Origin: Eubacteriales bacterium | Lineage (GTDB): Bacteria > Bacillota > Clostridia > Lachnospirales > Lachnospiraceae | Direction of reading: 5' to 3' | Assembly (NCBI GenBank): GCA_030539395.1 | Contig: JAUNSC010000019.1 | Span: 1 to 62,588, forward strand | DNA: 62,588 bases | Shown: piece by piece, positions 1-62,588 of the stretch | Numbering within the stretch: position 1 is the first letter of the stretch | Layout of the letters: each line of letters starts with the position of its first letter | Made by a program: the position numbers and the translations under genes | The notes under the pieces: generated by a model | Told to the model about the DNA's origin: nothing | The model's input: only the letters and a program-made list of their open reading frames with translations | Databases searched by the model: none

Positions 1-96
1 CTTCCTCAGGTATTTCCACCGATCCTTCTGCCGGAATCTCCGTTGGCGCTTCCTCAGATATTTCCACCGGCTCTTCCGCCGGAGTCTCTACGGACG
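1..96 (-). repeat. 48-bp tandem repeat coding a 16-residue Glu/Pro unit
   Basis: Bases 1-48 and 49-96 are two copies of a 48-bp unit with a few substitutions, each starting cttcctcag on the + strand. They encode Glu/Pro-rich 16-mers of the type EE(A/T)..E(I/T)PAE..VEI. The array may continue left of the window. Confidence 0.85.
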
Positions 97-226
97 TTTC
101 CTCACCTTCTTCAGCCGTGACTATACCAGTCAGGTATCCCAAATAAGATTCATTTGGAAATATTCCTAAGACAAGCAACCCCGCCATTACAAATGCCAGG
201 AAACGTCTTAGCCTTTCCTTCTTCAT
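1..226 (-). CDS. N-terminus of a secreted, acidic repeat protein (cut by window edge)
   Basis: Seen: an open frame starts at ATG 226, follows an AAGGAGAGAG ribosome-binding site and runs off the left edge, so only 75 codons are present. The first 40 residues form a signal peptide: a basic start (MKKERLRRF), then a hydrophobic stretch (LAFVMAGLLVLGIF). Export and cleavage near ...TAEE are inferred. After this the chain is Glu/Pro/Thr-rich and made of a 16-residue repeat. The function is unknown because the working domain lies outside the window; a cell-surface or secreted protein with a Pro/Glu-rich spacer is the likely class. Confidence 0.7.
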   Translation of the reverse strand, partial: MKKERLRRFLAFVMAGLLVLGIFPNESYLGYLTGIVTAEEGEETSVETPAEEPVEISEEAPTEIPAEGSVEIPEE

Positions 227-455
227 GCTTCTCTCTCCTTCTGTGATTTTTTATACAGCCCTGTAAAAAACATGGGCCAATATCAGTTCCCATATAATAT
301 CGTCAGCATTATGCCTTATTTGATTTCATTGTATCATCCTTTACAATTTAAAATATACCAAAAATACCCCCCCGAGCGTTTATTTTTTGGTGCTTTTGCA
401 CAATTCTTCTGATGATGTGATAATTATTTTGTAAAGTACCAGAATTTTTAGTATA

Positions 456-512
456 ATAAAAAACTGCCGTTGAGGGCGGCACATCAATCTGTACCAGTCT
501 CTTCAACGGCAG
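456..512 (-). terminator. Rho-independent terminator after metY
   Basis: A perfect 10-bp stem (464-473 pairs with 503-512, CTGCCGTTGA/TCAACGGCAG) is followed on the minus strand by TTTTTTATTATA. It lies 30 bp past the metY stop. The rest of the 227-541 spacer is A/T-rich and shows no gene; it contains the upstream region of the left-edge gene. Confidence 0.85.
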
Positions 513-541
513 TACTGTCTTCCTCTGTCTGACTTTCAAAC

Positions 542-1846
542 TTATTTCACTGTCTCAAATGCTGCATCCAGCGCCGCAATCAAGTCTTCTGCTTTTTCAA
601 TACCAACGGAAAGGCGAATGGTATTTGGTTTAATTCCCTGATCCAGCAATTCTTCCTCTGTGCACTGGCTGTGGGTTGTAGTAGCCGGATGAATGACCAG
701 TGACTTTACGTCCGCTACGTTTGCCAACAATGAGAAAATCGCCAGATTGTCAATAAAAGTCTGGGCAGTCTTTGCATCTCCCTTAATTTCAAAAGTAAAG
801 ATAGAGCCTCCGCCATTTGGCAGATACTTTTTGTATAACTCATGACTGGGTTCACTCTCAAGCGATGGATGGTGCACCGCTTCTACCTGAGGATGATTTG
901 CCAGATACTCTACGATTTTCAGTGCGTTGCTCACATGACGTTCCACACGCAGTGATAAAGTTTCTAATCCCTGCAGGAAAATAAATGCATGGAACGGAGA
1001 AAGGGTTGCGCCTGTATCGCGCAAAACGACTGCACGAATATAAGTCACAAATGCTGCTGCTCCCACTGCATCTGAAAAAGATACTCCGTGATAACTCGGA
1101 TTCGCCTCTGAAATCCATGGATATTTTCCGGATGCTTTCCAGTCAAAATTTCCCCCGTCAACGATAACGCCGCCAATCGCTGTGCCATGTCCTCCGATAA
1201 ATTTTGTTGCCGAATGGACCACAATATCTGCCCCGTACTCAAGCGGCCTGATCAGGTACGGTGTTGCAAAGGTAGAATCTACTACCAGCGGAATATTATG
1301 CTTATGTGCAATTTTCGCAATCTCTTCCAGATCCACCAGATTGGAATTTGGATTACCCAAAGTCTCTACAAAAACTGCTTTTGTATTTTCCTGTATTGCC
1401 GCTTCGAAAGAACCTTCCACTTCCGGATCTACAAAAGTCGTGCTGACGCCGCTGGTCAGCGGCAGCGTATGAGCCAGAAGGTTCCAGGTTCCTCCGTAAA
1501 TCGTCTTCGATGCCACAATATGTTCTCCGGCCTTTGCCAGTGCCTGGAAGGTATAAGAAATAGCTGCTGCTCCGGATGATACTGCCAGTGCCGCAACTCC
1601 CCCTTCCAAAGATGCGATACGCTGCTCAAAAATATCCTGTGTAGGATTTGTCAGCCTTCCATAAATATTTCCGGCATCCCTGAGTCCAAAACGGTCAGCG
1701 GCATGCTGCGAATTATGGAACACATATGATGTGGACGCATAAATTGGAACTGCCCTTGCATCCGTAACCGGATCTGCCTGTTCCTGCCCGATATGTAATT
1801 GTCTTGTCTCAAATCCCCAGTTTTTAGAATCTCTGATATTTGCCAT
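542..1846 (-). CDS. metY: O-acetylhomoserine sulfhydrylase / Cys-Met metabolism PLP enzyme
   Basis: This is a PLP-dependent gamma-replacement enzyme that makes homocysteine (or cysteine) from an O-acetylated amino acid and sulfide in the cytoplasm. Seen: the 434-residue length is typical of MetY. Family motifs are present: an N-terminal ETRQLHIGQ, the substrate loop YGRLTNPTQDIFEQRIASLE, and the PLP-lysine region VVHSATKFIGGHGTAIGG. I chose ATG 1846 over the ATG seven codons upstream because GGAGG lies 8 nt before it, inside the longer frame. It is monocistronic: terminators lie on both sides, and its promoter carries a palindrome that could be a sulfur-responsive operator. The LysR gene upstream on the same strand is a candidate regulator (inference). 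Confidence 0.9.
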   Translation of the reverse strand: MANIRDSKNWGFETRQLHIGQEQADPVTDARAVPIYASTSYVFHNSQHAADRFGLRDAGNIYGRLTNPTQDIFEQRIASLEGGVAALAVSSGAAAISYTFQALAKAGEHIVASKTIYGGTWNLLAHTLPLTSGVSTTFVDPEVEGSFEAAIQENTKAVFVETLGNPNSNLVDLEEIAKIAHKHNIPLVVDSTFATPYLIRPLEYGADIVVHSATKFIGGHGTAIGGVIVDGGNFDWKASGKYPWISEANPSYHGVSFSDAVGAAAFVTYIRAVVLRDTGATLSPFHAFIFLQGLETLSLRVERHVSNALKIVEYLANHPQVEAVHHPSLESEPSHELYKKYLPNGGGSIFTFEIKGDAKTAQTFIDNLAIFSLLANVADVKSLVIHPATTTHSQCTEEELLDQGIKPNTIRLSVGIEKAEDLIAALDAAFETVK

Positions 1847-1893
1847 TTCTATTTCCTCCGATTTCATTCTTGTTTTATCTATTTCCTGTATTC

Positions 1894-1922
1894 ATACTAA
1901 CATAGTAGGTTTTTTCTGTCTA
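1894..1922 (-). promoter_or_regulatory. metY promoter with overlapping TACTA-N3-TAGTA dyad
   Basis: On the minus strand TAGACA (1917-1922), a 17-bp spacer and TAGTAT (1894-1899) form a plausible sigma-A promoter. The -10 is embedded in a perfect dyad TACTA-ACA-TAGTA (1895-1907). CymR/Rrf2-type cysteine-responsive boxes in Firmicutes have a similar CTACTA/TAGTAG core, but this match is only suggestive. Confidence 0.5.
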
Positions 1923-1927
1923 ATACG

Positions 1928-1970
1928 CAAAAAAAATATCCGGTTATAAATTTTTTCTATAACCGGATAT
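1928..1970 (-). terminator. Terminator of the LysR-type gene
   Basis: A 13-bp perfect stem (1936-1948 with 1958-1970, ATATCCGGTTATA) has a 9-nt loop and is followed by a run of eight T on the minus strand. It separates the regulator gene from metY. Confidence 0.9.
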
Positions 1971-1980
1971 TCTTATATTC

Positions 1981-2901
1981 TTAACTGATATTGAGATAGT
2001 CTTTGATTGCTTCTATATACCGTTCTCCCATCCCGCTTAAAATCGAGTTCCTTCTTATTATATATCCAATCTCCATCGTACTGTTAGGATTCTGCTCGTC
2101 ATCCTGAAACGGGACTGCAAGATAATCATTTCCGTTTAGTTCCTCACATATGATTCCTGAGCAAAGCGTATAGCCATTGAGCCCTACCATCAGATTCAGC
2201 ATGGTAGCCCGGTCATTTGCTTTGATAACCTGTGAGTACTCATTCGCAGACAAAATTTCTTCTGCAAAATAAAAAGAACTATTATCTCCCTGCTCAAAGG
2301 ACAGGCACGGGTAGTCCTTCAGCTGTTCAAAACTGATAGATTTCTCCCCCGCCAGAGGGTGTTCCTTCCATATATATACATACGCCTGACAGTCAATCAG
2401 ATGATGGAATTCCAGATTTGCAGATTTCAAAAGTTTCTCCATGGCTTTTCGGTTAAAATCGCACAAATAGAGTACGCCTATCTCACTTTTCATCGTGCTC
2501 ACATCACTGATCACTTCAGCTGTTTTTGTTTCCCTGATGGCAAATTCATATTGGGACATGTCAAATTCCCGCGCCATATCCACAAAAGCTTTTACTGCAA
2601 AGGAATAATGCTGAGTAGATACGCCAAACTTTTTCTTACAGGCACCGCCTTTTCCATACTTCTGCAGTACACTCTCGTACTGCCCATAGATCTGCTTTGC
2701 ATACAGGAGAAACTCTATTCCGTCATTGGTCAGGGTAACGCCTCTCCCGCTTCGGTTAAACAGAATAATTCCCAGTTCCTTTTCCAGTTCTTTCATTGCA
2801 CTGGTCAGTGACGGCTGTGATACATACAATTGTTCCGCAGCTTTATTCAGGGATTTCGTCTCTGCTATGATAATAAGATAGTGCAGCTGTGTTAGTGTCA
2901 T
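1981..2901 (-). CDS. LysR-family transcriptional regulator
   Basis: A DNA-binding activator/repressor of 306 residues, the usual LysR length. Seen: the N-terminal winged helix-turn-helix includes TLTQLHYLIIIAETKSLNKA and then QPSLTSAMKELEKELG, followed by LFNRSGRGVTLT. A two-lobed effector domain follows from about residue 90. The start ATG 2901 is preceded by GAGG at 9 nt and matches the family N-terminus; the frame continues 22 codons upstream without a ribosome site. The effector is unknown. Because metY is directly downstream behind a terminator, control of sulfur amino acid genes is possible but unproven. Confidence 0.85.
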   Translation of the reverse strand: MTLTQLHYLIIIAETKSLNKAAEQLYVSQPSLTSAMKELEKELGIILFNRSGRGVTLTNDGIEFLLYAKQIYGQYESVLQKYGKGGACKKKFGVSTQHYSFAVKAFVDMAREFDMSQYEFAIRETKTAEVISDVSTMKSEIGVLYLCDFNRKAMEKLLKSANLEFHHLIDCQAYVYIWKEHPLAGEKSISFEQLKDYPCLSFEQGDNSSFYFAEEILSANEYSQVIKANDRATMLNLMVGLNGYTLCSGIICEELNGNDYLAVPFQDDEQNPNSTMEIGYIIRRNSILSGMGERYIEAIKDYLNIS

Positions 2902-3091
2902 TTGTTTCGCCTCATGTATTCCAATCCCTCCGCAGCTTACGGCATCTCCAATCCCCGCAGAATCCATTTTCCTGCAGCGGCAGCTTTTACAAATGCCAGT
3001 CTGGTTCAGTTAATGCAAATAGCATCATAATTATGTGTATCCTGTGGTTACATTATACCAGACTACAAAGGTCAAGTAAAGAAATACTGAT

Positions 3092-3739
3092 TCATCTGTT
3101 GCTGCAGATGTAATCTCGTATACCTGCAATCATATACATCCCGGCACATGCCCCCTGATCACGTTCCCCATTGGCAGCCGCCTTATGAACTGCGGCTTTA
3201 CCATATTTGGGAATCATCCTTCTCGTAGCTTCAACCCCCTGTTCCGCCCCTCTTAAGGCGATGGACGCAACTTCTTCAAGGGATGCTTCGGGATGCTCTG
3301 CAAGATATTCTCTGCAGACATCAGACGCCGTACCGATTGCATCAAGTAAAGTCCGGTCTCCTCTTGTACATTTACCACGTTTTCTGACTCCCTCTTCAAA
3401 ACCGTTCAGGAAATCAGAAAAAGCAATCGCATCAATAGAATTTCTTCCCACAAGAGCTTTACCGCCTGTCATCAATCCGGAAGCCATCAAAGTTCCCATG
3501 GTGGAAGGAACGATTGAGCCCATTTTCATTCCGGATTTCATAATCAGTTTGCCAATGTCTGTTTCTTCAAGTTCACGTATAATCTGAGGAAGTGCGCCAA
3601 AACCTTTTTTCATGGTAAGTCCAAGATCTCCATCACCCATTCTGGCATCCATTTCACACAGTTCCTCTGCAACAATATTCATCTTTTTTGCAATTGCTTC
3701 AAACATCTCCGGGATATCAGCCAGGGAGATTTTGTCCAT
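3092..3739 (-). CDS. dhaL: DhaL-like kinase subunit (ATP-binding)
   Basis: Nucleotide-binding subunit of a dihydroxyacetone-kinase-type enzyme, 215 residues, matching DhaL. Seen: the Mg-ligand triad is D31, D36 and D38 in DARMGDGDLG, and the glycine-rich phosphate loop is MGSIVPSTMGTLMASGLM. It follows the DhaK-like gene by 19 bp and is the last gene of the operon. No DhaM (PEP-linked) gene is nearby, so direct use of ATP is inferred. The substrate may be a ketose or ketotetrose other than dihydroxyacetone, because the operon carries a sugar-type ABC importer. Confidence 0.85.
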   Translation of the reverse strand: MDKISLADIPEMFEAIAKKMNIVAEELCEMDARMGDGDLGLTMKKGFGALPQIIRELEETDIGKLIMKSGMKMGSIVPSTMGTLMASGLMTGGKALVGRNSIDAIAFSDFLNGFEEGVRKRGKCTRGDRTLLDAIGTASDVCREYLAEHPEASLEEVASIALRGAEQGVEATRRMIPKYGKAAVHKAAANGERDQGACAGMYMIAGIRDYICSNR

Positions 3740-3758
3740 AATTATCCTCCTTTGTTAA

Positions 3759-4742
3759 TTACCGGATGAATGGCGTATCCACCGGAAAATCAAGATACTC
3801 TTTTAATTCTGCGTCAAGCTTGCAAACAGTAATAGAGGCTCCCATCATCTCCATTGATGTTGCAAATTCACCAATTCTTGGATGATAGATCCGAATCCCC
3901 CTCTCATTTAACCATTTATACACACTGTTATACAAAATATACTGTTCATCCAAAGAAGTCGCCCCAAGACCATTAATCATAACGCAGACCTCATCGCCGG
4001 AAATTAGCGGCATATCTGCATTTATGCTTTCTAATGATTCTGCCGCAATCTCATCCGCCGTCTTAATTGCTCCATTCCAGATACCAGGCTCTCCATGAAT
4101 CCCCATTCCCATGGCCATTTCGTTTTCACCCAGCGTAAAATTAGGTTTTCCAACCTCCGGAATAATACAGGGGGTCAGTGCAAATCCAACCGTTCTGGTT
4201 GCTTCGGCCGCCTTCTTTGCTGCGGCATAAACCTGTTCCAAAGTACCCATTTTTGCTGCGCAGGCACCGGCAGCTTTATACAGGAAATAAATACCTGCCA
4301 CACCCCTGCGAACCTCAGGAGATCCGGAATTAACATCATCTGCACCTACAAGAGATAATGTTTTAATATCTTCCATTTCGCAAAGTTCCGCCGCCATATC
4401 GAAATTCATAATATCTCCTGTATAATTACCATACAGATAAAGAATTCCTGCGCCAGACTCCACTTCTTTACTGACAGTATAAATCTGCTCGGCAGATGGT
4501 GACTGAAATACACTCCCCACTGCACAGCCATCGAGAAGCCCTTTGCCAACGTATCCCAAAAATAACGGCAAATGTCCTGTTCCACCTCCTGTAATAATTG
4601 CAACTTTATTCGGTATTTTTTCATTTATACAATAGCAGCGCAGATCTCCATTTGCAAAATGTACACTCTCACCATGCGCTTTATAAATTCCAAGCAGCAT
4701 GTCATCCGTATATTCTTCTGGTTTATTGATTATTTTTTTCAT
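3759..4742 (-). CDS. dhaK: DhaK-like kinase subunit (substrate-binding)
   Basis: Substrate-binding subunit of the DhaK family, 327 residues. Seen: GGGTGHLPLFLGYVGKG near residue 52, the conserved GNYTGDIMNFDMA near 105, and His216 in MGMGIHGEPG. The last aligns with the His that binds the carbonyl of dihydroxyacetone covalently as a hemiaminal in known DhaK proteins. Together with the DhaL-like protein it should phosphorylate a small ketose. It sits between a TIGR04076 gene and dhaL in one operon. The exact substrate cannot be read from the sequence. Confidence 0.87.
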   Translation of the reverse strand: MKKIINKPEEYTDDMLLGIYKAHGESVHFANGDLRCYCINEKIPNKVAIITGGGTGHLPLFLGYVGKGLLDGCAVGSVFQSPSAEQIYTVSKEVESGAGILYLYGNYTGDIMNFDMAAELCEMEDIKTLSLVGADDVNSGSPEVRRGVAGIYFLYKAAGACAAKMGTLEQVYAAAKKAAEATRTVGFALTPCIIPEVGKPNFTLGENEMAMGMGIHGEPGIWNGAIKTADEIAAESLESINADMPLISGDEVCVMINGLGATSLDEQYILYNSVYKWLNERGIRIYHPRIGEFATSMEMMGASITVCKLDAELKEYLDFPVDTPFIR

Positions 4743-4786
4743 ACTTAAATCAATCCTTTTATTTAGACTTTGTATGCAGTTTCCAA

Positions 4787-5101
4787 TCAGTCAATTCTCT
4801 CAATCTTGAAAATAACCGGTCTTGTTCCGTCCGTGCAGCAGGAAATCATGATTTTTTCATCTTTTATCCATGAAAAATTTGCACCTGCGCAAATGCCCTC
4901 AATATCACGATTGAGATCTCCCCATGCCCATGGACAAAAACCTTCCGGCATTGGCCCTCCATTTTCATAATCAAACACCTGACCCACCTGAAAAGCATCG
5001 CAAGTCGGATCTGTGCCCTCCGGTGCCGGATTCGTCATATATTCTTTTTGAATCTCAACGTTCGCCATTTTTTTAATAACAGTAATTCTACACTTTCCCA
5101 T
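4787..5101 (-). CDS. TIGR04076-family small protein
   Basis: A 104-residue soluble protein of an uncharacterised family. Recognisable features are the N-terminal KCRITVIKK, a central CDAFQVGQVF, the motif MPEGFCPWAWGDLNRDI, and a C-terminal DGTRPVIFKIERID. Cysteines occur at about residues 4, 34, 57, 71, 88 and 89; whether they bind metal is unknown. It lies between the permease and kinase genes of the operon, 19 bp after the permease. Paralogues of this family often occur beside redox or sugar catabolic genes, but no reaction is established, so no function is assigned. Confidence 0.75.
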   Translation of the reverse strand: MGKCRITVIKKMANVEIQKEYMTNPAPEGTDPTCDAFQVGQVFDYENGGPMPEGFCPWAWGDLNRDIEGICAGANFSWIKDEKIMISCCTDGTRPVIFKIERID

Positions 5102-5120
5102 AAGACAACTCTCCTTTTAT

Positions 5121-6125
5121 TCAGATATTATTGATAATTTCCTTTTGTTTTTGTTTACTTACTTTTTTTGAGTGATAAATAAGTACCTGATTCATCGAAA
5201 CGGACAGAATCAGGATAATGCCCAGCACTGCCAGCTGCCAGATACCATTGAGGTTTGCATACTGGATGCCTGTGGAAATAATTGTTGTAATCAGGACTGC
5301 AATTATAACACCTGACAATTTCCCCGCGCCGCCATTGATGTCGATGCCTCCAAGCACCGCTACCGCTATGGTCTGTAAATCGTAACCGGAACCGGCATCC
5401 GCTCTTGCTGTCATAAGCCAGGAACACATAACAATAGAGGCAACAGAAGCTAAAAATCCATCTAAAATATAATTAATGCAGCGAATTTTTTTCACATCAA
5501 TTCCAGCAAATATTGCTGCATTTGCATTCGATCCGGTTAAATAAATATGCCTTCCATATTTAGTATGATTTACAGCGTACAATGTTATGATGAGTATGGG
5601 CGCAGCTACAAACAGAACCTGGTTCGGGATCAGAAATGTCGTTTTCTGTCCCAGCCATGCAAATGACTTTTCAAAACCACTGATTGGAACGCCGCCAGTG
5701 ATATAAAGCGATAATGAGCTATACATGTAACTGGTACTAAGCGTTGCAATAAATGCCGGAAGATTCAAAACAGACACAAGAAATCCATTGAAGAAGCCCA
5801 ATAGCATGCCAAATGCAATCACAAGCATGGCTGCGAAAAGAGGATTCATCCCTGTCTGAACGCACAGGATACCAAACAAAATACCAGACAGACTGGCAAT
5901 TGTACCAATTGAAAGATCAATTCCTCCGCCGCCGGATACCATAACAATTGATTGTCCAATGCCAAGCAGCAGAATAACCGCACCAAATTGTGTTACACCA
6001 AGCAGGTTCGTCACACTTACGAAACCGGGAGCAAGAAAATTAATTACAATCAGCGAAGCTGCCAGAAGCAAAAGAAGCAGAACCGTACGATTTGTCAGCA
6101 GTTTGATTATACCGTCTTTTTTCAA
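5121..6125 (-). CDS. RbsC-type ABC transporter permease (A)
   Basis: Inner-membrane channel subunit of a ribose-type (CUT2) sugar importer, 334 residues with about nine hydrophobic segments. Family signatures are GGGGIDLSIGTIASLSG and the cytoplasmic GGIDINGGAGKLSG loop that contacts the ATPase. The start is TTG at 6125, with GGAGG nine bases upstream and only a few bases after the stop of the preceding permease gene. With the second permease it probably forms a heterodimeric pore, since the single ATPase gene encodes both nucleotide-binding domains. Confidence 0.88.
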   Translation of the reverse strand: MKKDGIIKLLTNRTVLLLLLLAASLIVINFLAPGFVSVTNLLGVTQFGAVILLLGIGQSIVMVSGGGGIDLSIGTIASLSGILFGILCVQTGMNPLFAAMLVIAFGMLLGFFNGFLVSVLNLPAFIATLSTSYMYSSLSLYITGGVPISGFEKSFAWLGQKTTFLIPNQVLFVAAPILIITLYAVNHTKYGRHIYLTGSNANAAIFAGIDVKKIRCINYILDGFLASVASIVMCSWLMTARADAGSGYDLQTIAVAVLGGIDINGGAGKLSGVIIAVLITTIISTGIQYANLNGIWQLAVLGIILILSVSMNQVLIYHSKKVSKQKQKEIINNI

Positions 6126-6138
6126 TTTCCCTCACCTC

Positions 6139-7122
6139 CTACCGTATTGCTGCGGCTTTCTTTTTGTTAATGTGTGCTTTTTGTTTAAATACAATAACAT
6201 CCGCACAAAGAGACAGAATAATCAGCAGACCGGTTACAAAATATTCCAGTAAAGAAGGTATTCCCAAAATCACGATGCCGTTGCGTAAAAATGAAATAAA
6301 AAATACCCCTGCTAACGTTCCGAGAAGAGTAGATTTTCCGCCAACTCCTCCCATTCCCATGCCGCCAACCACAACGGCTGCAATGCAGTCAGTATGTAAC
6401 CTTACCCCCACCTGCATCTCCACCGCTCCCATTCTTGCTATATATAAAGATCCCGAAACCCCTGCCAATGCGCCAATCAGAAGATAGGAACACATTTTAA
6501 TAAAATCCGGGTTGATTCCACAAAGAGCCGCAGATTTACTGCTGGTTCCAACTGCCGCAATCTTTCTTCCGAAAGATGTATAATTTGTAACCCAGTAAAA
6601 GCAAATATAGAATAAAATAACCAGAAATATAATCACAGGAACCCCAAATACTTTTCCGGTTGTAATTCGTCCATACTTTGGTATAAGTCCTGTAAGCCAC
6701 TGTCCGCCAAGCAAACCAAAAATTGCTGCCCGATAAATATTCATTGTTGCAAGAGTTGCAACCATATCCGGAATTTTAAGTTTGACAATCAGAAATCCAT
6801 TTATTGATCCGAGCAAGGCACCAACTGCCACCGCAATACCAATAACAAGAAAAGAATTTCCGCTTATTTGCAGCATATGACCGGCAGCTAATGCCGACAG
6901 TCCCATAATCGCACCAACAGACAGATCAATTCCTCCAAGCATGATTACTATATTCATGCCGATACAGACAATGGACAACTCTGCAGCATTTGAGATTACC
7001 TGAGAGATATTAATATTGGAAAAAATATTTTTGTTGATGCTGCCCATAATGGCCACTTCAATCAAAATAAGCAGCAATGTCACATACTCTCGCGCTCTCG
7101 GTTTCGGAGCATATTTTTTCAT
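6139..7122 (-). CDS. RbsC-type ABC transporter permease (B)
   Basis: Second permease of the same importer, 327 residues with about nine membrane spans. Seen: MLGGIDLSVGAIMGLSALAAG early in the chain and GGMGMGGVGGKSTLLG near the C-terminus are the conserved RbsC-family loops. Its ATG overlaps the stop of the M20 gene by 4 bp (ATGA), and the SD GGAGAG lies 7 nt upstream, so translation is coupled. Two different permeases in one CUT2 operon resemble the LsrC/LsrD and RhaP/RhaQ arrangements. Confidence 0.88.
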   Translation of the reverse strand: MKKYAPKPRAREYVTLLLILIEVAIMGSINKNIFSNINISQVISNAAELSIVCIGMNIVIMLGGIDLSVGAIMGLSALAAGHMLQISGNSFLVIGIAVAVGALLGSINGFLIVKLKIPDMVATLATMNIYRAAIFGLLGGQWLTGLIPKYGRITTGKVFGVPVIIFLVILFYICFYWVTNYTSFGRKIAAVGTSSKSAALCGINPDFIKMCSYLLIGALAGVSGSLYIARMGAVEMQVGVRLHTDCIAAVVVGGMGMGGVGGKSTLLGTLAGVFFISFLRNGIVILGIPSLLEYFVTGLLIILSLCADVIVFKQKAHINKKKAAAIR

Positions 7123-8450
7123 TGTTCATCTCTCCTTATTCCACACCAGTCAACAATTGTAGACGCCATTACTTTAATAGAAGTAAAGTAATCTTCTACC
7201 GGCAAACCCTCATCACTTCTGTGAGATACCTCAGGTCTTCCCGGACCGTAATTAATAACCGGAATACCACTGTTTGTAGGCCATCCCATATCCGTATGGA
7301 AACCAAGGCCGCCAACCTCACCAGTAAAGCCTGCTTCTGCAGCCGCATTTGACATACATTTTACAAATTCATGGTCTGCACTGGTTTCAGCGCAGTCAGC
7401 ATCCATCAGCCATTCAACACCAGGAACATGGTCTTTAAGCCAGGGATCGGTCATTGCTACGTTATTAATCAAATCCAAAATCTCCTGTTTTACCTTTCCT
7501 CCCAGTAAATTCTCGTCACGATCACAGGGTCTGTACTGTGCGTTAAAAATAATCTCTGCCTTATTTGCAAATGATGTCGGAAATTCTCCTGCATTGAATT
7601 GTGCAACAAAAATCTGACATGGATTTGGAAGCAGCGGATGCGTTCTCGTAATCCTCCAGTCATCATTCAATCTTCTAAACGCATCGATATACAGCATGGC
7701 TTTGTCAATGGCATCCACTGCGCCCCCGGTTCGGAAATCGCCCTGATACATTTCAATGTGACCAGATCTGCCCTCAACCGTCAGTTTTCCCCAAAGGATA
7801 CCTCTGCACATTGGCGCCATAAGCAGGTTGGTCGGTTCTGTCATAATTGCAGCATCGGCACGATAGCCCTTGTCCATTACAGACATAATCCCCATACCGC
7901 CAGCTTCTTCATCGCAGAAAGTGCTGACAAGAACATCTCCATTTATTTTATATCCCAGACGATTGAGCACCTCAACCGCACTGATCATGGCTGCAATTCC
8001 GCCTTTCTGATCAACTGATCCGCGGCCATACATAATCCCATCTTCAACGGATGCATCAAATGCTTTTTTTGTCCATCCGCTCCCTTCAATTACAGTATCA
8101 ATATGACCGAGCAACATAAGAGACTTGCCTTTCGTCGGATCTGTTCCCTTCAATACACCGCACAGTGACGGACGGTCTCTATAGTCTCTTTCCGGATGAT
8201 ATCCCGCTCTGTTTTTATATTTAGACAGCGCATTTACATCTGGTTCCCACATATCAACCGAAAAACCAAGTTCAGATAATTTCTTATAAACAACCTTCTG
8301 GCAGTTTTTCTCATGATATTCTTCTGATTTTTTTTCATCATCATTGACCGCAAAAAAGTTATTTACACTGGGGGTATCAATAATCTCTTTTAAGAAAACC
8401 AGCAGTTCTTCTCTATGTTCATCGACCCAGCAATTAATTTCATTTTTCAT
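7119..8450 (-). CDS. M20-family metallopeptidase / amidohydrolase (ArgE/DapE-like)
   Basis: A Zn-dependent hydrolase of amide bonds, 443 residues, cytoplasmic. Seen: the M20 metal and catalytic set is complete, with H116 and D118 (LLGHIDTV), D147 (GSVDQKGG), E181/E182 (CDEEAGG), E205 (MTEPT) and a C-terminal His in VSHRSDEG. A dimerisation insert lies between roughly 215 and 340. It overlaps its neighbours by 4 bp on both sides, inside the importer operon. Such a gene between ABC components suggests that the imported compound carries an N-acyl or peptide bond which is cleaved before the kinase acts (inference). A general dipeptidase is the alternative. Confidence 0.87.
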   Translation of the reverse strand: MKNEINCWVDEHREELLVFLKEIIDTPSVNNFFAVNDDEKKSEEYHEKNCQKVVYKKLSELGFSVDMWEPDVNALSKYKNRAGYHPERDYRDRPSLCGVLKGTDPTKGKSLMLLGHIDTVIEGSGWTKKAFDASVEDGIMYGRGSVDQKGGIAAMISAVEVLNRLGYKINGDVLVSTFCDEEAGGMGIMSVMDKGYRADAAIMTEPTNLLMAPMCRGILWGKLTVEGRSGHIEMYQGDFRTGGAVDAIDKAMLYIDAFRRLNDDWRITRTHPLLPNPCQIFVAQFNAGEFPTSFANKAEIIFNAQYRPCDRDENLLGGKVKQEILDLINNVAMTDPWLKDHVPGVEWLMDADCAETSADHEFVKCMSNAAAEAGFTGEVGGLGFHTDMGWPTNSGIPVINYGPGRPEVSHRSDEGLPVEDYFTSIKVMASTIVDWCGIRRDEQ

Positions 8451-9970
8451 GGCATTGCCTCCTCCTGTACTAATCCTAATGCGGCGCTTAATACGCCCTG
8501 TTCTGTGATGTCCTTTCTGTCAAACTCTGAAACGATTTTTCCCCTGTACATTACGATTAACCGATCTGAAACTGACATAATTTCACTCATATCAGATGAA
8601 ATAACAATTACAGCCACACCCGATTTTGCCAGATCCATAATATATTCATGAATCTCCATCTTGGTAGCAATATCAATTCCACGTGTTGGTTCGTCAAGAA
8701 TCAATACCTTTGGGGTATCAATCAGCCATCTGCAGAATAAAACCTTCTGCTGATTTCCCCCGGAAAGTGACATAATTTCCGCGTCCTTACCACAAGTTTT
8801 GATTTTGTATTTTTTTATATTATCATCAATAGCTTTGTTCTCTTTTTTTCTGTTAATGCTTTGTAACCGGCCTTTGAACAAATCAAGGAAAGATACACTC
8901 ATATTTTCTCCGACGCTGTGTCCTGAAAACAGCCCCTGCACCCCGCGGTCTTCTGGCATATAGTACAGTTTCCTTGCAATAGCCTCGCCCGGAGAACGAT
9001 TTTCGATAACTGTCCCATCATATTTAATCGTTCCGGAATCTTTTTTTGTTTCCCCAAAAATGACTCTTGCCATTTCAGAGCGGCCTGATCCTACTAATCC
9101 ATAAAAACCAAGAACTTCTCCTTCTTTAAGGCTAAAACTGATGTCCTGAAACATTCTGTCTTTTGATAATTGTTCTACTTCCATGATTGTCTTTGAAGCT
9201 GAAAGATCACGCTGGCGATAAACATTCATATCAATACTTCTTCCGGACATTGCCTCAACGATTTTAGACTCGTTTGTATTTTGTGGTTTAATATCCGAAG
9301 CGGTGACTACGCCATCGCGGAGTATCATAATCCGATCGGATAACCGTAAAACTTCCTGAATTCGGTGGCTGATATAAATGACGCTTACACCGCTGCCTGT
9401 CAGACGCTCAATAATCTTATAGAGTTTTTCAGATTCTCCATGGCTTAAAATCGATGTCGGCTCATCAAGAATCAGGATTTTGCATTGCCTTTGAAGGCAC
9501 CTGGCAATCATAACAAGTTGCTGTGTTCCTATCGTTAATGTTTCCATCTTCTGCGTAGCAATCTCAATCGGAACGTCTACAGCCCTTAATGCTTTGCAAG
9601 TCTCCTCGTACATTTTCTTCCAGGAGAGGCTTGCCCCATTCCTGATCTCGTTTCCGATAAAAATATTTTCTATTACGGACAGATCACTGAAAATGTTCGG
9701 CTCCTGATAAATAATCGATATACCCTTCCTGAGTGCATCCAGAGTGGACTGAAATTCAATGTTTTCTCCCTCCAGCATAATCGTACCGGAATCGGGTCTT
9801 TCAGCTCCGGCTATTATTTTCATGAGTGTGGATTTACCAGCTCCATTTTCTCCAACAACGGAAAGTACTTCTCCTTTATAAAGATTCAGGCTGACATTAT
9901 TCAAAGCGGTATTTCCGCCAAATATTTTATAAATATGATTCAAGGCCAGAATTTCTTTTCTGCTTTCCAT
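8447..9970 (-). CDS. Ribose-type ABC transporter ATPase (two ATP-binding domains)
   Basis: Energy-coupling subunit of the importer, 507 residues, the usual size of RbsA/MglA proteins. Seen: domain 1 has Walker A GENGAGKSTLMKI and Walker B ILILDEPTS. Its signature reads LTIGTQQLVMIARCLQ, a variant of LSxGQQ. Domain 2 has the degenerate loop GLVGSGRSEMARVIFG typical of the family, then LSGGNQQKVLFCRWL and VLILDEPTRGID. It overlaps the M20 gene by 4 bp. It lies 104 bp after the binding-protein gene, with a stem-loop between. Confidence 0.93.
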   Translation of the reverse strand: MESRKEILALNHIYKIFGGNTALNNVSLNLYKGEVLSVVGENGAGKSTLMKIIAGAERPDSGTIMLEGENIEFQSTLDALRKGISIIYQEPNIFSDLSVIENIFIGNEIRNGASLSWKKMYEETCKALRAVDVPIEIATQKMETLTIGTQQLVMIARCLQRQCKILILDEPTSILSHGESEKLYKIIERLTGSGVSVIYISHRIQEVLRLSDRIMILRDGVVTASDIKPQNTNESKIVEAMSGRSIDMNVYRQRDLSASKTIMEVEQLSKDRMFQDISFSLKEGEVLGFYGLVGSGRSEMARVIFGETKKDSGTIKYDGTVIENRSPGEAIARKLYYMPEDRGVQGLFSGHSVGENMSVSFLDLFKGRLQSINRKKENKAIDDNIKKYKIKTCGKDAEIMSLSGGNQQKVLFCRWLIDTPKVLILDEPTRGIDIATKMEIHEYIMDLAKSGVAVIVISSDMSEIMSVSDRLIVMYRGKIVSEFDRKDITEQGVLSAALGLVQEEAMP

Positions 9971-10014
9971 ATCAATTTACCCCATCTATTTGTACATATT
10001 TAAGTGTATATACT

Positions 10015-10048
10015 GGTTGACGGGGCAAACTACATTACCCCATCAACC
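10015..10048 (-). promoter_or_regulatory. Intercistronic stem-loop after the binding-protein gene
   Basis: GGTTGACGGGG (10015-10025) pairs with CCCCATCAACC (10038-10048) through an 11-bp stem with one G-U pair and a 12-nt loop. No T-run follows. It lies 27 nt past the binding-protein stop. Such hairpins commonly stabilise the upstream part of the mRNA so that the binding protein is made in excess (inference). Confidence 0.6.
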
Positions 10049-10074
10049 ACTTGTCCGGATGAGTTTGACACGGT

Positions 10075-11097
10075 TTAGAAATCAAAATCATCTACATTGT
10101 CTGCATCAATAACGAGCGGATCACCAAGCAAGAGAGTCCGTTCATCTTCAATCCACTGGATTGTGTTGTCAATTGCATCCAATTTGAATTCTGCTTCAAA
10201 GGATCCCTCTGTTATCCAGTGATGCGCAGCCCACACTGTTAAATACCCAAGGTCTACCGCATTCCAGAGAACAGAGCATTTCATAACTCCGGCTTCAATA
10301 TAAGGCCTTACAACATTAGGACTCGCTACACCGATAACAGAAATCTCACCGGCCTTTCCCGCCTGCTGAACCGCCTGGGCAAGACCAGGAACAACACTGG
10401 TGGCAACTCCTACAACGCCTCTAAGTTCCGGAAATTTAATCATCATTTCCTGTGTTTGTTTTAAAGCATCTTCCGTACTGCCATCTGTCGTATAGCGAAC
10501 ATCCACAATCTCTATATTTGGATATTTTTCGTCTACACGTTCTTTCATGGCATCAATCCAGGCATTCAGGTTACTTGCAGTAGATTCTCCTGAAACAAAC
10601 CCAATTTGCGCCTCTTCGCCGGTCTGCTTAACTAATTCATCAATTAGAGTTCTTCCCATGTCATCAGACATGGCCTGACATACAAAAAATTCTCTGTTGG
10701 AATTTGGTGCGTCAGAATCTGAAGTATAAGCAAGAATTCCTGCTTCTTTTGCCTGATCAATATAAGGATTAATGGACTCGGTATCCAGAACGGATATTGA
10801 AACTGCGTCTACCCCCTGCCTGATCAGACTGTCCATAATCTTAACCTGCTCCACTGCATTCGCCGTCGGTGAACCAACATTCAAATACTCGACCCCCAAA
10901 TCTTCAGCGGCGGCATTTCCTCCAATTTCCATAGCCGTGAAATACGGAATACCTATCAGCTGCGGAATAAATGCAATTTTCATTTTTTCGGTCCCGTTTT
11001 CAGTTTCCGGGGTCCCTTCTGCATACACAGCTGAACTGCCGGCAAGCATACTTACACTCAATACTGCGGATACTAAAATCGCTAAATTTCTTTTCAT
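10075..11097 (-). CDS. Periplasmic-binding-protein-type sugar-binding protein
   Basis: Extracytoplasmic solute receptor of the importer (Peripla_BP_4/RbsB superfamily), 340 residues. Seen: a signal peptide (MKRNLAILVSAVLSVSMLAGSSAVYAE) with no lipobox cysteine, and then the sugar-binding fold with MKIAFIPQLIGIPYFTAMEIGG. Its closest feel is the AI-2/rhamnose-binding branch (LsrB/RhaS) rather than RbsB, judging from the chain IPYFTAMEIG...EDLGVEYLNVGS. The start ATG 11097 follows GGGAGG; an in-frame ATG five codons upstream overlaps that ribosome site. First gene of the operon. Confidence 0.88.
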   Translation of the reverse strand: MKRNLAILVSAVLSVSMLAGSSAVYAEGTPETENGTEKMKIAFIPQLIGIPYFTAMEIGGNAAAEDLGVEYLNVGSPTANAVEQVKIMDSLIRQGVDAVSISVLDTESINPYIDQAKEAGILAYTSDSDAPNSNREFFVCQAMSDDMGRTLIDELVKQTGEEAQIGFVSGESTASNLNAWIDAMKERVDEKYPNIEIVDVRYTTDGSTEDALKQTQEMMIKFPELRGVVGVATSVVPGLAQAVQQAGKAGEISVIGVASPNVVRPYIEAGVMKCSVLWNAVDLGYLTVWAAHHWITEGSFEAEFKLDAIDNTIQWIEDERTLLLGDPLVIDADNVDDFDF

Positions 11098-11129
11098 TGC
11101 TTTCCCTCCCATTATTTTTTAGTAATCAG

Positions 11130-11139
11130 ACAAATTTGT
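11130..11139. promoter_or_regulatory. Operator-like palindrome ACAAATTTGT, distal copy
   Basis: A perfect 10-bp palindrome flanked as AGACAAATTTGTTTA, about 65 bp into the predicted transcript. It matches the copy at 11190 in the opposite orientation of its flanks. Probable second operator of the divergent LacI-type regulator (inference). Confidence 0.6.
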
Positions 11140-11189
11140 TTATTAAATATTTTTTCGGTATATTAGTGTTTCTTTGAAAAAAATAATAT

Positions 11190-11199
11190 ACAAATTTGT
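11190..11199. promoter_or_regulatory. Operator-like palindrome ACAAATTTGT, promoter-proximal copy
   Basis: The same 10-mer with flank AAGACAAATTTGTATA on the minus strand. It lies at about +5 to +14 relative to the predicted start of transcription, a classic repression site. It is 60 bp from the distal copy, which would put both sites close to the same face of the helix. Confidence 0.65.
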
Positions 11200-11210
11200 C
11201 TTACAATATA

Positions 11211-11239
11211 AAATTATCACTGTTTTATAGCATTGTCAA
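11211..11239 (-). promoter_or_regulatory. Promoter of the DhaKL/M20 importer operon
   Basis: On the minus strand TTGACA (11234-11239), a 17-bp spacer and TAATTT (11211-11216) give a near-consensus sigma-A promoter. It lies 114 bp upstream of the binding-protein start. Confidence 0.7.
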
Positions 11240-11307
11240 TTAAATCGTACTAGACATTTTACTAAACTTATAAATGTGTTTAGTTGATTCATTTTATAAA
11301 CTTGATG

Positions 11308-11336
11308 TTGATTTTTTAAAAAATCGACATTATAAT
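11308..11336 (+). promoter_or_regulatory. Promoter of the LacI-type regulator, with A/T palindrome
   Basis: TTGATT (11308-11313), 17 bp, TATAAT (11331-11336). A perfect 16-bp palindrome (11310-11325, GATTTTTT/AAAAAATC) covers the -35 and spacer and could be an autoregulatory site or simply an A/T tract. Confidence 0.6.
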
Positions 11337-11410
11337 AATAAATATTATAAATGAAATATAACTGATTACTAAAAATTATTATAAAATTTATGATAATGGG
11401 AGGAGTGCCT

Positions 11411-12427
11411 ATGACAATCAGAGAGATTGCGGACTTACTGGATGTTTCTCCGTCAACAGTCTCAATTGTATTGAACGGAAAGCCGGGTGTGAGCGACAAA
11501 ACCAGATGCAGGGTGCTTGATGCACTGAAAAAATATGGATACGGAACAGAACGGGTCCGCCGTTCTAACAATAGCGGAAAAAACATTTATTTCCTCAAAT
11601 ATTCAACTACAGGTTTACTTGTTGATAAAAACGATGGATTTGTAAGCGAAATCATTGATGCTACTGAAGTTGAAGTTCGGAAGAATGGATATAACCTTGT
11701 TCTGACTTCAATTAATGACCAGAATCTGGAAAATTCATTACGCCATATCAAGGCCTCTCAAACTGCCGGATTAATTTTGCTCGGAACTGAACTGTTTAAA
11801 AAATCGTCATTTTTTCTTACAAACCTGGATATACCACTTGTTATCATTGATAATTATATGCCGTCCTATAATATCAATTGTGTAGTAATGAATAACAAAG
11901 AAATCGTAAAACAGTCAGTGCAATATCTTTATGATCTCGGCCATAGAAGTATCGGTCATGTGGGAAGCAGTGTACATATAACTAATTTTGAAGAGCGCGA
12001 TGCTGCATTTCACGAAAAAATGCAGGAACTTTCACTAAAATTTAATCCTAAACACGAATACTACGTTGTTCCGAATATCACGTTAGCATATGAAGAATTC
12101 AAAAACATATTAAAAAATACACCATCGCTTCCCACAGCATTGTTTTGTAACAACGACTCTATCGCAATTGGTGTTATCCGCGCATTAAAGGAGTATGGAT
12201 ATCATATACCTCATGATATTTCAATTATCGGTCTTGATGACATTCCATCTGCTTCATTAATTGATCCTCCTCTTACAACTACGAAGATTTACAGAATTGA
12301 TATAGGAAAATGGTCCATACAGTTACTTATGGATGCCATTCACAATCCACATCCAACTCCGGCAAAAGTGCTGACATCCGGAAAATTTAAAATTCGAGAC
12401 AGCGTTGCTCCTCCAAGTCAAAAATAA
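11411..12427 (+). CDS. LacI-family transcriptional regulator
   Basis: A repressor of 338 residues. Seen: the N-terminal LacI helix-turn-helix (TIREIADLLDVSPSTVSIVLNG, residues 2-23), hinge region near 45-60, then a sugar-binding-fold effector domain with LILLGTELFKK and a C-terminal DDIPSASLIDPPLTT, typical of the family. ATG 11411 is chosen because GGAGG lies 7 nt upstream; the frame opens seven codons earlier. It is divergent from the importer operon, whose promoter region holds twin palindromes, so local control by the imported sugar or its phosphate is inferred. Confidence 0.9.
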   Translation: MTIREIADLLDVSPSTVSIVLNGKPGVSDKTRCRVLDALKKYGYGTERVRRSNNSGKNIYFLKYSTTGLLVDKNDGFVSEIIDATEVEVRKNGYNLVLTSINDQNLENSLRHIKASQTAGLILLGTELFKKSSFFLTNLDIPLVIIDNYMPSYNINCVVMNNKEIVKQSVQYLYDLGHRSIGHVGSSVHITNFEERDAAFHEKMQELSLKFNPKHEYYVVPNITLAYEEFKNILKNTPSLPTALFCNNDSIAIGVIRALKEYGYHIPHDISIIGLDDIPSASLIDPPLTTTKIYRIDIGKWSIQLLMDAIHNPHPTPAKVLTSGKFKIRDSVAPPSQK

Positions 12428-12485
12428 TGCCGGGATGAAATGTATTATTCAGAAAAAATGGAAACACATCCAAAAATGTAAATAA

Positions 12486-12521
12486 AGCGCCAGACAAAGC
12501 TTCATGTCTGACGCTCTTTTT
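12486..12521 (+). terminator. Terminator of the LacI-type gene (possibly bidirectional)
   Basis: AGCGCCAGACA (12486-12496) pairs with TGTCTGACGCT (12505-12515) with one C-A mismatch, and CTTTTTATT follows on the + strand. On the minus strand the mismatch becomes a G-U pair and TTTATT follows, so it may also serve the convergent gene. Confidence 0.75.
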
Positions 12522-12522
12522 A

Positions 12523-13704
12523 TTAAATCCTGACTCGTTCCTGCTTCTGCTGCGCTGCAGCTGCCAGCTGTCCCATCAAAATCCCGCACTCCGCTTCCAG
12601 CCTGAAATCCATCAGATTTTCCATCTGTATCAGATTCGGATCGGAATGTTCCAGTTCCCGGCAGTATCGCCATGCCAGGCGCAGCCGTTCATCAAATGAT
12701 ATATGAAAACACTGTTCCGTCCATACAGCAAACACGGTTTCTTCCCATATAAGAGTACTTACTACCGCCATCTTTACTTTTGACAGGGCATCACCGTCAT
12801 ATACCGCTCCGCAAAAATATGTAAACAGATAATATACCATCATCTGCTCATATTCCTCCTGCGGGATCACTGCCTGCTGCCGGAATGCCCGTTTCCATTT
12901 GTTATAAGTTTCCGGGCAGGACAGGTACAGCATAGATCTCCACTTCACTCTGTCACTGTACCAGTCTTCATCCAGGACTTCCCATTCACCCGGCAATTCC
13001 ATTTGAGCCTTACATATTTCCATTTCAGACAACACGGATTTTTCGCCATGTGCCAGTACTTTTTCCCGGCATTTTTTCAAAGCCGACGGATTTTTCGATC
13101 GCTCTAAAAGTGCTTCCACATCAAACAGCTTTCCTGCGTCAATACGGCTCTGCACATCATGAGCAAGGGCAAGCGTCTGCGCCATCCTGACAAAAACGTC
13201 TTCTTCCCGGTTCTGCATGATTTCTATCAGAACCGTTCTCGTATCCTGAAGGGCTGAATAGAGGAAATCATCAAATTCTTCCAGTTCTTCCTCTTTTTCG
13301 TCTTCCGCCGTAACAAAACGGACCTTTTCCTTTTCTCCCAAAATCAGCCGCGCAGCTTCCGGGCAGGACATGGAAAGGGATATCTCCCGCTCATTTTCAA
13401 ATTCTTCAATGTGCCGGGGATACTTCCGGCAGGTGGCACAGAGCATTTCCGGTCCGGCTTCCGTATAAATATCACACAGATTTTTTTCATTCAAAAAAGC
13501 ACACCGGCCGCTATATTGTTCAAAAGCCTCTTCTTTCCAGTTAATGGAGTTTTTCAGGCGGTTGCCGAACGTTCCCCGATATGCCTTATATTTCTTCTGT
13601 GATTTTCTGTCGATAACAATCTGCCAGCCTGCGCAGCAGGTTGCCGGGCAGGCCGAAGCAGTACAACGAAATTTTTTATAAAAATGCGGTACAGTGTAAA
13701 GCAT
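12523..13704 (-). CDS. Flagellin lysine-N-methylase-like Cys-rich protein (FliB family)
   Basis: 393 residues. Seen: an N-terminal cluster CTASACPATCCAGWQ (residues 14-28), then CAFLNEKNLCDIY and MLCATCRKYPRH near 85-120, and a SMSCPEAARLIL segment. This Cys arrangement is that of FliB/YkgJ-type proteins. Salmonella FliB methylates flagellin lysines and needs an iron-sulfur cluster. The rest is helical without recognised motifs. No flagellar gene is in the window, so the protein substrate is unknown. It is followed 12 bp upstream by xpt on the same strand, a probably accidental pairing. Confidence 0.8.
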   Translation of the reverse strand: MLYTVPHFYKKFRCTASACPATCCAGWQIVIDRKSQKKYKAYRGTFGNRLKNSINWKEEAFEQYSGRCAFLNEKNLCDIYTEAGPEMLCATCRKYPRHIEEFENEREISLSMSCPEAARLILGEKEKVRFVTAEDEKEEELEEFDDFLYSALQDTRTVLIEIMQNREEDVFVRMAQTLALAHDVQSRIDAGKLFDVEALLERSKNPSALKKCREKVLAHGEKSVLSEMEICKAQMELPGEWEVLDEDWYSDRVKWRSMLYLSCPETYNKWKRAFRQQAVIPQEEYEQMMVYYLFTYFCGAVYDGDALSKVKMAVVSTLIWEETVFAVWTEQCFHISFDERLRLAWRYCRELEHSDPNLIQMENLMDFRLEAECGILMGQLAAAAQQKQERVRI

Positions 13705-13716
13705 AGTTTTCCCCTT

Positions 13717-14298
13717 TTACTGTTCTCTGAAAATTATGGTTCCATTCTCTTCATCCATGGATTCTACGATTGCCAGTGACTCAAGCTGAATGCCCTTTTC
13801 GCGGATCATATCGCCGCCCTTCTGGAAACCTTTTTCAACAGCTACCCCGATGCCTTCCACAACGGCTCCCGCCACATTCACCAGATTCAGCAATCCCAGA
13901 AGCGCACAGCCGTTAGCCAGGAAATCATCAATAATCAGCACATGATCCTCCGGCCCCAGAAATTTCCGCGATACAATAACGTCATATACCTTTCCATGTG
14001 TAAAAGATTGTATCTGCGTACAGTAATTATCATAATCCAGATTGATACTCATCGATTTCTTGGCAAACACTACCGGTACCCCAAATTCTTTTGCCACAAT
14101 TGCCGCAATCCCGATGCCGCTGGCCTCAATTGTCAAAATTTTATTGATGGGTTTCCCCGCAAAAAGACGTTTCCATTCCTTTGCCATTTCTTCAAACAGT
14201 TCCATATCCATCTGATGGTTGATAAAACTGTCCACCTTCAGTACATTTCCGCTGCGGACAATGCCGTCTTTCAAAATCCTCTCTTCCAGTTTTTTCAT
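13717..14298 (-). CDS. xpt: Xanthine phosphoribosyltransferase
   Basis: Purine salvage: converts xanthine and PRPP to XMP in the cytosol. 193 residues, the size of Bacillus Xpt. Seen: N-terminal [29 protein letters not shown], a hallmark of Xpt, and the PRPP loop [17 protein letters not shown] near residue 125. ATG 14298 follows GAAGGAGAACAG; the frame opens 23 codons earlier without support. In Bacillus this gene carries a guanine riboswitch, but I could not recognise one in the roughly 200 bp upstream. Confidence 0.92.
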
Positions 14299-14404
14299 GA
14301 CACACTGTTCTCCTTCGTATGATGTTCCTATTTTATCACTCCTTATACCGCAGTGTAAAGAGTACAAACTTTTGTATCAACAGTCAATAATCCGTTCAGA
14401 TAAA

Positions 14405-14448
14405 GTAAAAATATCCTGAACAGATTTTATATGTCCCTGTTCAGGATA
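14405..14448 (-). terminator. Terminator after the MBL-fold hydrolase gene
   Basis: A perfect 12-bp stem, TATCCTGAACAG (14412-14423) with CTGTTCAGGATA (14437-14448), is followed by TTTTTAC on the minus strand. It ends the rhamnosidase operon and insulates xpt. Confidence 0.85.
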
Positions 14449-14494
14449 CTTACAAACTTCTTGAGGTAGGTATACCGAAAGATTTATTGTCTAT

Positions 14495-15304
14495 TTATAA
14501 CTTTTCTGATGTGTACAAAATATTGGCTGATTTTCCATCTACTCTGCGTCCATCACTATAGACTTCTTTTGCCGCAAAAACATCACATCCAAGAATATTA
14601 AACGGAATATGATCATCTTTACTGCTCAATATTTCCTTACAGACTTCAATATTCTCTTCAATATTGTTCTTATCTCCAAAGTTATCCGGATGAAAAAACA
14701 GGACATGATCAAAATCATCCGATCTCGCATTCAGCTTTTCCAGGCTGATCAGGTAGTCCTGTATTTTACTTGCTTCTGGATAGAACAAGAATGACCGGCT
14801 GTTACAGGCGTCTCCAAGAAGCAGCATTCTCAGTTCTTTTACCAGATAACACATACATCCCTGAGTATGACCCGGACAGGCAATCGCTTCTATTTCCAAT
14901 CCTCCAAGGTCGATCTTCTTACCAGATTCGATATCCAGGTACTGCCTTGTTCTCTGTAAAATCATATCTTCTTCTTTTGGACGAATACCAGATAGATTTT
15001 CTGCAAATTCAATCCTTTTCTCAATCGTTGTGTGACTTCGTTCCAGATACCAGTCGTTATGGTTTAGATAAACCTCTTCAAACTGATCAGACCCGCTGGC
15101 GTGATCAACATGCCCGTGAGTGCACAAAACAATCAGCGGAAGTTCTGTAATTGACCGAATATAAGTTTTCAAATCGCCTACACCATATCCCGTATCAATC
15201 AATGCGGCTTTTTCTCTTCCTATAATAAGATATACGTAAACATCAAATGGCGTACTAATGCGGATAATTCCATTCCCAAAATCTGTTTTCTCAAAAAAAT
15301 TCAT
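14495..15304 (-). CDS. Metallo-beta-lactamase-fold hydrolase
   Basis: A metal-dependent hydrolase of 269 residues. Seen: the zinc motif HGHVDHASG (H-x-H-x-D-H), then a third ligand region CPGHTQGCMCY and an Asp in LLLGDACNSRSF; these are glyoxalase II-like. ATG 15304 follows GGAGG-ATAAAG, eleven codons inside the longest frame. It is the last gene of the rhamnosidase operon, 29 bp after the ROK regulator gene. The substrate is unknown. A lactone or thioester released during sugar or aglycone breakdown would fit the context (inference). Confidence 0.85.
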   Translation of the reverse strand: MNFFEKTDFGNGIIRISTPFDVYVYLIIGREKAALIDTGYGVGDLKTYIRSITELPLIVLCTHGHVDHASGSDQFEEVYLNHNDWYLERSHTTIEKRIEFAENLSGIRPKEEDMILQRTRQYLDIESGKKIDLGGLEIEAIACPGHTQGCMCYLVKELRMLLLGDACNSRSFLFYPEASKIQDYLISLEKLNARSDDFDHVLFFHPDNFGDKNNIEENIEVCKEILSSKDDHIPFNILGCDVFAAKEVYSDGRRVDGKSANILYTSEKL

Positions 15305-15333
15305 CTTTATCCTCCAAAAGCCTGCCAGCGAAA

Positions 15334-16617
15334 TCACTCTCCTTCGTAGAGTTCAACATCATCAAAGAAATGGTCTGTTACTGCAACCGCAGCACCAATG
15401 TAATCCATTTTCAACATGGTTTCTTCCTCATACATGATTTCAAAAAAATCATCGTTGGCATAATATCTGAATTCACTCAACTTGGTCTTCAGGCATCTGT
15501 CAAAATACTCTCCTGCATATGCATAATCGCCTATAAAGAAAACCAGTTCAGGATCAAAAACAAGAGAAATATTTCTTAAAGTAAGCGCAAAACAATCTGC
15601 CAGATATGCAACATATTCCTGCGAGACCATATCTCCCTGATTTGCCAGATTAAATAAATCCAGCAAAGTAACTTCGTTCCACGGTATTGCGTTTAACCCT
15701 GACTCCTCCGGAAGAGTTCTTTCTTTGAGAGATTCTCTGATTCTCTTAATATCGACCATTCTCTCCAGACATCCATGGCTTCCGCAACTGCACTTTTCCT
15801 TATCATTTGCATCCAGAATCATATGTCCAATTTCCCCTATAAGAGAATTTTTTCCATTGAGAATTCTTCCTTCCTGCATAAAACATCCGGAAATTCCCCA
15901 GGTAGTTGTGAAAATCAGTACCCTCTTTTTTCCTACCTCAGGCCTGCGAAGTATCGCACGAGCTATTGTTTTACCGCCATTTTCCAGAAAGAAATATGTA
16001 TTTTCCCCAAAAAACTGCTTCAGCGGATCCAGAATCGAAATATTATTTCCCCATTCTGATGCCTGTGCATTGTATTTAATCCGCTTGTTCTGATAGTCAA
16101 TAATTCCTGCAGTTGACACTGCAACACCGTAAACTTCTTCCTTATCTATGTTCATTTCATCTAAGAGCAATACAATTTTTTGAAGCAGAAATTCTTCAAT
16201 TTCGTCCACCGATGTCTTATGCGTATCAATATCCAGGTACTCTACCCTCTTGATAACATTTCCGCAAAAATCCATCAATGTAAGGCAGACAATTCCAGGC
16301 CACATTGTGATACATAAAATATATTTTGTGATATACAGTTTGAAAATTTCCGGATATTTTCCGCCAGTATTATTCTGATATACTTTTCCCTGTGTGATAA
16401 GCACACCCTTTTCGCAGAAAAAATGCACTGCTCGCATGGTCGTAATTTTACTGATTCCAGTAAGACCGGATATCTCACTTACCGTGTGGCCTTTTCCATC
16501 CCGAAAACATTTAAGAATATTGATACGATTAATAATTTTCAATTTAAACGGGAGCGCCGGTGCTTCATCATTATCAATAATAGAAATTGGTGTCTTCTTT
16601 TGAGTTTGCACTGTCAT
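15334..16617 (-). CDS. ROK-family transcriptional regulator (NagC/XylR type)
   Basis: A sugar-responsive repressor. Seen: an N-terminal winged helix (INRINILKCFRDGKGHTVSEISGLTGISKITTMRAVHFF) fused to a ROK kinase-like domain with the zinc motif CSCGSHGCLE and GEIGHM. The start is uncertain: ATG 16617 has AAGG close upstream and gives 427 residues, while the frame opens at TTG 16710 without a good site. It lies after the GH78 gene with a 316-bp gap, so it may have its own promoter. It is the likely regulator of the tandem palindromes at 26061 (inference). Confidence 0.85.
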   Translation of the reverse strand: MTVQTQKKTPISIIDNDEAPALPFKLKIINRINILKCFRDGKGHTVSEISGLTGISKITTMRAVHFFCEKGVLITQGKVYQNNTGGKYPEIFKLYITKYILCITMWPGIVCLTLMDFCGNVIKRVEYLDIDTHKTSVDEIEEFLLQKIVLLLDEMNIDKEEVYGVAVSTAGIIDYQNKRIKYNAQASEWGNNISILDPLKQFFGENTYFFLENGGKTIARAILRRPEVGKKRVLIFTTTWGISGCFMQEGRILNGKNSLIGEIGHMILDANDKEKCSCGSHGCLERMVDIKRIRESLKERTLPEESGLNAIPWNEVTLLDLFNLANQGDMVSQEYVAYLADCFALTLRNISLVFDPELVFFIGDYAYAGEYFDRCLKTKLSEFRYYANDDFFEIMYEEETMLKMDYIGAAVAVTDHFFDDVELYEGE

Positions 16618-16933
16618 TTTCCTTTCACTATGTCTAATATCATATGATCTGCTATCTGCACATTTTTCTTCCACCATAATTGATAGCAATACTTGATTCT
16701 TCCGCTTCAAAACAGTGCAAATAATATATTGATATTAAAACAGCGCCTGATCTTTAGTATATAAATCTGCCACATCCAAAGCATAAAAATATGACATTTT
16801 TATTATAAACCAAAGCATCAAGTTTGAAAATACCCCAAATCTGCTTTCTGCACAAAATTTGTTTTCTACCGCATTAAAAGGGTTCCATGTAAAAAATGTA
16901 TTCACTTCAATCAAAATATTATTGCGGCGTTCT
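16618..16933. other. Spacer between rhamnosidase and ROK genes, no gene seen
   Basis: 316 bp of A/T-rich sequence. I see no open frame with a ribosome site, no T-tailed hairpin and no copy of the CTAAC-N3-GTTAG palindrome. It may contain an internal promoter for the regulator, but no consensus stood out. Confidence 0.5.
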
Positions 16934-19561
16934 TTATCGTTTAATTACAATTCTATGTCTGCCTGCACAAAGTTTAAACAAAATATAGTCCTCTGCTTCT
17001 TCTGAATCAGCTTTTATTGAACTCTGTATTTCTGAAACTGTACCATATTTCTTAAGTATTCTGGCTTCCGTTTCTACATTTTGCGGAATATCCACTGTAA
17101 TAATCAGCTCCTCTTCTTTCTTTTCCCATTCAGACTTAATCTGTCCGGACAGAATTTCCATACTTACGCTCACCTGATTCAATCCGCCCGGAATAAGCGG
17201 GCAAAGCGTTAATTTCTGTGTTCCTGATGCATCACAACTGAGATTGATTCCCCCCAGATACTTATAGAACCAAACGCATGCCTGTGCAAACATTGGATGA
17301 TTTCTGGAATTCATGATATTATTATCATGATCTGCTTCCCATCTTTCCCATATAGTTGTGGCACCATTAACAATCATGTAACCAAAGCTGGGAGATGTTG
17401 TCTTTGTCATGATTTTAAACACAACATCTTCATACCCATTTTCACATAAGGTCTGGATGACGGCTTTCGTCCCCACCGATCCTGTTGTTAGATGATAATC
17501 ATGATCTTCCAGATTTCTCACAATGTTTTTTACAATAGCCGGTATAAATTCTTTTTCAGCCAGTCCCATCATAACTGCCATTGCATTTGCGCTCTGTGTT
17601 CCCTGGTCATACTGTGCCGTTTCACGGTCAAAATACTTTTCATTTATTTTGTTTCTGACTGTCTCTGCCAATGAGCCAAGATACGATATTTCTTTCCTTT
17701 CCAAAATCTTTGCCATTTCCTGCATCTGAAGCAAAGTAAAATAAAAATATGTAGTAGACACAAATGGAAAGGAAACAAACTTTGGAGTCGCTCCCGGTCC
17801 ATGCTCTTCAGGAAAACACTCCGCTTTAGGGCATGCCCATTCTCCGTACGGAGATCTTGAAATCATCAAATTTTCTGATTCTCTTAACAGGCGATTCATG
17901 TATTCCAGGACTTCATCATAATGCTGTTCCATCTCACGACGGTTCCCATACATTCTGTAAAGCAGAAGTAACATTCCTACCGGGATATTCGCCTGTGGAT
18001 CATTCGGCCTTCCACCCCACCGGTAAGGCGCGGTATCGGCAAAGTATCCCTCTTCATTTCTGGTATCATACAAATCTCTTATCCATTTCATAAAAAAGCC
18101 CGCAACATCAAACGTATAAACTGCTCCTTCGGCATTTGATGTAGGATCTGTTGCCCAGCCATGACGTTCATCTCTCTGTGCACAGTCTGTCGGTATCCCC
18201 ATAAAATTGCAGGCATCGGTCTGGCGCATAGCGTCTGCAATTTTATTCAGAATTTCATTGTCACACGAAAATGTTGTACTATCACGTAAATTCATGTGCA
18301 CAAATTTTGCCCTGAGCCCTTTTATCTTTACATTTCCTTCTGTTTTTACCGTAAAATACTGAAATCCATGATAAGTAAACCGCGGTTCAAACTGTTCTCC
18401 ATCAGGTCTGCCTCTTAAGATATAGTAATCCTCACACCTTGCGGAACGTAGAGGTGTCTTTTCAAGTTTTCCCTCCTCATTCAGCACTTCAGCAAAGGAT
18501 AACCCCACTTTTGCTCCAGCGTCACCGACCACATCAATTTCCACCCAGCCAGTAATATTTTTTCCAACATCATATAGAACTGTCCCATCATCAAACGTGC
18601 TGACCTGCCTGGGTTCATAGACAGCACATACCTGAATAGGAGCCATGATTTCTGATATACGCTCTCCTCCCGGATCCTCCACGATTGTTGCCATGATCCA
18701 TCCCTTTGGGCGCTGATGTTCTAATATTGCTGTCGGCTCATACTCCGGAGTATCCCATCCATCCTTTTCCATACGGGCATCATAGTCTTCACCATCATAC
18801 AATGCATTATAAGTAATTGGTCCCCGGGCAACACACCATGATGTCCCATATTCAGTATAAACTTCCTGCCGTTCTCCGTCCGCATAATCAATATTTATCT
18901 GCAGCAAAATTTTCGGCAAACCTGCAAACCCGGTTCCCAGCATAAAACCAAGGGCGTTGCCTCCTTTACAAATATCAGAAGTGATATCATACGCTGTATA
19001 CAAGACGGTCTTACTGTAATCTGTAGGTGCAGGATCCAGTTTCTTTTCTCCGATAATACGCCCATTCAGGTGGAATTCATAATATCCGACACAACAGACA
19101 TATGCTCTGGCCCTGATTATTTCCTTCTCCTTTGTTTCAAAATAGTGCCGCATTAAAAGCCCGTTGCCTACCATTCCCCCAACAAAACTCAGCCAGACGC
19201 CTTTCCACTCTTTTTTATCAAAAAGCCCTGTTTCGAACCACGAACATTCGGAAAAATCGCTTTCTTTCCCATCACTATCCCAGATTTTTACTGCCCAGTA
19301 TACTCTCTCCTCACTGTGCAAAGTTCTTCCATTATAAGGAATTCCATAAGATTTTGATGTTTCAACTTTTCCAGTATCCAATAAATCAAAGACGTGATTC
19401 TCTAAACGTTCTTGTGAAGAGGATGCAACAATTTTATATGCTTTCTGCATGACCGGATGATCCGCAGAAATCTGCCAGCTAAGCAGCGGATGCGCATTTT
19501 GAACTCCAAGGGGTGTGACTTCATATTCGCATTTCAAATTAATAGCTTTTAATTCACTCAT
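16934..19561 (-). CDS. Alpha-L-rhamnosidase, GH78
   Basis: Hydrolyses terminal alpha-L-rhamnose from glycosides by inversion. 875 residues without a signal peptide, so it acts inside the cell on imported rhamnosides. Seen: N-terminal beta domains (SELKAINLKCEYEVTPLG; YEFHLNGRIIGEKKLDPAPTDYSKTVLY near 161-188), then the (alpha/alpha)6 catalytic domain with DCAQRDERHGWATD (459-472), which carries the conserved acidic residues D459, D464, E465 and D472. Later comes TTIWERWEAD, which holds the predicted general base Glu. The C-terminal beta-sandwich closes the protein. AAGGAG lies before ATG 19561. Linked to importer genes in one operon. Confidence 0.93.
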   Translation of the reverse strand: MSELKAINLKCEYEVTPLGVQNAHPLLSWQISADHPVMQKAYKIVASSSQERLENHVFDLLDTGKVETSKSYGIPYNGRTLHSEERVYWAVKIWDSDGKESDFSECSWFETGLFDKKEWKGVWLSFVGGMVGNGLLMRHYFETKEKEIIRARAYVCCVGYYEFHLNGRIIGEKKLDPAPTDYSKTVLYTAYDITSDICKGGNALGFMLGTGFAGLPKILLQINIDYADGERQEVYTEYGTSWCVARGPITYNALYDGEDYDARMEKDGWDTPEYEPTAILEHQRPKGWIMATIVEDPGGERISEIMAPIQVCAVYEPRQVSTFDDGTVLYDVGKNITGWVEIDVVGDAGAKVGLSFAEVLNEEGKLEKTPLRSARCEDYYILRGRPDGEQFEPRFTYHGFQYFTVKTEGNVKIKGLRAKFVHMNLRDSTTFSCDNEILNKIADAMRQTDACNFMGIPTDCAQRDERHGWATDPTSNAEGAVYTFDVAGFFMKWIRDLYDTRNEEGYFADTAPYRWGGRPNDPQANIPVGMLLLLYRMYGNRREMEQHYDEVLEYMNRLLRESENLMISRSPYGEWACPKAECFPEEHGPGATPKFVSFPFVSTTYFYFTLLQMQEMAKILERKEISYLGSLAETVRNKINEKYFDRETAQYDQGTQSANAMAVMMGLAEKEFIPAIVKNIVRNLEDHDYHLTTGSVGTKAVIQTLCENGYEDVVFKIMTKTTSPSFGYMIVNGATTIWERWEADHDNNIMNSRNHPMFAQACVWFYKYLGGINLSCDASGTQKLTLCPLIPGGLNQVSVSMEILSGQIKSEWEKKEEELIITVDIPQNVETEARILKKYGTVSEIQSSIKADSEEAEDYILFKLCAGRHRIVIKR

Positions 19562-19599
19562 GAATTCTCCTTTCTATAATGGTTTTCGTCATGCCATGT

Positions 19600-22002
19600 T
19601 TACTGGAGGATTTTTTGACTTCTATGTGCAATTTTTGATACCGTTACATCAATGCCCTCCTCATTTAAAACTATACCGCTGGAGCGTCCTGCAAATGTGC
19701 CATTAACATATATAGAATACTGTGCCATTTTATTTGCCCCTTCTACAGATATATGAAGTGTATTACGCATTCCTTCTGCTATTTCAGCATCAATAAATAT
19801 CTCATTTCCCTCATTTCTGAAATCAGATATTGTAGATGCATTCACTCCAATGGCATGTTTGTACTCCAGATTTATATAAATATCGCCCAAAATGGGGCAC
19901 ATAATTTCCGCAGACACCTGGGCAGTTCCAATTCCCCAGTTAACACCAGATATATAATTCATTCCATTTTCGCCGCAGTGGGCAAAATTCTCATAAGGAT
20001 AGGTAGCAAAACCTGCACGGAGTGCTGCCACACCGCGTTCCAGATATTCCACATTACCTGTTAACCGATAATACTCCATAAAAATAACTGCCATATAATC
20101 CTGACGATGGTCGCACCATTCGCCATCTGTATTTTGCGTTGTGTATCCTCCTAATGTTGGCCGTTTCCTGATCAACGGATGATTCCATACAGCCTGAGTT
20201 AAAGCCGTATAATCCGTTATCATTGCTCCGTTTTCAAGCCAAAATTCTTTTTCTGTCACCTGGTACAGTACCAAAAATGCCTGACATGCAAAAATCTGCG
20301 CCATATTGCACTGTGGAAATTGCGCTGTATAAGCATCATAATAATCAAAGGGTTTAGGTGAACACGATAAGAACGCCTCGAGATCATACCATCTATTTCT
20401 TGGAATCACCTTTTCCAGAATAAAACAGGCAACTTTCTCCGCACAATTCAGATATTTTTCATTTCCATGTCTTTTATACATCTCTGCCAAAAACAAAGCA
20501 CATGCTGAACACTCTGCATTAAAATCCTTAAATTCTTTTCGCTCTGCCTCCAGGTTACTGTTATACCAGGCAGGAATACAACCATCCTCATTCTGGTTTC
20601 TGACAAAGAATTCCGCCAGTTCATTACACATCACAAAAATATCTTCTCTGGCCTGCGGACAAATATCTTCCCACTGCAGCAGCCAATATCCTGTCCATCC
20701 CATATTCACTGCATGATACTCATCTTTGTAACCAGCCCATGTGTCATCGCGATACCAGTTTACCGAACCATCCTCTCCCAAACCCAGAATTGCCGGGAAT
20801 GCACCGCCATTTCTGGGAGCTGCCAACACGGCATTTAAAATTCCTTTTGCTCTTTCTGTTACCTCCGTATCATTTATACGAAGGCCGAAGCGCGCCCAGC
20901 CATAAGCCGTTCGAAGAGATTGTGCCCAGATTTGATACCATCCATCCTTTTCACTGGCATCCGGGATTGTATCCATTGTCCTGCGGCTTGTCAGTAATCC
21001 ACAAGAGCGGCCATTATATTCAAACGCTGTATAATCCCTATCACAGGTATCATACCAGGTGAGATCAGCCCAATCTTCGAAATCAATAATTGAAGCATCC
21101 AGTGGATTCCGCTGATTATCGACAGACTGCAACAGTTGTTTATGCCCTATGCTTTCCCACAAATATTTTACACCCCTGCGATATCCCTGACGAAACGGTT
21201 CTTCAGAAAGCAGCAGGTCATATGAAAATGTGACACATCCTTTGCGCTCACAGGAAACAGGATCACAAGAACGCGGATAATAAGAGTGCCCTTCCGCATG
21301 TACCTCACTATGCTTATCCAATCCGCCTGAAATAATACCGCAGGAAAACCATGCTTTTGATTCTTCCGGTACTCCAAGGTCCATTCCCAGGGGGGTTTCC
21401 CTGAGTATATTATGATCTGTTTTTGAGAGATCCGGAACAATCGCTGCAAATACATTTCCCTGCTGGAACATAATGACAGGGGATTTAAAGCACCAATGTG
21501 GAATATAGTTACTCTCTTCCCGCTTGATTTGCTGGCTCCATATAAAATCCAACGGGCCCGAGATCCCATCAATGTTTTTTCTTGTTTCAGGAGCAAAAAA
21601 CAATTTGTCCTCAATTGATATAATATTATCATAACGTGAAGGAACAAACGAAACCTTGACATGTGCCAGATTTTTAACATCATCCAGTCTGACTTCTCTG
21701 ATTACTTTACCCAGCGGGCCTATCCCATAGGTTTTAATCGTACTGATTCCCCGTCGGACATGTGATTCTATTTTTTCCAGGTCAAACTTACATTCTTCCT
21801 GGCTCAGGTTGAGATTTTTCAATGCTTCCCATCCGTGTGATTCTCCTCCTTCAGCAACCGGTACAGGACTGGCTACAGTAGGAAAGCCAATCGTATTAAT
21901 TGCGTCAATCCATTTTCCCTCACAAAGAATCTGGTATTTTTCTTCAAGTCCGCCATTTATTCTTTCAGCAGAATATCTAATTTTTCCAGTCTGTAATTCC
22001 AT
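19600..22002 (-). CDS. Unclassified large protein, probable (alpha/alpha)6-barrel glycan-active enzyme
   Basis: 800 residues, no signal peptide; I do not recognise a named family. Seen: the first 270 or so residues look like a beta-rich domain. From about 320 the chain has repeated amphipathic helices in the six-hairpin glycosidase style, for example GWARFGLRINDTEVTERAKGI, then CNELAEFFVRNQNEDGCIPAW, SACALFLAEMYKRHGNEKYL and DYTALTQAVWNHP. Trp, Tyr, Asp and Glu are frequent in the loops. A short C-terminal beta segment follows. ATG 22002 is preceded by GGAGG at 5 nt. It sits between a VOC gene and GH78, so a role on the same rhamnoside is inferred; hydrolase or lyase cannot be told apart. Confidence 0.7.
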   Translation of the reverse strand: MELQTGKIRYSAERINGGLEEKYQILCEGKWIDAINTIGFPTVASPVPVAEGGESHGWEALKNLNLSQEECKFDLEKIESHVRRGISTIKTYGIGPLGKVIREVRLDDVKNLAHVKVSFVPSRYDNIISIEDKLFFAPETRKNIDGISGPLDFIWSQQIKREESNYIPHWCFKSPVIMFQQGNVFAAIVPDLSKTDHNILRETPLGMDLGVPEESKAWFSCGIISGGLDKHSEVHAEGHSYYPRSCDPVSCERKGCVTFSYDLLLSEEPFRQGYRRGVKYLWESIGHKQLLQSVDNQRNPLDASIIDFEDWADLTWYDTCDRDYTAFEYNGRSCGLLTSRRTMDTIPDASEKDGWYQIWAQSLRTAYGWARFGLRINDTEVTERAKGILNAVLAAPRNGGAFPAILGLGEDGSVNWYRDDTWAGYKDEYHAVNMGWTGYWLLQWEDICPQAREDIFVMCNELAEFFVRNQNEDGCIPAWYNSNLEAERKEFKDFNAECSACALFLAEMYKRHGNEKYLNCAEKVACFILEKVIPRNRWYDLEAFLSCSPKPFDYYDAYTAQFPQCNMAQIFACQAFLVLYQVTEKEFWLENGAMITDYTALTQAVWNHPLIRKRPTLGGYTTQNTDGEWCDHRQDYMAVIFMEYYRLTGNVEYLERGVAALRAGFATYPYENFAHCGENGMNYISGVNWGIGTAQVSAEIMCPILGDIYINLEYKHAIGVNASTISDFRNEGNEIFIDAEIAEGMRNTLHISVEGANKMAQYSIYVNGTFAGRSSGIVLNEEGIDVTVSKIAHRSQKILQ

Positions 22003-22018
22003 ATTGCCCTCCGTCAAA

Positions 22019-22480
22019 TCAGTTTGTTTCGTTATAAAATTTCAGCACCTCAATTACAAACCCCAGGGTTTGCTTTGTATCAAAATAATGGTACTCGCCT
22101 TCACCCCAGTTTCCTGATTGAATCTCCTTATATCCCTTTGACTGAAAAAGCTTTTCTGCTTCATTCACGTCTTCAATTTTCCAGCCAAGATGATGAATTC
22201 CTTCCCCATATTTATCCAGAAAGTTTTTCCATTCACTGGGTTCCTCACCACAAGGCTGGATAAATTCAATCTCAATATTTTCAAATTCAAAACAGCAGGT
22301 CATACAGGATGCCATGCTCTTCTTGTCGCCTTTGTATACCGTCCGACAGCCCTCGGATACAAATTTTCTGCCAACTCTATTTATCAACGGCAGTTCTTTC
22401 ATATCAAACAAATCCATCAGACCGGCAGCCGTTCTTTCCAGATTCCGTACAACGACTCCTATCTGCCAAACTCTTTTCAT
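22019..22480 (-). CDS. VOC-superfamily protein (methylmalonyl-CoA epimerase/glyoxalase-like)
   Basis: 153 residues, cytosolic metalloenzyme fold with two beta-alpha-beta-beta-beta modules. Seen: likely metal positions are Q in WQIGVVVRN (usually His), Q in IEFIQP, H in GIHHLGW and E in GFVIEVLKF. The Q/H/E spacing resembles methylmalonyl-CoA epimerase, but the first ligand is changed. It lies 34 bp after the ATPase gene and 16 bp before the unclassified protein gene. An epimerase, isomerase or lyase step on the imported compound is possible; the reaction is unknown. Confidence 0.8.
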   Translation of the reverse strand: MKRVWQIGVVVRNLERTAAGLMDLFDMKELPLINRVGRKFVSEGCRTVYKGDKKSMASCMTCCFEFENIEIEFIQPCGEEPSEWKNFLDKYGEGIHHLGWKIEDVNEAEKLFQSKGYKEIQSGNWGEGEYHYFDTKQTLGFVIEVLKFYNETN

Positions 22481-22514
22481 GATAATAACCTCGATTTTTT
22501 ACTGCATTGAGAAA

Positions 22515-24029
22515 TCAGACTGCCAACTGCATAATTGCATTCTGTGAAAGATTTTCTCTTGAAAGCTCACCGGTAATTTTCCCGCCTGCAATAACAATGA
22601 CTCTGTCTGCCATGGAAACTATCTCCGGAAGCTCAGAAGAAATAATTACAATAGAAAATCCCCGTTTTACAAGATCCGTCATAATGGTATATATTTCACG
22701 TTTTGCACCAACATCAACACCCCTTGTCGGTTCATCCATGATAATGATTTTGGGGTCCCGCATCAACCATTTGGCGATTACCATTTTTTGCTGATTGCCG
22801 CCGGAGAGGGAAAATGCCGGAACATGAATACTATTTGCTTTTATATTCAGTCTCTCAAACACCTTCTCTGTTTCTGCATTCTGAGCCCTGTTATTCATTA
22901 CCCCGTATCTGGAAAACTTTTTTAATGATGCCAGCGTTATATTATCTCTGATTGAAAGACCAGAAATAATACCGTCTGCCCTGCGTTCTTCCGTCAAGAG
23001 TGCGATTCCATAACGCAAAGCATCTTCCGGTGTCCGAATCCTGATTTCTTTTCCATCCAAAAAAATTTTTCCGCTCTTTCTGGGATATTTGCCATAAATT
23101 CCTCCGACAAATTCACTCCTTCCAGCCCCAACAAGCCCGGCAATCCCCAAAATTTCACCTCTCCTAAGTGAAAAGCTGGCATTTTCTACTATATTCTTAT
23201 TTCTCATAAAGGGGTGGGGAACCGTAATATCCTTCACCTCAAATACAACCTCTCCCAAAGGAATCTCTTCTTTAGGATAGTAATTATCAAATTTTCTTCC
23301 TACCATTTCCTCCACAATCTGATCTCTGTTTGTTTCAGCAACCAGATGCTCACTCACACATTGACCATCCCGGATAACATATATTCTATCTGCATTCTCG
23401 AAAACCTCATCCATTTTATGCGTGATCAAAATACTGGATACACCGTTCTTCTTTAATTCTTTGAGAATTAAAAACAACCTTTTTGATTCATTGATTGTTA
23501 ATGGCGATGTCGGTTCATCCAGTAACAAAATCTTTGGTCTCTTTTTCAATGCCCGTGCAATTGCCACAAGCTGCTGTTGGCTTGCACTTAAATTTCGGAG
23601 TATAATACGGGGATTCATATCCTCCAAACCCACCGGTTTTAAAAATTCCCGTGTCTCCTCTCTCATTTTTTTGTCACTGACTATTCCATGTTTATTGATC
23701 CATTCGCCAAGAAACAAATTTTCTGCTATACTGGAATCCAGATGCATGCTAAGTTCCTGATAGATCATAGCAATGCCTGCTGCTGCAGAATCTGCCGGTT
23801 TTTCGAAATTCTCCAGTTTTCCATCAATATATATATCACCTGTATATTCTTTATGCGAATAAGCACCACTGACGATCTTCATTAAAGTTGACTTTCCTGC
23901 CCCATTCTCTCCACAGATAGCAAGAATCTCATTCTCATACACATCAATGCTTACATTATCCAGCGCCTTATTCTTAAAAAACTCCTTGGTAATAGACTTT
24001 AGCTCCATGATTTTTTTATTCTCTGCCAT
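22515..24029 (-). CDS. Ribose-type ABC transporter ATPase (rhamnosidase operon)
   Basis: Double-domain ATPase of 504 residues that drives the second importer. Seen: domain 1 GENGAGKSTLMKIVSG, LSASQQQLVAIARAL, ILLLDEPTSPL; domain 2 GLVGAGRSEFVGGIYG (degenerate Walker A, usual for the family), LSGGNQQKMVIAKWL, IIIMDEPTRGVD. ATG 24029 follows GGGAG-TTAGCG and lies 2 bp after the permease stop. The frame opens 31 codons upstream but that part overlaps the permease gene. Confidence 0.93.
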   Translation of the reverse strand: MAENKKIMELKSITKEFFKNKALDNVSIDVYENEILAICGENGAGKSTLMKIVSGAYSHKEYTGDIYIDGKLENFEKPADSAAAGIAMIYQELSMHLDSSIAENLFLGEWINKHGIVSDKKMREETREFLKPVGLEDMNPRIILRNLSASQQQLVAIARALKKRPKILLLDEPTSPLTINESKRLFLILKELKKNGVSSILITHKMDEVFENADRIYVIRDGQCVSEHLVAETNRDQIVEEMVGRKFDNYYPKEEIPLGEVVFEVKDITVPHPFMRNKNIVENASFSLRRGEILGIAGLVGAGRSEFVGGIYGKYPRKSGKIFLDGKEIRIRTPEDALRYGIALLTEERRADGIISGLSIRDNITLASLKKFSRYGVMNNRAQNAETEKVFERLNIKANSIHVPAFSLSGGNQQKMVIAKWLMRDPKIIIMDEPTRGVDVGAKREIYTIMTDLVKRGFSIVIISSELPEIVSMADRVIVIAGGKITGELSRENLSQNAIMQLAV

Positions 24030-24031
24030 CG

Positions 24032-24991
24032 CTAACTCCCACTCCGCTGTGAACTGTTGCGTCGATAGATATCCATGAAAACAGCCGCAATCATGATTAT
24101 ACCAACAACGGTTCTCTGCCAATAAACATCTACCTTAATCAGCGTAAGCGCTATTGTAATCAATTCCATAATACCAACGCCGAAAAGGCATCCAACAATA
24201 GATCCTGAGCCGCCCATCAGGCTTGTTCCTCCAACAGCGGCCGATGCGATTGCATACATATCTGTTGTTGACCCCGCACTGGCCTGTGCAGAACCAAGAC
24301 GTGCAGTCATAAGAATGCCTGCTATCCCCGCAAGGAGCGAACACACCACATGCGCACTAATAATATAGCCGGTTACATTAATACCTGCCAATCTGGTCGT
24401 TTCCTTATTTCCACCTGTGGAAATTATCGAACGGCCAAAAACTGTAAAATTATAAATAAAGAGGCAGATACAGAAAATAACAACTGCAATTATAATAGCA
24501 TTTGGAACGGCCCCTATTTTCCCTTGGCCGATGTTTGTAAATGCTTCTGAAAATCCTGAAATTGCAACACCCTTTGTAATAACATTCACCAGCCCCCGGA
24601 TAACGTACTGAATACCCAATGTAACGATCATCGGTGTAAGACTCCATCTGGCAATCAGAAAACCGTTTACCACGCCCACCACCGCACTAATTGCTAATGC
24701 TAAAATAATTGCCAGAACCGGATTCCACCCCCATGTCACCATTGCATATCCGCAGATCATTCCGCTGAAAGCAAGGACGCTTCCTGCTGAAAGATCAATG
24801 CTGCCGCAAGTCATAACAAACACCATTCCCATTGCAGGGAATAATGATAAACTAATCGTCCGAAACAGATTAATCAGCTGCGCATAACTCAAAAAGGCCG
24901 GCGTTATAATAGACGTTGCTAGAAAGAGACCGGTGAACATTAAAATGACTGCACTTTCCTTTGTTTTAAAAAAATTTTTAATAATATGCAA
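24032..24991 (-). CDS. RbsC-type ABC transporter permease (rhamnosidase operon)
   Basis: Membrane channel subunit, 319 residues with about nine hydrophobic segments. Seen: MTCGSIDLSAGSVLAFSGMICG and GGTSLMGGSGSIVGCLFG are the conserved RbsC loops. The start is taken as TTG 24991 because AGGAGGAG lies 4 nt upstream; the longer in-frame ATG 25036 lies inside an intercistronic hairpin and has no ribosome site. Only one permease gene is present, so the pore should be a homodimer, unlike the first operon. Confidence 0.88.
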   Translation of the reverse strand: MHIIKNFFKTKESAVILMFTGLFLATSIITPAFLSYAQLINLFRTISLSLFPAMGMVFVMTCGSIDLSAGSVLAFSGMICGYAMVTWGWNPVLAIILALAISAVVGVVNGFLIARWSLTPMIVTLGIQYVIRGLVNVITKGVAISGFSEAFTNIGQGKIGAVPNAIIIAVVIFCICLFIYNFTVFGRSIISTGGNKETTRLAGINVTGYIISAHVVCSLLAGIAGILMTARLGSAQASAGSTTDMYAIASAAVGGTSLMGGSGSIVGCLFGVGIMELITIALTLIKVDVYWQRTVVGIIMIAAVFMDIYRRNSSQRSGS

Positions 24992-25009
24992 TTTTCTCCT
25001 CCTAGAATC

Positions 25010-25040
25010 AAGTGCGTGCCGCTGAACACGGCACACACTT
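25010..25040 (-). promoter_or_regulatory. Intercistronic stem-loop after the second binding-protein gene
   Basis: AAGTGCGTGCCG (25010-25021) pairs with CGGCACACACTT (25029-25040), 12 bp with one G-U pair on the minus strand and a 7-nt loop. No T-run. It occupies the same place as the hairpin at 10015 in the first importer operon: just past the binding-protein gene and before the next ribosome site. Confidence 0.65.
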
Positions 25041-25081
25041 AAATTTAATAATTATTTTAGTAAACAGGTATCGTGAATAAA

Positions 25082-26026
25082 TTAATCCGGATATTTTTCA
25101 TTAACATTGTCAGCAGTAATCAAATTTACATCAATGGCATTAATTTCCTGCTCCGGCATAATTCCATTATGATAATCAACGATTGCTTTCACCGCACTAT
25201 ACGCCATCATATACGGATCCTGAACTATCGTTCCATAAATAACCCCGCTCTTTACATATTTAATTGTCTCTTCAACATCATCAAAACAAATAATCGTATA
25301 TTTATCAGACATTCCCATCTCTTCAACTGCTTTCGCTGCACCTGCGCCATCCAGAGATGCTGCACCAAAGAATGCATCACATTCCGGATATGCACCAACA
25401 CACGCTGTTGCCTTGTCAACAGATTTCTGAAGATCACTATCAGTCTGTTCCTGGGTTAAGATTTCCATATCCGGATACTCTGAAATAGCATCTGTAAATC
25501 CCTTAATTCTGTCTGCCTGCGTCGGACTTGTCAATACAGCTGTAAGAATACAAATCTTTGCCTTCCCATCTGTAACTTCCGCCATTAACTCACCCGCCTT
25601 ATATCCTGCATCATAATTAGACGTTCCATAAAATGCAATTCTTCCACAATCCGGATCGTCTGTATCAACTGCCACTACCGGAATGCCAGCATCTGACGCT
25701 GCCTTCAATGACGGTGTAAACGCAACATCCCACGGACATGTCATAATACCGTCAACACCTTGGGATGCTGCTGTATCAATATAAGAAGCCTGCTGCTCCG
25801 GACTGGTTTCTGTAGGACCTACAATATTTAAATCTACCCCGAATTCCTCTGCTGCTGCTTTTGCACCATTGTCAGCATTCGTCCAGTATTCTATACCAAC
25901 CGTAGGATTGACCCATGTAATTTCAAGAGGGTCTGAATCCTCTGCCAAAACAGCTGGTGAACCCACTGCAATCATGCTTGCCATCATCGTGACAGTTGTC
26001 ATTAGTACCAAACTTTTCTTTCTCAT
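25082..26026 (-). CDS. Sugar-binding protein of ABC importer (rhamnosidase operon)
   Basis: 314 residues with a signal peptide (MRKKSLVLMTTVTMMASMIAVGSPAVLAE) but no lipobox Cys. The mature part is a Peripla_BP_4 fold: LEITWVNPTVGIEYWTNADNGAKAAAEEFG at the front, then GIPVVAVDTDDPD and FFGAASLDGAGAAKAVEEMG. AAGGAGGG precedes ATG 26026. First gene of the operon, behind the tandem-palindrome promoter. It is the likely receptor for L-rhamnose or a small rhamnoside (inference from the downstream GH78). Confidence 0.88.
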   Translation of the reverse strand: MRKKSLVLMTTVTMMASMIAVGSPAVLAEDSDPLEITWVNPTVGIEYWTNADNGAKAAAEEFGVDLNIVGPTETSPEQQASYIDTAASQGVDGIMTCPWDVAFTPSLKAASDAGIPVVAVDTDDPDCGRIAFYGTSNYDAGYKAGELMAEVTDGKAKICILTAVLTSPTQADRIKGFTDAISEYPDMEILTQEQTDSDLQKSVDKATACVGAYPECDAFFGAASLDGAGAAKAVEEMGMSDKYTIICFDDVEETIKYVKSGVIYGTIVQDPYMMAYSAVKAIVDYHNGIMPEQEINAIDVNLITADNVNEKYPD

Positions 26027-26060
26027 ATAAAACCCTCCTTAAATTAAATAATTTAATGTG

Positions 26061-26086
26061 CTAACATAGTTAGCTAACTTAGTTAG
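26061..26086. promoter_or_regulatory. Tandem operator: two abutting CTAAC-N3-GTTAG palindromes
   Basis: 26061-26073 is CTAACATAGTTAG and 26074-26086 is CTAACTTAGTTAG: two 13-bp dyads with no gap between them. They start right after the -10 box and cover about +1 to +26. Binding of the local ROK regulator is inferred; a different repressor is possible. Confidence 0.75.
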
Positions 26087-26115
26087 ATAATATCATTATT
26101 GTTCAAATAATTCAA
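26087..26115 (-). promoter_or_regulatory. Promoter of the rhamnosidase importer operon
   Basis: On the minus strand TTGAAT (26110-26115), 17 bp, TATTAT (26087-26092), immediately followed by the tandem operator. It lies about 60 bp upstream of the binding-protein start. Confidence 0.7.
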
Positions 26116-26264
26116 TAAAAAAATCATATTTGCCGACTTTTTCGTCATTTTTCACAATTTCATATAAGCATTATTGTTGCTTTATCCAATGGATGATGAC
26201 AGGATCGTGGGAGTGCGAAGCACAAAACAATCCGCAAGGCATCTTTTGTCCCAACATCATGGAT
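26116..26264. other. Non-coding spacer with partial dyads
   Basis: The area between the two divergent transcription units shows imperfect complementarity (caatggatgatg near 26189 with catcatggattg near 26255). It holds only a 28-codon minus-strand frame (26171-26257) without a ribosome site. It may be the 3' part of the esterase transcript; no function is assigned. Confidence 0.4.
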
Positions 26265-26323
26265 TGAAAAAAGGAATTGTTGTGAAAGCAGCTGTATTCT
26301 TTTCGCTGCTTTTACAACAATCC
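26265..26323 (-). terminator. Terminator after the alpha/beta hydrolase gene
   Basis: A long stem of about 19 bp (26273-26292 with 26305-26323, GTTGT.AAAGCAGC core) with a 12-nt loop is followed on the minus strand by CCTTTTTTC. It lies about 50 bp past the hydrolase stop. Confidence 0.8.
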
Positions 26324-26370
26324 CTTATAATATCAGTCAATTTTGTTTTCTTCCGTTTTGGGTTTTCTAC

Positions 26371-27183
26371 TTATTTCCCAAAATTACTTTCTATCCAGGT
26401 ATGTACCATGGGAATCCAGCACTGGCATTCCGGCTGGATTCCATAACCATCTGCATTCTGAGCCAGCTTATCGGCTGTCGAAAGGCCATGACCTCCTTTC
26501 TGGAAAATGTGCAGCTCCGCAGGAATTCCTTCCCTGTGAAGTGCACTGTAAAACATAACGGAATTCTCCACCGGAACCGTATCATCGCCATCCGTATGCC
26601 ACAAAAATGTAATCGGAACATCTTTATTTACCTGCATCTCCAGCGACATCTCTTTTCCCGGTTCTTTTTCCCCTTCCCCCAGAAGCTTTTCAAAACTGCC
26701 CCTGTGGGCAAACTCTCCCGATGAAATAACCGGATAGGATAAAATCAATCCATTCGGACGGAAGCATTCACTGTCACACTTATAAAAATCTTTCAGTATT
26801 TCCTTTTTCCAGAATACGCCCAGGGAAGCCGCCAGATGACCCCCTGCAGAATAACCATTTACCAGGATTTTCTTTGAATCCACCATCCATTCGGCAGCAT
26901 TTTCCCGAATAAGTTTTACTGCCCCTGCCAGCTGCAAAAGTGCTGTCGGATATCTGGCGGGAGATACACTGTACCGGAGCACTGCCGTATGATACCCCAT
27001 AGCAAAAAACTGAGCGGCAACCGGGTCAGCTTCCCGGTCAGACACAATCCGGTATCCGCCGCCCGGACAGATCAGTATCATCGGGCGCTGCTTTGCCATA
27101 AGTTCCTGTGAGCCCTCCCACAGGTTTACCTGCAAAGATGCCTGCCAATTCCCGACATTAATCGACAGATTATATTGCTTCAT
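26371..27183 (-). CDS. Alpha/beta-hydrolase, esterase/lipase (acetyl-xylan-esterase-like)
   Basis: A serine hydrolase of 270 residues without a signal peptide. Seen: oxyanion-hole motif CPGGGYRIVSDREADP near 45, nucleophile Ser in NGYSAGGHLAASLG near 130, acid in HTDGDDTVPVENS, and His in KGGHGLS. This is the BD-FAE/HSL-type carbohydrate esterase pattern. It starts 1 bp after the stop of the sigma-like gene, with GGAGG inside that gene's end, so the two are translationally coupled. A deacetylase of sugars is a fair guess; the substrate is unknown. Confidence 0.85.
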   Translation of the reverse strand: MKQYNLSINVGNWQASLQVNLWEGSQELMAKQRPMILICPGGGYRIVSDREADPVAAQFFAMGYHTAVLRYSVSPARYPTALLQLAGAVKLIRENAAEWMVDSKKILVNGYSAGGHLAASLGVFWKKEILKDFYKCDSECFRPNGLILSYPVISSGEFAHRGSFEKLLGEGEKEPGKEMSLEMQVNKDVPITFLWHTDGDDTVPVENSVMFYSALHREGIPAELHIFQKGGHGLSTADKLAQNADGYGIQPECQCWIPMVHTWIESNFGK

Positions 27184-27184
27184 T

Positions 27185-27931
27185 TTACAATCCTCCCGTC
27201 AACCGTAAAACATCTTCTATCTCTTCTACATTCATATCCAGAAGGATTGCCAGATCTTCCACACTGAATTTGCTGCCCGCTTCTCCATCTTCATCATCAG
27301 TCAGTTCTTTTACCGTCTGCTCCAGTTTCTGGACCTTTTCCACCAGATAATCATCCTCAAATTTCTGCTGCGTCTGCTCCTCGATTGCCAGCTTCAAACC
27401 GCTGCGTATTTCTTTTCGCAGCCACTCATCCGTCTTTCTGACAGGCTCTTTTACCTGAAATGCTGTCAGCAGACTCACGTTCGCTTCCTGAATCAGATCC
27501 TGCAAATGCACTCCGTCACAGTACATGGACCGGGCAATGTCTGCTGCCACCCCAAGATACATTTCCACCAGTTTTGCCTTCGCATCAGGACTGCCGACTG
27601 CAAATTCCTGAAACCATTTTTCCACCGCCTGTGCATTAAATTCTACATTTCCCAAAGATGCACAGTATTCGCTCAAATACATTTCTTCTTCCTGTGTCAG
27701 TTCTTTTTGAGTCACTGCCTCCGCCGGGCTGTCTGCACCCGCCTCTGTTTCCAGTCCTTCAATCACAATCCCCTGCATCTTCAGGTATTTTAAAATCTGT
27801 ATCAACTGCTCCTTGTCCGGTTTCAGCTCCGCAAAAAAAGTTTTTACCTGCCGGGCAGTGAGTACGTTGCCGTTTCCCGCTGCCAGCTGCCGCACTTCAT
27901 TCAATTTATTTTGAAATGTCTGTATATCCAT
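27185..27931 (-). CDS. Shortened sigma-70-like protein
   Basis: 248 residues. Seen: residues 1-60 resemble sigma region 1.1 (LTARQVKTFFAELKPDKEQLIQILKYLKMQGIVIE). Residues 118-158 resemble regions 1.2-2.2 (LVEMYLGVAADIARSMY, then HLQDLIQEANVSLLTAF, the core-binding motif). The basic, aromatic region 2.3-2.4 is weak, and a C-terminal segment (FSVEDLAILLDMNVEEIEDVLRL) looks like a helix pair rather than a full region 4. It might bind RNA polymerase core without normal promoter recognition, or be a degenerate sigma factor. AAGGAGG precedes ATG 27931. Coupled to the esterase gene. Confidence 0.6.
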   Translation of the reverse strand: MDIQTFQNKLNEVRQLAAGNGNVLTARQVKTFFAELKPDKEQLIQILKYLKMQGIVIEGLETEAGADSPAEAVTQKELTQEEEMYLSEYCASLGNVEFNAQAVEKWFQEFAVGSPDAKAKLVEMYLGVAADIARSMYCDGVHLQDLIQEANVSLLTAFQVKEPVRKTDEWLRKEIRSGLKLAIEEQTQQKFEDDYLVEKVQKLEQTVKELTDDEDGEAGSKFSVEDLAILLDMNVEEIEDVLRLTGGL

Positions 27932-27978
27932 GAAACAGCCTCCTTAAATATGCCTGGGGCTATTATATCATAGATGCC

Positions 27979-29172
27979 TTACTTTTGAACACTGGTCTTT
28001 TTCTCTAATTTCTCATGCATCATGACCATCAGCACCAGAATAGCCAAAATGTACACCGGGAACAGACTCACGCTGATATGCTCGGCAATAAGGCCGAATA
28101 CCGGCGGCATCAGGCATGTCCCCACATAAGCGCTGGCCATCTGCACACCGATAACAGCCTGGGATTTATCTGCGCCGAAATGTGCCGGTGTTGAATGAAT
28201 CACACACGGATAAACAGGTGCACATCCAAGTCCTATGATGATCAGGCCGCTCAGTGCCACCGCATCTCCCAAAGGAAGCAGCATTGCCAAAGTTCCAATG
28301 GCAATAATGGACTGGCCCATGCGAATTAATGTTTTGTCAGAAAATTTTACAGTCAAAAAACCATTTACCGCACGCCCCACCGTTATTCCAATGTAAAACA
28401 GGCTGCCAAACCTTGCCGCAGTTTCTGCGTCCACGCCCCGGTTAAGCACCAGATAACTGCTGGCCCACAGACCGGTTGTTGCTTCCACCGCACAGTAACA
28501 GAAAAATGTTATCATTACTTCTTTTGCTCCCGGAATGGAAATAATTTCCCTGAGAGTTAAATCCCGGTCACTGTTTGCCGCTTCATTCCCTGAAACTTCC
28601 TCTCCGGCTGTCCGGGATGACAGCGAACGTTTTTTCCACATAGGAAGGCTGACCACAAGAACCATTGTCAGCAAAACCTGCAGAATGGCAATGTAGCGGT
28701 ATCCCATATTCCATCCCCGGCCTCCTGTCAGGGCATATCCCATAACATATGGCCCTGCTGCCGCACCTATGCCCCACATGCAATGAAGCCAGCTCATATG
28801 GCGGCTGGTATAGTGAAGCGCAACATAATTATTCAAAGATGCATCCACACTTCCCGCACCCAATCCGTAAGGAATTGCCCACAGACACAACATCCAAAAC
28901 GCATGGCTGACAGAAAAACCAAACAGTGCCGCTGCCGTCATGGCAACGCTGATCGCCGTCACCTTGCCCGTTCCCAGTTTTCTGGTAAGGCGGTCACTCT
29001 GCAGGCTGGAAATAATTGTTCCAAACGCAATTATCATAGAAACAATTCCCACATAAGAAACCGGCACATCAAATTTTGGATACATGGTCGGCCATGCAGA
29101 CCCGAGAAGAGCATCAGGAAGGCCCAGGCTGATAAATGCCAGATAAATAATCGCTAACAGCAGTTGAAACAT
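27979..29172 (-). CDS. Major facilitator superfamily transporter
   Basis: 397 residues, about 12 membrane spans. Seen: FISLGLPDALLGSAWPTMYP at the start, then the family motif SDRLTRKLGTGKV between helices 2 and 3. The FucP-like feel (LPDALLG, YGLGAGSVDASLNNYV) suggests a sugar or drug proton symporter. ATG 29172 follows AAAGGGG, 16 codons inside the longest frame. Divergent from an AraC-type regulator gene 127 bp away, a common regulator-transporter arrangement; the ligand is unknown. Confidence 0.87.
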   Translation of the reverse strand: MFQLLLAIIYLAFISLGLPDALLGSAWPTMYPKFDVPVSYVGIVSMIIAFGTIISSLQSDRLTRKLGTGKVTAISVAMTAAALFGFSVSHAFWMLCLWAIPYGLGAGSVDASLNNYVALHYTSRHMSWLHCMWGIGAAAGPYVMGYALTGGRGWNMGYRYIAILQVLLTMVLVVSLPMWKKRSLSSRTAGEEVSGNEAANSDRDLTLREIISIPGAKEVMITFFCYCAVEATTGLWASSYLVLNRGVDAETAARFGSLFYIGITVGRAVNGFLTVKFSDKTLIRMGQSIIAIGTLAMLLPLGDAVALSGLIIIGLGCAPVYPCVIHSTPAHFGADKSQAVIGVQMASAYVGTCLMPPVFGLIAEHISVSLFPVYILAILVLMVMMHEKLEKKTSVQK

Positions 29173-29299
29173 ATTGCATTCCCCTTTCAAATTTGATATG
29201 ATTTTACCAGCAATTTTCAATGATAAATAGCATTATTTCACCAATTTTATATGATAAAACCGTCATTACTTTGAAAAATTTTTTGAAAGGAGGACAGAC

Positions 29300-30214
29300 A
29301 TGGCTCCTTCTCTCTGCAACTGTACTACCGATTCCCATGGCCGGGAATTGGCTGAGCACGGAACTCCCCAGTTTCCCTTTGCCAGCTACGACCACGCTCT
29401 CACCGAAGAAATTGTCCCCTGGCACTGGCATGATGAATTGGAAGCTGTGCTTATTTCCGAGGGACAAACCGCTATTACGATCGGAAGTCAAAAATATATT
29501 GTATCAGAAGGGGATGGGTTTTTTGTAAATTCCGGAGTCCTCCACGATTGTGTAAACTACGGCACTGTTCCCTGCCGCTTTCATTCACTTGTATTTCATC
29601 CGAGATTAATCGGCGGAAATACAGGGAGTATTTTCTGGAAAAAATATGTCCAGCCGATTGTTGATGATCCTTCTTTTGAAGGTCTTTATCTTGATGCCGG
29701 TATTCCCTGGCACCAGAGAATTCTTGAAGACATCGGATCCGCCTGGCAGGCAAGCGTGAATGAGGCAAACGGATATGAGTTTGAGATACGGAACGCTCTT
29801 TCAGATATTCTTTTTATAATCTCCCGTCAGCGTCCCTCTTTTTCTCCCTCTGCTTCAGAAAAAACTCTGCGGGACAACCGGAGGATTAAACAGATGCTCA
29901 CCTTCATACAGGAACATTTTTCAGAAGAAATCTTGGTAAGAGATATTGCAGATAATGTATCTCTCAGCGAAAGCGAGTGTCTGAGATGTTTTAAAAAGAC
30001 AATCGGTACCACTCCCATACAATATCTGAAAAAATACCGGATCCAGCAGGCGGCGGATCTGCTGACTGCTACGCCTCTGAAGATAACGGAAATTGCCACC
30101 GGATGCGGTTTTCTTGATATGAGCTATTTCGCAAAATCATTCAAAGAATCAAAAGGCTGCACACCTTCACAATTCCGAAAAATCTCCGGCAGCCGGAAAG
30201 AGGTAGAAAAATGA
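29300..30214 (+). CDS. AraC-family transcriptional regulator
   Basis: 304 residues. Seen: an N-terminal cupin-like sensor (EEIVPWHWHDELEAVLISEG, residues 37-56) and a C-terminal double helix-turn-helix (MLTFIQEHFSEEILVRDIADNVS, CFKKTIGTTPIQYLKKYRIQQA, IATGCGFLDMSYFAKSFKE). GAAAGGAGG precedes ATG 29300. It overlaps the MATE gene by 4 bp (ATGA), so the regulator and exporter are co-translated. It may control the MATE gene, the divergent MFS gene, or both. Confidence 0.9.
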   Translation: MAPSLCNCTTDSHGRELAEHGTPQFPFASYDHALTEEIVPWHWHDELEAVLISEGQTAITIGSQKYIVSEGDGFFVNSGVLHDCVNYGTVPCRFHSLVFHPRLIGGNTGSIFWKKYVQPIVDDPSFEGLYLDAGIPWHQRILEDIGSAWQASVNEANGYEFEIRNALSDILFIISRQRPSFSPSASEKTLRDNRRIKQMLTFIQEHFSEEILVRDIADNVSLSESECLRCFKKTIGTTPIQYLKKYRIQQAADLLTATPLKITEIATGCGFLDMSYFAKSFKESKGCTPSQFRKISGSRKEVEK

Positions 30215-31566
30215 CGAAAAATCTGACAGAAGGAAAACCGATGGGACTCATTATCCGGTTTGCTTTTCCTGTTTTACTGGCTATGCTGTTCCAGCAGTTT
30301 TATAATCTGGTAGATACTATGATCGTTGGAAAGTTTCTGGGATCTGAAGCACTGGCTGCTGTAGGCTCTACAGGTTCCCTTAATTTCATGGTCATTGGTT
30401 TCTGCATAGGTATCTGTTCCGGTTTTGCTATTCCCATGGCCCAGTCCTTCGGCGCCGGGGATGAAAATGAACTAAAACGATATATCGGAAATGCTTTCTG
30501 GTTATGTGTTGTTACTTCAATTGTAATGGCCATAGCCACGGGGCTGCTCTGCCGGACTATCCTTGTGATCATGCGTACCCCGGAAGACATCATTGATACT
30601 TCATACAGCTACATACATATTATTTTCTGGGGGATTCCGGTGACGTATCTTTATAACATGCTCTCCTCCATGATCCGTTCCGTAGGGGACAGCAAAACAC
30701 CTGTTATCTTTCTGGGGCTTTCCTCTGTGCTAAATATCATCCTGGATATAGTTCTGATCACAATTGTGAAAATGGGAGTTTCCGGAGCAGCAGTCGCTAC
30801 TGTCACCGCACAGGCCATCTCCGGTTTACTTTGTCTTGCTTATTTAAAAAAGAAATTTCCGATCCTTCAGCCTTCCAAAGAACAGTGGCATTTTCGCAGA
30901 CGTTATGCCGGAAAGCTGTGCATGATCGGTATTCCAATGGGACTTCAGTATTCCATTACAGCCATAGGCAGCATTATTCTTCAAACCGCTGTAAACTCCC
31001 TTGGAACTTTATATGTGGCATCTGTCACTGCCGGCACAAAATTACATATGTTTTTTGGCTGTGTCTTTGATGCCCTGGGCAGCACAAGCGCAACCTATAC
31101 AGGACAGAATATCGGCGCCAAAAAAGCAGACCGTGTCCAGGAGGGCATAAGAGATTGTATGATACTCGGCAGTATCTATGCCGTTTTCGCCCTGGCTGTT
31201 TTCTTCTTTTTCAGTAATCCGCTGATCTCCCTGTTTGCAAATGCCACCGACCCCAATTACCGGCGGATTCTTGCAAACGCAAGGCTTCTTCTCCTTTGGA
31301 ACGGTGCATTTTATATTCCTCTGGCCGGTGTAAATATTTACCGTTTCTGTATACAGGGTATGGGCTACAGCCAGACAGCAATTATTTCGGGCGCTCTTGA
31401 AATGGCGGCTCGTGCCTTTGTGGGACTGGCGCTTATCCCCAGGTTTGGTTATGTTGCGGCTGTCACTGCGAGTCCAATTGCATGGATTGCCGCTAACAGC
31501 TTTTTGATCCCTGCATATTATCATTATCTCAGGAAGCAAAAAAGGATTCTGGGATACGATGGCTGA
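30211..31566 (+). CDS. MATE-family efflux transporter
   Basis: 451 residues, about 12 membrane spans in two homologous halves. Seen: FAFPVLLAMLFQQFYNLVDTMIVGKFLG at the start and the second-half copy IGIPMGLQYSITAIGSIILQTAVN near 240 are typical of the DinF/NorM-type clostridial MATE group. Probably a Na+ or H+ antiporter for cationic drugs or metabolites. Its start overlaps the AraC-type gene stop by 4 bp. Confidence 0.9.
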   Translation: MTKNLTEGKPMGLIIRFAFPVLLAMLFQQFYNLVDTMIVGKFLGSEALAAVGSTGSLNFMVIGFCIGICSGFAIPMAQSFGAGDENELKRYIGNAFWLCVVTSIVMAIATGLLCRTILVIMRTPEDIIDTSYSYIHIIFWGIPVTYLYNMLSSMIRSVGDSKTPVIFLGLSSVLNIILDIVLITIVKMGVSGAAVATVTAQAISGLLCLAYLKKKFPILQPSKEQWHFRRRYAGKLCMIGIPMGLQYSITAIGSIILQTAVNSLGTLYVASVTAGTKLHMFFGCVFDALGSTSATYTGQNIGAKKADRVQEGIRDCMILGSIYAVFALAVFFFFSNPLISLFANATDPNYRRILANARLLLLWNGAFYIPLAGVNIYRFCIQGMGYSQTAIISGALEMAARAFVGLALIPRFGYVAAVTASPIAWIAANSFLIPAYYHYLRKQKRILGYDG

Positions 31567-31574
31567 GACAAAAC

Positions 31575-31603
31575 TTGTATTGTCCTGAAAAATCGGTTAT
31601 ACT
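31575..31603 (+). promoter_or_regulatory. Promoter of the amidase gene
   Basis: TTGTAT (31575-31580), 17-bp spacer, TATACT (31598-31603), 49 bp before the amidase ATG. Reasonable sigma-A match in the short MATE-amidase spacer. Confidence 0.5.
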
Positions 31604-31651
31604 CTTTACGAAACCACAAACTGTGATATTGTAGTAGGAGGATAAATAATT

Positions 31652-32509
31652 ATGAAAAAAATAGGGAAAGCCGCTGTCACCGCATTTTTGGCAGGACTGC
31701 TTACTGCCGGCATTATGGGGAGCCCTGCTGTCAGCGCTGCAGATAATTCCGGTGAAAATCTTGTAGGCGTATCAGATACTGCCGCCGCACCAACAACAGA
31801 GGCCGGAAATATTCTTCCGCCAAACATTTCGAAACCCGGCAGTTCTTCAGGCAGCGCTTTTACCACCGCATCCAACGGGCATAAGGTAGCCATCGATCCG
31901 GGCCATCAGGGAAACTGGATTGATATGAGCGACCCGGAACCTGTGGCACCCGGTTCATCAGAAACCAAAGCAAGAGCAACGACCGGTACTACCGGCGTCT
32001 ATTCCGGTCTCAATGAATTTGAACTGAATCTTCAGGTCTCTCTTTTACTTAAGGAAGAACTTATAAAACGGGGTTATGAAGTTGTAATGACCCGTGAAGA
32101 TAATGATGCAAACATCAGCAATATGGAGCGTGCACAGCTTGCCGCAAATGAAGGCGCTGAAATACTGGTCCGCATCCATGCAAACGGAAGTGATGACCAC
32201 TCAGTAAATGGTGCCCTGGTCATGGTGCCCTCACCGGAAAATCCATACGTTGGACACTTATATTCCCAGTGCTATTCTCTGGGAGAAAATATTTTAAATG
32301 CCTACTGCGCCGGCACCGGTTTTGCCAGTCTGGGCATTCAATACTACGATAATATGTCCGGTATCAACTGGAGTACAATTCCTGTAACAATTCTGGAGAT
32401 GGGATTCATGAGTAATGAAAGTGACGATCTGACCATGGCAGATTCTTCTTTCTGGCCGGTGATGGCAGAAGGCGTTGCCAACGGTATCGACAGTTATTTT
32501 GCACAGTAA
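31652..32509 (+). CDS. N-acetylmuramoyl-L-alanine amidase (Amidase_3)
   Basis: A zinc peptidoglycan amidase, 285 residues, exported. Seen: signal peptide to about residue 29 (AFLAGLLTAGIMGSPAVSAA), a low-complexity linker to 75, then the Amidase_3 domain with zinc ligands H85 (IDPGHQG), E122 (GLNEFELN) and H176 (RIHANGS), and catalytic E249 (VTILEMGFMSN). GTAGGAGG precedes the start. 32 bp before a second exported serine enzyme, with which it probably forms a cell-wall operon. Confidence 0.92.
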   Translation: MKKIGKAAVTAFLAGLLTAGIMGSPAVSAADNSGENLVGVSDTAAAPTTEAGNILPPNISKPGSSSGSAFTTASNGHKVAIDPGHQGNWIDMSDPEPVAPGSSETKARATTGTTGVYSGLNEFELNLQVSLLLKEELIKRGYEVVMTREDNDANISNMERAQLAANEGAEILVRIHANGSDDHSVNGALVMVPSPENPYVGHLYSQCYSLGENILNAYCAGTGFASLGIQYYDNMSGINWSTIPVTILEMGFMSNESDDLTMADSSFWPVMAEGVANGIDSYFAQ

Positions 32510-32541
32510 ACTCTCACAACAAATACGAAGGAGATTATTTT

Positions 32542-33465
32542 ATGAAACAGATTATTTCATTTATTCGAAAACATGTTTTCACAGCGCTTGTGTGCTGTGC
32601 TGCCGCCTGCATCTGTACACCGGGGTTATCTGTAAAAGCATCGGAGACCACAGCATCAGAAGCAGCTGAGACTGCTTCTGAAATTAATTCTGATGGGGAA
32701 TCAGGCACAGAAAGTATCTCTTCCTCATCCCAGTCTGAGAATTCACCTGAGATGGACGCTGTTATCACAAGCCTGTCCGACTATATCGCTGAAAGAGCTG
32801 CAGTCGGTGAAGACTGGTCCGCCGGATTTATTGATCTTACAGCCCTGCAAAGTTGTTATCTTGAAAGCGAAAGCATGCAGGCAGCCAGCCTGATTAAGCT
32901 TTATATTATGGGAGCTGTCTATGAATCATATGATTCCCTTTGCTCCACTTACGGAACCGATAATATTGATTCCCTTCTTTACAGTATGATCACTGTCAGC
33001 GACAATGATGCGGCAAATACCCTCACCAGTTATCTCGGCTCAGGGGATGATTCTTCCGGCAGACAGGCAGTTAATGACTATTGCCAGCGATACGGTTACG
33101 AGGATTCTTTCATGGGCAGAATGCTTCTTGCTCCGGCAGATAACGGTGATAACTATACCTCAGTAAAAGACTGCTGTAAATTTCTTTTGAAAATATACCA
33201 TCAGGAAATTTCCCATGCCCCTGAAATGATGTCTCTTTTGCAGCATCAGGAGCGTACTCACAAGATTCCTCAGGGTATTCCGGAAGGTGTTCAGACTGCT
33301 AACAAGACAGGCGAACTCAGTGATGTTGAAAACGATGCCGCTGTTATTTTTGCACAGCACCCATACATTTTTGTTGTAATGTCACAAAATCTCTCTGATG
33401 TGGGAACTGCTCAGAGCAATATTGCGTCCCTTTCCAGCACTGTGTATTTTACTCTGAATCAGTAA
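32542..33465 (+). CDS. Exported serine hydrolase of the class A beta-lactamase/PBP fold
   Basis: 307 residues. Seen: signal peptide (ALVCCAAACICTPGLSVKAS), Ser/Glu-rich linker to 70, then the fold's three motifs: S116-L-I-K119, SDN at 153-155 and KTG at 255-257. The omega-loop motif ExxLN that carries the deacylating Glu166 in true class A enzymes is not visible between SDN and KTG, so beta-lactam turnover is doubtful. A D,D-peptidase or transpeptidase-type role on peptidoglycan is more likely (inference). It follows the amidase gene by 32 bp with its own AAGGAG. Confidence 0.82.
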   Translation: MKQIISFIRKHVFTALVCCAAACICTPGLSVKASETTASEAAETASEINSDGESGTESISSSSQSENSPEMDAVITSLSDYIAERAAVGEDWSAGFIDLTALQSCYLESESMQAASLIKLYIMGAVYESYDSLCSTYGTDNIDSLLYSMITVSDNDAANTLTSYLGSGDDSSGRQAVNDYCQRYGYEDSFMGRMLLAPADNGDNYTSVKDCCKFLLKIYHQEISHAPEMMSLLQHQERTHKIPQGIPEGVQTANKTGELSDVENDAAVIFAQHPYIFVVMSQNLSDVGTAQSNIASLSSTVYFTLNQ

Positions 33466-33643
33466 TGGGAAAACAGTTCCGGCAGGCTGAACTGTTACGA
33501 TCAAAAAACAAACTTTTTTAAAACATCCATCACATATTGGACACAATTGCCATTTATGATGTATTCCAGAATAAAGAAAAGGTAACCGGCCACAGATGAA
33601 AGCATCCGGTTTTGACGGTTCCACAAGATAGGAGGAATACATT

Positions 33644-34993
33644 ATGAAATACAAAAAATTAGGTTTTGCCCTTGCGGCAGTAATGATAACAGGAACAGCC
33701 GGCAGTGCCGCATTCCAGAATAATCTGTTTGGCAAAGCAGAAAATCCGGCAGCTGTACATGCAGAAGAATCTACAGAACTTACCACAGCAGCCAGCGTAA
33801 CGGAAGCAGACGAAAGTGATGCCTACCTTCCGAATGTGAAAAGTATTGTAAAAGAATCAATGCCGTCTATCGTAGCAATCACAAGCGTCAGCGTGGAAAA
33901 AATCCAGTTCTGGGGACGTGAATATGAACAGCAGGGTGAAAGCAGCGGTTCCGGTATTATTGTTGCAAAAACAGACGATGAGCTTTTGATCGCGACAAAT
34001 AATCACGTTGTTGAAGATGCCCAGGATCTGACCGTATGTTTCAGTGTTGATACGGAAGATGACGAAGACAAACTGGTTTCTGCTAAAATAAAGGGAACAG
34101 ATTCTTCTCTGGATCTGGCAGTAATCGCAGTTCCGCTTGATGAAATTTCAGATGAAGTTCTCGGCAAGATTTCGGTCATCCAAATTGGTGATTCCGATTC
34201 TCTTGAAGTCGGTGACTGGTCTATTGCCATCGGTAATGCACTTGGATACGGACAGTCCGTAACCCTGGGTATTGTCAGTGCTCTGGACCGTGCAGTAGAG
34301 CTGGAAACAGATAATGGTGTTATCACAAACAATATGATCCAGACAGATGCAGCGATTAACTTTGGTAACAGCGGCGGCGCTCTTCTTGATGGAAATGGCC
34401 GTCTGATCGGTATTAATTCTGCCAAAGCAGCCAGCACCGGTGTAGAAGGTATGGGTTATGCAATCCCCATTAATACCGCAAAACCGATTATTGAAGATCT
34501 GATGAATCAGACCACCCGTGAGAAAGTAGATGAAGATAAAGCCGGCGCTCTCGGTATCCGTGTGACCAATGTCTCTGAAGAAGCACGGCAGATTTATAAC
34601 ATTCCGGCAGGCGCATATGTATATGAAGTAACAGAAGGCGGTGCTGCAGAGGAAGCCGGACTGAAACAGGGAGATGTCATTACACGTCTCGATAAAACCG
34701 GTATCGCTTCCATGAACGAATTTCTGGAAAGGATGGCTTATTATGAAGCCGGTGAGACAGTTGACGTAACGATCCAGCGTATGGGCTCTGACGGTTATGA
34801 AGAAAAAGTTATTTCCGTAACTCTTGAAAAGAAACCTGAAGACACAGTCGAAGATCAGACGCTCCTTGAAGATCAGGATGATACTGATTCCCAGGAAGAA
34901 GAGCAGGACGAGGATGACGGCTGGTTCAGCGATGACAAAGATTTCTTCAGCGGACTTGAAGAGGGAAGAGATGCCCTTGGATTTTTCAGATAA
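33644..34993 (+). CDS. HtrA/DegP-like serine protease with PDZ domain
   Basis: Envelope quality-control protease, 449 residues. Seen: an N-terminal signal or anchor (GFALAAVMITGTAGSAAF), a trypsin-like domain with triad H121 (NNHVVED), D157 (SSLDLAV) and S243 (FGNSGGALL), and a PDZ domain from about 290 (GALGIRVTNVSEEA...GGAAEEAGLKQGDVITRLD). The last 50 residues are strongly acidic (DQDDTDSQEEEQDEDD), an unusual tail. ATG 33644 follows ATAGGAGG. The tail might bind calcium or keep the protein soluble (inference). Confidence 0.92.
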   Translation: MKYKKLGFALAAVMITGTAGSAAFQNNLFGKAENPAAVHAEESTELTTAASVTEADESDAYLPNVKSIVKESMPSIVAITSVSVEKIQFWGREYEQQGESSGSGIIVAKTDDELLIATNNHVVEDAQDLTVCFSVDTEDDEDKLVSAKIKGTDSSLDLAVIAVPLDEISDEVLGKISVIQIGDSDSLEVGDWSIAIGNALGYGQSVTLGIVSALDRAVELETDNGVITNNMIQTDAAINFGNSGGALLDGNGRLIGINSAKAASTGVEGMGYAIPINTAKPIIEDLMNQTTREKVDEDKAGALGIRVTNVSEEARQIYNIPAGAYVYEVTEGGAAEEAGLKQGDVITRLDKTGIASMNEFLERMAYYEAGETVDVTIQRMGSDGYEEKVISVTLEKKPEDTVEDQTLLEDQDDTDSQEEEQDEDDGWFSDDKDFFSGLEEGRDALGFFR

Positions 34994-35026
34994 ACTTGAA
35001 TACAAACTTTTCAGCCAACAGAACGG

Positions 35027-35053
35027 GGGACAGGGATACATAATCCCTGTCCC
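35027..35053. terminator. Hairpin between convergent htrA-like and ptsI genes
   Basis: GGGACAGGGAT (35027-35037) pairs with ATCCCTGTCCC (35043-35053), 11 bp with a 5-nt loop. A short TTCT follows on the + strand. It probably stops both transcripts, though the T-tracts are weak. Confidence 0.65.
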
Positions 35054-35056
35054 TTC

Positions 35057-36676
35057 TCAGTCTGTTTCTCTTACCGCTTTACGGACCTTCAATATCATCC
35101 TCGGTGACACGGACAGCTCATCAATCCCCATCCGGATAAATTCCTTTGTAAGGGATAAATCTGCTCCCAGCTCTCCGCAGATTCCCACCCACTTTCCATA
35201 TTTGTGGGCATTTTCTGACACCATTTCTATCATTCTCAAAACCGCTCTATGATGCGGATCATAGAAAGTATCCAACTTCTCATTCTGACGGTCTATCGCC
35301 AGTGTATACTGCGTAAGGTCATTTGTCCCAATGCTGAAAAAGTCTGCCAGCGACGCAAGCTCCTCACTGATAAGGGCTGCCGCAGGTGTCTCAATCATAA
35401 TTCCCTGCTCCGGTATACAATACGGAACTCCTTCTCCTTTCAGTTCCTCCGCCGCCTGAGACACTATTTCGCGTATCTGTTCTATTTCATCCACAGATAT
35501 GATCATCGGATACATAATGGAGATATTTCCGTATACCGCCGCCCGCAAAAGCGCCCGAAGCTGTGTCCTGAAAATTTCCGGCTGTTTCAGACAGATCCGT
35601 ATGGCACGATACCCCATAGCCGGATTTTCTTCCTTTTCCAGGCCAAAATAATCCGCCTGTTTATCCGCACCTATATCCAACGTTCTGATGATGACCTTTT
35701 TTCCTGCCATCATCTGGGCCACCTGCCGGTATGCCTGCAGCTGTTCTTCCTCACCGGGAAAATCTGTCCGTCCTAAATACAAAAATTCACTCCGGAACAA
35801 CCCGATTCCCTCCGCATCGTTTTCCAGCGCATAGGCAACATCGCTGACGCTGCCGATATTTGCATAAACATTTATTTTCTTTCCGCTGCGGGTTACACTT
35901 TCCTGCCCTTTGAGAGTCTCAAGGAGCTGCTCTTGATGTTTCCATTCCTGTGCCAGTTTTTCTGCATCCTGCAGACATTCTTTTGATGGATTTAAAATGA
36001 ATTTTCCGGAAAACCCATTCACAACTGCCATACTCCCGTTTTCCACGTTTTCCAGATCAAGCGGCACCCCAATCAGTGCCGGAATATTCATGGTACGCGC
36101 CAGAATCGCCGTATGGGAATTAACAGATCCATGTACCGTCACAAATGCCAGAATCTTACTCTTATCCATCTGGACCGTTTCACCTGGGCTTAAATCATCC
36201 GCCACAATGATAACCGGTTCTTCCGCAAAAAAAGTTTCTCCTGCCCCGCCGCCAAGGCAGTCCACCAGACGGTTGGAAATATCTTTTACATCTGCGGCTC
36301 TTGCCTGCATATATTCATCATCCATACCGGCAAACATCTCTGCAAAATTATCGCCGGTCAATGCCACCGCATATTCTGCATTGACTTTTTCAGTCTCAAT
36401 AATACTTCGCACCGCATCCAGATAATCATCATCTTCCAGCATCATCTGATGAACCTCAAAAATCGCCGCACTGGATTGCCCAACTTCTTTTACAGCCTGC
36501 TCATACAGGCCGCCAAGCTGCCGTTTTGCCTCTTCGCATCCCTTCTTAAGGCGCTGAAGTTCTCTTTGAGAATCATTAATGCTGTATCGTTTTACGGTGG
36601 AATCTTTTTTTTGAAGCACGGCAACCGGTCCGGTCACCACACCTTTATAAACTGTCTTTCCGGATAACTCTATCAT
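35057..36676 (-). CDS. ptsI: PTS enzyme I (phosphoenolpyruvate-protein phosphotransferase)
   Basis: Transfers phosphate from PEP to HPr, cytoplasmic, 539 residues (slightly shorter than the usual 570). Seen: active-site His188 in HGSVNSHTAILARTMNIP, C-terminal PEP-binding barrel with FRSEFLYLGR, IIRTLDIGADKQADYF, and MIETPAAALI, and the signature FFSIGTNDLTQYTLAIDRQN. It lies 29 bp after ptsH on the same strand, so a ptsHI pair. Confidence 0.93.
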   Translation of the reverse strand: MIELSGKTVYKGVVTGPVAVLQKKDSTVKRYSINDSQRELQRLKKGCEEAKRQLGGLYEQAVKEVGQSSAAIFEVHQMMLEDDDYLDAVRSIIETEKVNAEYAVALTGDNFAEMFAGMDDEYMQARAADVKDISNRLVDCLGGGAGETFFAEEPVIIVADDLSPGETVQMDKSKILAFVTVHGSVNSHTAILARTMNIPALIGVPLDLENVENGSMAVVNGFSGKFILNPSKECLQDAEKLAQEWKHQEQLLETLKGQESVTRSGKKINVYANIGSVSDVAYALENDAEGIGLFRSEFLYLGRTDFPGEEEQLQAYRQVAQMMAGKKVIIRTLDIGADKQADYFGLEKEENPAMGYRAIRICLKQPEIFRTQLRALLRAAVYGNISIMYPMIISVDEIEQIREIVSQAAEELKGEGVPYCIPEQGIMIETPAAALISEELASLADFFSIGTNDLTQYTLAIDRQNEKLDTFYDPHHRAVLRMIEMVSENAHKYGKWVGICGELGADLSLTKEFIRMGIDELSVSPRMILKVRKAVRETD

Positions 36677-36705
36677 ACCATCTGTCCTCGTTTTCTCCTC
36701 TGGAT

Positions 36706-36963
36706 TTAAAGGTTTACTTTGAAGAAATTCTCAATGGCTGCAATTGCTTCATCCTCATCCGGACCGTCAGCTTCCACTTCCACCATATCACCGCATTTTA
36801 CACCCATCCCCATCACCGCCATCAGTCTGGTGGCATCTGCAGACTTCCCTTTTGCATAAACCGTGATATTACTTTTAAATTCTTTGGCTTCTTTTACCAG
36901 AAGACCTGCCGGTCTGGCGTGAATACCCGTCTCATCTTTTATTTCATACTGAAATTTCTTCAT
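36706..36963 (-). CDS. ptsH: HPr phosphocarrier protein with Arg at position 46
   Basis: 85-residue phosphocarrier of the PTS. Seen: catalytic His15 in GIHARPAG. The site that is Ser46 in classic Firmicute HPr (KSIMGVM) reads TRLMAVM here, so residue 46 is Arg and HPr kinase cannot modify it. The protein should still accept phosphate from enzyme I on His15. AAGGAAAC precedes ATG 36963; the open frame extends 47 codons upstream into the leader and its dyad. A separate HPr with Ser46 may exist elsewhere in the genome. Confidence 0.9.
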   Translation of the reverse strand: MKKFQYEIKDETGIHARPAGLLVKEAKEFKSNITVYAKGKSADATRLMAVMGMGVKCGDMVEVEADGPDEDEAIAAIENFFKVNL

Positions 36964-37020
36964 TTTACGTTTCCTTTCTGCGGCATCTTCTTTTTCTCGG
37001 AGTACAATCCCGCGAAGCGA

Positions 37021-37058
37021 ATTTGCTCTATGGAGAACAGTGTTTCCATAGAGCAAAT
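37021..37058. promoter_or_regulatory. 13-bp perfect dyad in the ptsH leader
   Basis: ATTTGCTCTATGG (37021-37033) pairs with CCATAGAGCAAAT (37046-37058) across 12 nt. It lies 60-95 bp upstream of ptsH. There is no T-run on either side, so it is not a plain terminator. A leader hairpin or operator is likely. Upstream on the minus strand TTGAAA-17-TATTTG may be the promoter. Confidence 0.6.
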
Positions 37059-37122
37059 ATCTACTCGTAAATATGATTTCAATTTTTTTATGAATTATGC
37101 ACACAAGGGTATTCTAAAATTT

Positions 37123-38568
37123 CTATTTCTCTGCCAGTATCCCTTTTAAATATTCCCACACACGGCCAACAGAGCTTATACAAAGCCTTTCATTCGGCGT
37201 GTGTATATCATTCTGGTCAGGGCCGAAAGATATGCAGTCCAGTCCCGGAATTTTTCCTGATAAAATACCGCATTCCAGACCGGCATGGATAACCTCTATG
37301 ACCGGTTCTTTTCCATACTGTTTCCTGTACACTTCCACGCAGAGATCTCTGAGCTGTGAGTTTCTTGCATAAGGCCAGGAAGGATAATCTCCCGTGAACT
37401 CTATTTTTCCTCCCAGGAGAAGCGTCAGGTTTTCTATCTTTTTTGACATATATTTTTTAGCAGAATCCACAGAACTGCGGATAGAAAAATCTAATTCCAG
37501 TTCAGCGCCGCTTAATCTTACAACTCCCATATTCAACGATGTCTCCACAAGTCCCGGAAGATCCGCACTCATGGCCTGAACACCGTTCGGCATTAAATTC
37601 AATGCATCCAGAACTTTTTTTAAGGAATCAGCATCCAGAACCTCCCTCTCCTGCTGCTCTTTCATTTCTATCTTCAGACAGATATCAGGATCTGCCGTCC
37701 CATACTCTGCTTCCGTCATGGCATTGAATAATTTTACTGCTTCTTCTAATGCTTCTGTCCCATCAGAAGACAGGAGGATTTCTGCATCCCCATCCTTCGG
37801 AATTACATTATTTTTTGCTCCGCCAGACAAATTTATCAATGAAAATTCTGTTCTTTCCTGAAGAAGCATCAAAAACCGGCCCAGAAGAATATTTGCATTA
37901 GAGCGGCCTTTGTGAATATCCACGCCGGAATGTCCTCCAAGAAGACCTCTCAGCGCTACTTTATATACTGTACCAGTTTTCTTTTCCCTGCACACCGGAA
38001 TCACACATCTGGCTCTCATTCCCCCGGCGCAGCCTGCTGTCAGTACCCCTTCCTCTTCCGAATCCAGGTTTAGCAGCCTGCAGCCTTTACAGGAAGAAAG
38101 ATCCATTCCTGTTGCTCCAAGAAGCCCAACTTCTTCTCCAACCGTCAATACCACCTCAAGATGAGGATGAGGAATTGTTTTATCATCCAGAATTGCCAGT
38201 GCATATGCAACGGCAATTCCATCATCCCCTCCCAGAGTCGTTCCTCTGGCGCCAATGTAATCTCCGTCAATAAACAGGTCCAGCCCTTCTTTTTCCATGT
38301 CGATCGCACAGTCCGGCATCTTATCACCCACCATATCCAGGTGTCCCTGCAGAATCACGCCCGGCACATCTTCATATCCAGGTGAGGCCGGTGCTGTAAT
38401 CAGCACATTTCCCATTTCGTCCTGCTCGCAGTAATATCCTCTCTCTTTTGCAAAATTTACACAGTAATCACTTATCTGTTTTTCATGAAAAGATATGTGG
38501 GGAATCCCGCATATTTCCTCAAAAAAGCGGAACACAGATGCCGGTTCCAGATTCTGTAATACCTTCAT
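37123..38568 (-). CDS. pepD: Aminoacyl-histidine dipeptidase / cytosolic nonspecific dipeptidase (PepD, M20)
   Basis: A zinc dipeptidase of 481 residues, the PepD length. Seen: metal and catalytic residues H76 and D78 (LQGHLDMVGD), D115/D116 (LGGDDGIAVAYA), E145/E146 (TVGEEVGLLG), and a late HAGLECGILSGKIPGLDCISFGP with a ligand His. AAGGAGG precedes ATG 38568. The frame continues 34 codons upstream through the 53-bp repeats to a GTG that has its own AGGAGG, so an extended form is possible but not favoured. Confidence 0.92.
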   Translation of the reverse strand: MKVLQNLEPASVFRFFEEICGIPHISFHEKQISDYCVNFAKERGYYCEQDEMGNVLITAPASPGYEDVPGVILQGHLDMVGDKMPDCAIDMEKEGLDLFIDGDYIGARGTTLGGDDGIAVAYALAILDDKTIPHPHLEVVLTVGEEVGLLGATGMDLSSCKGCRLLNLDSEEEGVLTAGCAGGMRARCVIPVCREKKTGTVYKVALRGLLGGHSGVDIHKGRSNANILLGRFLMLLQERTEFSLINLSGGAKNNVIPKDGDAEILLSSDGTEALEEAVKLFNAMTEAEYGTADPDICLKIEMKEQQEREVLDADSLKKVLDALNLMPNGVQAMSADLPGLVETSLNMGVVRLSGAELELDFSIRSSVDSAKKYMSKKIENLTLLLGGKIEFTGDYPSWPYARNSQLRDLCVEVYRKQYGKEPVIEVIHAGLECGILSGKIPGLDCISFGPDQNDIHTPNERLCISSVGRVWEYLKGILAEK

Positions 38569-38570
38569 AA

Positions 38571-38720
38571 TTTCCTCCTTTATTGCGCGTGTTTTCAGCG
38601 CATAATGGTATACCCACGGGGTATTTCCTCCTTTATTGCGCGTGTTTTCAGCGCATAATGGTATACCCACAGGGTATTTCCTCCTTTATTGCGCGTGTTT
38701 TCAGCGCATAATGGTATACC
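38571..38720 (-). repeat. Three tandem 53-bp copies of the pepD ribosome-binding leader
   Basis: Copies start at 38571, 38624 and 38677 (the last is cut to 44 bp). They differ by a single base over their common part. Each carries a hairpin (TTATGCGC with GCGCAATAA) followed by AAAGGAGGAAA on the minus strand, so the pepD leader has three ribosome-binding sites, the nearest one used for ATG 38568. Confidence 0.92.
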
Positions 38721-38735
38721 TGCATTTTATAAATT

Positions 38736-38761
38736 GAGAGCCCGCGTACCGGCAGGCTCTC
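38736..38761 (-). terminator. Hairpin after leuS
   Basis: GAGAGCC (on the minus strand) pairs across about 11 nt with GGGCTCTC (38736-38761). The tail on the minus strand is only AATTTAT, weak for a terminator; the opposite strand has a better T-run (CTTTTGTTTTTT). It lies 10 bp past the leuS stop. Confidence 0.5.
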
Positions 38762-38770
38762 TTTTGTTTT

Positions 38771-41173
38771 TTATTTCACTACAAAATTCAAAATTTTACC
38801 CGGAACATAAATTTCTTTTACAAGTGTTTTTCCATCCAGGAAAGATGCTATCCTTGCATCCTTTTTAGCTGTTTCCAGAACCACATCTCTCTGGGCATCA
38901 TTCGGAATCGTGATCGTTCCGCGCACTTTACCGTTTACCTGAACGCCGATTTCTTTCATGGCTTCCACAGTCTTGGCTTCTTCGTATTTCGGCCAGTCAG
39001 ACAAAGAAAGGAATCCTTCGCCGCCGATGCTCTCCCAGATTTCTTCACACAGATGCGGAGCAAATGGGCAAAGAAGTTTGATAAATACGATCAGCTCACC
39101 CTTCGTAATTTTCTTTGCCGCATAAATATCATTGATAAGCGCCATCATGCATGCTATTGCTGTATTGAACTTCATATCTTCAATATCAGAAGTTACTTTC
39201 TTAATAGCCTGATGGAATTTTGTTTCCATCTCCGGAGAAATGTCTCCGTCAACCATAATATCTGTCAGACCTGCCACTCTCTCAAGGAATCTCTTGCATC
39301 CTCTCACAGAGCTGTCATTCCACGGAGCTGCCGCACCGTAATCACCCATAAACAGTACGTAGGTTCTCAGTGCATCTGCACCGTATTCCTCTACGATATC
39401 CAGTGGGTCAACCACGTTGCCTTTGGATTTACTCATCTTTTCTCCGTCTGCACCCAGGATCATACCCTGTGCAGAACGTTTTGCATACGGCTCCGGTGTG
39501 TTTACTGCACCGATATCATACAGAAAATGATGCCAGAATCTGGAATAGATCATATGTCTGGTAACATGTTCCATACCGCCGTTATACCAGTCTACCGGCA
39601 TCCAGTATTTCAGTTTATCCATATCTGCCAGTGCATTATCATTATGCGGATCGATATATCTCAGGAAGTACCAGGAAGAACCTGCCCACTGAGGCATGGT
39701 ATCTGTCTCTCTCTTTGCATCCGCACCGCATTTTGGGCACTTGCAATTTACGAAAGAATCAATCTTAGCCAACGGAGACTGTCCGTCTTCTCCCGGCTCA
39801 AAGTCTTTTACTTCCGGAAGACGCAGCGGCAGTTCTTCATAGGGAACAGCCACATCGCCGCAGTGCGGGCAGTGTACGATTGGAATCGGCTCACCCCAGT
39901 ATCTCTGACGGTTAAATGCCCAGTCCTTCATCTTGTACTGAACGCCTTTTTCACCGATGCCTTTTGCAGAAATCTCTTCCAGCATGCGCCTGATAGAATC
40001 TTTCTTATTTGTATAACCATTCAGGAACTCGGAGTTGATCATCTCACCGTCTCCGGCATATGCTTCTTTTTCAATATCTCCGCCCTTAATTACCTGAATG
40101 ATATCAATTCCGAATTTCTTCGCAAAATCATAGTCTCGCTGATCGTGAGCAGGAACAGCCATGATCGCTCCTGTACCGTAACCCATCATTACATAATCTG
40201 CAATAAAGATCGGGATTTTCTTACCGTTAACCGGATTAACCGCTTCCAGCCCCTCGATCTTAACACCTGTCTTATCTTTTACAAGCTGGGTTCTCTCGAA
40301 CTCTGTCTTCTTTGCACATTCCTGGCGGTATGCGGCAATCGCATCCATATTTCCAATCCTGTCTGCATATTTATCAATCAGATCATGCTCCGGGGCGATT
40401 ACCATGAAAGTAACGCCGAACAGCGTATCCGGTCTGGTGGTATAAATTCTCAGTGTCTCGTCGATACCGTCAACTATAAAGTCCACAAAGGCTCCTTCAG
40501 AACGTCCGATCCAGTTTACCTGCTGCTGCTTAATATTTCCCGGATATTCCACTTCCTCAAGTCCCTGCAGAAGCTTGTCTGCATAGTCAGTGATGCGCAG
40601 ATACCATACGTCCTTGGAACGCTGTACGATATCGCTGTGGCAGATATCACATTTGCCGCCCTGGCTGTCCTCATTAGAAAGGACTACTTTACAGGAAGGG
40701 CAGTAATTTACCAGTGTCTTATCACGGAATACCAGTCCGTTTTCAAACATTTTCAGGAAGATCCACTGTGTCCATTTATAATAATCTTCATCTGTCGTAT
40801 CGATTGTGCGGTCCCAGTCAAAAGAAAATCCCACGCTCTTTAACTGCTCAGAGAATTTGGCAATATTCTGATCGGTAATAATACGCGGATGTGTGGATGT
40901 CTTGATCGCATAGTTTTCTGTCGGCAGACCAAATGCATCAAAACCGATGGGGAACAGTACGTTGTATCCATCCATTCTGCGTTTTCTGGAGATAACTTCC
41001 AGACTGGAATATGCTTTAATATGTCCAACGTGCATACCTGCTCCGCTGGGATACGGAAATTCTACCAGACCATAGAATTTTGGTTTTTCACTGTGGTCTT
41101 CTGCTTTGAAGATTTTACTCTCTTCCCACTTTTTCTGCCACTTCGGCTCAATACGTTTAAAATTATGTCTCAC
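38771..41173 (-). CDS. leuS: Leucyl-tRNA synthetase
   Basis: Charges tRNA-Leu; class I synthetase, 800 residues, normal for bacterial LeuS. Seen: HVGH at 48-51 in the HIGH position (PYPSGAGMHVGHIKAYS), a zinc finger CPSC...CDIC near 160-180, an editing domain (TTRPDTLFG, GTGAIMAVPAHDQRD), and GEKMSKSKGNVVDP for ATP binding. GAGGAGG precedes ATG 41173. No T-box is visible in the roughly 100 bp upstream. Confidence 0.97.
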   Translation of the reverse strand: MRHNFKRIEPKWQKKWEESKIFKAEDHSEKPKFYGLVEFPYPSGAGMHVGHIKAYSSLEVISRKRRMDGYNVLFPIGFDAFGLPTENYAIKTSTHPRIITDQNIAKFSEQLKSVGFSFDWDRTIDTTDEDYYKWTQWIFLKMFENGLVFRDKTLVNYCPSCKVVLSNEDSQGGKCDICHSDIVQRSKDVWYLRITDYADKLLQGLEEVEYPGNIKQQQVNWIGRSEGAFVDFIVDGIDETLRIYTTRPDTLFGVTFMVIAPEHDLIDKYADRIGNMDAIAAYRQECAKKTEFERTQLVKDKTGVKIEGLEAVNPVNGKKIPIFIADYVMMGYGTGAIMAVPAHDQRDYDFAKKFGIDIIQVIKGGDIEKEAYAGDGEMINSEFLNGYTNKKDSIRRMLEEISAKGIGEKGVQYKMKDWAFNRQRYWGEPIPIVHCPHCGDVAVPYEELPLRLPEVKDFEPGEDGQSPLAKIDSFVNCKCPKCGADAKRETDTMPQWAGSSWYFLRYIDPHNDNALADMDKLKYWMPVDWYNGGMEHVTRHMIYSRFWHHFLYDIGAVNTPEPYAKRSAQGMILGADGEKMSKSKGNVVDPLDIVEEYGADALRTYVLFMGDYGAAAPWNDSSVRGCKRFLERVAGLTDIMVDGDISPEMETKFHQAIKKVTSDIEDMKFNTAIACMMALINDIYAAKKITKGELIVFIKLLCPFAPHLCEEIWESIGGEGFLSLSDWPKYEEAKTVEAMKEIGVQVNGKVRGTITIPNDAQRDVVLETAKKDARIASFLDGKTLVKEIYVPGKILNFVVK

Positions 41174-41277
41174 TGTGATTCCTCCTCAAAATTTCCGGAC
41201 AAAATTTTTTCATACAATCTGTCAATAATTTTAATTCATTGGTGCAATTTTGTCAATGCTGACGGGGAAAGGCTCCA

Positions 41278-41850
41278 CTATTTCTTCTGCACTTTCCTGG
41301 TATTTTTCTTATCCACAATGATCGTAATAAGAGATGTTGCTGCCAGCGCTCTGGGCTTCGTCCATCTCAGCCCCGTCTTTTCTGAAAGCAGTTCCTTTAA
41401 GCTGTCTGCTTTTGGCTTTGCTGTCTTACGGTCTATCATAAATGCGGATTTGTCTTTTCTGAACACATAAAGATATTCATCATCTTCTACAAGCCGGATA
41501 ATTTCTTCATAATCCAGGCGGTTGATATTGTCCGCTCCTTTTATCTTCACTACTTCAAATCCGAAGTCATAGCTCAATTTCGGAAATCTGCCATTCATAG
41601 ACTGAATGATTTTCTTTGCCATATATTTCTCCGGCGTGTTGATTCCCACCAAAATAAAACATCCCACTGCCACCATCATAGTCCTTGTGGCGAGAGTCCC
41701 ATAGGAACTTAACACCCCCAGCACAAGAAATACCAGTCCGATGGCAAATAACCCGTATGTGCCAATGCCGCGAAAAGTCCTCATTCTGATTTTCACCATT
41801 CGCTTCATCGTATCTTCATTATAAGTAATTGACGCAGAACAATGTACCAT
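41278..41850 (-). CDS. YcxB-like membrane protein
   Basis: 190 residues. Seen: a basic N-terminal stretch (MKRMVKIRMRTFRGIG), two hydrophobic segments (YGLFAIGLVFLVLGVLSSYG, TMMVAVGCFILVGI), then a soluble C-terminal domain of the YcxB type (DFGFEVVKIKGADNINRLDYEEIIRLVEDDEYLYVFRKDKSAFMIDR). The function of the family is unknown. AGAGGAAG precedes ATG 41850. It is 104 bp upstream of leuS and could share its transcript. There is no other clue to its role. Confidence 0.75.
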   Translation of the reverse strand: MVHCSASITYNEDTMKRMVKIRMRTFRGIGTYGLFAIGLVFLVLGVLSSYGTLATRTMMVAVGCFILVGINTPEKYMAKKIIQSMNGRFPKLSYDFGFEVVKIKGADNINRLDYEEIIRLVEDDEYLYVFRKDKSAFMIDRKTAKPKADSLKELLSEKTGLRWTKPRALAATSLITIIVDKKNTRKVQKK

Positions 41851-42055
41851 ATTTGCTTCCTCTCAAATCCTGTTCGTTTTATACTTACTGCCTTTTTATT
41901 TCCGTTTATATTATAAAGGGATTTTAAAATGGTGTAAAGTCTTATTAAATTATCTGCCATATCTGGCAAATCAATCGTATCTGACAGGGGAATTCTGTAT
42001 TTATACAGAGGTGCTGCTCATGCAAAAACGAGGCGGATCAAAATCTGACGGGTTT

Positions 42056-43048
42056 TTAGCAGCTATTTTTCTTTCGGGTTGTCTCTCTCTCCACCAGAGA
42101 TACCGGAAAAATATATTTTTCCATATTCATGGCCTGAACATCGCTGTGAATAATCAACTCTGCCGCCTTTTCTCCAATGGCTTTGATCGGCTGGGTAATA
42201 GTCGTCAATTCCGGCGTAAGCAGAGTTGACAGGAAAATATCATCAAATCCAATGATCTGAACCTGATCAGGCACAGAAATATGATTCTTATACAGCACCT
42301 TATATGCAGAAATGGCAACCATGTCATTACATGCTACAATTCCATCTGCATCCGGATATTTTTCCAGAAGCTCCTCTGCCGCTGTCAATCCCATATTAAA
42401 GCTGTAATCTGTTTCAACCGTCCGCTCCTCCAGATTATTTTCCAAACAGACATCCCGGTAACCTTCGTATCTGGACTTGGCGCTGGAATGAGTCTGCGGC
42501 CCTTTCATGCAAACAATTTTATGGCAGCCGCATTCCATCAAGTACTCCGTTGCCATTCTTCCTCCCTGATAGAAATCACAGTGAACATAGGCACTGGCAT
42601 GCCCTCCCGAAAAGACCGTATCCGTAACCACCACCGGAATCGGTGACTCCTCCATAAAAGGCTGCAGCTGTTCGTTGCTTCTGGAAAAGATAATGCCGTC
42701 TGCGTTCATGGAAATCATCATCTGAAGGGCCATTTTTTCCTTTTCAATATCGTTGCGCGTATTGTAAAGGATTACCCGGTAACCGCTGCTGTCAGCCTTT
42801 TTCTCAATCGCATCTGCCAGCTGAGTAAAAAAAGGGTTTTCAATATCCGGCAGAACCAGCCCTATGATCCTGGCTGATTTTCGGAACAAGGACCGTGCCA
42901 CTTCATTAGGCACAAATCCTGTCTCCGAAATAGCCCGAAGCACACGTTCTCTCTTTTCTTCATTCACGTTTGCGGTTCCATTCATGACCCTGGATACCGT
43001 TGCCGGTGATACTCCGGCCAGTCTGGCTACTTCCCGGATACTGCTCAT
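42056..43048 (-). CDS. rbsR: Ribose operon repressor, LacI family
   Basis: 330 residues. Seen: LacI-type helix-turn-helix IREVARLAGVSPATVSRVMNG, hinge NEVARSLFRKSA, and a sugar-sensing domain. The start ATG 43048 matches the family N-terminus but lacks its own good ribosome site. A 12-codon upstream frame with AAAGGAG ends 2 bp before it, so translation is probably coupled. The gene follows rbsK behind a terminator and has its own promoter with a palindrome like those of rbsD, which implies autoregulation. Confidence 0.9.
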   Translation of the reverse strand: MSSIREVARLAGVSPATVSRVMNGTANVNEEKRERVLRAISETGFVPNEVARSLFRKSARIIGLVLPDIENPFFTQLADAIEKKADSSGYRVILYNTRNDIEKEKMALQMMISMNADGIIFSRSNEQLQPFMEESPIPVVVTDTVFSGGHASAYVHCDFYQGGRMATEYLMECGCHKIVCMKGPQTHSSAKSRYEGYRDVCLENNLEERTVETDYSFNMGLTAAEELLEKYPDADGIVACNDMVAISAYKVLYKNHISVPDQVQIIGFDDIFLSTLLTPELTTITQPIKAIGEKAAELIIHSDVQAMNMEKYIFPVSLVERETTRKKNSC

Positions 43049-43050
43049 TC

Positions 43051-43089
43051 TTAATAACCATATGGCGTGCTCCTTAAAAATACAGCCAT
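43051..43089 (-). CDS. Possible 12-codon leader peptide of rbsR
   Basis: The frame reads MAVFLRSTPYGY. AAAGGAG lies 5 nt before its ATG (43089), the best ribosome site in the leader, and its TAA (43051-43053) is separated from the rbsR ATG by only two bases. This is a layout for coupled translation. It lies between the promoter at 43153 and rbsR. Small size makes a chance frame possible. Confidence 0.5.
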   Translation of the reverse strand: MAVFLRSTPYGY

Positions 43090-43127
43090 ATATGCTCCTT
43101 TCTTCTTTCACTTATCTGACACTTTCT

Positions 43128-43143
43128 GTGAAACCTGTTTCAA
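43128..43143. promoter_or_regulatory. RbsR operator at the rbsR promoter
   Basis: GTGAAACCTGTTTCAA, matching the rbsD operators at 14 of 16 bases apart from the outer and one centre base. It starts 9 bases downstream of the -10 box, the same position as in the rbsD promoter. Confidence 0.8.
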
Positions 43144-43152
43144 ATCAATCAC

Positions 43153-43180
43153 ATTATAACATGCCAATAATTTCTGTCAA
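43153..43180 (-). promoter_or_regulatory. rbsR promoter
   Basis: TTGACA (43175-43180), 16-bp spacer, TATAAT (43153-43158) on the minus strand: both boxes are consensus. The -35 lies right after the T-tail of the rbsK terminator. Confidence 0.85.
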
Positions 43181-43226
43181 TTAAAAAAGCACATATGATG
43201 CCAAAGTGCAGGCTATCATATGTGCT
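43181..43226 (-). terminator. Terminator of the rbsDACBK operon
   Basis: AGCACATATGAT (43188-43199) pairs with ATCATATGTGCT (43215-43226), 12 bp, followed by TTTTTAATT on the minus strand. It partly overlaps the rbsR promoter region. Confidence 0.88.
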
Positions 43227-43238
43227 CTTTCAATTGTT

Positions 43239-44129
43239 TTACGCTTCCTTCAGCGCTTCCATAACCTCTTCACGGTATGGAATAGATGGTACTGCTCCCT
43301 CTCTTGTCACTGCAATAGAGGAGGCCCTGGCGCTCATCTTCAAAATTTCCGGAACCGGCATTCCTTCAATAAGTCCCGCCAGAAAATATCCTGTAAAGGT
43401 ATCTCCTGCTGCAGTAGTATCTACCGCCTGTACTTTGAAGATTGGCTGATAATAGACTTCTTCACCTTCTGCATATTTCGCCCCGTCTTTTCCAAGTGTC
43501 AGTACAATTTTTGCATGTGGAAACATTTCACGCATTTTCTCCAGAACTTCATCCGGATCAACCAGTCCCGTAATCTGCCCGCCTTCTACTTCATTGAGCA
43601 GAAAAATACTGATCTTTTTCATATCAACCATATCCAGTTTCTCATTAAACGGAGATGGATTCAAGGCAATCTGCATTCCCATTTCATATGCTTTATCTAC
43701 GATATACGGAAGCATATTTACCTCATTCTGAAGCAGAAGAATATCCCCCTTTTCAAAATTGGCAAGAACCTCATCTATATAATCCTCTGTCAGCATTTGA
43801 TTTGCTCCGCCATAGAGAAGGATACAGTTCTGTGCATTTTTATCAACCTGAATAATCGTGTGGCCTGTCGGTTCTTCTATTTTCCGGATGTAATCTGCCT
43901 TTACACCATATTCCCGGCATGCATCCAGAAATGGCTGTCCGTCTTCCCCAATCAGCCCTCCGTGGTATACGTCAGCACCTGCTTTTGCAAGCGCCATGGA
44001 CTGATTAATTCCTTTTCCGCCCAGGAACACATTTCTTCCGCCGGTTGCCTCCGTTTCCCCCGGCTGAATAACGTGATCTACATTATAAACATAGTCCAGG
44101 TTCAGAGAACCTATATTTAATATTTTCAT
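43239..44129 (-). CDS. rbsK: Ribokinase
   Basis: Phosphorylates D-ribose with ATP in the cytosol, 296 residues, normal length. Seen: PfkB-family N-terminal NIGSLNLDYVYNVDHVIQPGET, GGRNVFLGGKGINQSMALAKAG, and the C-terminal ATP/anion-hole motif VDTTAAGDTFTGYFLAGL with the catalytic Asp. It follows rbsB by 17 bp and ends at a terminator. In the canonical ribose order (rbsDACBK). Confidence 0.93.
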   Translation of the reverse strand: MKILNIGSLNLDYVYNVDHVIQPGETEATGGRNVFLGGKGINQSMALAKAGADVYHGGLIGEDGQPFLDACREYGVKADYIRKIEEPTGHTIIQVDKNAQNCILLYGGANQMLTEDYIDEVLANFEKGDILLLQNEVNMLPYIVDKAYEMGMQIALNPSPFNEKLDMVDMKKISIFLLNEVEGGQITGLVDPDEVLEKMREMFPHAKIVLTLGKDGAKYAEGEEVYYQPIFKVQAVDTTAAGDTFTGYFLAGLIEGMPVPEILKMSARASSIAVTREGAVPSIPYREEVMEALKEA

Positions 44130-44146
44130 TCTTACCTCCTTCAGTG

Positions 44147-45952
44147 TTACTGAGCGTTTTCTTTCGTGATCAGCGTTACTTCTACCGGTATACTCTTTTC
44201 AATGCTTTCTCCGTTAATGAGTTTCACTGCATTTTCTACTGCCGTGGAACCAATCAGTGCCGGCTGCTGTGCAATGGTTGCTGCCATTCTTCCTTCTTTG
44301 ATTGCCGCTACTGCATCATCTGTCGCATCGAAACCTACTACGAGAATGTCTTTCCCTGCTCCTGCAACTGCCTCTACTGCACCCAGAGCCATTTCATCGT
44401 TTGCCGCAAATACTGCCTGGATATCGCTGTTTGCCTGAAGCATATTTTCCATTACAGTCATACCTTCCGTACGGTCAAAGTTTGCTGTCTGGCTTGCTAC
44501 TACCTCCATTTTTTCATCTGCCACGTTATGGAAGCCTGTTCCGCGGTCGATTGCTGCAGATGCCCCGGATGTTCCCTGAAGTTCTGCCACCTTTGTTCCT
44601 TCGCCCAATGTATCTGCAATGTATTGCGTCGCAATCTCAGCGCCTGCCACGTTGTCAGATGCGATCTGGCAGTCGATTTCTACGTCATTTACCACACGGT
44701 CAACAGAGATCACTCTTACACCTGCGTTTACTGCCGCCTGTACTGCACCGGATACCGCATCAGAATCAACCGGATTCACGATCAGAACACTTACATTTTT
44801 AGAAACAAGATCTTCAATATCACTTACCTGCTTCGTTGCATCATCACCGGCATCTACTACTGTCAGACCAACGCCCGCTGCTGTTGCTGCTTCTTCTGCT
44901 CCTTCAACAAGTGTTACAAAGAACGGATTATTCTGTGTAGATACGGAAAGTCCGATATTACCATTTCCTACAATTTCTACTGCTGCTGTCTCTTCCTCTG
45001 CATTTGAAAATGTTTCTACATTATCTTGTGTTACCAGTGTTACTTCCACCGGAATACTCTTCTCAATTGTTTCCCCACCGATGAGTTTCACTGCATTTTC
45101 TACTGCTGTAGACCCGATCAGTGCCGGCTGCTGTGCGATGGTTGCTGCCATTCTTCCTGCTTTAATTGCCGCCAGAGCATCATCTGTTGCATCAAAACCT
45201 ACTACGAGAATGTCTTTCCCTGCTCCTGCAATTGCCTCAACTGCGCCCAGTGCCATTTCATCATTTGCCGCAAATACTGCCTGGATATCGCTGTTTGCCT
45301 GAAGCATATTTTCCATTACAGTCATACCTTCCGTACGGTCAAAGTTTGCTGTCTGGCTTGCTACTACCTCCATTTTTTCATCTGCCACGTTATGGAAGCC
45401 TGTTCCGCGGTCGATTGCTGCAGATGCCCCGGATGTTCCCTGAAGTTCTGCCACCTTGATATTTTCACCCAGTGTATCTACAATGTACTGTGTTGCCATT
45501 TCAGCACCTGCCACGTTGTCAGATGCGATCTGACAGTCAATTTCTACATCATTTACCACACGGTCAACAGAGATTACTTTTACTCCGCTGTTTACTGCCG
45601 CCTGTACCGCACCGGATACCGCATCAGAGTCAACCGGATTCACGATCAGAACACTTACATTTTTAGAAACAAGGTCTTCAATATCACTTACCTGCTTCGT
45701 TGCATCATCACCGGCATCTACTACAGTCAGATTCACACCTGATTCTTTCGCTGCCGCCTGCGCTCCCTCTACGAGGGTTACAAAGAACGGGTTATTCTGT
45801 GTAGAAACAGAAAGTCCGACTGCACCGCTTGTTTCTGTTTTATTTGTTGCCGCCATGCCGCTTTCTCCATCAATCACAATCTTACATCCGGTCAATGACA
45901 CTGCCATCATTACACAAAGAATAAGAGCCAATATTTTTTTCATGTGCTTCAT
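44147..45952 (-). CDS. rbsB: Ribose-binding lipoprotein made of two fused, near-identical domains
   Basis: 601 residues, about twice the usual RbsB. Seen: a lipoprotein signal (ALILCVMMAVSLTGC) with the lipobox Cys near residue 22, then two complete ribose-binding domains. Each runs from GLSVSTQNNPFFVTLVEGA to IEKSIPVEVTL(V/I)T and is linked by a short acidic spacer (SNAEEETAAVEIVGN). The two copies are offset by 288 residues and are more than 90% identical. ATG 45952 follows GGAGG by 8 nt. Two tethered receptors would raise local capture capacity at the single pore (inference). Confidence 0.93.
   Translation of the reverse strand: MKHMKKILALILCVMMAVSLTGCKIVIDGESGMAATNKTETSGAVGLSVSTQNNPFFVTLVEGAQAAAKESGVNLTVVDAGDDATKQVSDIEDLVSKNVSVLIVNPVDSDAVSGAVQAAVNSGVKVISVDRVVNDVEIDCQIASDNVAGAEMATQYIVDTLGENIKVAELQGTSGASAAIDRGTGFHNVADEKMEVVASQTANFDRTEGMTVMENMLQANSDIQAVFAANDEMALGAVEAIAGAGKDILVVGFDATDDALAAIKAGRMAATIAQQPALIGSTAVENAVKLIGGETIEKSIPVEVTLVTQDNVETFSNAEEETAAVEIVGNGNIGLSVSTQNNPFFVTLVEGAEEAATAAGVGLTVVDAGDDATKQVSDIEDLVSKNVSVLIVNPVDSDAVSGAVQAAVNAGVRVISVDRVVNDVEIDCQIASDNVAGAEIATQYIADTLGEGTKVAELQGTSGASAAIDRGTGFHNVADEKMEVVASQTANFDRTEGMTVMENMLQANSDIQAVFAANDEMALGAVEAVAGAGKDILVVGFDATDDAVAAIKEGRMAATIAQQPALIGSTAVENAVKLINGESIEKSIPVEVTLITKENAQ
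44401..45457 (-). repeat. Internal duplication in rbsB (864-bp offset, 193-bp exact block)
   Basis: 44401-44593 is identical to 45265-45457, with an 864-bp (288-codon) offset. Most of the remaining domain is nearly identical too. The identity at synonymous sites shows a recent duplication or gene conversion. Confidence 0.92.
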
Positions 45953-45972
45953 GTTATCTACCTCCACTCCAA

Positions 45973-46956
45973 TTATCTTTTACGATCTGACAATACAGCA
46001 ATCAGGATAACAATAGCCTTGATTACTTCCTGGTAATATGTAGAAACGCCAAGAATATTCAAACCATTGTTCAGTGCTGCGATAATCAATACTCCTGCAA
46101 ATGTACCACTGATCTTGCCACGTCCACCACTCATACTTGTTCCGCCAAGTGCTACTGCTGCTATTGCGTCCAGCTCATAGCCTTCACCAAGAATCGGCTG
46201 AGCAGAGTCTACGCGGGAAATCATAATCAAACCTGCAAGAGCTGACATGAAACCAGAAATTGCATATACAATAATTTTTGTTTTTGTTGTATTTACACCT
46301 ACCAGATTTGCGCATTTTGCATTGCTTCCTGTTGCATAAAGCCTTCTTCCAAATGTTGTTTTTGTAAGCATAAACCAGAAGATTGCCAATGCAATTACCA
46401 GAATAATTGCCGGAATCGGGATTTTGATCATATCTTTCGGTCCAAATACAATATTTCCTTTTCCAAGTACTTTGAACAGGAAAGCACCGGATTTGCTTTC
46501 AATGCTTGCTGCGAGTCTGGATATCGGCTTTCCGTCTGTTACGATCATGGCAATACCACGATAAGCTGTCATTGTGATAAGTGTTGCAATGAACGGCTGC
46601 AGACGTCCCTTTGTAACCAGCACACCGCTGATCATACCCAGTAAAATACCAACAATCAATGCAGCTACAATTGCTACCCATGCCGGAAGCCCGAACATGA
46701 TCAGCTCTGCACAAACAATTGCTGCCAGTGCAAAGGTAGAACCTACTGACAGGTCAATACCATCAGAGAGAATTACACATGTCATGCCAAATGCAATCAG
46801 ACCGTTGAAAGTTGCCTGACGCAATAAATTCAAAAAATTACTTGCTGTTCTAAATTCCGGGCTGATAAAACCAAGTACTACGACTAACAATACCAATGCT
46901 ATAAAAGCAGCGTATTCGCTTATATAAGCTCCTAAACTTTTTTTGCTCTTTTCCAT
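45973..46956 (-). CDS. rbsC: Ribose ABC transporter permease
   Basis: 327 residues, about nine membrane spans. Seen: LSDGIDLSVGSTFALAAIVCA and GGTSMSGGRGKISG loops of the family. It lies between rbsA and rbsB with 83-bp and 20-bp spacers, and belongs to the ribose importer. AAGGAAGG-like sites precede its ATG. Confidence 0.93.
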   Translation of the reverse strand: MEKSKKSLGAYISEYAAFIALVLLVVVLGFISPEFRTASNFLNLLRQATFNGLIAFGMTCVILSDGIDLSVGSTFALAAIVCAELIMFGLPAWVAIVAALIVGILLGMISGVLVTKGRLQPFIATLITMTAYRGIAMIVTDGKPISRLAASIESKSGAFLFKVLGKGNIVFGPKDMIKIPIPAIILVIALAIFWFMLTKTTFGRRLYATGSNAKCANLVGVNTTKTKIIVYAISGFMSALAGLIMISRVDSAQPILGEGYELDAIAAVALGGTSMSGGRGKISGTFAGVLIIAALNNGLNILGVSTYYQEVIKAIVILIAVLSDRKR

Positions 46957-47039
46957 TTTCTTTGTTCCTTCCTCTTTATACTATACACCTGCTAAATATC
47001 TGCAATATTCATTGCAGCTACATAGCCCATTGCCTGACA

Positions 47040-48524
47040 CTAGATACTTCCTCCTGTAGCTAATGTCATTACTTTCGCCTGATCCACTTCATCCGCTTCT
47101 ACGATACCTGTAATCCTGCCTTCATGTACAACCATAATTCGATCACTCATACCAAGTACCTCCGGCAGTTCAGAAGATACCATGATCACTGCAACGCCTC
47201 TTGCAGCCATATCATTGATAACACTGTAAATTTCCTTTTTAGCACCGATATCCACGCCTCGTGTCGGTTCATCCAAAATCAATATCTTAGGATCTGTGTA
47301 AATCCATTTTGCAAGTACCACCTTCTGCTGATTACCGCCACTCAGATTGTTGCATTCATGATCCGGTCCGAAACATTTGATACGAAATTCTTCAATTCCT
47401 TTTTTCACAATCTCCTTCTGTTTCGCTTTGGAAAGCACGGAATTCCTGGATACCTTTTTCAGATTTGCAATTTCAATATTTTCCGCAATGCTCTTTTCCA
47501 GAAGAAGCCCTTCTGTCTTACGATCCTCCGTGATAAATCCGATGCCTGCTGCAATGGCCTGTCTCGGATTCTTGATAGTTACTTCCTTGCTGTCAATATA
47601 AATCTTGCCGGACTCTATCGGGATATTTCCGAAAATTGCCTGCATGATTTCTGTCCTTCCTGCACCCATTAGACCAGATACGCCCATTACCTCTCCGGCT
47701 CTTACAGAAAAGTTTATATTCTTAAATAATTTTCCACTGGTGAGTCCCTCTACCCGAATAACTTCTTTTCCAATCTCCACATCTCTCTTCGGAAAACGCT
47801 CTCCGATGGTACGGCCTATCATCATCTGCACAATATCATCCATATTGATGTCTTTGATATTTCTCGTATCAATATAAGCACCATCTCTCAATACCGTAAT
47901 ACGGTCACACAATTCAAAGATTTCTTCCATACGATGAGAAATATATACAATAGACACGCCCTTTTTGCGAAGTGATTTGATCACCTCGAAAAGTACCTCT
48001 GTCTCACTCTGGGTCAGCGCCGCCGTTGGTTCATCCATAATCAGAACCCTGGCATCAACCATCAGTGCCTTGCAGATTTCTACCATCTGCTGCTGCCCTA
48101 CGGACAAATCTGACATCTGTGCCGTAACCGGGATATTTACTCCCATTCGGTCCATAATTTCCTGCGCTTTCTTTCTCATGGTCTTTTTGTCGCAGATACC
48201 AAATCCCTTTGTGATTTCCTTTCCCATGAACAGGTTTTCTTCTACGGTAAGGTCAAAAAGTACATTCAACTCCTGATAAATAAATACAATACCGGCCTTC
48301 TCCGCTTCCTGCGGATTTTTGTACACCACTTCCTTTCCGTCAACCAGAACGGTCCCGGCATCTCTTGTGTAAACGCCTGTTAAAATCTTCATCAGGGTTG
48401 ACTTTCCTGCACCGTTTTCACCCATTAGTGCATGCACTTCTCCGTCTTTCAAAAGAAATCCTGCATTTTTCAATACCTGATTCGTTCCAAAAGACTTATC
48501 AATGCCTTTCATTTCGATATTCAT
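47040..48524 (-). CDS. rbsA: Ribose ABC transporter ATPase
   Basis: 494 residues, double-domain ATPase. Seen: domain 1 GENGAGKSTLMKILTG, signature LSVGQQQMVEICKAL and Walker B VLIMDEPTAAL; domain 2 GLMGAGRTEIMQAIFG, LSGGNQQKVVLAKW and ILILDEPTRGVD. It follows rbsD by 63 bp and sits in the operon order rbsD-A-C-B-K. Confidence 0.95.
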   Translation of the reverse strand: MNIEMKGIDKSFGTNQVLKNAGFLLKDGEVHALMGENGAGKSTLMKILTGVYTRDAGTVLVDGKEVVYKNPQEAEKAGIVFIYQELNVLFDLTVEENLFMGKEITKGFGICDKKTMRKKAQEIMDRMGVNIPVTAQMSDLSVGQQQMVEICKALMVDARVLIMDEPTAALTQSETEVLFEVIKSLRKKGVSIVYISHRMEEIFELCDRITVLRDGAYIDTRNIKDINMDDIVQMMIGRTIGERFPKRDVEIGKEVIRVEGLTSGKLFKNINFSVRAGEVMGVSGLMGAGRTEIMQAIFGNIPIESGKIYIDSKEVTIKNPRQAIAAGIGFITEDRKTEGLLLEKSIAENIEIANLKKVSRNSVLSKAKQKEIVKKGIEEFRIKCFGPDHECNNLSGGNQQKVVLAKWIYTDPKILILDEPTRGVDIGAKKEIYSVINDMAARGVAVIMVSSELPEVLGMSDRIMVVHEGRITGIVEADEVDQAKVMTLATGGSI

Positions 48525-48587
48525 ACTGTCTAATCCCCTTCCTGATCAGTTGCAATTTACTGCTTTTACGTCTTTCATCTCAATTTC

Positions 48588-48992
48588 TCATGCAAAAATA
48601 CAGCCGGACTGCAAAATAATGTTTGCATACGGTGTTGTTTCACCGGTTCTGATCACTGCTTTGCATCCATGAGTTCTTTTCTTCAGTTCAGTATGAGATA
48701 CAAACTCTGCCTCGATTTCCTGACCTGCAAAAAATTCTTCAATCTTATCCAGTATGACTGGATTCTGTTCTTTGATCTCTTCTGCCAGAACAATCTTCTC
48801 TACTTTCATGTCTGCTGCCACAATTTCCAGCGTTCTCATGAAAGTCGGCTCTCCAAATGCAAGGGCAAGATCAATTCTTTCCACTTCATCCGGAATCGGC
48901 AGCCCGCAGTCACCGATAGCGATACAATCCGTGTGTCCCATATAAGAGAGCACTCTGGAAATATCGCTGTTCAAAATTCCTTGCTTCTTCAT
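48588..48992 (-). CDS. rbsD: D-ribose pyranase
   Basis: Interconverts pyranose and furanose forms of ribose so that ribokinase gets its preferred form. 134 residues. Seen: His20 in SYMGHTDCIAIGDCGLPIPD, the catalytic and ring-binding region, and a C-terminal TGETTPYANIILQSGC. AAGGAGG precedes ATG 48992; a longer in-frame start 17 codons upstream overlaps the operator. First gene of the operon. Confidence 0.95.
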   Translation of the reverse strand: MKKQGILNSDISRVLSYMGHTDCIAIGDCGLPIPDEVERIDLALAFGEPTFMRTLEIVAADMKVEKIVLAEEIKEQNPVILDKIEEFFAGQEIEAEFVSHTELKKRTHGCKAVIRTGETTPYANIILQSGCIFA

Positions 48993-49017
48993 TTTCTTTT
49001 TCCTCCTTCCCCTCTTT

Positions 49018-49033
49018 TTGAAACCGGTTTCAA
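49018..49033. promoter_or_regulatory. RbsR operator, gene-proximal copy
   Basis: TTGAAACCGGTTTCAA, a perfect 16-bp palindrome just upstream of the rbsD ribosome site. 92 bp from the promoter-proximal copy, allowing a repression loop. Confidence 0.82.
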
Positions 49034-49109
49034 ATTGTCGCAAAAAAAATTAGCTTTCATATCATTTTACAGTTGCTCAGAGGGGTTAATTCTTTGTTTG
49101 TTTTGTTTT

Positions 49110-49125
49110 TTGAAACCCGTTTCAA
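49110..49125. promoter_or_regulatory. RbsR operator, promoter-proximal copy
   Basis: TTGAAACCCGTTTCAA, beginning 9 bases past the -10 box. Same motif and placement as at the rbsR promoter, so one repressor controls both. Confidence 0.85.
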
Positions 49126-49134
49126 GCTGATTAC

Positions 49135-49162
49135 ATTATAGCATATTCACAATTCTTGTCAA
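49135..49162 (-). promoter_or_regulatory. rbsDACBK promoter
   Basis: TTGACA (49157-49162), 16-bp spacer, TATAAT (49135-49140) on the minus strand. The architecture equals that of the rbsR promoter. The leader to rbsD is about 135 nt and holds both operators. Confidence 0.88.
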
Positions 49163-49283
49163 CGCAAAAAATTTTTTTCATCAAAATGAACGAAATTTAC
49201 CGCAATTATTATACATTAAATTACAATTTTTTGAACATTTTTACTATATTTCTTGAGAGATTGCGATTACGATCGCCGCGTTA

Positions 49284-49393
49284 TTCCCTCGCCGTGCACC
49301 TCGCAAATGCTTCGCATTTCCTCGGTCGCGGCAGCCGCCGCTTCCTTCCCTCGCCGTGCACCTCGCAAATGCTTCGCATTTCCTCGGTCGCGG
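49284..49393. repeat. Two direct copies of a 48-bp unit
   Basis: 49284-49331 and 49346-49393 are the same 48-bp sequence with a 62-bp period, beginning ttccctcgcc and containing AAATGC-TTC-GCATTT as a small hairpin. It looks like a dispersed intergenic repeat. The G+C is higher than in the flanks, and no gene is seen. Confidence 0.85.
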
Positions 49394-49406
49394 GCTCTCG
49401 CCCTAT

Positions 49407-49470
49407 AAATCAGAAGGTGCAGACATACTTCTGTGAATAAATTCCCACGTATGTCTGCACCTTCTGATTT
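49407..49470. repeat. Perfect 22-bp inverted repeat with 20-nt loop
   Basis: 49407-49428 (start AAATCAGAAGGTGCAGACAT) is the exact reverse complement of 49449-49470. No T-run follows. It lies between the 48-bp repeats and the tRNA gene and may end the tRNA transcript, or be part of a small element. Confidence 0.85.
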
Positions 49471-49542
49471 GCACGGCTCGTTGCTTTCGCGCAAAAAAAA
49501 CACCGCCCCCACGGCTCCACGTCCGCAAAAGCGATGCTTCAG

Positions 49543-49615
49543 TGCGCGATCAGGGGTTCGAACCCTGGACACCCTGATTAAGAGTCAGGTGCTCTGCCAG
49601 CTGAGCTAATCGCGC
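49543..49615 (-). tRNA. tRNA-Lys (CTT anticodon)
   Basis: 73 nt. Acceptor stem GCGCGAT/ATCGCGC, D-arm GCTC...GAGC, anticodon stem CCTGA/TCAGG around loop CTCTTAA (anticodon CTT, reads AAG), and T-arm CAGGG-TTCGAAC-CCCTG all pair. The discriminator base is A; CCA is not encoded. Confidence 0.97.
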
Positions 49616-49658
49616 ATATTTTCTGTTTTTCATATGTCTAATCTATCGAACGAAAAAC

Positions 49659-49687
49659 ATTATATAATATTTTATTTATAATTGCAA
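49659..49687 (-). promoter_or_regulatory. tRNA-Lys promoter
   Basis: TTGCAA (49682-49687), 17 bp, TATAAT (49659-49664) on the minus strand, about 37 nt upstream of the mature tRNA 5' end once transcription starts. Confidence 0.7.
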
Positions 49688-49808
49688 GCCCCTTTTTATA
49701 TTTTTTTTAGAATCGTTTTCTATATTTTTTTATATCGCTGCTTGCATACCTGTTTAAATAGCTTTATACTATTTATCGTGAACATCAAATGTTCTAAGGA
49801 GGTTTTAG

Positions 49809-51053
49809 ATGAGTAAAACACTCAATACCAAAAAAAAGCCGGTTGAACCCGAAACAGGTCCTGTTCCTGAGAAAAATACACCTCAAAAGGATTATCCAAA
49901 AAAATTTATTCCAAATGATCAATATTTTACCATCAGTATTTATGTGCTTGTTGTTGTAACCATCAGTGCATTGATCATACGTGTGATCATGACTCCTTAT
50001 GCTGTATCCAATGCATTGAAACAGATTTTGGGGGTAATGATGCCTTTCCTTATAGGGTTGCTGATTGCACTGATGCTTCACCCTGTCATTATCCGGTTTT
50101 ATTCTGTTTTGCACGATACCTTTCATGTCAAAAGTCCAAAGGTCTGCAAGGCTGTTTCCATTATTGTTGCCTATATGATTGTCATTGGACTTTTAGCTGT
50201 CTGTGTCGGCTACATATTGCCGCAGATTATCGTCAGCATTACAGAAGTGGTCAACAGTCTTCCTAAACTTTATCAGATGACCTATGATTTCTTTAATAAT
50301 CTGCAGTCACGCTTTCCGCATGCAGATGTTTCTGATCTTCAAAAAATGGTCAATGACATCCTTCCTGGATTTATTGACTCCCTGAAACAGATTGCCAGCG
50401 ATATGGTTCCGGCTCTTTATAACGCTTCCATATCCATTATCACGGCTGCTTTAAATGTGATAATCGCCATTATCGTTTCCATATATATGCTGATTGACAA
50501 GTATCAGTTGATCAGATCTATGAAAAAACTTGTTTATGGCTTCGTGCCGGAACAATTCATTGATGTGACAATGGAAATTTTTTCTGAATGTAATCTTATT
50601 TTTACAAACTTTATCACAGGTAAAGCTATTGATTCCCTGATCATCGGTATTCTTTGCTTTATTTTAATGAACATCTTCCAGATGCCGTATAGCCTGCTGA
50701 TCAGTGTAATCGTAGGGATAACTAATATGATTCCATATTTTGGCCCATTTATCGGCGCTGTTCCCGGTGTTCTGGTTCTCTTAATGATCAGTCCCTGGAA
50801 ATCTTTAGGCTTTACTATTATGATTATTGTTCTTCAGCAATTTGACGGACTTTACCTGGGACCTAAAATCCTGGGAAATACTGTTGGTATTAAACCGCTT
50901 TGGATCATTATTTCCATCACGGTTGGCGGAAGTATCGGAGGGATTCTGGGTATGTTCCTGAGTGTTCCTATTTTTGCCATGCTTTCTTATCTGCTTAATC
51001 TTCTGATTAATTACAGATTGAGTAAGCGAAACATTCCAAACGCAGACGAATAA
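49809..51053 (+). CDS. AI-2E family transporter (PerM/YdbA type)
   Basis: Integral membrane exporter, 414 residues, about eight spans. Seen: an N-terminal Lys/Pro-rich cytosolic tail, YVLVVVTISALIIRVIM first helix, a middle amphipathic region (LPKLYQMTYDFFNNLQSRF) and the conserved NMIPYFGPFIGAVPGVLVLL and GPKILGNTVGIKPLWIIISITVGG motifs of the family. AAGGAGG precedes ATG 49809. The transported molecule is not known for most members. A terminator follows the gene. Confidence 0.88.
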   Translation: MSKTLNTKKKPVEPETGPVPEKNTPQKDYPKKFIPNDQYFTISIYVLVVVTISALIIRVIMTPYAVSNALKQILGVMMPFLIGLLIALMLHPVIIRFYSVLHDTFHVKSPKVCKAVSIIVAYMIVIGLLAVCVGYILPQIIVSITEVVNSLPKLYQMTYDFFNNLQSRFPHADVSDLQKMVNDILPGFIDSLKQIASDMVPALYNASISIITAALNVIIAIIVSIYMLIDKYQLIRSMKKLVYGFVPEQFIDVTMEIFSECNLIFTNFITGKAIDSLIIGILCFILMNIFQMPYSLLISVIVGITNMIPYFGPFIGAVPGVLVLLMISPWKSLGFTIMIIVLQQFDGLYLGPKILGNTVGIKPLWIIISITVGGSIGGILGMFLSVPIFAMLSYLLNLLINYRLSKRNIPNADE

Positions 51054-51116
51054 TCATTTTTTCTTTGTTCTCTCCCCCTGAAGGGTTTTTGAAACTTCTG
51101 CAAAAGATTTTTTAAA

Positions 51117-51143
51117 GGCGGCAATAAATTTGCCGCCCTTTTG
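51117..51143 (+). terminator. Terminator of the AI-2E gene
   Basis: GGCGGCAA (51117-51124) pairs with TTGCCGCC (51130-51137) across 5 nt; CTTTTG follows on the + strand. On the minus strand TTTAAAAAATC gives it some use for trmB as well. Confidence 0.85.
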
Positions 51144-51257
51144 TCTGTCGTATAAAAATACACCTATATTATTTTTCCATTTATTTCTCGACACAGCCGG
51201 ACTCCGTCATCTTTTCTTAATCTATTTTATGACATTATTCTTCCCGGTGTGCCTCTG

Positions 51258-51905
51258 TTATTTCTCACGATATATGATCATCTTACAAATAGGATTTCCC
51301 TGCGCAGAAAACTTTTCTTCATATTCCGTCATGATATTATCCTTCATCAATTCTTCGTCTGCATGAAGGTCAAAAGTACACATCTGCAATTTCCATCCGG
51401 CCGGATCAATCTCTTCCAATGCAAAATCAAACAGACCCCTGTTATCTGTCTTAAATTCCACCGTTCCTTCCGGCTTCAGAATTTTATCATAACGCTCCAA
51501 AAACTGCCTTGAGGGAAGCCGTCTCTTCGCATGGCGGTCTTTAGGCCACGGATCTGAAAAGTTAAGATAAATCCGTGCGACCTCACCCGGCCCAAAAATT
51601 TCCGGCAATTCCCCCGCATCCACACAAAGAAAATACAGATTCTCCGGACGATCCTCCTCCTGAAATTTTTCCACCGCTCTTAAAAGAACGCTGGTGTATC
51701 TTTCAATGCCAACATAATTAATCTCCGGATGAAGCCTTGCCAGTTGTGTCAAAAATCTCCCTTTTCCCATCCCTACTTCAATATGAACAGGATGATCATT
51801 TCCAAACAACTCACTCCAACAGCCTCGCTGTTTGCCCGGTTCTTTCACAACCAACGGACTATTTGAGATTACATCGTCAGCCCTTGGAATATTTCTAAGT
51901 CTCAT
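51258..51905 (-). CDS. trmB: tRNA (guanine-N7-)-methyltransferase
   Basis: Methylates G46 of tRNA with S-adenosylmethionine, 215 residues. Seen: SAM loop IEVGMGKGRFLTQLARLHPEINYVGIE near residue 40, then the family motif YLNFSDPWPKDRHAKRRL with its catalytic Asp and a C-terminal TEYEEKFSAQGNPICKM. It follows the NlpC/P60 gene by 21 bp on the same strand, so the two are probably co-transcribed. Confidence 0.95.
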   Translation of the reverse strand: MRLRNIPRADDVISNSPLVVKEPGKQRGCWSELFGNDHPVHIEVGMGKGRFLTQLARLHPEINYVGIERYTSVLLRAVEKFQEEDRPENLYFLCVDAGELPEIFGPGEVARIYLNFSDPWPKDRHAKRRLPSRQFLERYDKILKPEGTVEFKTDNRGLFDFALEEIDPAGWKLQMCTFDLHADEELMKDNIMTEYEEKFSAQGNPICKMIIYREK

Positions 51906-51926
51906 ATATCTGTCCCTTTCCAGTGA

Positions 51927-53258
51927 TCACCAATATCTGCGCGCTGCAGAAGGTTTATTGTAATTAAATTTATCAATTACAATTCCCTCATTTTCATTTT
52001 TCGCATGCACGATTTTACCACTTCCTATGTACAATGCTACATGACCGGAAGGATTTCCATAAAAAACCAGATCTCCCGCTTTCAAGTTTGCTGTGTTGGG
52101 CTTAACCGCCACGGATTTTGTGTATGTACCATAAGCGTCTTTCCCTCTTCGCTGATCATCTGCCACACGGGGGATAACAATACCAAATTTTTTCATGACA
52201 AGCATGGTAAAACCGGAACAGTCACATCCCTTCGTCAGACTGTTTCCGCCATATACATACGGGTTTCCCACAAATTTCTTTGCGTAAGCTGCGATACGTG
52301 TCCCTTTATTTGCATTATTGCAGACACCGTTTGCTTTAAAGGTATAATCCTTTCCTCCAATAGTAATGGTAGTTCCTTTAACCATAATGCCTTCTGCATC
52401 AAAATAATAAATATCAGAACCAATCGTTACCCAGCCCGTTGCCATCGTACCATCAGTGTTGAAATAATAAGTGTTGCCGCCAATTGTCTTCTTCCCGATA
52501 TAAGCTGCTTTTGAGGCTGGATTAAAATAATATTTTTTCCCTTTATATGTTTTCCAGCCGGTCTCCTTTTTATAAGATGAATTATAGTAATAATACTTTC
52601 CGTTCTCTTTTACAACCCCGCTGAGCCGTATTTTCCCGGTACGTGCCCCGTCTTTTCCTACCTGATATTTGCCCACCCAGGTATTCACCACTCTTTTCCC
52701 GCTGCCATCTACATAGTAATACTTTCCGCCAGTCTTTATCCATTTATTTTTATTCATATGGCCTTTGGAATTAAAATGGTATTTGTATTTGCCGATAGTT
52801 TTCCAGCCTACAGTTTTCTTTCCTGTAGATTTATCGAAATAATATCTGTATCCGTTTATGTTGAGCCAGCCGGATGCCCTTTGATAATTTTTTTTCACAT
52901 ATCTGCTGCCGATCCATTTGCTTTTCTGCACCCTTCCATTTGATGCCGCATAATAATAGCATTTGCCGACTTTAAACCATTTGCCGGATATTCTCTCTCC
53001 GGTGCTCTTATTTAAATAATATCGCTTTCCCCCATATGTGAGCCAGCCTTTTTTCAGGTAACCGTTTTCTCCAAAAAAATACCACTTTTTACCAATCTTC
53101 TGCCAGTCTGTCACATAGCTCCCGGAATCATCAATATAACGTTTTCCTTTTGAAGTTGTTTTCCACCCCGCCTGTACGGCTGTTCCCATCAACAAACTTA
53201 ACAGCAGTCCTAAAACAATGATACCCAGCCATTTTTTCTGCGTATTGTGCCTTTTCAT
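51927..53258 (-). CDS. Secreted NlpC/P60 wall hydrolase with cell-wall-binding repeats
   Basis: 443 residues. Seen: a signal peptide (WLGIIVLGLLLSLLMGTAVQAG), then about thirteen 20-residue aromatic repeats of the choline/cell-wall-binding type (G.W....GK.YYF...G), ending near 315. The C-terminal NlpC/P60 domain has Cys347 (CDCSGF), His406 (PSGHVALY) and His418 (KIVHAKN). It should cut gamma-D-glutamyl links in peptidoglycan stems. GGAGGATGA precedes ATG 53258. In this position the repeat region anchors it to the wall. Confidence 0.92.
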   Translation of the reverse strand: MKRHNTQKKWLGIIVLGLLLSLLMGTAVQAGWKTTSKGKRYIDDSGSYVTDWQKIGKKWYFFGENGYLKKGWLTYGGKRYYLNKSTGERISGKWFKVGKCYYYAASNGRVQKSKWIGSRYVKKNYQRASGWLNINGYRYYFDKSTGKKTVGWKTIGKYKYHFNSKGHMNKNKWIKTGGKYYYVDGSGKRVVNTWVGKYQVGKDGARTGKIRLSGVVKENGKYYYYNSSYKKETGWKTYKGKKYYFNPASKAAYIGKKTIGGNTYYFNTDGTMATGWVTIGSDIYYFDAEGIMVKGTTITIGGKDYTFKANGVCNNANKGTRIAAYAKKFVGNPYVYGGNSLTKGCDCSGFTMLVMKKFGIVIPRVADDQRRGKDAYGTYTKSVAVKPNTANLKAGDLVFYGNPSGHVALYIGSGKIVHAKNENEGIVIDKFNYNKPSAARRYW

Positions 53259-53511
53259 AACTCATCCTCCGCAAATCACGGTTCCTATCCGCAAATCAAT
53301 ATCAAACCCACACTTTTTACAGCAAATTTTAAATATCTGTTAAAATTTTATAAGATATTGTAATGTTTGTCAACTAAATGCAGCTTAAAGGCGTTATCTT
53401 TTCTTTAAACACCATTTTTTTACTTCTGCTTACTCTTTTCAAAAAAATGTAAATTTTGTAATTCCTTGCCAAAACACTTGTTCTGTAAAAATACTATGTA
53501 AACCACTGAAA

Positions 53512-53595
53512 TTATCCATATTTGTGTGGATAATGTGTATAACTTCGTGTATAAGTCCATTTTACCGTCTTTTTGGTTTTATTTTGTGTGGATAA
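53512..53595. promoter_or_regulatory. Cluster of five DnaA-box-like 9-mers
   Basis: TTATCCATA (53512, +), TGTGGATAA (53525), TGTGTATAA (53534), CGTGTATAA (53546) and TGTGGATAA (53587), the last four on the minus strand as boxes. Two equal the TTATCCACA consensus. A 20-bp imperfect direct repeat (period 41 bp, ending TCCATTTTACC) contains the last two. Not next to dnaA, so its role is unclear. Confidence 0.55.
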
Positions 53596-53729
53596 ATCCA
53601 TTTTACCATGTATTTCAAAAAATACATTTCTCTTCTAAATTCATAAAATTTTGTGAAATTTGTCGAGTAACATAACTGAGACTCCCATGTCAATCTCCTT
53701 TCAGGGACTTGACAGGCAGATAAAAGGAC

Positions 53730-53755
53730 GAGAGACCCTTTAAAAAGGGCCTCTC
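53730..53755 (-). terminator. Terminator after glnA
   Basis: GAGAGACCCTTT (53730-53741) pairs with AAAGGGCCTCTC (53744-53755) with one G-U pair on the minus strand; CCTTTTATC follows. It lies about 55 bp past the glnA stop. Confidence 0.65.
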
Positions 53756-53808
53756 AGATTTAAGGATATATGAACATTGTGTTACAATGAAGTAACCTTC
53801 CTGAGATA

Positions 53809-55920
53809 TTATACCTCAAAGAGCAAATCTCCGTAGGACGGCATCGGCCATACGTCTTTATCTACCAGCATTTCCAGTTCATCTACCGGTGCACGCAATG
53901 CTGCCATTGCCGGAACGACAGTATCATGGAAGTATCTTGCCTGTACCTCTCCTTCTTCAAGTCCGACAGATACACTGATAACCTCTTTCAAACCTGTAAG
54001 CGCCTCTTTTGCTTCCTCCAACAGATCGCTGCATTCATTTAACAGGCCAACCTGGACATTTGCCTTTGCACCTGCTGCTGTAACAGCGTTAATGGTATCC
54101 GCAAGACTCTTTGTATATCCGATCACAGCCGGAATAATCTGCTTACTTGCAATATCAACCATAGTCTTTGCTTCAATATTAATTGCTTTTGCATAAGCTT
54201 CATACTGGATTTCCGCGCGTGCCTCCAGCTCAATCCTGCTATATACACCAAATTTTTCAAACATGGCAACAGATTTCTCAGTTACGAGAGCCGGGATCGC
54301 ATCCACCATAGATTTCAGGTTCGGGAGTCCTCTTCTTGCTGCCTCTTCCACCCATTCATCAGAATAACCATTTCCATTAAACACAATCCTCTGGTGCTCC
54401 GTAGCATATTTCTTTATCAGATCATGTACACATGCATCAAAGTTTTCTGCTTTTTCCAGCTCATCACATGCTTCTGCAAATGCTTCCGCTACGATCGTAT
54501 TCAGCACAATATTCGGTGAAGCGATAGAATCTTTAGAACCCACCATACGGAATTCAAACTTATTTCCTGTAAAGGCAAACGGTGATGTTCTGTTTCTGTC
54601 AGTTGCATCTTTGGAAAATACAGGAAGTGTTTTAACACCAGTCTCCAGTTTTGAGCCTTCAATACTATGTGTTGCTGCTCCTGTACTTACCAGCTGCTCT
54701 ATCACATCCTGAAGCTGATCACCCAGGAAAATAGATATGATTGCAGGCGGTGCCTCATTTGCACCAAGTCTGTGATCATTTCCAACATCTGCCGCGGCTT
54801 CACGCAGAAGGTCTGCATGTTCGTCTACTGCCTTCAAAATACAGGTCAGCACCAGCAGGAACTGAATGTTCTCATGTGGTGTCTTGCCCGGATCCAGCAG
54901 ATTGATTCCATCATCTGTTGTAATAGACCAGTTGTTATGTTTTCCTGAACCATTTACACCTGCGAATGGTTTTTCATGGAGAAGGCAGTGAAGACCATGC
55001 TCACAGGCTGTCTTCTTCAATATTTTCATCACAAGCTGGTTCTGATCTACCGCCACATTTGCTTCCGCATAAATTGGTGCCAGCTCATGCTGTGCCGGTG
55101 CCACTTCATTATGCTGTGTCTTTGCGGTAACACCCAGTTTCCACAACTGCTCATTCACGTCTTTCATATATGCGGCGATTCTCTGACGGATCGTTCCAAA
55201 ATAGTGGTCATCCATCTCCTGACCCTTCGGCGGCATTGCGCCAAACAAAGTTCGTCCTGCGAAAATCAGGTCTTTTCTCTTCAGATATTTCTGTTTGTCG
55301 ACCAGGAAATATTCCTGCTCCGGTCCTACGGACGGAGTAACTTTTTTAGAAGTCGTATTTCCAAACAGGCGGAGCAGACGTAAGGACTGCTCATTTACTG
55401 CCTGCATTGACCGAAGAAGCGGCGTTTTCTTATCTAATGCTTCTCCTGTATAAGAACAGAATGCGGTAGGAATACAAAGGATCGCTCCTGCTGCGTCCTT
55501 TCTCACATAAGCCGGGGATGTACAATCCCATGCTGTATATCCTCTTGCCATAAAGGTAGCACGCAGACCACCTGACGGAAATGAAGACGCATCCGGCTCA
55601 CCCTGTATCAGTTCTTTTCCTGAAAGCTCCATCAAAATGCTTCCGTCTTCTTTTGGTGCCGTAATAAAAGAATCATGCTTTTCAGCAGTAACTCCTGTAA
55701 GCGGCTGAAAGATATGTGTGTAGTGAGTCGCACCTTTTTCTACTGCCCAGTTCTTCATGGCTTCTGCCACAACATCTGCCACAGACAGATCCAGAGGTGT
55801 CCCCTCACTTATTGTCTTTTTCAATTCCCTGTAAACTTTCTTCGGCAAACGTTCCTGCATGACTCTATCGTCAAACACATCTTCACCGAAAATAGCAGCT
55901 ACATTTGTTACTTCACTCAT
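53809..55920 (-). CDS. glnA: Glutamine synthetase type III
   Basis: Makes glutamine from glutamate, ammonia and ATP. 703 residues, the size of GSIII (GlnN). Seen: N-terminal [43 protein letters not shown] and [13 protein letters not shown] motifs, and [20 protein letters not shown]. These are GSIII signatures. ATG 55920 follows GAGGAGG; the frame opens 33 codons earlier without support. A monocistronic unit between terminators. Confidence 0.95.
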
Positions 55921-55998
55921 AATTATCCTCCTCACTGAAACGAACCATGTCAGAACACTTTTTGTCACACGGAAAATCCGAAGGCGTTTCCTGTAAGA

Positions 55999-56033
55999 CA
56001 AAAAAAGGCGCTCCACCAATGTGGAACGCCTTT
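55999..56033 (-). terminator. Terminator of the YARHG gene
   Basis: AAAGGCGCTCCAC (56004-56016) pairs with GTGGAACGCCTTT (56021-56033) with one G-U pair, followed by TTTTTTTGTC on the minus strand (overlapping the stem's last bases). It isolates glnA. Confidence 0.88.
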
Positions 56034-56160
56034 GTCCTTTACATTTCTATTACTTTCTCAAGTCAGTTATTACCTTACTCTTCTTTTTCGTAAAATGCAA
56101 GAACTTTTTATTAATTCGTTTATTGAAATTTTTAAGCTTTTTTATCGATATATCGAATCA

Positions 56161-56964
56161 TCAGTTGGTCCATGCAATAGTTGTTACAGTAGAACCGCGG
56201 CGGGACTCCTCTGTAAGAATCACATCCAGATTTGATTTTTCATAGTCATTAAAGACCGCATCTGAAAAGTTTTTTGAAGATGTCGTGCCGTAATACCAGT
56301 TTTTACAGTTGAAATATCTTGCAATATTCTGGTCATTAAAAATATATCCATGGCGGGCATATATCTCATTTCGCGCAATCAGCAGATACAGATTTGAGAA
56401 ATTTGAAAGTTCGCCGGATGATATATAGCGGGAGCTCACATCCGGGATTACATATGCGTTGGGATCCGGCGACCAGATGATCGTCTGAGTCACATCAATC
56501 GTTGTACCGGTGCTTTTCACCGTTGATTTCGGTGTGTTGTCCACCCAGGGAATGGTTGTGGTGACAGATCCCCGACGGGATTCTTCCCCGACAAGCAGGT
56601 CAATATTGTATTTCTCATAATCATTAAACACTTTTGTGGAAAACTGTCCTGAAGATACCGTTCCTCTGTACCAGTTTTTACAATTAAAGTACCTTGCAAT
56701 ATTCTGGTCATTAAATATATACCCGTGACGGGCATAAAATTCATTCCGCGCGATCAGCAGATACAGATCAGAGTAACCATTCAGCTCACTCTGTGTCATA
56801 TAACGGACATTTCCATCCGGAACCACATATTCATTGGGATCCGGTGACCAGATGACTGTCTGGCTCACATCAATTGTTGTGGAAGCCATTGCCGGCATTG
56901 AAAAAGTCAATACCGCAGCAATCGCTGCCAACGTTATCATTAGTTTTTTTCTCAGTTTGTTCAA
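56161..56964 (-). CDS. Exported protein with two YARHG domains
   Basis: 267 residues. Seen: a signal peptide (MITLAAIAAVLTFSMPAMAS), then two similar units of about 110 residues, each starting with TIDV.QT.IWSPDPN and containing ARNE.YARHGYIFNDQN plus FNCKNWY and VFNDYEK..LD. YARHG domains are extracellular and poorly understood; peptidoglycan binding is proposed in the family. The start is TTG 56964 because GGAAGGGG lies 8 nt before it, whereas the GTG at 56973 abuts that site. Downstream of a lipid kinase gene. Confidence 0.85.
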   Translation of the reverse strand: MNKLRKKLMITLAAIAAVLTFSMPAMASTTIDVSQTVIWSPDPNEYVVPDGNVRYMTQSELNGYSDLYLLIARNEFYARHGYIFNDQNIARYFNCKNWYRGTVSSGQFSTKVFNDYEKYNIDLLVGEESRRGSVTTTIPWVDNTPKSTVKSTGTTIDVTQTIIWSPDPNAYVIPDVSSRYISSGELSNFSNLYLLIARNEIYARHGYIFNDQNIARYFNCKNWYYGTTSSKNFSDAVFNDYEKSNLDVILTEESRRGSTVTTIAWTN

Positions 56965-57019
56965 TACAAACACCCCTTCCTCTTCTTTATTTTTCTCTTT
57001 CCGAGAATAAACTTCTTCT

Positions 57020-57898
57020 CTACACCAGAAGTGTCAGAGCTTTTTCATTATTGCGGATTTTAACATGCTGATGTTCACCGCCGTATTCACCGTCCAATGT
57101 CCAGGAAACCTCACTGTCAAAATCAATTTCGATATTTTTTGCCCTCACCTGATACATATATGTTTCATCCGGTGTCTGTGTCAAAAGCGCCCCGATAATC
57201 GTATTTAACTCAACGATATTCTGCGGCGCACGAATCAATGTGACCTCAAAAACCCCATCATCAAGCTTTACATGTTTTCCTGTAATATTTTTAAATCCGC
57301 CCACCGATGTGGAGTTCGTTATCATTCCATAAAGGAAGTCTCCGCTTATCTCCTCTCCATCTATCCTGGCATTTAAATGATACGTTTTTATAGCTGCAAG
57401 CTTTTTCATTCCTTCCAGAATATACGCTAAATGTCCCAGCACATTTTTCATATCCTGAGGGGTCTCATAAGATACATCTGTAAAAAGACCAAATGCCGCA
57501 ATATAAACAAAAAAGTCATCATTAAATTCACCTATGTCGCACAAAAATTCATTGTGCTCGACAATCCGCTGTGCGGCTGTTATAACATTTTTGGGGAGTT
57601 TAAGACTGTTGGCAAAATCATTTGTGCTTCCGGATGGAATATATCCGACGGCACACTTTTTTTCACTGTCCATTACTCCGCTGATGACCTCATCCATCGT
57701 TCCGTCTCCCCCGCTGCAAATGATGACATCAACATTTCCGGCTTCCTTTCCGGCCTTTGCCCGGGCATCTCCCGCATGCTGGGAAATATAAATTGTCAGA
57801 TTATAGTCCGCTTTCACAAAAATATCTATAATATCAAGCAGCTTGCCGCGTATGCTGCCTTTTCCCGATTTGGGATTGACAATATACATCACATCCAT
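57020..57898 (-). CDS. Diacylglycerol/sphingosine kinase-family lipid kinase (YegS/DgkB type)
   Basis: 292 residues. Seen: MYIVNPKSGKGSIRGKLLDII at the start, nucleotide loop ICSGGDGTMDEVISGVM near residue 65, GYIPSGSTNDFANSLKLP near 90, and a C-terminal beta-sandwich with WTLDGEYGGEHQHVKI. It phosphorylates a lipid at the inner membrane face, such as diacylglycerol. Its ATG follows the beta-CASP stop by 3 bp, so the genes are translationally linked. Confidence 0.9.
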   Translation of the reverse strand: MDVMYIVNPKSGKGSIRGKLLDIIDIFVKADYNLTIYISQHAGDARAKAGKEAGNVDVIICSGGDGTMDEVISGVMDSEKKCAVGYIPSGSTNDFANSLKLPKNVITAAQRIVEHNEFLCDIGEFNDDFFVYIAAFGLFTDVSYETPQDMKNVLGHLAYILEGMKKLAAIKTYHLNARIDGEEISGDFLYGMITNSTSVGGFKNITGKHVKLDDGVFEVTLIRAPQNIVELNTIIGALLTQTPDETYMYQVRAKNIEIDFDSEVSWTLDGEYGGEHQHVKIRNNEKALTLLV

Positions 57899-57901
57899 TT
57901 T

Positions 57902-59506
57902 CTATCTCTCCCATTTATCACATAATGCATTTATCTGATCTGCAAATTTTGCCAGATCCTTATTTGCACCGCCCTCATTATGGCGGATAACAGCCAGAAG
58001 TCTCTGTCCCGCCGCAAGCAGCCGGTCAAATACCGTACTCTGTCTGCCGGACACAGCCGTTCCCTTCTTTTGGATACGAACCGGCTCTGTCTCTTTTATA
58101 AAAGTACCGGAAGCCAGATCAAATTCAGTTCCGCTGTAAGGTGCCGCAGCATCAAGCTTCAGCTCGTTTTTAATCTTCTCTGTAAAAGCTGTGCAGGATT
58201 CATCCTCTCCATGAATGACAAATACTTTTTGCGGAGCCTTTTCAAAAGCCGAAATCCAGCGAAACAGTCCTTCTCTGTCTGCATGACCGCTGATTCCCGC
58301 AAGTGTGCGTATCTCTGCCTTAATCTCAATTTCTTCACCGAAAATCTTTATCTTCTTTGCTCCATCCGCGATGGTGCGTCCCGGAGTCCCCACAGACTGA
58401 TAGCCCACGAACAGAATCGTACTCTCAGCACGCCAGAGGTTGTGTTTCAGATGATGTTTGATCCTGCCTGCATCACACATACCGCTGGCAGAAATGATGA
58501 CCTTGGGCGATTCATTAAAGTTGATAGCTTTCGAGTCATCACTTGTAACAGAGGTTTTCAGCCCGGCAAAACTAATAGGATTGATTCCCCTTGAAATCAG
58601 TTCGGCAGCTTCTTCATCAAAATCGTCATGCATTCTTTCCATAAAAATCCTGGTGGCCTCTACGGCCAGCGGACTGTCTACATATACCTCAAAATTATCG
58701 TGACCATGCACCAGCTTTTCGTCTTTGATCTGACGGATAAAATAAAGGATCTCCTGCGTTCTGCCTACTGCAAACGCCGGAATTACCACATTTCCGCCCC
58801 GGTCAAATGTTCTCTGAATGATAGACGCCAGATCTTTAATATAATCGGGTTTCGGCCCATGGCTGCGATTTCCATAAGTAGATTCCATCACCACATAATC
58901 TGCATCCCTGATATATCCTGGATTACAGATGATCGGCTGATTATCATTTCCGATGTCACCGGAAAAAACAATCTTCTTATCTATGCCATCCTCTGTTATC
59001 CACACTTCAATGAATGCGGACCCCAGCAGATGACCCGCGTCCACAAAACGGATTTTTATTCCCTCCGCTATTATCTGCTCCTGTTCATAATCACAGTCTA
59101 CAAAACACCTCAGGGCTCCTTCTGCATCTTCTATGGTATAAAGGGGTTCCACTTCTGCTTTGCCTGCACGTTTTCCTTTCCTGTTGCGCCACTCCGCCTC
59201 AAACATCTGAATATGTGCACTGTCACGAAGCATGATCTGACAGAGCCGTTCTGTGGCACACGTGGAAAATATCTGTCCCCGAAAGCCATTTTTAAATAAG
59301 AGCGGAAGTTTTCCTGAATGATCGATATGGGCATGTGTCAGCAGCACCATATCAATATCAGCCGCTGATACAGGAATCGGCTCATTCTCAAACATATCGA
59401 TCCCCTGCTCCATTCCGCAGTCAATCAATATCTTTTTACCGCATGCCTCCAAATATGTGCAGCTTCCGGTCACTTCATGGGTTGCCCCCAGAAATATAAG
59501 TTTCAT
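57902..59506 (-). CDS. MBL-fold/beta-CASP ribonuclease-like protein
   Basis: 534 residues. Seen: metallo-beta-lactamase motif H58-A-H60-I-D62-H63 (LTHAHIDHSG), FSGDIGNDNQPI, then the beta-CASP region (GGNVVIPAFAVGRTQEILYFI), ISASGMCDAGRIKHHLKH and GISGHADREGL, and the last His in VFVIHGEDES. These are the RNase J/CPSF-73-type motifs. The C-terminal 70 residues are basic and divergent. It likely processes or decays RNA. Divergent from murG. Confidence 0.92.
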   Translation of the reverse strand: MKLIFLGATHEVTGSCTYLEACGKKILIDCGMEQGIDMFENEPIPVSAADIDMVLLTHAHIDHSGKLPLLFKNGFRGQIFSTCATERLCQIMLRDSAHIQMFEAEWRNRKGKRAGKAEVEPLYTIEDAEGALRCFVDCDYEQEQIIAEGIKIRFVDAGHLLGSAFIEVWITEDGIDKKIVFSGDIGNDNQPIICNPGYIRDADYVVMESTYGNRSHGPKPDYIKDLASIIQRTFDRGGNVVIPAFAVGRTQEILYFIRQIKDEKLVHGHDNFEVYVDSPLAVEATRIFMERMHDDFDEEAAELISRGINPISFAGLKTSVTSDDSKAINFNESPKVIISASGMCDAGRIKHHLKHNLWRAESTILFVGYQSVGTPGRTIADGAKKIKIFGEEIEIKAEIRTLAGISGHADREGLFRWISAFEKAPQKVFVIHGEDESCTAFTEKIKNELKLDAAAPYSGTEFDLASGTFIKETEPVRIQKKGTAVSGRQSTVFDRLLAAGQRLLAVIRHNEGGANKDLAKFADQINALCDKWER

Positions 59507-59671
59507 AAATATCGCCTCCCTGCCCCTTTACAGATATTATACGCTAACTCAGTAAGATATCCCAGCATTTTTTCGTAATTTATAAACTTTTCATTTTTAA
59601 GTCCCTTCTTGACTTTTCCTTTCAAGCGTATAAGATATTAATTAGTACACTACTCCCGGAGGTTAAAGTAT

Positions 59672-60742
59672 ATGAAACGAATCGTTCTTACCGGCGGAGG
59701 CACTGCCGGTCACGTTACTCCCAATATCGCATTAATTCCCCGCTTAAAAGAACTGGACTATGATATTCATTATATTGGTTCCTATGAAGGGATTGAAAAA
59801 AAGCTGATCGAGGAACTGGAAATTCCCTATTATGGTATTTCCTCGGGAAAGCTCCGAAGATATTTTGATCTGAAGAATTTTACCGACCCGTTCCGTGTAT
59901 TAAAAGGCTACGGTCAGGCTCACAGTCTTCTGAAAAAACTGAAACCGGATGTTGTATTCTCAAAAGGCGGATTTGTAGCTGTTCCTGTAGTCCTTGCCGC
60001 AAAACAGCTCCACATCCCGGTCATTATCCACGAATCAGATATGACCCCCGGCCTTGCAAACAAACTGGCAATCCCATCTGCCACAAAAGTCTGCTGTAAC
60101 TTTCCCGAGACCCTGAAGTATCTTCCTGCAGACAAAGCAGTTCTCACAGGTTCTCCTATCCGCAAAGAGCTTCTTGAGGGCAATAAGCTTGCCGCACTTG
60201 ATTTTTGCGGTTTTACTGCCAACAAACCGGTCCTTATGATTATCGGCGGAAGTCTTGGTTCTGCTAATGTGAACAATGCCATCAGAGGTATTCTTCCCAC
60301 TTTGCTGGAAAAATTTCAGGTACTCCACCTGTGCGGAGCCGGAAAGCTCGATCCGGCCCTTGATGGGACAAAAGGATATGTTCAGTATGAATACATCAAG
60401 AAAGAACTGGCTGATATGTTTGCCCTTGCGGATATCGTAGTATCCCGTGCCGGAGCCAATGCAATCTGCGAACTGCTTGATCTTCGCAAACCGGCGCTTT
60501 TGATTCCTCTTGGTTCAAATGCCAGCCGAGGTGACCAGATCCTGAATGCAGAATCTTTCAAATCACAGGGATTCTGCGAAGTTCTCTTAGAAGAAAATCT
60601 GACACCGGAGCTTCTGACTGAAACTATTTTCAAACTGTATGATTCCAGAACAGATTATATAGAAGCAATGGAAAAAAGCAGTATGAGCAATGCGGTAGAA
60701 ACTATCTCTGATTTAATTGAAAAAGCCGCAGGAATTAGATAA
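59672..60742 (+). CDS. murG: UDP-GlcNAc:undecaprenyl-PP-MurNAc-pentapeptide GlcNAc transferase
   Basis: Makes lipid II at the inner membrane face. 356 residues. Seen: GGGTAGHVTPNIALIPRL at the N-terminus, SKGGFVAVPVVLAA, then VLMIIGGSLGSANVN, and the UDP-binding VVSRAGANAICELLDLRKPALLIPLGSNASRGDQ. It stands alone, not in a division cluster, as in many Clostridia. GGAGG precedes ATG 59672. It is followed by the AroE-like gene 30 bp downstream. Confidence 0.94.
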   Translation: MKRIVLTGGGTAGHVTPNIALIPRLKELDYDIHYIGSYEGIEKKLIEELEIPYYGISSGKLRRYFDLKNFTDPFRVLKGYGQAHSLLKKLKPDVVFSKGGFVAVPVVLAAKQLHIPVIIHESDMTPGLANKLAIPSATKVCCNFPETLKYLPADKAVLTGSPIRKELLEGNKLAALDFCGFTANKPVLMIIGGSLGSANVNNAIRGILPTLLEKFQVLHLCGAGKLDPALDGTKGYVQYEYIKKELADMFALADIVVSRAGANAICELLDLRKPALLIPLGSNASRGDQILNAESFKSQGFCEVLLEENLTPELLTETIFKLYDSRTDYIEAMEKSSMSNAVETISDLIEKAAGIR

Positions 60743-60772
60743 ACCGTATTCTGATTAAAAGGAGGCATTATT

Positions 60773-61627
60773 ATGTCAAAAAATTACCGTGCAGAAATTA
60801 CCGGCGTATTCGGTGATCCTGTTGATGGGAACCCTACCGGAGTCATGGAAGAAGCCGCTTACGCAGCCTGTGGCCTGAATTACCGTTATCTGACATTAAA
60901 GGTCACTGCAGAAGATTTTCCTGATGCCATGAAATCTATTCGCGCCCTGCACATGAAAGGCATGAATCTTACTATGCCGCATAAAATCACAGTCATCCCT
61001 TATCTGGATGAACTTTCCGAGGCAGCCCGCATTATCGGGGCTGTTAATACCATTTTGGTGAAAGACGGAAAGCTTTACGGCGAAAATACCGATGGAAAAG
61101 GATTTGTCCAGGCACTGGAAAATGCCGGTGAATCTCTTTCAGGAAAGAATATCACAATTCTTGGTGCCGGCGGTGCCGCAAAAGCCATTGCGGTTGAATG
61201 TGCTCTGGCCGGTGCCGGCTCCATTACGATCATTAACCGGACCATAGAGCGTGCATTAGATCTGGCTGAAGTCATCCGCACCCACACAAGCACAAAGAGC
61301 CTTTCAATGAAATGGGAGGCATCCCAGCAGATTCCTGCTGACACTGACATCCTGATCAATGCCACCTCCATCGGTCTCCATCCACAGTGTGATCAGAAAC
61401 CGGATATTGATTATGATACCATCAGGGATTCTATGGTTGTCACTGATGTGGTCTTTAATCCGGCCCAAACTCTGTTTCTGAAGGAAGCTGCGCAGCGCGG
61501 TGCCAAAACGATTTCCGGACTTGGTATGCTGGCCTGTCAGGGTGCATTAAATTTCACCCTCTGGACCGGAACATCCGCTCCTCTGGAAGTAATGGAGGAA
61601 ACACTTCGAAAAGAATTTGAATTGTAA
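60773..61627 (+). CDS. aroE: Shikimate dehydrogenase-like oxidoreductase with altered substrate loop
   Basis: 284 residues, NADP-dependent fold. Seen: catalytic Lys71 (NLTMPHK), N92 (GAVNTI) and Asp107 (ENTDGKGF), the Rossmann loop GAGGAAKAIAVECA, and NRT for NADP. The usual substrate loop with its paired Ser (SxSP) is replaced by DGNPTGVMEEA at residues 18-28. Thus the shikimate-binding serines are gone, so a different polyol or cyclitol is possible. AAAGGAGG precedes the start. Neighbour of murG and a convergent D-lyxose isomerase gene. A true AroE may exist elsewhere. Confidence 0.85.
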   Translation: MSKNYRAEITGVFGDPVDGNPTGVMEEAAYAACGLNYRYLTLKVTAEDFPDAMKSIRALHMKGMNLTMPHKITVIPYLDELSEAARIIGAVNTILVKDGKLYGENTDGKGFVQALENAGESLSGKNITILGAGGAAKAIAVECALAGAGSITIINRTIERALDLAEVIRTHTSTKSLSMKWEASQQIPADTDILINATSIGLHPQCDQKPDIDYDTIRDSMVVTDVVFNPAQTLFLKEAAQRGAKTISGLGMLACQGALNFTLWTGTSAPLEVMEETLRKEFEL

Positions 61628-61639
61628 CACAGAGAAAAC

Positions 61640-61663
61640 CGGCGCGGCCTGTATGCTGCGCCG
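61640..61663. terminator. Hairpin between the convergent AroE-like and isomerase genes
   Basis: CGGCGC (61640-61645) pairs with GCGCCG (61658-61663) across 12 nt; TTATATTT follows on the + strand. A short but G+C-rich hairpin placed 13 bp past the AroE-like stop. Confidence 0.6.
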
Positions 61664-61715
61664 TTATATTTCTGCTTATTTATCTGTTTACAGACGATGT
61701 GCCCCGCCGGACCTT

Positions 61716-62396
61716 TTACTGCGCTTTTGGATATTCATTGCAAAGCAGACGGTACGGTAGCTCATCTTCTTCGATCTCCGGAAATCTTCCAATAGGTTCA
61801 TAGAAACGGTTATCGTGCTCATCATCATTACACATGGAAACCTCGCCCAACATTACAGGGCCTGTCCCCGGTTCCAGTTCAAAATCATGATACATATATG
61901 GATAAACCGTAATACTTTCACCCGGTTTTAATTTCACCTGTGTTCCTGCCGGAACGGTAAATTCACGTCCGTCGCAATGCACTTTTACATCTGTATCTGC
62001 AAATTCCCCTTCCGGCGTGGAATTATAAACGCGAATCAGCACATTTCCGCCTCCGCGATTAATAATATCCTCCATTTTATTCCAGTGGAAATGCATGGGG
62101 GCCATCTGTCCTTCTTTGATATAAAGAAGTTTTTCAGCATACGTCTTTGTATACTTATCCATTTTCAGATTGCCATTGCGAAGTGTAATCAGTGAAAATC
62201 CCACTTCATCAAATTTTCCAAGACCATAATCCGTAATATCCCATCCCAGCATATTGTCACGGATTTCGTCATATTCATGACCTTTTTCTTTCCACTCTTC
62301 TGCCGTAAAATGACAGAAAGGCGGCAGCGCAATATGAAGGTCACAGATCATTTTTTCCATTTCTTTCAGTGCCTGATTAATTTCTGAACGTTTCAC
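61716..62396 (-). CDS. D-lyxose ketol-isomerase (cupin)
   Basis: Interconverts D-lyxose and D-xylulose (also mannose/fructose in some members). 226 residues. Seen: cupin metal ligands H-x-H...E in MHFHWNKMEDIINRGGG and His in YPYMYHDFEL, plus the family-typical N-terminus RSEINQALKEMEKMI and LPPFCHFTAEEW. The start is GTG 62396 because GGGAGG lies 7 nt upstream; the ATG five codons earlier overlaps that site. Convergent to the AroE-like gene. The remaining 62397-62588 shows no gene. Confidence 0.9.
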   Translation of the reverse strand: MKRSEINQALKEMEKMICDLHIALPPFCHFTAEEWKEKGHEYDEIRDNMLGWDITDYGLGKFDEVGFSLITLRNGNLKMDKYTKTYAEKLLYIKEGQMAPMHFHWNKMEDIINRGGGNVLIRVYNSTPEGEFADTDVKVHCDGREFTVPAGTQVKLKPGESITVYPYMYHDFELEPGTGPVMLGEVSMCNDDEHDNRFYEPIGRFPEIEEDELPYRLLCNEYPKAQ

Positions 62397-62588
62397 GTCT
62401 TTCCCTCCCACATTTGTTTTTGTTCGTAAACCCGCTTTTTCTTTTGTAAACAGTATAACACGATACCTTTGTTAATACCACCTGATTTTTAAGCAATTCT
62501 GCTTTTCTCCTCTTGACAACCAATTATTTCATGTGATACCTGACTTTTGGAGTTGAACTCAAAATATAGTGCTAAGCCACAGTTAAAA

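What the first reader, a model, noticed from the sequence alone, without database searches (positions are those of the whole stretch)
3092..11097. An importer operon joining an M20 amidohydrolase, a TIGR04076 protein and a DhaKL-type kinase
Eight genes with short gaps or 4-bp overlaps encode a CUT2 importer with two different permeases, an intact M20 hydrolase, an uncharacterised TIGR04076 protein and both kinase subunits (His216 and D31/D36/D38 present, no DhaM). Sequence shows the linkage; the family roles are known. I infer a path in which an N-acylated or peptide-linked ketose is imported, the amide is cut and the ketose is phosphorylated. I know of no described pathway with this exact set.
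Basis: partly seen in the sequence, partly recalled or inferred. Interest (0 to 1): 0.78.

Follow-up and report, generated by a model that had tools for sequence, protein, structure and literature searches.

The report
Sugar importer operon with built-in amidohydrolase
A bacterium carries one switchable gene set that probably imports a small sugar-like compound held by an amide bond, cuts that bond and phosphorylates the sugar half; the importer-plus-cutter part recurs in distant bacteria, while the phosphorylating part is an add-on seen in only one other lineage so far.

Summary
In detail: eight co-directional genes (window 11097 down to 3092) encode a CUT2 binding protein, ATPase, M20 hydrolase, two distinct permeases, a TIGR04076 protein and DhaK/DhaL, beside a divergent LacI gene; two palindromes at the promoter have no other exact copy in the held genome. 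Comparison splits the set. (1) Importer plus M20 is an old module: all 10 examined operons with a window-like binding protein carry M20, in Bacillota, Chloroflexota, Planctomycetota and Pseudomonadota; the 9 aligned share a pocket signature unlike AI-2 or rhamnose receptors. (2) The downstream enzymes vary (GATase1_like, PfkB/ribokinase, cupin, BtpA/TenA). DhaKL occurs in the window and one Anaerolineaceae MAG, in the same slot, apparently recruited separately. (3) TIGR04076 is in this operon only. DhaK lacks E. coli's Lys104 and belongs to a clade usually near CUT2 importers (10 of 12 loci), so it is probably an ATP-dependent ketose kinase. New variant of a known kind, moderate interest; ten literature searches, judged from listings, showed no description.

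The parts
11390..12427 (+). LacI-family regulator, divergent from the operon
   Evidence: Pfam LacI + Peripla_BP_3; best NCBIfam models RbsR/CytR/PurR, all far below cut-off
11188..11201 (-). operator-like palindrome 1, AGACAAATTTGTAT, just downstream of a TTGACA-15-GATAAT promoter-like stretch at 11239-11213
   Evidence: only two exact AGACAAATTTGTWT sites in the held genome, both here; with one mismatch allowed 6 sites against 5 in the control. Promoter read, not tested
11128..11141 (+). operator-like palindrome 2, AGACAAATTTGTTT, 60 bp from the first
10075..11097 (-). CUT2 substrate-binding protein, LsrB/RhaS-like fold, pocket signature Q51, D132, D134, N181-L182 (numbered from ATG 11112)
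9971..10074 (-). SBP-ATPase gap with a strong 15-pair hairpin, no T-run; probably protects or attenuates the message so that SBP exceeds the rest
   Evidence: fold -36.1 kcal/mol, z -3.9, 0 of 200 shuffles as good; role inferred
8447..9970 (-). CUT2 ATPase, two ABC domains
7119..8450 (-). M20 amidohydrolase, ArgE/DapE-like, di-metal residues intact
6139..7122 (-). CUT2 permease A
   Evidence: matched separately from permease B in relatives
5121..6125 (-). CUT2 permease B (TTG start)
4787..5101 (-). TIGR04076 protein, 104 aa, six Cys
   Evidence: 80 bits, cut-off 33; six Cys; second copy in the genome at C25
3759..4742 (-). DhaK, non-canonical clade (GHLPLF; Gly105 where E. coli has Lys104; His57, Asp110, His216 kept)
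3092..3739 (-). DhaL (D31, D36, D38 kept)

Best explanation
A LacI-controlled import-and-hydrolyse operon. SHOWN by sequence: a complete CUT2 importer whose binding protein has its own conserved pocket signature, an M20 hydrolase with all expected metal residues whose gene overlaps those of ATPase and permease A by 4 bp, and both DhaK and DhaL without DhaM. INFERRED: the importer brings in a small sugar-like compound carrying an amide or ureide bond; the M20 enzyme cuts that bond in the cytoplasm; in this lineage the sugar half, as or after conversion to a short ketose, is phosphorylated by an ATP-using DhaKL and enters central metabolism. Importer and M20 form the conserved core; DhaKL is a lineage-specific ending that takes the place held in relatives by GATase1_like, ribokinase/PfkB and cupin enzymes. 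TIGR04076 is a late addition of unknown role. Control acts through LacI at the two palindromes (inferred).
For: Importer+M20 core in 10 of 10 examined window-like SBP operons, with window-to-relative identities SBP 49-59%, ATPase 44-57%, M20 47-51%, PermA 38-49%, PermB 45-49% for L084/L085/L087/L088, and the order SBP-ATPase-M20-PermA-PermB in L084, L085, L087 and L088. Five of the ten were found independently with an SBP query on plasmids. More distant SBPs met by SBP query (166-220 bits) lack M20: 5 of 5 loci with both flanks held (L105-L107, L115, L117); L108 ends 195 bp after its SBP; so does an ordinary rhamnose operon lack it. Pocket Gln and Asn-Leu constant in 9 aligned SBPs across phyla, so probably one ligand class. 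In the genome-contig scan 29 of 29 M20 relatives sit by a CUT2 importer; 28 have GATase1_like, 24 a PF04115-type cupin, 21 PfkB; the one without GATase1_like, L087, has DhaKL. L062's kinase passes the ribokinase cut-off, 301.9 vs 299.65. DhaKL sits in the same slot in window and L087, but neither DhaK nor importer (AU p 5.3e-5 against a window+L087 clade) groups them, which suggests two recruitments. The window's DhaK clade lies near CUT2 ATPases in 10 of 12 close loci, with neighbours MtnK/MtnA, RbsD/FucU, transketolase halves, DeoC.
Against: DhaKL is in 2 of 11 importers only; from the DhaK side 0 of 20 loci have M20. DhaKL could simply have been joined to a CUT2 operon, as its clade often is, and act on dihydroxyacetone. 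L084-L086 and L088, among the closest importers, show no PfkB or DhaK (other kinase families were not looked for). M20 enzymes mostly act on N-acyl amino acids or peptides, not sugars (family knowledge). Paenibacillus couples a near M20 (53%) to a different SBP (130-140 bits, without the Gln/Leu signature), and L008/L009 pair it with a one-permease importer, so the M20 subfamily does not by itself fix the ligand, and M20 is not confined to window-like SBPs. The Pseudomonadota operons have a short, single-domain-sized ATPase (about 255 aa), unlike the window. L087 and L084 are MAGs. Both trees have long branches at the window and L087.
Confidence: 0.42

Rival explanations
1. Two functions in one transcript: the importer and M20 scavenge an N-acyl amino acid, dipeptide-like or ureide compound for its nitrogen or carbon, and DhaKL (with TIGR04076) was joined by operon shuffling and serves general dihydroxyacetone or ketose phosphorylation.
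For: DhaKL and TIGR04076 are not part of the conserved core; the closest importers end in GATase1_like and have a second M20; a search with this DhaK finds no other match in the genome, so a general role is possible; M20 structural neighbours are deacylases, peptidases and, lower down, carbamoyl and ureidoglycolate amidohydrolases.
Against: DhaKL landed in the same slot in two lineages; kinases of another family accompany the M20 importer in Paenibacillus and Rhizobium; the window DhaK lacks the Lys of canonical DHA kinases.
Confidence: 0.33
2. An autoinducer-2-type system: an LsrB-like receptor imports AI-2 or a close analogue and DhaKL replaces the LsrK kinase.
Against: LsrB equivalog score 155 against a cut-off of 384; Lys->Gln and Asp-Gln->Asn-Leu at the receptor positions in the alignment (that these contact AI-2 is recalled); no LsrK-, LsrF- or LsrG-like gene among the eight; an M20 hydrolase has no known place in AI-2 processing.
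Confidence: 0.1
3. An ordinary sugar (rhamnose or pentose) uptake operon, with the M20 enzyme trimming an unrelated small side product.
For: Best NCBIfam model for the SBP is RhaS, 205.7 bits; CUT2 importers normally carry monosaccharides; DhaK clade sits in pentose-like contexts; an alpha-L-rhamnosidase gene lies about 6 kb from the operon's start at 16934-19561.
Against: RhaS cut-off is 342 and the Lys and Gln of rhamnose receptors are Gln and Leu here; no isomerase, mutarotase or aldolase in the operon, in contrast to a real rhamnose operon; M20 is in every examined window-like operon and in none of the 5 fully held loci with more distant SBPs found by SBP query.
Confidence: 0.12

Closest known systems
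Lsr (LsrACDB-LsrK) AI-2 importer
   Different: pocket residues; no LsrK/LsrF/LsrG among the eight genes; M20 and DhaKL instead
Rhamnose importer RhaSTPQ with RhaK/RhaU
   Same: SBP family resemblance (TIGR02637 205.7 bits), two permeases
   Different: below the RhaS cut-off, no rhamnose enzymes, M20 present
ArgE/DapE family deacylases (TIGR01910)
   Same: fold, di-metal residues; R. etli orthologue passes the cut-off (238.5 vs 217.6)
   Different: window protein 212.2, just below; shared motifs C(R/H)GILWGK and DADC(A/G)E in 15 aligned relatives (uniqueness not tested); beside a CUT2 importer in 29 of 29 loci
E. coli / L. lactis DhaKLM
   Same: DhaK and DhaL subunits, active-site His and metal Asp kept
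   Different: no DhaM found in the genome; DhaK and DhaL both below equivalog cut-offs; Gly for Lys104; GHLPLF for GHEP
ATP-dependent DAK and tetrulose kinases (recalled: LerK/DerK of Mycobacterium)
   Same: DhaM-independent Dak1/Dak2 chemistry, in sugar operons
   Different: separate subunits; no sequence of a proven tetrulose kinase was compared here

Membership tests
CUT2 ABC importer | Peripla_BP_4 SBP, tandem-domain ATPase, BPD_transp_2 permease(s) | tested here: met
Lsr AI-2 system | SBP scores as LsrB (PRK15408, cut-off 384) | tested here: not met
   155.3 bits
Lsr AI-2 system | Lys / Asp-Gln ligand residues of LsrB (contacts recalled) | tested here: not met
   Gln51 and Asn181-Leu182 in the window and 8 orthologues; LsrB is reported plastic
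Lsr AI-2 system | LsrK-type kinase in the operon | tested here: not met
   none of the eight genes is an FGGY kinase; rest of the genome not searched
Rhamnose importer | SBP passes TIGR02637 (342.25) | tested here: not met
   205.7 bits
DhaKLM (PTS-dependent DHA kinase) | DhaM present | tested here: not met
   0 matches in G000 (93.94% complete), control rings in 3 of 14 genomes
DhaKLM (PTS-dependent DHA kinase) | DhaK / DhaL pass TIGR02363 (406.25) and TIGR02365 (138.3) | tested here: not met
   337.1 and 96.3 bits
Dak1/Dak2 kinases in the wide sense | His binding the carbonyl, three Asp for Mg-nucleotide (roles from family knowledge) | tested here: met
   His216; D31, D36, D38
ATP-dependent ketose kinase | phosphorylates a ketose with ATP | not testable with these tools
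   needs enzyme assay
M20 peptidase/deacylase | di-metal ligands, catalytic Glu, dimerisation domain | tested here: met
ArgE/DapE deacylase subfamily TIGR01910 | score over 217.6 | tested here: inconclusive
   212.2 in the window, 238.5 in the R. etli orthologue
TIGR04076 | score over 33 | tested here: met
   80 bits

The most novel reading that the evidence does not exclude
A previously undescribed class of import-and-hydrolyse CUT2 systems for one kind of amide- or ureide-linked sugar compound, spread over at least four phyla, in which importer plus M20 amidohydrolase is the fixed core and the sugar-processing end is swapped between lineages (GATase1_like, ribokinase, cupin, BtpA/TenA, and here a DhaKL ketose kinase of a new specificity).
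Probability: 0.35. Interest if true: 0.72.

Novelty: new variant of a known kind. Interest (0 to 1): 0.55.

Why it matters
If right, a common importer class has a sub-branch that takes up conjugates and cuts them inside the cell, and the ligand could be a nutrient or signal not yet known. The binding protein has orthologues with a constant pocket signature, so one ligand screen would inform many genomes at once, including ones now labelled 'autoinducer-2 binding protein'. It also marks a DhaK clade (Gly for Lys104) whose members are probably not plain dihydroxyacetone kinases, although they are likely to be annotated as such (inference).

Tried and rejected
Rejected: TIGR04076 as a conserved pathway partner. 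50 of 150 family genomes have a match; the 30 loci I examined hold no M20, DhaK, DhaL, CUT2, GATase1_like or PfkB gene within their roughly 1.5-kb flanks, and of the loci held only the window's own has it. Rejected: a shared regulon; the palindrome has no further exact site in the held genome. In the window alone the three-mismatch count is hardly above chance (18 against 11.8, 5 of 100 shuffles reach it). Rejected: M20 as a random insertion. Rejected: DhaKL inherited with the importer from an ancestor shared only with L087, (long branches are a caution; a first DhaK tree, left out the window's nearest relatives through my own filter and is not used).

Thin searches: SBP orthologue in 1 of 397 family genomes, 1 of 8 genus genomes, 1 of 47 in the genus of G719, each time only the starting genome; in the class of G718 5 of 199, one at 50% (G718 itself) and four at 37-39%. 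M20 at E<=1e-60 in 4 of 397 family genomes, own included, none beside DhaKL; at E<=1e-80 in 2 of 392 order genomes, own included. The SBP plasmid search lists 20 of 149 records; weaker ones were not inspected apart from three, and of the 9 Pantoea records 2 were opened. GATase1_like, PfkB and cupin counts are by phmmer against query proteins from L062, L085, L109 and L110 within 8 kb upstream or 6 kb downstream of M20; Pfam was run on one or a few of each. Whether the window's genome has GATase1_like elsewhere was not searched.

L087's extra 194-aa protein matches no Pfam or NCBIfam family. Ten literature searches showed no paper on this gene set, judged from titles and abstract openings; the one paper naming TIGR04076 (PMC8667426) was not opened. 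From PMC12503165 and PMC12268683 I read passages only. LsrB contact residues, E. coli DhaK residues as substrate contacts, and LerK/DerK are recalled.
Full report
What is there. On the minus strand, 11097 down to 3092, lie eight intact genes in one direction: binding protein, ATPase, M20 hydrolase, permease A, permease B, TIGR04076 protein, DhaK, DhaL. ATPase/M20 and M20/permease A overlap by 4 bp; other gaps are 13-44 bp except 104 bp after the binding protein, which holds a 15-pair hairpin (-36.1 kcal/mol, z -3.9). A divergent LacI gene starts at 11390. Between them are two copies of AGACAAATTTGT[A/T]T, 60 bp apart; in the held genome these are the only exact sites, and with one mismatch allowed there are 6 sites against 5 in the control. 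So this looks like a locally controlled operon.

The M20 enzyme belongs to the importer. A scan of genome contigs with the M20 protein gave 29 relatives at 48-53%; 29 of 29 lie beside a CUT2 importer. Five (L084 Planctomycetota, L085 Pelolinea, L086 and L088 Lachnospiraceae, L087 Anaerolineaceae) have the window's own order, [SBP-]ATPase-M20-PermA-PermB, four of them with two M20 genes (L086 is cut by its contig's start and shows no SBP). Because that search began from M20 I repeated it from the other side: the SBP against plasmid records listed 12 records with a full-length match of 42% or more (Pantoea 9, Rhizobium 2, Acidisoma 1), and an M20 query at E<=1e-80 found exactly the same 12. Five of these were opened and all show SBP, two permeases and the M20 gene, called 'ArgE/DapE family deacylase' where annotated; their annotated ATPase is short, about 255 aa. 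In all 10 examined operons whose SBP scores over 270 bits M20 is present, the window counted. Of 6 loci with SBPs at 166-220 bits, also found by SBP query, 5 lack it and the sixth (L108) ends just after its SBP; a rhamnose operon found by the same search has rhamnose genes instead. The exception to this tidy split is Paenibacillus, found through M20: SBP at 130-140 bits in the two scored, yet M20 at about 53%. Agrobacterium vitis L112 has the same genes interrupted.

The pocket. LsrB and RhaS receptors share a Lys near the start and a Gln after the Asp/Asn of the second lobe; the window has Gln and Leu there. The nine window-like SBPs in the alignment all keep Gln and Asn-Leu, while the two Paenibacillus-type and one rhamnose SBP do not. 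The predicted SBP structure (mean pLDDT 88.0, residues 1-39 poor) superposes best on AI-2 receptors, which shows fold only. I take the constant signature to mean one ligand class across phyla, different from AI-2 and rhamnose; AI-2 is not excluded, because LsrB-type receptors are reported to be tolerant (PMC12268683, passages).

What follows the core varies. Among the 29 M20 loci, 28 have a GATase1_like gene, 24 a PF04115-type cupin, 21 a PfkB kinase, 1 DhaKL, 0 TIGR04076 (PF07090 itself confirmed for L085, PF04115 for L062). The PfkB of L062 passes the ribokinase cut-off. R. etli has PfkB and a glutamine amidotransferase-like gene; Pantoea has PfkB, BtpA/SgcQ and a TenA-like protein (TenA 62.7 bits against 130). 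The one locus of 29 without GATase1_like is L087, and it has DhaK-DhaL after permease B and one small gene, the same slot as in the window. No GATase1_like gene is found in the window either; the rest of the genome was not searched for it.

DhaKL. Its 12 close relatives (68-73%) in 397 family genomes lie near CUT2 ATPases in 10 of 12 loci (L053 is cut at a contig edge), and 12 of 20 fetched loci overall, but with M20 or TIGR04076 in 0 of 20. Neighbours include MtnK and MtnA above their cut-offs, RbsD/FucU, split transketolase and DeoC, all pentose-type contexts. The window's DhaK falls in this clade (100/100) and L087's does not; the importer tree puts the window with L086/L088 (100/99) and rejects window+L087 (AU p 5.3e-5). 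DhaKL was therefore probably attached to this importer twice. With two cases this is suggestive only. DhaK keeps His57, Asp110 and His216 but has Gly105 where E. coli has Lys104, and GHLPLF for GHEP. Among the 30 relatives at 338 bits or more, Gly is there in all 25 in which my pattern could be read and GHLP in all 23; a Gly form also occurs further out (L095), and the Lys form in L098. No DhaM is found. I read this as an ATP-using kinase for a larger ketose; this is inference.

Mechanism proposed. Ligand relieves LacI; SBP and two-permease importer take it in; M20 cuts an amide or ureide bond; the sugar half becomes a ketose phosphate through DhaKL. Only the parts list and its conservation are shown. 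The route as a whole I hold at 0.42, against 0.33 for two unrelated functions in one transcript, 0.12 for an ordinary sugar operon and 0.10 for an AI-2-type system.

Against my reading: few cases of DhaKL, a single MAG for the second case, no PfkB or DhaK seen at the nearest relatives, no shown ligand, and M20 relatives that also serve other importers (L008, L009, Paenibacillus). Novelty: each family is known; the importer-M20 core with swappable endings was not seen in the ten literature searches, which cover open-licence papers only and were judged from listings.

Noticed in passing
L062-L083, L089, L090 (e.g. L062:2806-12102): Paenibacillus/Cohnella carry a conserved operon, mostly LacI - ribokinase/PfkB - CUT2 - PF04115 cupin - M20 - GATase1_like, with another SBP type; apparently a second import-and-hydrolyse system.
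   Followed up: partly
L110:1-14195 and L114: Pantoea plasmids hold two M20-linked importers side by side, one with a phosphotriesterase-related protein and a glutamine amidotransferase-like gene, the other with PfkB, BtpA/SgcQ and a TenA-like protein.
   Followed up: partly
L044:9279-13620; L046:1667-3815: A DhaKL gene pair beside a split transketolase with a CUT2 importer nearby (L044), and beside an RbsD/FucU gene (L046); looks like another ketose route.
   Followed up: no
L051:8202-16916, L052: DhaKL of the window's clade together with MTR kinase, MtnA, PfkB and a CUT2 importer: possible methylthioribose or 5-deoxyribose uptake and salvage.
   Followed up: no
L109:7158-8336: Rhizobium PfkB kinase with an N-terminal LacI-type DNA-binding stretch (first 60 or so residues match LacI regulators, then ribokinase-like).
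   Followed up: no
window 16934-26026: Alpha-L-rhamnosidase, an 805-aa protein without a Pfam match, a glyoxalase-like protein and a second CUT2 importer (ATPase, permease, SBP) on the same strand.
   Followed up: no
window 43239-44129: A PfkB/ribokinase-like gene elsewhere in the window (142 bits to L062's ribokinase).
   Followed up: no
window 12523-13704: 393-aa Cys-rich protein without a Pfam match, next to a phosphoribosyltransferase.
   Followed up: no
window 9971-10074: Strong hairpin without T-run between the SBP and ATPase genes.
   Followed up: partly
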